From a virus: a DNA stretch of 20,320 nt. Shown one piece after another: positions 1-20,320 of the stretch. Location of the stretch: the IMG/VR virus record IMGVR_UViG_3300033064_001388, positions 1 through 20,320 of that record; one strand, written 5' to 3'. The translations under genes and the position numbers were made by a program. Numbering within the stretch: the first letter of the stretch is position 1; each line of letters begins with the position of its first letter. Under the pieces are notes generated by a model. That model was not told the DNA's origin. It saw nothing but the letters and a program-made list of their open reading frames with translations, and did not search any database.

Positions 1-1547
1 ACCGTATCCCATGCTCCGCTGAACATGCCGGCTACGGCCCCCAGGTCAGACTTGACCTGGTCCTTGACCATCTGGAAGTAGTCACTGAACGTCCCGGGCA
101 GTTCCGCCAGAAAGCCTTGAAAGTCTATCTCGTCGAGGTGCAATGCATCTATCAGTACCTCACCGGTCTTCTGTGCATTCTCCCTGAACTTGACAAACGG
201 GTCTTCGGCAAAGGCTTTTTTGTATGACTCTACGGCGCCGCCGAAGTCCCTCCAATCCTCAGTAAGGTGTCCCACAAAAGCCGAAACACCGGCAACCTCA
301 CGCATCAGCCGCTTGACCGGCGAGAGAAGTAGCTCAACAATCCTCTCCGTGTGTTTCTTCAACCAGTTCCAGAACGGAACCAGAATCCCGTTTGCGATCT
401 TGTCTACCGCCGCACTGAGATAGTCGCCCATGCCCCCCCAGTTGTTGCGCCACGCGATGGAAAGGGCATAGATTGAGGCGGCAATGGCAGCAATCAGCCC
501 AACAATTACCCAGACCGGAGCGGAGATCCCGAACACTGCGATCTTGAACGCCAGAAGAGCCGGAATACCCGTCCAAATCGCGAGGGATAGTTTGACTATG
601 CCAGCAGAAAGCAGTACGACGGACTTGACCACGGTGGGAAGGGTTAGGAGCACTATGCCACTCGATAGAGCCACCATAGAAAGAGCAACCGCTGTCTGCG
701 TTATCCCGGCGGCCAAGTTCGGGTTCACCGCTACCCACTCTTTGATAATTTTAACGATCTCATTCGCTTTCTGTGTGAAGGCCGTAAAATCCGGGATCAG
801 GCTCAACCCTATCGTCGCTCCCAGTTCGGCGGCTTGAGCGTTTAGCGCCCGCCATTGGTTCGTTGCGCTGCCCGCAGTCCGTACAGCGTCACCCTGTGCT
901 GTCTTTGTCGCATCGAGAATGACACCGTATCGGGCTAAGACCTTTTGTTGAGAACTCAGCGCCTGACCCTGTGCGACTAATCCGTTTGTCCATGCCCATG
1001 TTTTATAAGTGTTCTCATCCGTCAAAATACCCAACTCCAGAAGTGGCTCAATCGAGCCCACGATCCCGGACCGCAACTTCATAAATGCTTCCTCGAACGT
1101 GATATCATAGGCTGATGATATGTCATAGGCCAACTGAGTTAGACTCGTAGACATGCCGTACGCCGCCTTTTCGTTGAACCCCATCGACTTGACCATGACG
1201 TTCAACATGCCGACGCTTTTGCGAATCTCGAACCGGTTAAATTGTAGACTGTCAGCCAGATCGTTAGACCATTTCCGAGCGGCATCAGCCATACCGCCTA
1301 AAGACACCTCGAATAGACTCTCAGACTCCTGCACGTGCATGGCAGACCGGAGAAACAACGCTCCTACCCCGAGGCCGGCGGCGCCGACTGCGACCATCTT
1401 CTTGCCGAGGCTCTCCATCTGCCGCCCGAGTTCGGCGAAGCCTTGCCCGAGCCGCTTTCGGTCTTTGTCTATCCGGCCAACGCCCTGACTCCAGTCACTG
1501 GTATCAAGCCGAATCCGTCCAACGATTGCCCCCGCGTCGAATGCCAT
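1..1547 (-). CDS. Phage tail tape measure protein, N-terminal 515 residues (runs off left edge)
   Basis: The frame starts with ATG at 1547, 3 nt after the stop of the upstream chaperone gene, and stays open to the window edge, so the C-terminus is missing. The protein opens MAFDAGAIVGRIRLDTSDW. A short hydrophobic stretch lies near residues 51-66. A segment near residues 125-155 (YDISSAYDITFEEAFMKL, then SGIVGSIEPLLELGI) resembles the conserved core of TP901-type tape measure proteins. A long hydrophobic region of several potential membrane helices spans about residues 275-368. In siphophages this protein sets tail length, scaffolds tail tube assembly and is ejected with the DNA. Its place directly after two small chaperone-type genes is the classic one. 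The family call is confident; any C-terminal enzymatic domain would lie outside the window. Confidence 0.9.
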   Translation of the reverse strand, partial: MAFDAGAIVGRIRLDTSDWSQGVGRIDKDRKRLGQGFAELGRQMESLGKKMVAVGAAGLGVGALFLRSAMHVQESESLFEVSLGGMADAARKWSNDLADSLQFNRFEIRKSVGMLNVMVKSMGFNEKAAYGMSTSLTQLAYDISSAYDITFEEAFMKLRSGIVGSIEPLLELGILTDENTYKTWAWTNGLVAQGQALSSQQKVLARYGVILDATKTAQGDAVRTAGSATNQWRALNAQAAELGATIGLSLIPDFTAFTQKANEIVKIIKEWVAVNPNLAAGITQTAVALSMVALSSGIVLLTLPTVVKSVVLLSAGIVKLSLAIWTGIPALLAFKIAVFGISAPVWVIVGLIAAIAASIYALSIAWRNNWGGMGDYLSAAVDKIANGILVPFWNWLKKHTERIVELLLSPVKRLMREVAGVSAFVGHLTEDWRDFGGAVESYKKAFAEDPFVKFRENAQKTGEVLIDALHLDEIDFQGFLAELPGTFSDYFQMVKDQVKSDLGAVAGMFSGAWDT

Positions 1548-1550
1548 GTC

Positions 1551-1829
1551 TTACCCCTTCCCCTGAGCGTAGAATGCCGCCCGCGTTCGCTCTCGGCTCT
1601 TGGCGGCCTCTTCCTCTGGGTTGATACCGCGTTGGAGATTGTCTATCTGTTTTTGGAGCACCTTCGTGGCCTTTATCCAGTCCTTCTTGTCCGCCTGCGC
1701 GATTCGTGCGGCCTCTGCCGCAATCAACTGGCCCGTGAGCCGTTGAATCTGAGCCTGGCGGTGCCAGAACCGGAAGTCTCGCTCGTCCATGTCCTGCAAA
1801 TCGAACGGGTCAAACTGTCCGGGGAACAC
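1551..1829 (-). CDS. Tail assembly chaperone, downstream (gpT-like) part
   Basis: A 92-residue frame between the first chaperone gene and the tape measure gene. As a separate gene it would begin with GTG at 1829, with a GGAG about 9 nt upstream. It is charged and helical (DERDFRFWHRQAQIQRL early on; a Lys/Gln/Glu-rich helix after). It lies in the -1 frame relative to the upstream gene and remains open upstream across that gene's end, so it may instead be made as a C-terminal extension by ribosomal frameshifting, as in lambda gpG/gpGT. Position and size support a chaperone role in tape measure folding and tail tube polymerisation. No specific domain is recognised. Confidence 0.65.
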   Translation of the reverse strand: MFPGQFDPFDLQDMDERDFRFWHRQAQIQRLTGQLIAAEAARIAQADKKDWIKATKVLQKQIDNLQRGINPEEEAAKSRERTRAAFYAQGKG

Positions 1830-1843
1830 CGCCAGTATCTCCG

Positions 1844-2167
1844 CTATTCCTCCGCCTTTGCCGGAGTAGGGTTTCCGGTCGGGCCCTTGCCCTGAACCTG
1901 GTTCGCGATTTCCTCATGGAACCACCTGGAAATCTCGAAGATTTCGACGGCGTCCATTTCGTCCATGACTGCGGACGGAACGCCGAGAAGGTCCTCGAAG
2001 AAGGTGATGACGGAATCGATATTCCCTTCGCTCGCATCACGGGACATCTGCCCGATTCGGCGGATCACCTTGCCGGTAACCCGTTTCAGAACGTAGGTTT
2101 TGCCACCGAGAGGGACTTCAATCGGTTCAAAGGCGGACTTCTTCTGTCCTGCGATGTACTTCGGCAT
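1844..2167 (-). CDS. Tail assembly chaperone, upstream (gpG-like) part
   Basis: A 107-residue protein starting MPKYIAGQKKSAFEPIEVPL, with an early GGKTYVLKRVTGKVIRRIGQ segment and an acidic helical middle (DEMDAVEIFEISRWFHEEIA). It sits between the tail tube gene and the tape measure gene, the usual site for the first tail assembly chaperone of siphophages. These proteins bind the tape measure protein and recruit tail tube subunits, and are not retained in the virion. The C-terminus (GPTGNPTPAKAEE) looks like a flexible linker, as would be expected if a fraction of ribosomes shift into the next frame there. Function is inferred mostly from position and size. Confidence 0.7.
   Translation of the reverse strand: MPKYIAGQKKSAFEPIEVPLGGKTYVLKRVTGKVIRRIGQMSRDASEGNIDSVITFFEDLLGVPSAVMDEMDAVEIFEISRWFHEEIANQVQGKGPTGNPTPAKAEE
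1856..1862 (-). promoter_or_regulatory. Candidate -1 programmed frameshift heptamer (GGCAAAG)
   Basis: Read on the minus strand, the end of the upstream chaperone gene contains G GCA AAG in its reading frame, 9 nt before its TAG stop (1844-1846). A one-base backward slip would give GGC AAA and enter the frame of the downstream gene, which is open from here through 1551. The motif differs by one base from GGGAAAG, the lambda G-T slip site. The P-site re-pairing (GCA to GGC) would be poor, so this is a candidate only. Confidence 0.35.
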
Positions 2168-2207
2168 CTGCTATGCCTCCGATCTCAAAGATGTGCTACT
2201 ACCAGGA

Positions 2208-2732
2208 CTACGAGGTTTCCCCGTAGCCGATGGCCCAGATGTCTCCGACGGCATAGGTTTCGCCAGACGCCGTCGCATCGACCTTGAAGGCCTTGAACAA
2301 GACCTTGTACTCACGATCCGTTTCGGCATCGAAAACGATCTCCGAGTCGAGTTTCGGATAGGTGAGGAAGAAGGTGATCCACTTCGTTGCGTCCACCGTG
2401 GCCGTGCCGTTGATGATCGGTTTGATGACCAGTTGCTGAGCGTTGTCTCGCATCGATGTTCCGACCTGGCTCGAGAACATCAACTCATCGCCCGTCTTGG
2501 TGGTTCCGGGCAGAGCAGCGGCCAACTGAGTGAGGGTGCTTCCAGTCATGGAAATCTCAATCTCAGTCGCTTCACCGGTAAAGATTTCGTCTTTCGGCGA
2601 CGTGCCGTTCTGCGCGGTTTTGTGCTCGGCGGTGTCTTCCGAGTGCCGTGAGGTGACGCTATGGTTGTCACCGAGATCGACCGAGTTCCACTCGCAGTTC
2701 GCGGGGCCGAGTTCACCAAAGGGAGCTCCCAT
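2208..2732 (-). CDS. Major tail tube protein
   Basis: A 174-residue protein with a clear CAGGAG ribosome site 9 nt before its ATG. It begins MGAPFGELGPANCEWN and has alternating beta-rich stretches, including TEIEISMTGSTLTQLAAALPG and a late EYKVLFKAFKVDATASGETYAVGDIW segment. The late pattern is typical of the tail tube beta-sandwich of siphophages. It would form the hexameric rings of the non-contractile tail. Gene order (tail terminator, this gene, two chaperones, tape measure) makes the call robust even though the sequence family is not named. There is no sheath gene beside it, consistent with a siphovirus tail. Confidence 0.8.
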   Translation of the reverse strand: MGAPFGELGPANCEWNSVDLGDNHSVTSRHSEDTAEHKTAQNGTSPKDEIFTGEATEIEISMTGSTLTQLAAALPGTTKTGDELMFSSQVGTSMRDNAQQLVIKPIINGTATVDATKWITFFLTYPKLDSEIVFDAETDREYKVLFKAFKVDATASGETYAVGDIWAIGYGETS

Positions 2733-2778
2733 GATGATTTCTCCTGTCTATGTGTTTTTGGGGTGACGGCCAGCGCCG

Positions 2779-3216
2779 CTAAAGAGTCAACAGAACGTGA
2801 AGCAGTGGATTGAAGGTGAACAGGTACCCGCCGGTAGGGTCCTGTCCGGTGTGCTGCGGCCTGGGTAGAGAAGCAACGCTCTCTATCCAGTATTGGTTGC
2901 CCTGGACTCCTGGGAGCCCGGTGGGCAAAACTGGCAACTGTATTTTCCCGCGCTGCTGGAGCACGGCGTAGACGGCCAACGCAGCCGCCCGAGATTGCTG
3001 ATAGGACGGGCCGCGAGAAATGATCTGAATCATCTGTTCCCATCGGGGATTTTCGCTACTGGTCAACCCCGATGTATAGCGTTTGTCCAGCCCTCCAGAT
3101 TCGATGATGGCGATGCAGGTCTCCCCTGATTCCTGGCGGAAGGGTCCGGCCTCGATCGTGCTTCCCACGGTGAGGCTGGCTTGAGTGGCGATGTAGGTGA
3201 CCAGTTCTTTAATCAC
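2779..3216 (-). CDS. Tail terminator / minor capsid protein 3-like
   Basis: A 145-residue protein starting with GTG at 3216. A GGAGAAG ribosome site lies about 7 nt upstream and the start overlaps the previous gene by 8 nt. It begins MIKELVTYIATQASLTVGST and continues with a typical tail-completion layout: an N-terminal helix, a beta-strand with ETCIAIIESGG, a QMIQIISRGPSYQQSRAAA helix, then a C-terminal beta-strand ending in GGYLFTFNPLLHVLL. This pattern resembles the Minor_capsid_3/tail terminator family that caps the tail tube before head joining. Its position just before the tube gene supports this. No catalytic motif is present or expected. Confidence 0.7.
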   Translation of the reverse strand: MIKELVTYIATQASLTVGSTIEAGPFRQESGETCIAIIESGGLDKRYTSGLTSSENPRWEQMIQIISRGPSYQQSRAAALAVYAVLQQRGKIQLPVLPTGLPGVQGNQYWIESVASLPRPQHTGQDPTGGYLFTFNPLLHVLLTL

Positions 3217-3490
3217 AATTCATCTTCTCCATGATCTCATCAGGACGTTCCGCAACTAAAATGGGCATTTCTGCTCCGTCGATATCGATGGTTGTCCCTG
3301 AGAACTCCGCGTGCTGAGTAGCAGCATGGGGCTGTCGATATGATGGGTACAATGTGACGATGCGATTCGCACGGACAAACAAGGGGTCAGGTGCTATGCC
3401 AGTATGATGCTGTAACGAAATTGGAGTCAGCCGAATCATCTTACCGGCATCAAGTTTCCATTTCGCTTCAACAGTCGGTACGTTATCCAT
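3209..3490 (-). CDS. Small virion-assembly protein of unknown function
   Basis: A 93-residue protein with ATG at 3490, one nt after the stop of the gp10-like gene, and TAA overlapping the start of the tail terminator gene. It opens MDNVPTVEAKWKLDAGKMIR and has two likely beta-hairpins (residues about 40-52 and 64-80). No family is recognised. Its place between the gp10-like and tail terminator genes suggests a small head-tail junction or assembly factor, but this is inference from context. Tight coupling on both sides argues that it is a real translated gene. Confidence 0.6.
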   Translation of the reverse strand: MDNVPTVEAKWKLDAGKMIRLTPISLQHHTGIAPDPLFVRANRIVTLYPSYRQPHAATQHAEFSGTTIDIDGAEMPILVAERPDEIMEKMNCD

Positions 3491-3491
3491 G

Positions 3492-3959
3492 TCATTTCAT
3501 TTCCCGCAGCGTGTCTGCTACGATCTCAAGATAATCCCGCCGATAGACCACCAGTTTCGTCTCAAGGAACTTCCCGCCCTCTGTGCCCTTCTTCCGCTGA
3601 AAGTTGTACTCGGGATGCTCGTGCAGGCGGGCCGCCTGCGGCTGGTTGAACCCGATAACAGCGACCGTCTCATGTCTACCGGATGATTCCCGGTGGTCGC
3701 GGGCGGGCGTTCCGTGGCTGGCCGGGCTGAGTCCTTCTGACGTGCCGGTTAAGTGGCTTTCGACAAACACGCTCCCCGAGGCTTGCAGTGTGCCTTCATC
3801 CATCGGCACGGATGGGGCTTTCTGTACGCAGTCGTTCATGCACTGCATCCCCGCGCGCGTAAGGCCCAGTTCCAGTTGCCCCGGAAACGCCTCTTTCCGA
3901 AGTCGCTCGATACGGCGAGAGAACGCACGGCTGTCGAGAGTGAATCCTGTTGAAGTCAT
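3492..3959 (-). CDS. HK97 gp10-like / minor capsid protein 2-like head-tail joining protein
   Basis: The chosen ATG at 3959 overlaps the upstream stop as ATGA, giving 155 residues; a longer in-frame start at 3992 lies inside the previous gene and is less likely. The N-terminus (DSRAFSRRIERLRKEAFPGQ) followed by a helix with AGMQCMNDCVQKAPSVPMDEGTL matches the start of gp10/Minor_capsid_2-type proteins, where a basic helix is followed by an A-P-x-x-x-G-x-L turn. A later AVIGFNQPQAARLHEHPEYNF fits the strand and turn typical of the family. These proteins act at the neck between the connector and the tail. The family assignment is by pattern recognition and gene order. Confidence 0.7.
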   Translation of the reverse strand: MTSTGFTLDSRAFSRRIERLRKEAFPGQLELGLTRAGMQCMNDCVQKAPSVPMDEGTLQASGSVFVESHLTGTSEGLSPASHGTPARDHRESSGRHETVAVIGFNQPQAARLHEHPEYNFQRKKGTEGGKFLETKLVVYRRDYLEIVADTLREMK

Positions 3960-4252
3960 TGGAGGTCCACCATCACGAACAGAGTAGCCCATCCCTGGGG
4001 CTTCCCGATGGCCAGAACGGAATGGTCCTGACCGTCTACTGTGAACTTGTCGTTGTGGGTGACCACCGCGTCGGGGGCCAGATAGATGCGCATCGCACTG
4101 ACTACCTGCTCCCCTTGCTGGTTCCTGACAAGCCGGGTCTGATATTTGATGCGGCAGGACACTTCCGCCTCAGTGCGTGTTGCCTCCCCCCAGGTATCCT
4201 CAGAGGAAAATGAGCAGTGGGTGACGGAGTTGATGAGGTAGGATCGAATCAT
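3956..4252 (-). CDS. Head closure protein (minor capsid protein 1-like)
   Basis: A 98-residue protein starting one nt after the MuF-like gene stops. The sequence is a small beta-barrel candidate: SEDTWGEATRTEAEVSCRIKY, then QVVSAMRIYLAPDAVVTHNDKFTVDG, then a terminal HSVLAIGKPQGWATLFVMVDL. The order 'strand, D-x-F-x-V-D-G, strand' is typical of head-closure/Minor_capsid_1 proteins (SPP1 gp16-type), which seal the connector after packaging and provide the tail docking surface. The next genes in order (gp10-like, terminator, tube) agree with this. The stop overlaps the following start as ATGA. Confidence 0.65.
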   Translation of the reverse strand: MIRSYLINSVTHCSFSSEDTWGEATRTEAEVSCRIKYQTRLVRNQQGEQVVSAMRIYLAPDAVVTHNDKFTVDGQDHSVLAIGKPQGWATLFVMVDLQ

Positions 4253-4253
4253 G

Positions 4254-5201
4254 TCATGCCGCCTTCTGCTTCGCCTTCTTTTGGGCTTCGGTCAGATCCT
4301 GATTGCTGGCTTCAACGGCCTGGTCGTATTCATCGCGACGGATGAGCACGTTCTCGATGACCGGAAGGATTGCATGCCAGCAGCCGGGATGAAATGGTGG
4401 CATCCGGTCCAGCTGTGGGAAGTCCGAATGCCCGCCTGAAATCGAAAAGGTCTTGCCCTCATAGACCTGACAGATCGGGGTATCTGTCCCGTGGTCTGAG
4501 ATCTGCACCAGGTCTACCCCGGCCTGAGTCGTGGCGTTGACTGTCCCTCGGCTGGTCGCTTCACGAGTCCGAGTCCGGGCTACAAGTTCGGCGTAGGATC
4601 TGGGTTGATAGTTCCTCCCGTTGATTGTCAGGAGTCTCCCGCCTTCGATCTGGTCCATGAGCCGGCGCTCAATCAGTTTCGACACATCCCGGCGCGTCTT
4701 GCCCTCGATCAATCCCCCGATGATCTGCCGATTGATCTCGCCCTCTGTGATAAGGGCCTGTTGAGTGGACCGGACAAAGCGCGTTGCATTCCGCAGTATG
4801 CTCCCGTTGGCCGTCAGGAGATCGGCTGTCATCTGGTCAGCAATGACGTTGACCGCCTGGACGTGCATCCTGGCGCCGAAGTTAACGCCGGATCCGGTAT
4901 AACCGAGTTGGGACAGTGTTTGGGATGTGATATCCATGCCCTTCTGATAAGCTTCTTTCGCCGCGCCTCCCGCCCATGCCCGCGCCTGCTGGTTCAGAAC
5001 GACGATTTCGCGATTGACCTGTTTGAGAATGTCGTTCATTCGGGCCTGTTGCGCCGCCGTCTGGGGTACCCCGGACATGAGCAGCGTCGTGATTCTGTCC
5101 TGGGTGTCCGCATAGATCACCGTCAGGGTTTGGATCTTCCGGCGCATGAAGGACAGTGCTTCACGGGCAGACATTTCAGAGAGTGAGGGCAGACTGGGCA
5201 T
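4254..5201 (-). CDS. MuF-like minor head protein (phage minor capsid protein)
   Basis: About 315 residues from ATG at 5201, which shares one base with the upstream stop; a GTG at 5204 would add one residue. A GGAAG lies 8 nt before the ATG. The N-terminal half is helical and Gln-rich. Around residues 205-290 lie RTRTREATSRG, ISDHGTDTPICQVYEGK and PPFHPGCWHAI, the signature of the MuF/minor capsid family (C-x(n)-G-K and a P-x-H-P-x-C motif). Such proteins are internal head components linked to the portal. In most phages the gene follows the portal gene directly. Here it is about 8 kb farther on, beyond the capsid, connector and glycosyltransferase genes. The C-terminus is Lys/Ala-rich. Confidence 0.85.
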   Translation of the reverse strand: MPSLPSLSEMSAREALSFMRRKIQTLTVIYADTQDRITTLLMSGVPQTAAQQARMNDILKQVNREIVVLNQQARAWAGGAAKEAYQKGMDITSQTLSQLGYTGSGVNFGARMHVQAVNVIADQMTADLLTANGSILRNATRFVRSTQQALITEGEINRQIIGGLIEGKTRRDVSKLIERRLMDQIEGGRLLTINGRNYQPRSYAELVARTRTREATSRGTVNATTQAGVDLVQISDHGTDTPICQVYEGKTFSISGGHSDFPQLDRMPPFHPGCWHAILPVIENVLIRRDEYDQAVEASNQDLTEAQKKAKQKAA

Positions 5202-5464
5202 CACTCATTCTTCCGGATCTGAAATGTCTTGAGGCAGACTTCCTGATGGTCCTCAAATCGAACTTGCATCTCGCCCTGCTTCCGGAGGATTTCCCCCGTC
5301 CGCTGGTCCAGATGATCCAATTTCTTCACAACACCATTTTTCATTGTGCTATCGAGAACTTCAAGCCGGTTCGTGACCCGGCCCGCGATAAAGGCCAAGG
5401 CTACCAGCTGGCCAATCAAGCCACACGCGAGAACAATGATAGACATCCAGCCGGCTTCACTCAT
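5201..5464 (-). CDS. Small single-TM membrane protein with coiled coil
   Basis: An 87-residue protein. The N-terminus MSEAGW is followed by one hydrophobic helix (about residues 7-28), then a charged heptad-like segment (VTNRLEVLDSTMKNG, LDHLDQRTGEILRKQ) to the end. The topology is therefore one TM anchor with a cytoplasmic or periplasmic coiled coil. It could be a lysis accessory (holin-like or spanin-like membrane protein) or a membrane factor for head assembly. No endolysin is next to it, so a holin call is not justified. Its stop overlaps the MuF-like gene start. It lies in the same late operon. Confidence 0.65.
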   Translation of the reverse strand: MSEAGWMSIIVLACGLIGQLVALAFIAGRVTNRLEVLDSTMKNGVVKKLDHLDQRTGEILRKQGEMQVRFEDHQEVCLKTFQIRKNE

Positions 5465-5497
5465 GGGAATAGTCCGTTTCTGTTTTTGTGTTTTGCT

Positions 5498-5701
5498 CTA
5501 CGGCTTCGGGACTTCTTCCACTGTCGCGTCTTTCTTCTGCTCCTTCACGGCCATCATTTCCTCGTGCTGGCCGACGATCTTGGCCAGGGTCGCGACTGCC
5601 GCCTGAATCGACACGTGCTGCGCTCTGTTGCCGACAAACGCGGCCCCCACTTGATCCATCGTCTGTAGGGCCTGCTGCCCTGTCATCTGCTGCTCTGCCA
5701 T
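5498..5701 (-). CDS. Small hypothetical phage protein (67 aa)
   Basis: ATG at 5701 with an AGAGGA ribosome site 8 nt upstream; longer in-frame starts lack this support. The protein MAEQQMTGQQALQTMDQVGA is Gln/Ala-rich, probably fully helical, and ends in a charged tail (KEQKKDATVEEVPKP). It has no membrane segment and no recognised family. It lies between the last glycosyltransferase and the TM protein, with about 30 nt gaps on both sides, slightly wider than elsewhere in this operon. A role cannot be given. Confidence 0.6.
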   Translation of the reverse strand: MAEQQMTGQQALQTMDQVGAAFVGNRAQHVSIQAAVATLAKIVGQHEEMMAVKEQKKDATVEEVPKP

Positions 5702-5732
5702 TTCACTGTTCCTCTCTTGGTTGGGTGATCCG

Positions 5733-6425
5733 TCAGAATATCCGCTTCTCCGGTTCGTAGTGCTCCCGATAGTAGCGTTCGTAGAACTCTTGCCGCTGTG
5801 GGGCGAGCGTCTTGTCCCGATACATGGCCGTCCCATCCTTGCACTCGGGGAGGTTCTCATAGGCTTTGGTTGGAACCACCCACTTGGGCACGGTTGGCCG
5901 TTCCTTCATCTGCCACCAAAGATCGTCCGCATTTCGGGGAAGCCCTCTGAGATCAAACCCGAGGTTGCACCTGGGAGTCAGGCATACCACCCCGACGAAT
6001 CCGACACGGACGGGACTGTCGATCTTGTTCGAGGCGTAGAACGCGGTATTGGCGTGGTAGTCGGGACCCAGAAACGTCCGCCCGATGATGCCGACGATGG
6101 GTTCTCCGGCTGTTCTGCGGCGCACGTTTTCCCAACCATCTACCAGGTCAGCCAGCATCCCGGGAAGTGGGAGCAGGTCATCATCGGCCAGAACAATAAG
6201 GTCCCCTTCAGTCATCAGGGCAAAGGCGTAGTCGCTCTTCGGCCCGGTGTCGATCGGCATGTTCCAAACGCGGACGCCCTCAACTTGAGACTCATACTCC
6301 CCGCTGCCGTCCAGAAGCCAGACCTGGTCTGCACCCTCATCCATCCAAGCCGCGAGAATCCGATCCAGATTGCGGAATCGGCGATAGGTTGTGACCAGGA
6401 CTGAGACGGAGGCGGCGTTTATCAT
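5733..6425 (-). CDS. GT-A fold glycosyltransferase (family 2-like)
   Basis: The chosen ATG at 6425 overlaps the upstream stop as ATGA and gives 230 residues; an in-frame start at 6464 would extend into the previous gene. The N-terminus SVSVLVTTYRRFRNLDRIL is the nucleotide-sugar-binding beta-alpha unit of family 2 enzymes. LIVLADDDLLPLPGM places a DDD metal/nucleotide site at residues 81-83. A second acidic motif, NADDLWWQM, sits at about 165-173, where the catalytic base is usually found. No membrane segment is present, so this is a soluble enzyme. Donor and acceptor are unknown. It closes the four-gene glycosyltransferase block in the late operon, suggesting action on a phage-borne or host-surface glycan late in infection. 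Confidence 0.8.
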   Translation of the reverse strand: MINAASVSVLVTTYRRFRNLDRILAAWMDEGADQVWLLDGSGEYESQVEGVRVWNMPIDTGPKSDYAFALMTEGDLIVLADDDLLPLPGMLADLVDGWENVRRRTAGEPIVGIIGRTFLGPDYHANTAFYASNKIDSPVRVGFVGVVCLTPRCNLGFDLRGLPRNADDLWWQMKERPTVPKWVVPTKAYENLPECKDGTAMYRDKTLAPQRQEFYERYYREHYEPEKRIF

Positions 6426-6805
6426 GATTTCGCCTTTCGCTTCTTTTTGTTCCACTTCTGACACGCTTTCGCGATGTCTGGCACCGCGGCCGCCATGAAT
6501 TCGCCAACCTCATCGGCGATCTTCGCAAATTGGCAGTGGGTGAAAACGAACAGATAGTTCCCGGCCTCGCCGGAGTTGTCCTGAGATTCGAAATATCGGA
6601 CCCGCAGGGACTCGGCAGACATCTCAAAGGCTTCATGCACAACCCGCGCCAGCACGGTTTTCCACGTGCCTTTCATCCCGATCTTCATCCTGGGGAAGTC
6701 GATGTCTCCAGGCAGCGCCCAGTACTCCGCGCCATGGCCATCCCGCAAAACAACCTGAACCTTGCGGTAGCCCATCTCGTAGACGCCGATGATCTTCTGT
6801 TTCAT
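6422..6805 (-). CDS. Small unknown protein within the glycosyltransferase block
   Basis: A 127-residue protein with ATGA overlaps at both ends (start with the rhamnosyltransferase-like gene, stop with the next glycosyltransferase). It begins MKQKIIGVYEMGYRKVQVVL and has a beta-rich N-terminal half (GAEYWALPGDIDFPRMKIGM), a helix near residues 48-62 and a very basic tail (WNKKKRKAKS). No family is recognised. Translational coupling with glycosyltransferases on both sides suggests that it serves the same pathway, for example as an acceptor or accessory, but nothing in the sequence proves it. The basic tail could bind nucleic acid or an acidic surface. Confidence 0.6.
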   Translation of the reverse strand: MKQKIIGVYEMGYRKVQVVLRDGHGAEYWALPGDIDFPRMKIGMKGTWKTVLARVVHEAFEMSAESLRVRYFESQDNSGEAGNYLFVFTHCQFAKIADEVGEFMAAAVPDIAKACQKWNKKKRKAKS

Positions 6806-7530
6806 GGGGTCACCCCGAACCGGCGCAGAATCGTCGCCATCTCATGCGGATCGCGGGTCAGGAGTTTCCCGCCCGCGGCCAGCGCGTCGATCTCGGCTTG
6901 GGAGAACCGGACTGGCTGCCTGTCCCGCCGAATGTCCGAGATGTTCTCTTCGTGTTTCACGACCATGATCCGACCGGCCGGGAGTTCAACGCAGTCCGAT
7001 CGATTGCCACCGAGTTTCCCATGCGCTTGGACGTTGATGGCGGTGAAGTCGGGCCAGTCCTGGAAGATGGACCTCGGAAATACCTGCGTCACGAATGGCG
7101 GAGCCTTACGATAAAAGCGGACGATGTAACCGTTGTTCATATCCCACGCCAGACAGTCACGGAAAACATAGTAGGATACAGATCCGTGCTTTCCGTTGCA
7201 CTCGGCATGAATGGCATCCATCGCATCGTCCCGCATGAGATCGTCCGAGTCGATTCGGGTCAGGGCTACGAAGTCATCGGATAGGCTCGTGATCCACTCT
7301 CGGCCTTCGTCATAAACCGGTCGGCACTTTTCGGGCCATTCGAACGTCCGCGTCAGGTCCCGGTTTCGAATTCCACAGACGACCATGATCTCGAAGTCCT
7401 GGAATGTCTGACCCATGAGGCTCTTGTGCGTCGTCCGGCAGAACCGTTCGAAGCGCGCCCGGATCCACTCGGGCTTGAGAATCAGCGTTGGCCGGTCGTA
7501 GTCGAGGAAGATTTTGACCAGGTGTTTCAT
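6802..7530 (-). CDS. Putative rhamnosyltransferase-like glycosyltransferase
   Basis: ATG at 7530 overlaps the upstream stop as ATGA; a GGGGGT precedes it. The protein has 242 residues. The start MKHLVKIFLDYDRP, then WIRARFERFCRTTHKSLMGQ, then TFQDFEIMVVCG, resembles the 'putative rhamnosyl transferase' family, in which an R-x-x-x-F helix is followed by a Q-T-x-x-x-F strand. TRIDSDDLM at residues 91-99 is the DxD-type nucleotide-sugar site. The later SYYVFRDCLAWDMNNGYIV is consistent with the family's acceptor region. The sugar donor is inferred only from the family name and may not be dTDP-rhamnose. No sugar-nucleotide synthesis gene is present, so the donor must come from the host. Confidence 0.75.
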   Translation of the reverse strand: MKHLVKIFLDYDRPTLILKPEWIRARFERFCRTTHKSLMGQTFQDFEIMVVCGIRNRDLTRTFEWPEKCRPVYDEGREWITSLSDDFVALTRIDSDDLMRDDAMDAIHAECNGKHGSVSYYVFRDCLAWDMNNGYIVRFYRKAPPFVTQVFPRSIFQDWPDFTAINVQAHGKLGGNRSDCVELPAGRIMVVKHEENISDIRRDRQPVRFSQAEIDALAAGGKLLTRDPHEMATILRRFGVTP

Positions 7531-8201
7531 GCTGACCCCCAGATCTGCCCGCAACAAAGGCGGGAATCCCGAAGTTCCTGATCCTCCTGGATCCTGAGCC
7601 GAGCGTCCTTGTGCGTCTGGTCTATCTCCGCCTTCTTGTGCGCCGGGTGGAAGTGCTCCACCCACGGCTCTTCGGTGTATACCCACTTGTCAACCGCATC
7701 GGCCAGCCATTGGACCTCCTGCGCCGCGAAGTGCCAATAGAGCGGGCAGAAGAGTTGACTGTCCGGATACCTCTGAAGGAACTGAGGGCCAACCAGTGCC
7801 ACACCCGAGGGATGGTGAGAATCGACCTGCCGGATCCCGAGAACGCCATCATCATCGGGAAAGGCGGCGTTGAACTGGCTGTTCAGAGCATTCACGAAAC
7901 CGGGCTTGAATATGACATCGTCGGTTGCGTAGAGAATGCCGCTTTCCGGGTCCAGTTGAGCCGCAAACTTGATGGCCTCATTCCGGGCCGCCACCGCCCC
8001 GACATGATCTTTCAGGAGCAACGGCTCGATGTTCTTTCCGCCAGGCAGAAGCCCGTTCCATATCTGGTTGAACGTCTCTCGGTCGCCGTCACACACGACA
8101 ATGACGCCAGTGCCCGGATCGGTTGCCGGGATAGACGCGAGGGTCCGGGTGAGTGAATCGAGCCGGTTTCGTGTGGGGATGATGATCCAGAAGCGTTTCA
8201 C
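7527..8201 (-). CDS. Glycosyltransferase family 2-like protein
   Basis: A GTG start at 8201 forms a GTGA overlap with the upstream stop and has AAGGGA 8 nt before it. An ATG at 8210 would sit directly on that ribosome site, so the GTG is preferred (224 residues). RFWIIIPTRNRLDSLTRT is the first beta-alpha unit of a family 2 GT-A fold. VIVVCDGDRETF follows, and ILYATDDVIFKPGF carries the acidic pair at residues 94-95. HVGAVAARNEAIKFA matches the conserved G-x-x-x-A-R-N segment of these enzymes. It is soluble. The ending WGQIWGSA-like tail overlaps the next gene as ATGA. Substrates are unknown. Confidence 0.8.
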   Translation of the reverse strand: MKRFWIIIPTRNRLDSLTRTLASIPATDPGTGVIVVCDGDRETFNQIWNGLLPGGKNIEPLLLKDHVGAVAARNEAIKFAAQLDPESGILYATDDVIFKPGFVNALNSQFNAAFPDDDGVLGIRQVDSHHPSGVALVGPQFLQRYPDSQLFCPLYWHFAAQEVQWLADAVDKWVYTEEPWVEHFHPAHKKAEIDQTHKDARLRIQEDQELRDSRLCCGQIWGSA

Positions 8202-9508
8202 GTGACGCATCCCTTCAGCCGGCGAGAAGCCTGGAAGTGTTCGATACAGGGATCTTCGCCGTTTGCCCGCATGGTGTCGAATATGGTGCAGTAGGAGGCG
8301 GGCAGTCGTAGCATCCGGCCACCGTTGATTTCCCAGCCGTGAACGATCTTCTGGAGTGTGCGCTGATCCCATGCTTCTGGGTTGTGGTCGTTGGCTTGCT
8401 GCCAGAGATCAAGCAGCTCGCGGGCCTTGGCGGTATTTCCCCAGAACATTGTGCCGGAGAGAAGTTCGTCGCCACCCGGCTTATTCCGCCAGTGACAGGC
8501 AAAGTCGCAGTCGAGGTCATCCAACCGATATGGATACCGGTGTACCTTGGCGTCCGCGTCCAGCCAGAGAACGGATCGGCCAGTGTGCCGATCGAGCGCA
8601 TCCCGAATAAACTCGGTCTTGTGCTGACAGTTTGTCTCCCATGATCCCCGAGACTGAACAGGTCGAATGTCATGCTCAATCCCAAGGGGGATCAAGGAAG
8701 CCCGGAGTTTGCAAGATTCGGCTTCATATTCCGGGGTGTGGAACGAAACAACGACTGGACGCTGAATCTGCGGTAGATCCTCAAACCTGCCAAACTCGAA
8801 ACAGCGCAGCCCACTGTCCGGGCACAGGTTGACGATCCGGGCCCGACGCCTTGCGAACTGGGCTTCCTGCTCAAACGCGGACTGGAACATCGTATAGATA
8901 TCCGGCTTCTGGTGCTCATTCGGGTAGCCAGAATGAAAGTATTCCTTCTTGGGCGTATCGTCTCGCATGTCGAACCCGAGCAGATAGATGGGATCGGCGC
9001 CCAGGCACAGAGCGAGATTCAACGCTGAGAATCCGCTATTCCCGGATCGGCTCACGCCGCCCGTTCCCAACCCCTGCGAGATTGAAGGGGAGAGTTTGCT
9101 CACATCATGGAATCGATCGATATGGGTAACATTCGGGCCGTCTACCTCATGCCCCTTGAACACGCAGAATACCCGCAACAGGGGAAGGTCTGGATTCTCC
9201 CACCGCTGCAATGCCTGGTTTCCGAGTTGGCCCGTCTTGATGTATGTACGGACAAACCGAGTGTCGATCGAGAACCAGATCGTAGGAGTGCAGTATTCCG
9301 CCGCCCGATTGATGGCAATGACGCGCTCACCCGCGAGGGCAGACCAGTCGAAACCCTTGAGAGACGGCCCGCCGCCGATGATAAAGCAGCGAGAACCGCG
9401 CCACATGCCATCCCGAATAGCATCGGGAGCAGCGACCGGAGCAGCCTTGGGCCGGACGCGGTTGAGTAGAGGTGATTTCATGTAGCGCAGGGCTTCAACG
9501 GGTTCCAT
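8198..9508 (-). CDS. DUF115/Maf-like domain fused to a nucleotide-sugar transferase domain
   Basis: A 436-residue two-domain protein. Residues 35-200 carry CFIIGGGPSLKGFDWSALAG, VIAINRAAEY and IYLLGFDMRDD, the hallmark of DUF115/MptE-like proteins, a group that includes Maf-type flagellin glycosylation factors and many phage proteins. From about residue 250 a second domain begins (PVVVSFHTPEYEAESCKLRA). It has the DxD motif SVLWLDADAKV at 317-319, SGTMFWGNTAKARELLDLW, and a terminal CIEHFQASRRLK, which fits GT77-type nucleotide-diphospho-sugar transferases. The start is supported by GAGAGGTAA 6 nt before ATG 9508. It follows the head connector gene by 2 nt and opens the glycosyltransferase block. 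A role in glycosylating a protein is inferred. Confidence 0.75.
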   Translation of the reverse strand: MEPVEALRYMKSPLLNRVRPKAAPVAAPDAIRDGMWRGSRCFIIGGGPSLKGFDWSALAGERVIAINRAAEYCTPTIWFSIDTRFVRTYIKTGQLGNQALQRWENPDLPLLRVFCVFKGHEVDGPNVTHIDRFHDVSKLSPSISQGLGTGGVSRSGNSGFSALNLALCLGADPIYLLGFDMRDDTPKKEYFHSGYPNEHQKPDIYTMFQSAFEQEAQFARRRARIVNLCPDSGLRCFEFGRFEDLPQIQRPVVVSFHTPEYEAESCKLRASLIPLGIEHDIRPVQSRGSWETNCQHKTEFIRDALDRHTGRSVLWLDADAKVHRYPYRLDDLDCDFACHWRNKPGGDELLSGTMFWGNTAKARELLDLWQQANDHNPEAWDQRTLQKIVHGWEINGGRMLRLPASYCTIFDTMRANGEDPCIEHFQASRRLKGCVT

Positions 9509-9510
9509 GT

Positions 9511-9915
9511 TTACCTCTCGAACTTGAACGTGTTGCTGCCACCAAGGTTGTATTCGGAGAGCCTGATATGAGCCCGCGGAGCGATAACAATCCCACGAAT
9601 GCCAGCCAGAGATTCGGAAAAGTCGCTCACGGTGAAACTACGCACTCCCTGAGCCTGTAGGGATTCCCGCTTGGACTGTCCTTCCTGGTCGCTCAAGAGG
9701 AAGAGGGCTTGCTCGCAGACGGCCTCTTGCATGGCGTCTGTGGGGGTAATGCCGGACTCGAAGTCATAGACGCCACAGCTCTCAATCTGCCACTGGCCGG
9801 TAGTCAGAGCAGCCGTTTTGTCGGCGTCAGAGGCAGCCGTCCAATCCGATGATCCGAGCCTGGTTGAGAAATATGTGGTCGCTTCCGCAACCGTGAGCCA
9901 GAGCGTGGTGCTCAT
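9511..9915 (-). CDS. Head-tail connector protein (gp6/DnaT-like family)
   Basis: A 134-residue protein with ATGA overlap on its upstream side. It starts MSTTLWLTVAEATTYFSTRL, then SSDWTAASDADKTAALTTGQ, a helix-helix layout with the W-x-x-A-x-x-x-x-K-x-A-A-L pattern. This is typical of the gp6-like head-tail connector group often annotated as 'DnaT-like ssDNA-binding'. AMQEAVCEQALFLL is the third helix. Despite that annotation name, a structural role at the portal ring is expected from position. The C-terminal half (GIRGIVIAPRAHIRLSEYNLGG) is Gly/Arg-rich and probably extended. Its next structural partners lie about 4 kb farther on, because the glycosyltransferase block intervenes. Confidence 0.7.
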   Translation of the reverse strand: MSTTLWLTVAEATTYFSTRLGSSDWTAASDADKTAALTTGQWQIESCGVYDFESGITPTDAMQEAVCEQALFLLSDQEGQSKRESLQAQGVRSFTVSDFSESLAGIRGIVIAPRAHIRLSEYNLGGSNTFKFER

Positions 9916-10265
9916 GCTATTTTCCTCGCTTCGGCCTTGTCAGTGAGGCCGTCTGTGATAAAGTCCACAAACATCTGCTTGTCCATGACTCCGGTTTGCA
10001 TATTGAATGCCACCTCATAGGCTCCTGCGATAGTTAGCCGACCCGACCTAATGCCGTCTATAAAGAGTAATGCCTTGCCAGGCCGTTTTGCCGCGCGAAT
10101 AAGAATTTCGAGATTCTCTTTCATGTGTGCAGGCGGGCGGGATTCGCCTGTTTTCCATCGATAATAGGTCATTCTAGAAACACCGAGAATCTCCGCTATC
10201 TCAGCCTGAGTCAGATCGAGTGCCTTTCGAGCTCTCTGCATTTCTTCTCTTGTAATCTGGCTCAT
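9912..10265 (-). CDS. XRE-family HTH DNA-binding protein inside the structural operon
   Basis: ATG at 10265 overlaps the methyltransferase stop as ATGA, giving 117 residues. Residues 6-57 form an XRE/Cro-type helix-turn-helix: REEMQRARKALDLTQAEIAE, then ILGVSRMTYYRWKTGESRPP, with the L-T-Q-A-E-I-A and G-V-S-x-x-T-x-x-x-W-x-x-G signature. The C-terminal half (KALLFIDGIRSGRLTIAGAY, then an acidic helix DKQMFVDFITDGLTDKAEAR) is not recognised and may mediate dimerisation or bind a partner. A DNA-binding regulator between capsid and connector genes is unusual. It would be made late, with virion proteins. It could repress early genes, be packaged, or be the antitoxin-like remnant of a pair, but no toxin is beside it. 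Confidence 0.75.
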   Translation of the reverse strand: MSQITREEMQRARKALDLTQAEIAEILGVSRMTYYRWKTGESRPPAHMKENLEILIRAAKRPGKALLFIDGIRSGRLTIAGAYEVAFNMQTGVMDKQMFVDFITDGLTDKAEARKIA

Positions 10266-10816
10266 GGGGTTTTCCTTCCCTGTTTCCAAGTCACAACGTG
10301 GAAGATGCCCAGATGCTCGATCTTCGCCGGGGGATCGGCTGGGAAGAACGCGGCCAGTTCCTCGACTGTGAACAGCCAAAGGTGGCCCGGATCGTTCACT
10401 TTCTGCGCCGGGGTCGTAAGAACCAAAGTTCCGCCCGTGATCGCATTCAGTGCCCGGACCATGCCCGCCGGGTCTGGAACATGCTCGAGGACCTCTGAGC
10501 AGACCACACCGTCAAACTGCCCGAGCGCGGATAGTTCCTCTGAAGTTTTCAGACAGTGAAACGTAGTGGCCGAGAAGACGCGAACGGCCTCCTTGATGGC
10601 CGACTCGCTGAAATCGATCCCCGTCCATTCACCGCCGACGCGTGCGGCGAGTTCCGCCGTGGAATGCCCACAGGCACAGCCCACGTCAATGAATCGGCCT
10701 GCTGCCGGGAGCCGCTCTGCAATCCAGTCGAACCGCTGCTGATGCTTCGGGCTCTTCAGGTGCTCTGAAATATTTTTCGGGAGCCAGTGCTGGGAAATGT
10801 AGGCTTCAGCGTTCAT
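10262..10816 (-). CDS. Class I SAM-dependent methyltransferase
   Basis: A 184-residue protein whose ATG overlaps the upstream stop as ATGA. RFIDVGCACGHSTAELAARV holds motif I (D-V-G-C-x-x-G, residues 44-50). GIDFSESAIKEA contains the acidic residue for the SAM ribose (Asp68). FDGVVCSEVLEHVPDPAGMV (from 101) is the conserved Methyltransf_11/UbiE-type motif, and LVLTTPAQ the following strand. No DNA methylase target motif (N/D-P-P-Y/F) is present, so the target is more likely a small molecule, sugar or protein. Next to the glycosyltransferases, sugar O-methylation is a reasonable inference. It could equally modify another substrate. Confidence 0.85.
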   Translation of the reverse strand: MNAEAYISQHWLPKNISEHLKSPKHQQRFDWIAERLPAAGRFIDVGCACGHSTAELAARVGGEWTGIDFSESAIKEAVRVFSATTFHCLKTSEELSALGQFDGVVCSEVLEHVPDPAGMVRALNAITGGTLVLTTPAQKVNDPGHLWLFTVEELAAFFPADPPAKIEHLGIFHVVTWKQGRKTP

Positions 10817-11307
10817 TGCTGTTTCCGGTCTTCGAGCATTTTCTCTACGGCCTCGAAGCCGTCTGCCTCGAGTTCTGCCCGTAGTTCAGATTTCTTGATC
10901 CCGAGCCATCTGGCCCGGGGAAAGAGTTTCTTGGTGGCCGCATCAAGCGCGGCGCCGTCCAGCGGAGCAACAGCGGCGGGATCTACGATGGCCTCCGGAG
11001 CCGGTTTCTCTGTGAGTTCCGGTGCCGGTTTCTCGATGGGTCGGGGCGAGGGTTTCGGTGCTGCCTTCTGGATGTAGAACGTGTCCACCTTGATGCCGCG
11101 CGCCTTGTAGCATTCCTCGATCAAGGCCGCATTCAGTACGCCCGCCAGAATCCAGACCTCATCGAATTTTTCCACCTGGTCGCGGGTGAACGGGTTCGGG
11201 TTGCGGAGAACGGGGCGGAGATTTTTACTCTCCGCCCCGAGAACCGCCTCTCCGACCGCAGGGGAATCACTGAATCGTCCGTAGATTCCGACAGTTCGGG
11301 GGCGCAT
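10813..11307 (-). CDS. Unknown phage protein with Pro-rich linker, after the capsid gene
   Basis: A 164-residue protein in three parts. The N-terminal domain (residues 1-80) looks alpha/beta, with VGIYGRFSDSPAVGEAVLGA and FDEVWILAGVLNAALIEECY. A Pro/Glu/Lys/Ala-rich linker runs over about 82-117 (PKPSPRPIEKPAPELTEKPA). A C-terminal helical segment (RARWLGIKKSELRAELEADG) ends it. No family is recognised with confidence. Placement directly after the major capsid protein and before a methyltransferase is compatible with a capsid decoration, minor head or modification-related protein. The linker architecture suggests two tethered domains. The stop overlaps the methyltransferase start. Confidence 0.6.
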   Translation of the reverse strand: MRPRTVGIYGRFSDSPAVGEAVLGAESKNLRPVLRNPNPFTRDQVEKFDEVWILAGVLNAALIEECYKARGIKVDTFYIQKAAPKPSPRPIEKPAPELTEKPAPEAIVDPAAVAPLDGAALDAATKKLFPRARWLGIKKSELRAELEADGFEAVEKMLEDRKQQ

Positions 11308-11345
11308 ATCATCAGCCTTTCAGGTAGGTGTGTTTCAGGATGGGT

Positions 11346-12326
11346 CTACTGGGCCAGGATGCGGACGCCCGAGAGGTCCTTGTCGGCGGTCGCGGCCTTG
11401 TCCCAATTCGTGGTGGTTCCGAGCGCGGCATCGGTCGGGTTGGCGCCGCCGTTGCTCGTGTCCCAGGCGAAGCCTTTGCACTTGACCGCGAAGTCGTACT
11501 CGTACTGGACCTGGAACAGGATCTGTTCCCCGCCCGTTACGACTTCGCTAGCGATGGTCTGCTCCAGCGATTCGATCACGTCCACCGCCCCCTCAGTCAG
11601 CCCGAGGATGTTGTAGGTCGTGGTCGAACCAGAGACGGTGTTGATAAGCGCGGGCGCGTCAATGACGATAGTCGGACGCCCGAAGGTGGCCACGTTGCCG
11701 GAGTAAATCGTCACGTCGGCAACATTGGTAATCTTATCGCTCACGGCCTGTCCCACCAGGTTGTGGTAGGGCTTGGAGTGCATGACCCAGGCGCGGATAC
11801 GCCCGGACTGGTCGCCCATCTTCGCCATGCCGCTGACCAGGTGGCCGTGCGTTAGGGTCGTGGTGGACTGGCCGGTCGCGTCATAGACCAGCGCGGACTG
11901 ACCTTCGATGGCCGCTTCGACGGCAAGGATGCCCGTGTTGAGCATGTCCTTAGCCTTCTGTTGACCGTACTGTTCCCCGAGCACGAAAGAGAACTCGCGC
12001 ATGTCGGACCCGGTGATCTTGAGAGCACCGACTGCCTCAGCCAGCGGACCGTACTTCCGGCGGAGGTTGACGGCGATGATTTCGCCCTGAGTCATCGGGA
12101 TGATGTCAGCGGCCGCAACGGACGTGAGGTCGCGGCGGGTGGGGGCGGCGGGCAGTTTCCAGAAGGACTGCTTCTGATACTGGCCGAGGATCTGCTGCGT
12201 GACCATCCGCAGCGCGTTGGAGGAGGCGGCGTTGAAGCCGTCCGTGACCTGGGCGACGCCCTCGAAAACTCCGGCGTAGAACTGGTCATCGTAGATTTTG
12301 AGATCGGTGAGAACTCCGGCTGCCAT
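11346..12326 (-). CDS. Major capsid protein
   Basis: A 326-residue protein with a strong ribosome site (CAGGAG, 8 nt before ATG 12326). It starts MAAGVLTDLKIYDDQFYAGV and has an early NAASSNALRMVTQQILGQYQ helix. A middle segment, ALVYDATGQSTTTLTHGHLV, is followed by RIRAWVMHSKPYHNLVGQAV. This is the H-S-K-x-Y-x-x-L motif seen in a large group of HK97-fold capsid proteins. The later TFGRPTIVIDAP and QTIASEVVTGGEQILFQVQY strands fit the P domain. It follows a coiled-coil scaffold gene and precedes the connector genes, as expected. The N-terminus has no long delta domain, which agrees with a separately encoded scaffold. Confidence 0.85.
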   Translation of the reverse strand: MAAGVLTDLKIYDDQFYAGVFEGVAQVTDGFNAASSNALRMVTQQILGQYQKQSFWKLPAAPTRRDLTSVAAADIIPMTQGEIIAVNLRRKYGPLAEAVGALKITGSDMREFSFVLGEQYGQQKAKDMLNTGILAVEAAIEGQSALVYDATGQSTTTLTHGHLVSGMAKMGDQSGRIRAWVMHSKPYHNLVGQAVSDKITNVADVTIYSGNVATFGRPTIVIDAPALINTVSGSTTTYNILGLTEGAVDVIESLEQTIASEVVTGGEQILFQVQYEYDFAVKCKGFAWDTSNGGANPTDAALGTTTNWDKAATADKDLSGVRILAQ

Positions 12327-12353
12327 GGTAGTGGCTCCTGTTTCATTGTGAGA

Positions 12354-13118
12354 TTATGCCGGGAGTGCCTTAAACGCATCGAGGCCGTGTTTGGTAATGA
12401 ACTCTGATTTGTCCTTCGGTGTCAGGAGTTCACTCCGTTTCGTGGCTCTGATGCCGGAAAAGGCGCTACTTCCCGGACCGCCCGTGTTTCGCGAGCGGAC
12501 GTAATGTGCAAACTTCGGATTTGCCGCCATGAATTCGACTGCCTTGTCAACCGGAACGAACTCGCGCTTGATCTGACCGTTCTCGTCGGCTGCAACATCA
12601 ACCTCGAAGAGGTCATTGTGTTTTCCCGTCGGCTTCCCGTCTTCTCCCAGGACCGGCTCCCGTTTGTGGACGGAGAGAAGCCGCGGCACAATGTCTTCCG
12701 CAGGGTTGATGAATTTGTCGCCGACTGTGCCCAGAATGGCGTTGGTCAACTGAGTTCGGACGTGAGATTCACGCTCGACTTTCAGGTTGGCCTCAGCCTG
12801 TTCTGCACGGGTCATGGTCGTTTTCAGTTGCGTGGCCACCTTGCCTTCGGCTTCGGCCTGGGCGTGAGAAAGCGATTCTTCCATCTGCGTCTTTTCCGCA
12901 CGGAGTTCGGTCAGGAGCCGTTCGAGGTCAGGCGTCTTGATGGCCTGCGCTTCGAGTGTCTTGATCTTGTCCGTTTGGCGGGCCAGCCGCTCTTGGATCG
13001 TCGCGTTCATCTTGTCCTTGGTCACGGCGTTCGTGACCGTCGCCTCTTCCTCGCCGATCTTCACGAGATTGCCTTCACCGTCCAACAGTTGACCTTCGGC
13101 ATTGATTTGCAATTCCAT
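12354..13118 (-). CDS. Scaffolding protein (coiled-coil, GP20-like)
   Basis: A 254-residue protein with ATG at 13118 and an AAAGGA about 10 nt upstream. The N-terminus MELQINAEGQLLDGEGNLVK is a short beta-rich stretch. Residues about 35-120 form a long charged coiled coil (RLARQTDKIKTLEAQ, LLTELRAEKTQMEESLSHAQ, RAEQAEANLKVERESHV). The remainder contains the DKFINPAEDIVPRLLSV and VDKAVEFMAANPKFAHYVRS segments, common in phage scaffold/minor structural GP20-type proteins. The C-terminus (TPKDKSEFITKHGLDAFKAL) is probably the capsid-binding helix. Its location directly before the major capsid gene supports the role. No protease motif is seen. Confidence 0.75.
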   Translation of the reverse strand: MELQINAEGQLLDGEGNLVKIGEEEATVTNAVTKDKMNATIQERLARQTDKIKTLEAQAIKTPDLERLLTELRAEKTQMEESLSHAQAEAEGKVATQLKTTMTRAEQAEANLKVERESHVRTQLTNAILGTVGDKFINPAEDIVPRLLSVHKREPVLGEDGKPTGKHNDLFEVDVAADENGQIKREFVPVDKAVEFMAANPKFAHYVRSRNTGGPGSSAFSGIRATKRSELLTPKDKSEFITKHGLDAFKALPA

Positions 13119-13205
13119 GGCGTTTTATCCTTTCCGCGATAGGCTCGCGTGGGCCGTAGATGTCCGGGCGTTGAAGGGCCGCCCGTGAGCCGACTGCCGG
13201 GCTTC

Positions 13206-14654
13206 TCAGGTTCCCGTTTCCTGTCCCGCCTGCTGCGTGATGGTGTTCATCATCATCAACTGTGCTTCACGTTCCTGCGCTTTCACTGCCTCCAGTTCCT
13301 TTTCGATGTCAAGGTCTGGCGGCAGAATTTCATACCTTTTGAAGAGTTCGAGCAGAGTCCGCTTGGTGAGATCGTTGTTATCCACCAGCCCCCTTAGCGC
13401 CTGAACCATCGTAAACTGAATCATCTTGTCATCGAAGTCCCGGTTGTAGGAGATCTCGATCTTGGCGTCTGCTTTGCCCCGCCACTTCGCCATGATCTCC
13501 CAGCACTGCAACTCGGAGTCTTCGAACCACTGCGAAACGGTTTTGAGGGACGAAGCGAACATCCGCCGGTCTTCCCGCTGCGCGTCTTGGGATTGAACCT
13601 GGGCCGAGTCTTTCTTTGCCTGGGCGAGCGCGATAGAGAGAATCCGGTAGCGCAGATCTTCGATGCTGGCCCGAATGGAACTGAACCCCGCACCTGTCGG
13701 CTCGAGGTAGGCCACCTGGATAACGTCACCCTGCCCGCTCTGGATCCAGAGCCCATCCCCGACGTCCATTTTTTCCATCTTGGTCGGGGATACAACGTAG
13801 GGGATCGGGTGCGAGGAGAGGTGCTCAAACCAGTCGAGGTCCGAGTCTTTGTTGTAAATCTGAACTACGTGGTCGAGCACTGACCGGGTGACCGGCCATC
13901 CTGAAAATTCACTGCGCTTTGTGCCATAGAACGGGACGATGGGGACCACCCCGAGATTGTGACTTGCTCTGGCCGTTTCGATGTAGCGGCTGTCAGTGCC
14001 GGTTGCGCTTTTGCTCGCCTGCTCATACTGAATCCACTCCGTGCGGGTCCAGATTGTCCATGCGGGGGTGACTGCCGGATCGAGACCCACCTGGTCTTCC
14101 GTTCGAGAAACGATGGAGTTTTCCTTGATGATCACCCAGATGAGTTTCTGGTCAGTATCAACCGCCCAGTCGAGCACGCTGGCGGCCGGTACAGACTCAA
14201 AAAATGGGCGATGCCCAGCGTCACGTTCAGCCGCAGCCGAAGGATATCCACTCTCGGGTAGGCGGGTATGATTGACCAGCACCCAGTGCAACCCGTCAAT
14301 CTGAGCGTTCTCCGCCACACCCATGAAGTACAGGTTGGAGGGAGTCCCCTGGTTATCAACGTCAGGCTCGAATGCCTTCAGGTCCGGGGCGATTTCCCGC
14401 TTCGCCTCTTTGGAGAACAGGAGGGCTTGACGCGCCAGAATGATTTTCTCAACGAACGGATCCAGCACAGCCCGCTTGACGCGCCGATCATAATCAGTCG
14501 TGTCTTCGTTTTTCCCCTGGATGAGGTACGTGGCTTTTTTCGTTTCCGACTTGACCACGTCGCTGCCCTCATAGAGGTCACGGGCCTTGACCCGAACATC
14601 CTCAGTGGTCTTATAGTCAGGATGGACCCGATTGAAATCGCGCGTGTCAGCCAT
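13206..14654 (-). CDS. Portal protein
   Basis: ATG at 14654 overlaps the last base of the large terminase stop (TGATG), giving 482 residues; an in-frame upstream start at 14717 lies inside the terminase gene and lacks support. Early YEGSDVVKSETKKATYLIQG, then FVEKIILARQALLFSKEAKR, then IDGLHWVLVNHTRLPESGYP, match the wing and stem start of SPP1 gp6/DUF4055-type portals. SVPAASVLDWAVDTDQKLIW is the typical 'P-x-x-V-x-x-W' beta segment. Near the C-terminus a helix-rich tail (KELEAVKAQEREAQLMMMNT) fits the crown. It forms the dodecameric DNA channel at one capsid vertex. Downstream, 87 nt without a gene separate it from the scaffold gene. Confidence 0.8.
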   Translation of the reverse strand: MADTRDFNRVHPDYKTTEDVRVKARDLYEGSDVVKSETKKATYLIQGKNEDTTDYDRRVKRAVLDPFVEKIILARQALLFSKEAKREIAPDLKAFEPDVDNQGTPSNLYFMGVAENAQIDGLHWVLVNHTRLPESGYPSAAAERDAGHRPFFESVPAASVLDWAVDTDQKLIWVIIKENSIVSRTEDQVGLDPAVTPAWTIWTRTEWIQYEQASKSATGTDSRYIETARASHNLGVVPIVPFYGTKRSEFSGWPVTRSVLDHVVQIYNKDSDLDWFEHLSSHPIPYVVSPTKMEKMDVGDGLWIQSGQGDVIQVAYLEPTGAGFSSIRASIEDLRYRILSIALAQAKKDSAQVQSQDAQREDRRMFASSLKTVSQWFEDSELQCWEIMAKWRGKADAKIEISYNRDFDDKMIQFTMVQALRGLVDNNDLTKRTLLELFKRYEILPPDLDIEKELEAVKAQEREAQLMMMNTITQQAGQETGT

Positions 14655-16150
14655 CAGAACACCCCCACACCGGCGAAGACACCGGCCTTTTCCTCTGATG
14701 TGTACCGGGTCAGACACCCGAATCCGCCAGCCGTGGCGTCAAGTTGGTCATCATGTGCGCCCTTCGGGATAGACTCAGCCTCTGAGAGGTAGTCCCGGTT
14801 CCAGGGGCCCTGCACCAGGTAGACGTTCCCGGCCTCAGCCTGGGCGGACAACGGCCCCATCCGCACGAACTTGTCGCCGGTTGCAGTCACCCCTCGAACG
14901 TCATAGCCGTTCAGGACCTGGCGCACGTAGTAGTCGATAGCCTGCACCCCGGACGAGCCGGGCTCGCGCTCGATCCGAATCGGCACCGCGTGGCCGTCTA
15001 ACTCGGCAGTCTGCTTGACCAGGGCTTCCACCTTCTGGGGCGTCTCCCGCACCCGCCGCACGTCCTGGATGTAGTAGCACTTCGAGGCAGGGTCGCGGCC
15101 GATCTTGACGCCTGCGGTCCAGTCGGGATCGTTGCCCTGCTTTTTCTCAGACGCGGCGAAGTCCCAAAATCGGACGCTCTTCAGCCCGGCGGGAACCCGA
15201 TCGGCGGCGACAATCTGAAACCATTGCCGTTTGAAGATGCCACCTTCACGGGGCGCGGGGCGTTGCTGGAGTTGGCCGGCGGCGGCGTAGGAGCCGAGCT
15301 GCGCTTTCAGGTGCTCAAGTTCGTCTTGCCCGTATCGCTCTTCCCATAGAAGATCATTCTCCCGGGTTCGTGGATCATTCCAGCCGATAGAGGTGATGCA
15401 GGACCGTTGAGGTTCGTATTCAGCCGGCAGACATAGATGCTCCCATCCCCCCATTTCGAGGATATGCCCAGCGAGGTCGCGTTCATGCACCCGCTGCATA
15501 ATGACAACGTATGCCCCCCGGCGAGGATCGTTCAGCCGGGTAGACATCGCTTCATCCCACCAGGTCAGCGCGGCTTCCCGGGTAGGCTCAGACTCGGACT
15601 CTCGGACGTTGTGCGGATCGTCCACAACGATGATGTCTCCGCCTTCACCCGTCAGGGAGCCGTCAACAGAGGTAGCGATTCTCACCCCGCCCTTGTCATT
15701 CTCAAATTTCTGTTTCGTGTTCTGGTCGCCGGTGAGCCGGAACATATCCCCGAAGTGCTGACGGTATAGGTCGGATTCAATCAGGCGCCTGCACTTGACC
15801 GAGTCTCGGATGGATAGGCTCTGGGCATAGGAGGCGTACAGGAGGCGGAGACCAGGTCCACCGAGCGTGTCTTCCTTGGGTTTCTGTGCCCACAACCAGG
15901 CGGGCCAGGCGACGCTTACGGTGATGCTCTTGCAGTGGCGAGGCGGCACGTTGATAAGGAGCCGCCGAATGTCTCCACGCGCCACGGCTTCGAGGTGTTC
16001 ACAGATGGCGTCGATATGCCAGCCATGCACGTATTCCGACGGGTCCATATACCGCCAGAACTGTTGGATGAATTCCGCCAGTGACCGACGCGCGATGTCG
16101 CAGTCGATCTCTTCTACAGTGGCGGGTCTGGGTTGGTCAGTTGTCAGCAT
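14654..16150 (-). CDS. Terminase large subunit
   Basis: A 498-residue packaging motor and nuclease. The ATPase domain has a Walker A variant (VPPRHCKS, residues 68-75) and Walker B IIVVDDPHN (173-181). The C-terminal RNase H-like nuclease has RFWDFAASEKK (Asp330), RIEREPGSSG (Glu395) and HDDQLDATAGGF (Asp467/468/471), so all acidic positions expected for the two-metal site are present. Length is normal for the family. The start overlaps the small terminase gene by 14 nt. The ribosome site is weak (AAAGAA), implying coupling to the gene before it. It translocates DNA into the prohead through the portal and cuts it. Confidence 0.95.
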   Translation of the reverse strand: MLTTDQPRPATVEEIDCDIARRSLAEFIQQFWRYMDPSEYVHGWHIDAICEHLEAVARGDIRRLLINVPPRHCKSITVSVAWPAWLWAQKPKEDTLGGPGLRLLYASYAQSLSIRDSVKCRRLIESDLYRQHFGDMFRLTGDQNTKQKFENDKGGVRIATSVDGSLTGEGGDIIVVDDPHNVRESESEPTREAALTWWDEAMSTRLNDPRRGAYVVIMQRVHERDLAGHILEMGGWEHLCLPAEYEPQRSCITSIGWNDPRTRENDLLWEERYGQDELEHLKAQLGSYAAAGQLQQRPAPREGGIFKRQWFQIVAADRVPAGLKSVRFWDFAASEKKQGNDPDWTAGVKIGRDPASKCYYIQDVRRVRETPQKVEALVKQTAELDGHAVPIRIEREPGSSGVQAIDYYVRQVLNGYDVRGVTATGDKFVRMGPLSAQAEAGNVYLVQGPWNRDYLSEAESIPKGAHDDQLDATAGGFGCLTRYTSEEKAGVFAGVGVF

Positions 16151-16739
16151 GTTCTTTGTGAGACTCGGAGGTTTTGGCGCGGAGTTCTCGGTAGGCCTTG
16201 AGTTCTTTTATGGATAGTTTGGAGAGGTCTTCGACCTGGTGCTGAATCGGGCCGCCGTTCGGGCCGGAGTGCTCTACTCTCTCAACATAGAGCCCGAGGT
16301 ACTTCATGAGCATTTCGAGAGACGCCCGCTTGTCGTGCATCTTGATAGCCAGACAACCGTCTTTTGTCTCTCGGACGCTCTCAATCGCGGCTTTCACGTC
16401 GGGAGAGAGTTCGGCAAAATCTTTAATCGTCACAGTTCCACCGGTTACGGTCAGGACATCGGGCAGGTTTGAGAAGGCCAGTTTGCGGATTTCGTCCAAG
16501 ACGCGCTCTGCGGTTATCTCGGCTTTCTGGGCCATTTTCCCCATGTGCTGCTGAATCGCAGCCATGATTTCGGGTTTCTTCAATACCTCATGGCCGATTG
16601 CAGGCGCGGACTTTGGGCTGTACCCAGCGCGAAGTGCCGCTTTACTCGCGTTGAAGTCTTTCACGTATTCCTCGACGAATCGTTTTCGCTTGGGTGCTAG
16701 CCTGTGTGGGGGTCGGGGAAGGTGTCTGGCTGCGCTCAT
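16137..16739 (-). CDS. Terminase small subunit (Terminase_2 family)
   Basis: The chosen ATG at 16739 has AGGTGA 4 nt upstream and yields 200 residues; an in-frame start at 16838 would place about 33 residues across the hairpin region and is rejected. LAPKRKRFVEEYVKDFNASK followed by AALRAGYSPKSA is the typical Terminase_2 helix-turn-helix start. A middle KAEITAERVLDEIRKLAFSN and a C-terminal coiled-coil-like stretch (SKLSIKELKAYRELRAKT) are also family-like. It recognises the packaging site and regulates the large subunit. It is the first gene of the late operon, 99 nt from the predicted transcript start. Confidence 0.9.
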   Translation of the reverse strand: MSAARHLPRPPHRLAPKRKRFVEEYVKDFNASKAALRAGYSPKSAPAIGHEVLKKPEIMAAIQQHMGKMAQKAEITAERVLDEIRKLAFSNLPDVLTVTGGTVTIKDFAELSPDVKAAIESVRETKDGCLAIKMHDKRASLEMLMKYLGLYVERVEHSGPNGGPIQHQVEDLSKLSIKELKAYRELRAKTSESHKEHADN

Positions 16740-16781
16740 ACCGTCACCTGGGGCTGATCTGAGGGGGATTTCGCCGGGGCA

Positions 16782-16835
16782 CAAAGAAAAAACTCGCTGT
16801 ATCACAGGCCCCAATAGGGCCGCAAAATCAGCGAG
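16782..16835 (-). terminator. Intrinsic terminator in the leader of the late operon (nested hairpin)
   Basis: On the minus strand CTCGCTG (16835-16829) pairs with CAGCGAG (16799-16793), and inside it GGCCC/GGGCC (16821-16817 with 16811-16807) forms a second 5-bp stem. The structure is followed directly by TTTTTTCTTTG. This is a standard rho-independent layout. It would end the repressor-lipoprotein transcript and also block the promoter at 16845-16874 unless overcome. The 7-bp outer stem has an internal loop before the inner stem, so strength is hard to judge by eye. Confidence 0.65.
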
Positions 16836-16844
16836 CACGGGATG

Positions 16845-16874
16845 ACTATATGTGACGGGAACAGATCAGGTCAA
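16845..16874 (-). promoter_or_regulatory. Sigma70-like promoter for the late (packaging/structural) operon
   Basis: On the minus strand TTGACC (16874-16869) and TATAGT (16850-16845) are separated by 18 bp; each hexamer matches the consensus at 5 of 6 positions. The predicted start lies at about 16838, and the terminator hairpin begins about 3 nt later. No other promoter of this quality is seen before the terminase gene. Its start lies in the gap between the lipoprotein stop and the small terminase gene. Confidence 0.6.
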
Positions 16875-16909
16875 GGGAAAACCATATAGGAAGGAAGTAC
16901 TGTTTTTCT

Positions 16910-17926
16910 TTACGGGATGATTGTGCAGGACAGCACATTCCCGTTGAGGTCAACATGTGCGATAGCCGTCTGACGGACTACCCCGCCGAAGCTATTCTTA
17001 CCCCGGAACAACATCTTGACTGTGAGATGATCACCCCGATCTCCGTAGAACGTATCGTCGTGCTTGAATGAATCGGGATCATTCATCTGCGCCTTGACAT
17101 AGGCGACCAGTCCACGGTGAGAACCATTCCACGCGCTGAATTGGCTTTCGACCTCCTTCTTGCGGCTCTCAGTGTTCTTGGTCGACTGGGCTGTTTGTAT
17201 TGGGGCATTCATTTCATCCACCAGCCCCGTTTCTTCTTTCCACTGGTAATATCCTTTGGGGCTGACCCGCCTAATATCGTCGCCCGAGCGATAAACAAAC
17301 ACACGGAGGGTCGGAACCGATCTGTTCTGTGCAGCAACTTCTTTTGCCACTTCCTCCCCTTCGGATATGTCAGAGAGCCCGACGCTAATCGCCCGTGTAG
17401 CGGTGTCGAGCATTTCATCTGCGAGAATGGTGTATGTGACGCCAGAGGATGTTTTTTGAAGAGCGAGCGGCTTAGGTGTTGGCGTTGGCGCAGGCGTCGG
17501 CCTAGGGGTCGGCCTAGGCGTAGGCCTTGGGGTAGGAGTGGCTTTCGGGACAACAGGTGCAGATGAAACCGCAACGGCAGGCGGCGCATATGCCTTCCCG
17601 TAGTCTGTGAAGAGATCCCCATCTGAGAGCATGGCTGTCAGATGATCATCTTGAAGCCAGTAGTAGGAGCCCCCCGGCACGGCTTGGTAGAGATAGTGTT
17701 CTATGCCAGCCGCCTCAAACTTGCCCGACCATTGAACGCGTTCCTGAAGTGCAGCCCGAACCTCGGCAATGCTCATGCCGTGCAGCACCCGCCCGTCCTG
17801 TATCGCCCGACACGCCTCTTTGCTGAGGTCGGGATGGTCCACTGTATAGGACACCCGCCGGTAGGTCTTCCCACAGCCAACCAAAATCAAGATGCAAAGC
17901 AGGGCAACAACAACGCGGTGTCTCAT
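16910..17926 (-). CDS. Phage-encoded lipoprotein with Pro-rich linker (candidate lysogenic conversion / superinfection exclusion)
   Basis: ATG at 17926 is chosen because GGAGGA lies 4 nt upstream and a signal peptide begins right there (338 residues). The hydrophobic core VVVALLCILILVGC ends in a lipobox L-V-G-C (Cys18) followed by Gly, suggesting an outer-membrane or periplasmic-side lipoprotein. Residues 45-100 (HGMSIAEVRAALQERV, SYYWLQDDHLTAML) resemble small BamE/SmpA-like domains. A PTPR-repeat linker spans 130-153. The C-terminus (VKAQMNDPDSFK, FRGKNSFGGVVRQTAIAHVD) matches a small domain seen in other bacterial lipoproteins. It is 43 nt behind the repressor on the same strand, so it is probably expressed in the lysogen. 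Exclusion of other phages is a hypothesis. Confidence 0.75.
   Translation of the reverse strand: MRHRVVVALLCILILVGCGKTYRRVSYTVDHPDLSKEACRAIQDGRVLHGMSIAEVRAALQERVQWSGKFEAAGIEHYLYQAVPGGSYYWLQDDHLTAMLSDGDLFTDYGKAYAPPAVAVSSAPVVPKATPTPRPTPRPTPRPTPAPTPTPKPLALQKTSSGVTYTILADEMLDTATRAISVGLSDISEGEEVAKEVAAQNRSVPTLRVFVYRSGDDIRRVSPKGYYQWKEETGLVDEMNAPIQTAQSTKNTESRKKEVESQFSAWNGSHRGLVAYVKAQMNDPDSFKHDDTFYGDRGDHLTVKMLFRGKNSFGGVVRQTAIAHVDLNGNVLSCTIIP
17499..17534 (-). repeat. Three tandem 12-nt repeats encoding the PTPR linker
   Basis: Three near-identical 12-nt units (17499-17510, 17511-17522, 17523-17534; plus-strand core GGCCTAGG or GGCCTTGG) encode repeated P-T-P-R in the lipoprotein. Flanking codons continue the Pro/Thr/Ala pattern less regularly. 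Such in-frame tandem repeats can change copy number by slippage and so vary the linker length. They are not CRISPR-like, as there are no spacers. Confidence 0.7.
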
Positions 17927-17969
17927 GGCTTCCTCCGGGTTGCATTTCAACTTGATTTCGGCTTGACCG

Positions 17970-18746
17970 TCAAGGGCTTTCCCGAATCAGGCCGATGACC
18001 ACGCCGAAGAAACGCATCTGCTCGTTGAACGGGATCGGAATAAACTCATCCGTGTTGATGCTGCCCAGAACCTGAACCACGGGCCACCAGGCCTTCAGCA
18101 CGTAGCGACCTCCCCCAATATCCACAATCACATGGTCGCCATTCTTCAGCCAGCCGTCAGGCGCCTCGATCCGTTCGACCAGAATTACATCCCCGTCCTG
18201 ATACCGGGGCATCATAGACCGCCCGGAGACGCGCAGGGCGGCCACCGTAGAGTTCTTGACCTTCCGGTGAAGCATCCGTTCCGCAACCGGAATACAGTCG
18301 ATTTCAAGCTCCGCCCAACGCCCAACCCAACTGTCCGGGAGAGATTCATGGTCGAGGCGAACATCCTCAGCGGGGGAAGCCATGGGGCCAGCCTCGACGG
18401 CCCCGAGGATCGGCACGATAGAGAAGTGGGTTTCTCCACCGCCTTGATCAACCCAGAGGCGTTGGCCACGGCGACGGATGACTTCGGCCCTTTCGGGATC
18501 TGGCTCCATTCTCTCAACCCGAACCGGAGTATCCCCTATCAAGGAATCCACTTCTATTTTGAAAATTTCGGCCAGTTTCTTGATTTTTTGAAGGTCTGGC
18601 ATGTGCTTCCCGCACCGCCAATTACTCACATTTTGCCGACTCTCCCCGAGTTTTGCCGCCACAAATGTCACCTTGATCCCCGTTTCTCGGAACAGAGAGT
18701 CAAGTTTTTCTGAAAAGAATTTTCGCTTTGGGGACACGTATCTCAT
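17970..18746 (-). CDS. LexA/CI-type autocleavable phage repressor (HTH + S24 peptidase)
   Basis: ATG at 18746 has AAGGGG 4 nt upstream (258 residues). An in-frame TTG at 18803 or ATG at 18794 would add up to 19 atypical residues and cannot be excluded. Residues 12-70 are an XRE-type HTH (KLGESRQNVSNWRCGKHMP). The middle carries an Ala-Gly cleavage site (GAVEAGPM, Ala119-Gly120). The C-terminal S24 domain has the serine in GRSMMP (Ser177) and the lysine in RYVLKAW (Lys218), so the full Ser-Lys dyad is present. It is expected to hold lysogeny and to be inactivated by RecA-stimulated self-cleavage on DNA damage. It is divergent from the early operon, with a promoter between. Confidence 0.9.
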   Translation of the reverse strand: MRYVSPKRKFFSEKLDSLFRETGIKVTFVAAKLGESRQNVSNWRCGKHMPDLQKIKKLAEIFKIEVDSLIGDTPVRVERMEPDPERAEVIRRRGQRLWVDQGGGETHFSIVPILGAVEAGPMASPAEDVRLDHESLPDSWVGRWAELEIDCIPVAERMLHRKVKNSTVAALRVSGRSMMPRYQDGDVILVERIEAPDGWLKNGDHVIVDIGGGRYVLKAWWPVVQVLGSINTDEFIPIPFNEQMRFFGVVIGLIRESP

Positions 18747-18812
18747 ACAACCCCTTGTACCAGAACATTTGACGATTGTCGCGTGGGTATCCATTTTTTC
18801 CAAAAAAACCGC

Positions 18813-18841
18813 TTGACAACGCGCAAAGATAGATAGAGAAT
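18813..18841 (+). promoter_or_regulatory. Rightward early promoter (pR-like)
   Basis: TTGACA (18813-18818) matches the -35 consensus fully. GAGAAT (18836-18841), 17 bp later, matches the -10 at 4 of 6. A ribosome site AAAGGA (18854-18859) and ATG at 18872 follow. It lies in the divergent gap next to the repressor gene, so the repressor is expected to bind here. An A/T dyad, TTTTTT-CC-AAAAAA, at 18794-18807 sits just upstream and may be part of an operator; no repeated operator set is clear by eye. Confidence 0.6.
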
Positions 18842-18871
18842 CACGACCGTTGGAAAGGAATACACGTCACA

Positions 18872-19078
18872 ATGGAAACTACCGCACGAATCTTCAAGGT
18901 CCAAGAACTCTGCCGAATCCTCGGGTTCAGTGATGAGAAGATCCGCCGCATGTTCAACGCCGGTGAAATCCCTGGCTTCAAGATCGGTTCACAATGGGTC
19001 GCAACACGAACCGACCTCGAGAAGTGGCTGGGGGAAGAGCGCGTAGCGGAGATCTTCGATTCCGCGAAAGTCGCCTGA
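18872..19078 (+). CDS. Small HTH protein, excisionase/MerR-type fold (cro position)
   Basis: A 68-residue protein with AAAGGA about 12 nt before its ATG. ARIFKVQELCRILGFSDEKI, then RRMFNAGEIPGFKIGSQWVA, then TRTDLEKWLGE, is the winged-helix layout of the HTH_17/excisionase family (L-x-V-x-E-x-x-x-x-L ... G-x-I-P-x-x-K-I-G-x-x-W ... L-x-x-W-L). It is the first gene of the early operon, divergent from the repressor. That is the place of Cro in lambda, but the fold is that of an excisionase or small activator. No integrase is visible, so an excision role cannot be tested here. It may repress the repressor gene. Confidence 0.8.
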   Translation: METTARIFKVQELCRILGFSDEKIRRMFNAGEIPGFKIGSQWVATRTDLEKWLGEERVAEIFDSAKVA

Positions 19079-19094
19079 GCAGGAGCAGGAGCAG
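19077..19094 (+). repeat. Triple tandem GAGCAG hexamer overlapping the stop codon
   Basis: Three copies of GAGCAG at 19077-19082, 19083-19088 and 19089-19094 begin inside the TGA of the upstream gene and continue into the 102-nt gap before the LuxR-type gene. The purine-rich run could act as a binding or antitermination-type RNA site, or be simple slippage. Nothing else clear is seen in the gap up to 19180 apart from a weak ribosome site (GGA) 8 nt before the next ATG. Confidence 0.5.
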
Positions 19095-19180
19095 GTAGGG
19101 AGTATGCCCAGCAGTATCGGTTACCCGTAGTCCGCAGTCAAGCCGTTCTACTTTCCCGTTGTGCATAGTACGGAAATTAC

Positions 19181-19864
19181 ATGCCTACACTGGACCACAA
19201 AGCACTCTCCCCCCGGCAAACTGAAATTCTGGTTCTGCGCGCTCAGGGGTACACGCACGGGGAAATCGGCGCTCAACTGTTTATCTCGGAACCGACTGTC
19301 AAGAACCACTGCACGACCATCAAGGAAAAGATCGGGATCGTTGGCGGGGTCGGCTTCGCCCGGTTCGCCGTCCGAAACGGGTTGCTCAGCCTCAAATCGT
19401 TCCTCTGCGAGACCCCTGGCGAAGACTCCCCGGGTGGCATCTGCAACGGCTGGGATGTGCTCGATGGCTTGTCGGACTGTCTGACTGTCCTGGCCCGCCT
19501 GAATGCTCATGCCGTGCGGGATCTGGCGCCGGATGACGATACCCCAGGCGACCTCGACCCGGACGAACAGGCGGAATTGCACTACGGGATCCAGACGCTG
19601 ATAGCCCGCCTGCAAGCGACCGATCCATATCAGACTACTCCAATCTCGCCCGATGCCCCTGCGTCGGGCCTTTGTGTTGTGCCAGGGGACCACGCCGTTA
19701 CTGAGCCCGCCAAACATACAGTGAGCACCACTGAGGTGGACACGGCGTTGCAGGCTGCCACGGGTGGGGTTCCCGCTCCTTTCCCCGCCCGTGGTGACCG
19801 TGACTTATCCGTACCAGAGCGACAGGAATTCAACCGTCAGTTTCGATCCAGACTGGAAGAGTAG
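19181..19864 (+). CDS. LuxR/GerE-type HTH protein with unknown C-terminal region (cII position)
   Basis: A 227-residue protein whose N-terminus is a LuxR-type HTH (residues 8-58): LSPRQTEILVLRAQGYTHGE, then IGAQLFISEPTVKNHCTTIK, matching the family's 'L-S-P-R-E, I-A-x-x-L-x-I-S-x-x-T-V-K-x-H' pattern. The domain is at the N-terminus, not at the C-terminus as in classical LuxR regulators, and no autoinducer or receiver domain is present. The rest is acidic and Pro-rich (LAPDDDTPGDLDPDEQAELH) with a basic tail (RQEFNRQFRSRLEE), and is not recognised. It lies between the cro-position gene and the replication gene, where lambda has cII. A transcription activator role is likely; the target promoter is unknown. 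Confidence 0.75.
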   Translation: MPTLDHKALSPRQTEILVLRAQGYTHGEIGAQLFISEPTVKNHCTTIKEKIGIVGGVGFARFAVRNGLLSLKSFLCETPGEDSPGGICNGWDVLDGLSDCLTVLARLNAHAVRDLAPDDDTPGDLDPDEQAELHYGIQTLIARLQATDPYQTTPISPDAPASGLCVVPGDHAVTEPAKHTVSTTEVDTALQAATGGVPAPFPARGDRDLSVPERQEFNRQFRSRLEE

Positions 19865-19867
19865 GCT

Positions 19868-20320
19868 ATGTCCAAGCGATTCATAGACACCGGGTTAGTT
19901 GACAAAGAGTGGTTCGAGGCTCTTGATCCACGGCTAAAATCCTTCTGGTATTACCTGCTTCTCAAGTGTGATCCGGCAGGTGTTTGGGACACAAATTTTG
20001 GCCTCGCGTCCTACCAGATCGGCCAGCCGGTTTCGGATGAAGATTTGGCGGCTTTTGGGGATCGGATTAGGCGGCTCGAATCGGGCAAATATCTCCTGAC
20101 CACATTCATCCGGTTCCAGTACGGGAACCTTTCCCGGAAGTGCAACGGGCACACGTCGGCGATCAAGGCGGCTGAGAAGCATGGTCTTTTTGACTGTTTA
20201 CCGGAAGGGTTCCCGAAGGGTTCCCATGCCCTTCCCGGAAGGGTTATGGACAAGGACAAGGACAAGGACAAAGACAAGGACTCTGTTGAAGGGGGTGTGG
20301 GGGAAACAAATTCACGGAAG
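19868..20320 (+). CDS. Phage replication initiation protein, N-terminal 151 residues (runs off right edge)
   Basis: ATG at 19868, 3 nt after the previous stop; the frame is open to the window end. It begins MSKRFIDTGLVDKEWFEAL, then DPRLKSFWYYLLLKCDPAGV and WDTNFGLASYQIG, the N-terminal pattern of many phage replication organiser proteins. After about 120 residues a short Gly/Pro stretch leads into a D-K repeat (five DK units), a common hinge between the DNA-binding and the helicase-loader-interacting parts. It corresponds to lambda O in position. The DNA under the hinge carries an iteron-like cluster and a tandem repeat, as in the lambda O gene origin. The C-terminal part is missing. Confidence 0.7.
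   Translation, partial: MSKRFIDTGLVDKEWFEALDPRLKSFWYYLLLKCDPAGVWDTNFGLASYQIGQPVSDEDLAAFGDRIRRLESGKYLLTTFIRFQYGNLSRKCNGHTSAIKAAEKHGLFDCLPEGFPKGSHALPGRVMDKDKDKDKDKDSVEGGVGETNSRK
20203..20246 (+). repeat. Iteron-like GGAAGGGTT cluster with an inverted copy (candidate origin)
   Basis: The core GAAGGGTT occurs at 20204-20211, 20215-20222 and 20238-20245, two copies of it followed by CCC. An inverted CCCTTCC lies at 20229-20235. GAAGGG (20215-20220) can pair with CCCTTC (20229-20234) around an 8-nt loop. This dense repetition inside a replication gene is the layout of lambda-type origins. The copies are short and coding constraints could contribute. Confidence 0.45.
20249..20281 (+). repeat. GACAAG tandem hexamer encoding a DK-repeat hinge
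   Basis: Five GACAAG/GACAAA units and a final GAC (20249-20281) encode alternating Asp-Lys in the replication protein. Nearly identical codons suggest expansion by slippage rather than only protein-level selection, as one codon differs (AAA for AAG). The strand is A/G-rich and could also be part of a DNA-unwinding element next to the iteron-like cluster. Confidence 0.75.

Follow-up and report, generated by a model that had tools for sequence, protein, structure and literature searches.

The window analysed in this work is a stretch of 20,320 nucleotides of phage DNA, contig C668 of a MAG that is 78% complete. It carries a series of genes on the minus strand, which begins with a repressor-like gene, continues with terminase, portal, capsid, connector, MuF and tail genes and ends with a partial tape measure gene. 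Our results confirm that a block made up of one small gene and four glycosyltransferase (GT) genes, the latter encoding five GT domains in all, lies within this head-tail operon at positions 5733-9508 of the minus strand, in the order fusion enzyme, GT2, rhamnosyltransferase-like GT (rha), small gene and GTa. The translational coupling that had been proposed was found at all four internal junctions, where each gene shares exactly 4 nt (ATGA or GTGA) with the next, and only 2 nt separate the start of the fusion gene from the head-tail connector/adaptor gene (9511-9915, minus strand), assigned by weak connector-family matches and synteny. The placement of the block between the connector gene and the MuF-like minor head protein gene (4254-5204, minus strand; phrog_4611, 2.4e-41) holds, although two further small genes, at 5498-5701 and 5201-5464, stand before the latter, and the second of these has, by eye, an apparent membrane segment. 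When positions 4000-17000 were scanned for promoters and terminators, sites were no more numerous than in shuffled sequences, so that a separate transcript is neither supported nor refuted. Two regulatory genes were also observed in the window: an Xre-type helix-turn-helix gene (9912-10265), located within the head operon with a methyltransferase gene on one side and the connector gene on the other, and a LuxR-type (GerE) regulator on the plus strand (19181-19864), close to the repressor-like gene and an AlpA-like gene.

Family-level Pfam matches support a GT assignment for all four enzymes. The GT2 family glycosyltransferase (7527-8201, minus strand) matches PF00535 (E 2.6e-8) and has conserved DGD and TDD motifs, while rha (6802-7530, minus strand) matches PF11316 above the cut-off and has a conserved RIDSDD motif. 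GTa (5733-6425, minus strand) is a GT2-like GT-A glycosyltransferase with conserved LADDD and DDLW motifs that adjoins the rha and methyltransferase (MT) genes in relatives; its start, previously placed at 6464 from the long ORF, had to be corrected to 6425. In Pfam searches the window copy of GTa matches Glycos_transf_2 weakly (E 0.01), and 6 of 7 members of its family match it, the best at 1.9e-9. The window copies of GT2, rha and GTa keep the acidic motifs found to be invariant when each family is aligned, and the window fusion keeps the invariant residues of its N-terminal domain, so that these enzymes look intact. The original prediction overlooked a methyltransferase gene (10262-10816, minus strand; PF13489), whose product shares 49% identity with one encoded directly after GTa in a related contig, and for this reason we count it into the module, likely as a sugar O-methyltransferase. 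The small gene (6422-6805, minus strand) codes for a protein with an HExxE motif. Its first assignment as Nudix was dropped, as no Nudix match was obtained, and fold searches gave for it weak zincin-like (SprT/IrrE) matches only. One homolog was found, adjoining the connector gene of a related contig (L015); the product could be a zincin-like head protein and is probably not a glycan enzyme.

The fusion enzyme (8198-9508, minus strand) bears an N-terminal PF01973/GT42-like (Cst/Maf-like) domain and a C-terminal GT-A domain (PF03407) with an LDAD motif. When the N-terminal domain was compared with PF01973, 25 of 35 rows matched at E up to 0.1 (best 7.9e-9), and the window copy scored 17.7 bits, under the 34.6-bit cut-off. 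The eight best matches of the N-domain profile in the PDB were all Cst-I/II sialyltransferases (E 0.006-0.015, within positions 41-230 at most), and 5mu5, which we take to be the Magnetospirillum Maf structure, appeared lower in the same list; the likeness to Cst/Maf is thus weak by sequence (E 0.006-0.7). The AlphaFold model of the whole protein (pLDDT 90) was compared with the PDB using Foldseek, and the four best matches were to A064R of chlorovirus PBCV-1 (TMt 0.67-0.71, probability 1.00, E 9e-7 to 7e-8). This match probably falls on the C-terminal domain, because the top hits are GT-A folds and the PF03407 match lies there. GT-A folds are widespread, and therefore the likeness to A064R leaves the acceptor unfixed.

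Neither the fusion protein, used alone against viral contigs, nor GTa, used in a first scan of genome contigs, gave any match, so profiles were needed. The GT2 profile search returned 33 viral contigs and 6 MAG contigs, and profile searches together gave homologous cassettes at about 40 viral or MAG loci. We compared gene order at 42 loci, window included, in which the gene calls of the relatives are crude six-frame ORFs and not trained predictions. In the first related contig (L009/L015), rha, GTa, MT and the small gene adjoin the connector and MuF genes. The core that recurs across loci is D115N-(cupin)-D115C-GT2-rha-GTa-MT, GT2 being the commonest cassette gene; the two D115 domains form one fused gene at some loci and separate genes at others, and usually remain together. 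LicD, cytidylyltransferase, sulfotransferase, polysaccharide deacetylase, FkbM methyltransferase and further GTs occur as optional extras. Gaps inside the cassettes have a median of -4 nt and are of 10 nt or less in 140 of 161 cases. Wherever both flanks are visible (15 loci, window included) the cassette lies within the head-tail block (15/15), and it stands beside head genes in 15 more loci with one visible flank; in 7 loci it is located downstream of baseplate or tail genes, and two were unplaced. Chance can be excluded as the origin of this arrangement, since many independent contigs show these families again, in a largely unchanged order. The capsid-type gene upstream of the cassette belongs to at least three families across loci: one kind matches phrog_247; another matches a family annotated as 'virion structural protein'; c3, the third kind, has a best family of unknown function and is called a capsid by position only. 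This variation, which tells against the explanation proposed below, fits there being no single conserved acceptor at that position.

Several features of individual loci may be recorded here. Three Phycisphaerales loci (L022-L024), which showed a distant GT2 only and no phage context, were left out. In L027 the MuF gene (17167-19014) carries an intein-like insert (PF14890, E 3e-4) at a conserved PPxHPxC site, and long MuF ORFs are also present in L028, L041 and L054. In L019, a 179 kb contig of the MAG Candidatus Borrarchaeum weybense, baseplate genes are followed by a large D115N-GT2 cassette; this Asgard-binned contig is either an archaeal virus or provirus or a misbinned phage contig.

Is the cassette inherited together with the virion genes? 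The tail gene hk97gp10 was used as seed, because no part of the tail-tube profile was sufficiently conserved for scanning, and it returned 80 loci. All six contigs in which gp10 was close and the upstream sequence long enough (L066-L071) contained the cassette; three of them (L067, L069 and L071) had been missed by the GT scans. In L072 and L073 the upstream sequence was too short to judge. None of the five GT profiles matched among the lower-scoring gp10 relatives, many of whose contigs are short. Because cassette-bearing loci were the source of the gp10 profile, these counts speak for linkage to a lineage and do not represent a random sample. GT distances correlated with virion-gene distances with a Mantel r of 0.53-0.86, a correlation that near-identical contigs inflate and that comes close to the 0.75-0.88 of virion genes versus MuF, and distances among the cassette genes correlated with each other. 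These data bear on the idea that the genes are independent cargo, or morons, occupying a permissive spot of the late operon without a joint pathway. In line with it, gene content varies, and L105 carries a non-homologous GT/MT set in the same slot, between capsid and connector; however, the D115-GT2-rha-GTa-MT order recurs, starts and stops overlap, the distances of the cassette genes are correlated and the D115 domains, fused or split, usually stay together, so we regard independent cargo as very unlikely.

The original prediction also held that the enzymes lack membrane segments and that no flippase is encoded, and both points were supported by hydropathy and by a GtrA profile, respectively. 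Out of 293 cassette ORFs, 10 passed the 19-residue hydropathy threshold, most of them borderline, and a profile search found no GtrA flippase in 17 contigs and the host MAG, with a control that gave a signal in 7 of 14. The Gtr type of seroconversion, in which a gtrA flippase accompanies a membrane-bound gtrB, is thus not what we find; the two analyses point to soluble enzymes without a flippase of the GtrA family. Cassette-linked ORFs with a signal or membrane segment were seen in L028/L029 (lipoprotein-like) and L045. Separately, a lipoprotein-like protein with a PKD domain is encoded between cassette and connector in L012 (2045-2842) and L013/L014 (11571-12368), and it is possibly a surface or acceptor protein. 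These results are relevant to the proposal that the cassette alters a glycan on the surface of the host, either at a late stage of infection or in lysogens, leading to seroconversion, superinfection exclusion or easier release. Indeed, envelope polysaccharide clusters commonly include genes of the GT2, rhamnosyltransferase, LicD, cytidylyltransferase, deacetylase and FkbM families, lipoprotein-like genes lie near the cassette in some loci, and the repressor-like gene of the window, recognized from its translation, suggests that the phage may be temperate. Nevertheless, the absence of GtrA from the 17 contigs and the host MAG, the scarcity of membrane proteins among the 293 cassette ORFs, their slot among virion genes and not near lysogeny or early genes, and their inheritance together with virion genes make a role in the host envelope unlikely.

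A target in the phage DNA itself was also considered, as GTs and tailoring enzymes are likewise part of DNA hypermodification systems. Glycosylation of DNA bases by hypermodification of the TET-phage or T4 type could be evoked by a very weak match of GT2 to a TET-associated GT family (E 0.04). Against it, searches for a C5 DNA methylase and for a thymidylate-synthase-like gene in 17 contigs of 27-124 kb, which are fragments, found neither, with controls that gave the expected signal, and the cassette is positioned among assembly genes. A TET/JBP search of 35 contigs gave no match, with its control silent as well. We consider base glycosylation the least probable reading, and a highly improbable one.

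We propose that this block forms the core of a cytosolic system, encoded by the phage, for the glycosylation of virion proteins, which is in our judgement the probable explanation. Soluble glycosylation of virion proteins is favoured because few of the 293 cassette ORFs pass the hydropathy threshold, no GtrA was found in the contigs searched, the fusion model resembles A064R most closely and its N-terminal domain resembles Cst/Maf enzymes, and both Maf and the PBCV-1 enzymes act in the cytoplasm. The non-homologous GT/MT set in the capsid-connector slot of L105 and the N-domain homologs in late blocks of cultured jumbo phages (see below) also speak for it. The earlier suggestion of a soluble, protein-linked glycan is strengthened by the near absence of membrane segments, by the lack of a GtrA match in the contigs searched and by the resemblance of the fusion to flagellin-type and PBCV-1 capsid transferases, although glycan and acceptor are putative. 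Similarly, late expression together with the virion proteins had been anticipated: the conserved genomic slot favours co-expression, while the timing stays a prediction. The cassette would be co-transcribed with the genes for head and tail, and the soluble enzymes that it encodes would act in the host cytoplasm on freshly made virion proteins, using sugar nucleotides supplied by the host. In the order of steps that we infer, the Cst/Maf-like domain of the fusion would prime a Ser or Thr of a structural protein, the fused GT-A domain would attach the second sugar, GT2, the rhamnosyltransferase-like enzyme and GTa would lengthen the glycan, and the methyltransferase would cap a sugar. Relatives may decorate it further with LicD and cytidylyltransferase, sulfotransferase, deacetylase or FkbM. 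Altered adsorption, shielding or particle stability is the likely benefit. Putative acceptors in the window are the major capsid protein (11346-12326, minus strand) and an Ig-domain tail protein, the probable tail tube (2208-2732, minus strand); no single acceptor stood out in the Ser plus Thr content of the virion proteins, and acceptor and linkage are presumed here.

More tentatively, we put forward that an uncultured tailed-phage lineage has a complete and soluble pathway, co-inherited as part of its head-tail genes and primed by a Maf-like enzyme, that attaches glycans to virion proteins prior to assembly; phosphodiester (LicD), sulfate and methyl groups would decorate the glycan in different members. 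If so, this would be a dedicated and diversifying virion glycosylation system in phages. In many uncultured phages the cassette is tied to the head-tail genes and differs in its decorating enzymes, which suggests that the surface of the particle is under selection. The enzyme sets and putative acceptors are now defined well enough to be tested, and the cassettes are a possible source of enzymes for soluble protein O-glycosylation.

Few cases of virion glycosylation are known in bacterial viruses. Mycobacteriophages (Che8 and relatives) are reported to carry glycans on the capsid and tail tube (Freeman 2023, via PMC12619734 and PMC11256854), and, as we propose for the cassette, phage-encoded GTs have been suggested or shown to glycosylate these proteins. 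The GT genes of mycobacteriophage Maravista are near the 3' genome end, in contrast with their location within head genes here, and the relatives of our cassette have a larger enzyme set. Our literature search found mycobacteriophage virion glycosylation and no description of this module, a novelty that is provisional as most subscription literature lay outside its coverage. Precedents for virion glycosylation exist in mycobacteriophages and chloroviruses. At the sequence level, a tblastn search of 50,697 phage records gave no match to GT2, GTa or rha. Tunturi_4, the reference phage whose capsid is nearest, has one annotated GT, in the terL-portal interval, and it did not match the cassette GT profiles.

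The PBCV-1 enzymes are soluble and cytoplasmic (PMC5408694), and A064R resembles the cassette in joining a GT with a methyltransferase domain. It is the closest solved structure to the fusion model, a likeness of fold, and PBCV-1 differs in being a eukaryotic algal virus with N-linked glycans and early-expressed genes (PMC5408694). Maf proteins O-glycosylate flagellin in the cytoplasm (PMC4065374), and their PF01973 domain has a structure similar to that of Cst-II (PMC11339370). PF01973 is also the family matched by the N-terminal domain in 25 of 35 rows, and the substrate of Maf is a structural protein that assembles by itself and is modified in the cytoplasm, ahead of its export. However, the solved Maf has three domains and Maf proteins use nonulosonic acids, whereas the cassette domain is fused or adjacent to GT-A, and no nonulosonic acid genes were seen in the cassettes. 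Finally, cultured jumbo phages of Caulobacter and Brevundimonas (CcrColossus, CcrSC and Domovoi) encode a homolog of the N-terminal domain ('alpha-2,3-sialyltransferase'), also found by profile in CcrColossus, whose other GTs gave no profile match to GT2, GTa or rha. As in our cassettes, this gene belongs to a late block and, in the Caulobacter phages, has GT and/or MT neighbours, but it lies just after the tail genes and before the lysis genes instead of at the head-tail junction.

Follow-up and report, generated by a model that had tools for sequence, protein, structure and literature searches.

How RNA polymerase would reach a late operon that carries, in front of its first gene, a promoter-like site followed almost at once by a terminator-like hairpin is the question raised by this phage locus. 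The DNA analyzed, here called the window, has 20,320 nt and constitutes the entire contig C668 in the bin of an uncultured bacterium (4.29 Mb, 840 contigs, 78% complete), to which the phage is tied by binning alone. The minus strand, followed from right to left, carries genes for a repressor and a lipoprotein-like protein, a gap of 170 nt, and then terS, terL, the portal gene and a scaffold-like gene, past which more minus-strand ORFs are found (Table 1). Rightward on the plus strand lie an xis-like gene, a GerE-type HTH gene and an ORF cut short by the contig end. The last 60 bases of the window (20261-20320) are identical to the first 60 of contig C247 (L120), and C247 therefore probably adjoins the window in the phage genome and continues its early region. 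C247 encodes homologues of DnaB, SbcD and SbcC, together with an HTH protein.

Table 1. Positions of the promoter-like sites, leader elements and genes in the window
Feature	Position (nt)	Strand	Remarks
sigma70-like promoter TTGACC-18-TATAGT, candidate late promoter	16845-16874	minus	10/12
Predicted transcription start	G16838 (alternative G16836)	minus	7 nt past the -10; placed by the spacing from the -10
Nested hairpin of the predicted intrinsic terminator	16792-16836	minus	-25.6 kcal/mol, z -4.58
U-rich tract TTTTTTCTTT	16782-16791	minus	tract score 5.12, top among the structures listed
CTGATCTG, 5' arm of a possible outer helix, or protein site	16862-16869	minus	last -35 base and spacer
CAGATCAG, 3' arm of the possible outer helix	16754-16761	minus	just upstream of the terS Shine-Dalgarno; chance of the helix about 0.02
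terS, terminase small subunit	16137-16739	minus	PF03592 (2.2e-35), phrog_51; ATG at 16739, Shine-Dalgarno AGGTGA
terL, terminase large subunit	14654-16150	minus	phrog_38 (5.9e-90), PF17289
Portal	13206-14717	minus	
Scaffold-like gene	12354-13118	minus	
Lipoprotein-like gene	16910-17924	minus	lipobox LVGC; last gene ahead of the terminator; ATG at 17924 chosen by its Shine-Dalgarno
CI/LexA-like repressor	17970-18746	minus	HTH and S24 peptidase domain
Other sigma70-like site TTGACA-17-GAGAAT, early promoter	18813-18841	plus	10/12; just ahead of the xis-like gene

A promoter-like site in front of the late operon

The preliminary description had placed a sigma70-like promoter before the late operon, and a site that would serve as one was found there. 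The window contains two sites of at least 10/12, one per strand, with 0.37 expected per strand. Since the second, early site also reaches this score, sigma70-type signals appear to be meaningful in this phage. When the 170-nt gap was shuffled 5,000 times with its dinucleotides preserved, a site of at least 10/12 arose anywhere on the minus strand in 0.54% of the shuffles, and at about the observed distance from the hairpin in 0.04%.

The region offers few substitutes. A second minus-strand site of at least 8/12 was not found between 17010 and 16735, and the stretch from the hairpin to terS, which has 67% G+C, contains no hexamer with A2 and T6 usable as a -10; the lone A2/T6 hexamer there, at 16795, falls within the hairpin arm and the U-tract. 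Consequently, transcription from a local sigma70 late promoter must read through the hairpin. The primary sigma factor of the bin includes region 2.4, which we take to be close to the E. coli sequence, and its region 4 falls beyond the contig end. TATAAT-type -10 elements should therefore apply.

No stop codon interrupts the terS reading frame between its ATG and a GTG further upstream at 16838, which coincides with the predicted +1. We considered a leaderless TerS starting at this codon and rejected it, because an open stretch of 33 codons is nothing unusual and the gene has a Shine-Dalgarno sequence and an ATG of its own.

A terminator-like hairpin at the predicted transcript start

Folding of the leader RNA gave a strong hairpin in the place where a nested structure with a U-tract had been proposed. 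With G16838 as +1, the first paired base would be +3. The energy of -25.6 kcal/mol compares with -14.6 ± 2.4 kcal/mol for shuffled sequences, and none of the 200 shuffles was as good. It is the hairpin alone that is unusual; the segment 16838-16730 folded as a whole is ordinary (z -0.83). The G+C-rich hairpin is directly followed by the U-rich tract, and both sequence and fold thus present the anatomy of an intrinsic terminator. Dedicated scans ranked this element above all other terminator-like structures of the minus strand, and no other structure above the threshold on that strand lies in the gap between the lipoprotein-like gene and terS. A general terminator scan found none because its loop limit of 3-8 nt excludes nested hairpins.

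The repressor gene, the lipoprotein-like gene and the late genes share one direction, so that the lysogenic transcript would run into terS if no terminator intervened. As the hairpin sits between the first two genes and terS, it should end this transcript, and we consider it very probable, judging by its placement, that it does so ahead of the late genes. The suggestion that one terminator also closes the lysogenic transcript fits this arrangement well. Polymerase starting at 16838 would meet the same terminator after about 47 nt, and late expression would therefore require either antitermination or leakage.

A putative antitermination switch

Our best reading, held at a probability of about one half, is a late switch resembling lambda pR'-tR' that depends on a phage antiterminator. 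The sequence itself shows a promoter-like site, a terminator-like hairpin, the order of the genes and no other sigma70-like site nearby; from these we infer the use of the promoter, efficient termination, and the existence and loading place of the antiterminator. A host sigma70-type promoter would start the late transcript near 16838, and the terminator, beginning about 3 nt from +1, would stop it after about 55 nt. A phage-made antiterminator, loaded onto promoter DNA in the manner of Q, AlpA or GafZ, would carry RNA polymerase past the hairpin and in this way turn on the terminase-head-tail operon. The repressor-lipoprotein transcript would end at the same terminator, which would keep lysogenic transcription out of the late genes. 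The likeness to pR'-tR' advanced in the preliminary description thus holds for the promoter-terminator pair before terS, terL and portal, whereas the antiterminator it called for is postulated here too, none having been recognized.

In lambda, tR' lies near +194; the terminator here would begin at about +3, with terS as the next gene. The Q systems of lambda and phage 21 likewise have a late promoter and then an intrinsic terminator before the late genes, and 21Q, which has a sigma-region-4-like fold, loads on DNA by binding an element that lies between -35 and -10 and depends on a -10-like pause sequence (PMC6606751). At pR' of Shiga-toxin phage, qut lies partly between -10 and -35 (PMC6266700). 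By contrast, no Q was found here, and a -10-like pause hexamer is absent at about -1 to +7, the only candidate being GATTTT (3/6) at +10 to +15.

The AlpA system of Pseudomonas aeruginosa (alpB, PA0807) shares with our locus a promoter with a terminator close behind it and control by a repressor that cleaves itself upon DNA damage, as the one here presumably does. AlpA binds GGGACG between -10 and -35, requires a -10-like sequence at -1 to +5 and acts on a predicted terminator starting 26 bp past the PA0807 start (PMC7969949; PMC9371919). Unlike in that system, no AlpA-like protein was identified here, the hexamer at -1 to +5 is missing, and GGGACG is absent from both strands of the spacer TGATCTGTTCCCGTCACA. 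In the gene transfer agent cluster of Caulobacter, antitermination by GafYZ governs the head-tail genes, GafZ having a putative element between -10 and -35 (PMC11150451); the terminator there follows the first gene instead of the start site, and GafY and IHF act as activators of the promoter.

Since loading takes place on promoter DNA for Q, AlpA and GafZ, a hairpin near +1 is compatible with Q-like loading. The earlier argument that such a hairpin leaves no room for a qut element consequently loses its force, since the stretch between -35 and -10 on which 21Q, AlpA and GafZ load is present here. The site lacks both a pause hexamer in the expected position and the AlpA motif, and we therefore do not class it as a Q or an AlpA system, suggesting only that it would function like one.

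PHROGs named no antiterminator among the nine proteins of the window and the seven of C247 that were scanned, and the Q-family models PF06530 and PF03589 of Pfam had no match in the bin, which is 78% complete; as Q, AlpA and GafZ share no sequence, this negative result weighs little. A candidate is the GerE/sigma-region-4-like early protein encoded at 19181-19864 on the plus strand, in view of the similar fold of 21Q. Its HTH is N-terminal and is followed by a tail of some 160 residues, which has no relatives. The protein has no relatives in viral contigs and two short HTH matches in phages, and its structure model was unusable (mean pLDDT 36.7).

If the proposed switch operates, a prophage from a little-studied class of bacteria would join the systems whose late genes are gated by promoter-proximal termination, and its terminator would lie closer to +1 than those of the known cases compared, which were taken from the open-licence literature. 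The locus would then be a compact test for how early an antiterminator can load, and the promoter spacer would be the place to look for the binding site of the unrecognized factor.

Alternative explanations

The strongest competitor, possible though clearly less probable than the antitermination switch, is that the hairpin is a plain terminator of the repressor-lipoprotein operon and the promoter-like site is coincidental or weak, in which case the late genes could use, for example, an activator-dependent promoter or antitermination from further upstream. The gene order fits this explanation fully. Four loci with related terL genes (L068, L089, L096 and L105) have terminators before terS and no site of at least 8/12 in the preceding 150 nt, and the assignment of the phage contig to its host by binning also leaves room for it. 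It is disfavored by the shuffles, in which a 10/12 site about as far from the hairpin is rare (0.04%), and by the lack of a -10-like hexamer in the G+C-rich stretch between hairpin and terS.

An improbable alternative combines a real promoter with a leaky terminator, so that a constant fraction of polymerases would read through and late transcription would grow with copy number after induction, no antiterminator being involved. Such a scheme would account for the failure to recognize an antiterminator or a canonical pause hexamer. The hairpin and the U-tract are both strong, however, and steady leakage of head genes is, on general grounds, costly to a lysogen.

Promoter and immediate terminator are also the minimal anatomy of a small-RNA gene, here of about 55 nt and with its own function; this is quite unlikely, as nearly all bases lie within the hairpin and leave no seed, Rfam gave no match, and the bin holds no second copy (besides itself, one 14-bp match, E 2.98).

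The put-like leader RNA that had been suggested, which would make polymerase termination-resistant, is the least credible alternative: a structure starting almost at +1 (here at about +3) recalls putL of HK022, yet putRNA has about 70 nt and two stem-loops without a terminator (PMC9378689), whereas here a single nested hairpin with the U-tract directly behind it has terminator anatomy, and the sequence has no match among phage records.

Comparison with TerL relatives

The relatives of TerL show 30-61% identity. Loci with short upstream sequence were left out (11 of the 82 viral TerL loci and L172 of the 51 genome loci), and L030 entered the terS-upstream survey and not the counts of promoter-terminator pairs. 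The terS-upstream survey covered 70 of 73 loci, L040 and L047 having no terS-like ORF and L077 lying at an edge.

Across 122 loci, the interval 150-1500 nt ahead of the TerL match contains 12 sites scoring 10/12 or better. In some genome loci that match TerL only partly (for example L170, from residue 176), this interval is displaced by as much as about 500 nt. One of the 12 sites, in L055, is followed by a terminator, as is none of the 127 such sites elsewhere. At a threshold of at least 9/12 no difference is seen, with terminators behind 2 of 105 sites before terL and 17 of 977 elsewhere. An apparent enrichment of promoter-terminator pairs before terL at 8/12 or better (10 hits, 3.4 expected) was discarded, because L086 and L087 are near copies and the share of sites with a terminator at 9/12 or better is the same as elsewhere.

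L055 is the sole strong parallel among the 122 TerL relatives. At 195-296 it has TTGTCA-16-TACAAT (10/12) and, at +20, a nested hairpin of -29.7 kcal/mol with a U-tract; beyond the terminator follow a gene for a small cysteine-containing protein, a terS-like gene and terL. A 10/12 promoter-terminator pair also occurs outside the TerL loci, in L025. In seven loci (L051, L053, L054, L058, L074, L075 and L078), a promoter of the type TTGTTA/TTGTCA-17/18-TATACT lies upstream of the terS-like ORF or right at its beginning, and no strong terminator precedes this promoter. On the basis of these TATACT-type promoters, a late promoter adjoining terS is common in the TerL-relative group.

The leader itself, whose comparison in related phages had been proposed, found no close relative among phages, viral contigs and 99 genomes. 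A DNA relative was not detected in phages, nor an exact hairpin match in viral contigs, and the 99 related genomes gave nothing beyond low-complexity matches in the proline repeats of the lipoprotein-like gene. None of the TerL-relative loci tested shares the repressor, the lipoprotein-like gene or the leader, the one match being a proline repeat. A 16-base promoter pattern was found in 22 stretches, none with a -10 or a hairpin after it, and was attributed to chance.

A possible outer helix around the terminator

CTGATCTG has two copies in the window, one in the late promoter, where the spacer between -35 and -10 contains most of it, and one inverted beside the terS Shine-Dalgarno. In computed folds of transcripts initiated upstream, CTGATCTG and CAGATCAG pair around the terminator with high probability. 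A perfect 8-bp helix arose in 1.8% of shuffles and an equal duplex energy in 0.85%, while the whole-fold energy with the outer helix is ordinary, 27% of shuffles being as good. Opening the Shine-Dalgarno costs more in readthrough transcripts when the modeled 3' end lies at 16725-16690, and this difference becomes smaller or changes sign with ends at 16670 and 16650. With an ordinary whole-fold energy and an effect on ribosome access that varies with the modeled RNA end, the helix is a lead only.

One doubtful idea built on this lead is that the two arms distinguish transcripts by their origin. Transcripts from the lysogenic promoter would pair CTGATCTG with CAGATCAG and enclose the terminator, and those that leaked through would hide terS; transcripts from the late promoter, lacking the CTGATCTG arm, would be exempt and, on the same unlikely scheme, need only the antiterminator, which would load before the hairpin at +3. 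In gene e of phage T4, the ribosome site is hidden in early transcripts and exposed in late ones.

Repressor and lipoprotein-like protein

The repressor contains a cleavage-like site, GAVEAG, a serine motif, GRSMMP, and a possible catalytic lysine in YVLKAWW; judging by these motifs, it is presumably self-cleaved on DNA damage. No repressor operators common to the early control region and the late promoter were found. The half-palindrome GAACAGATCRGKTC was examined as a special site and rejected, since its 11 matches are not unusual against 6.6 expected. Contig C538 of the same bin encodes a 46% match to the peptidase part of the repressor. The lipoprotein-like gene, directly downstream of the repressor gene, encodes proline-threonine repeats, and the C-terminal part of its product matches phrog_3403, a family of unknown function. 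The protein is a candidate for a surface protein made during lysogeny, and may act in superinfection exclusion.
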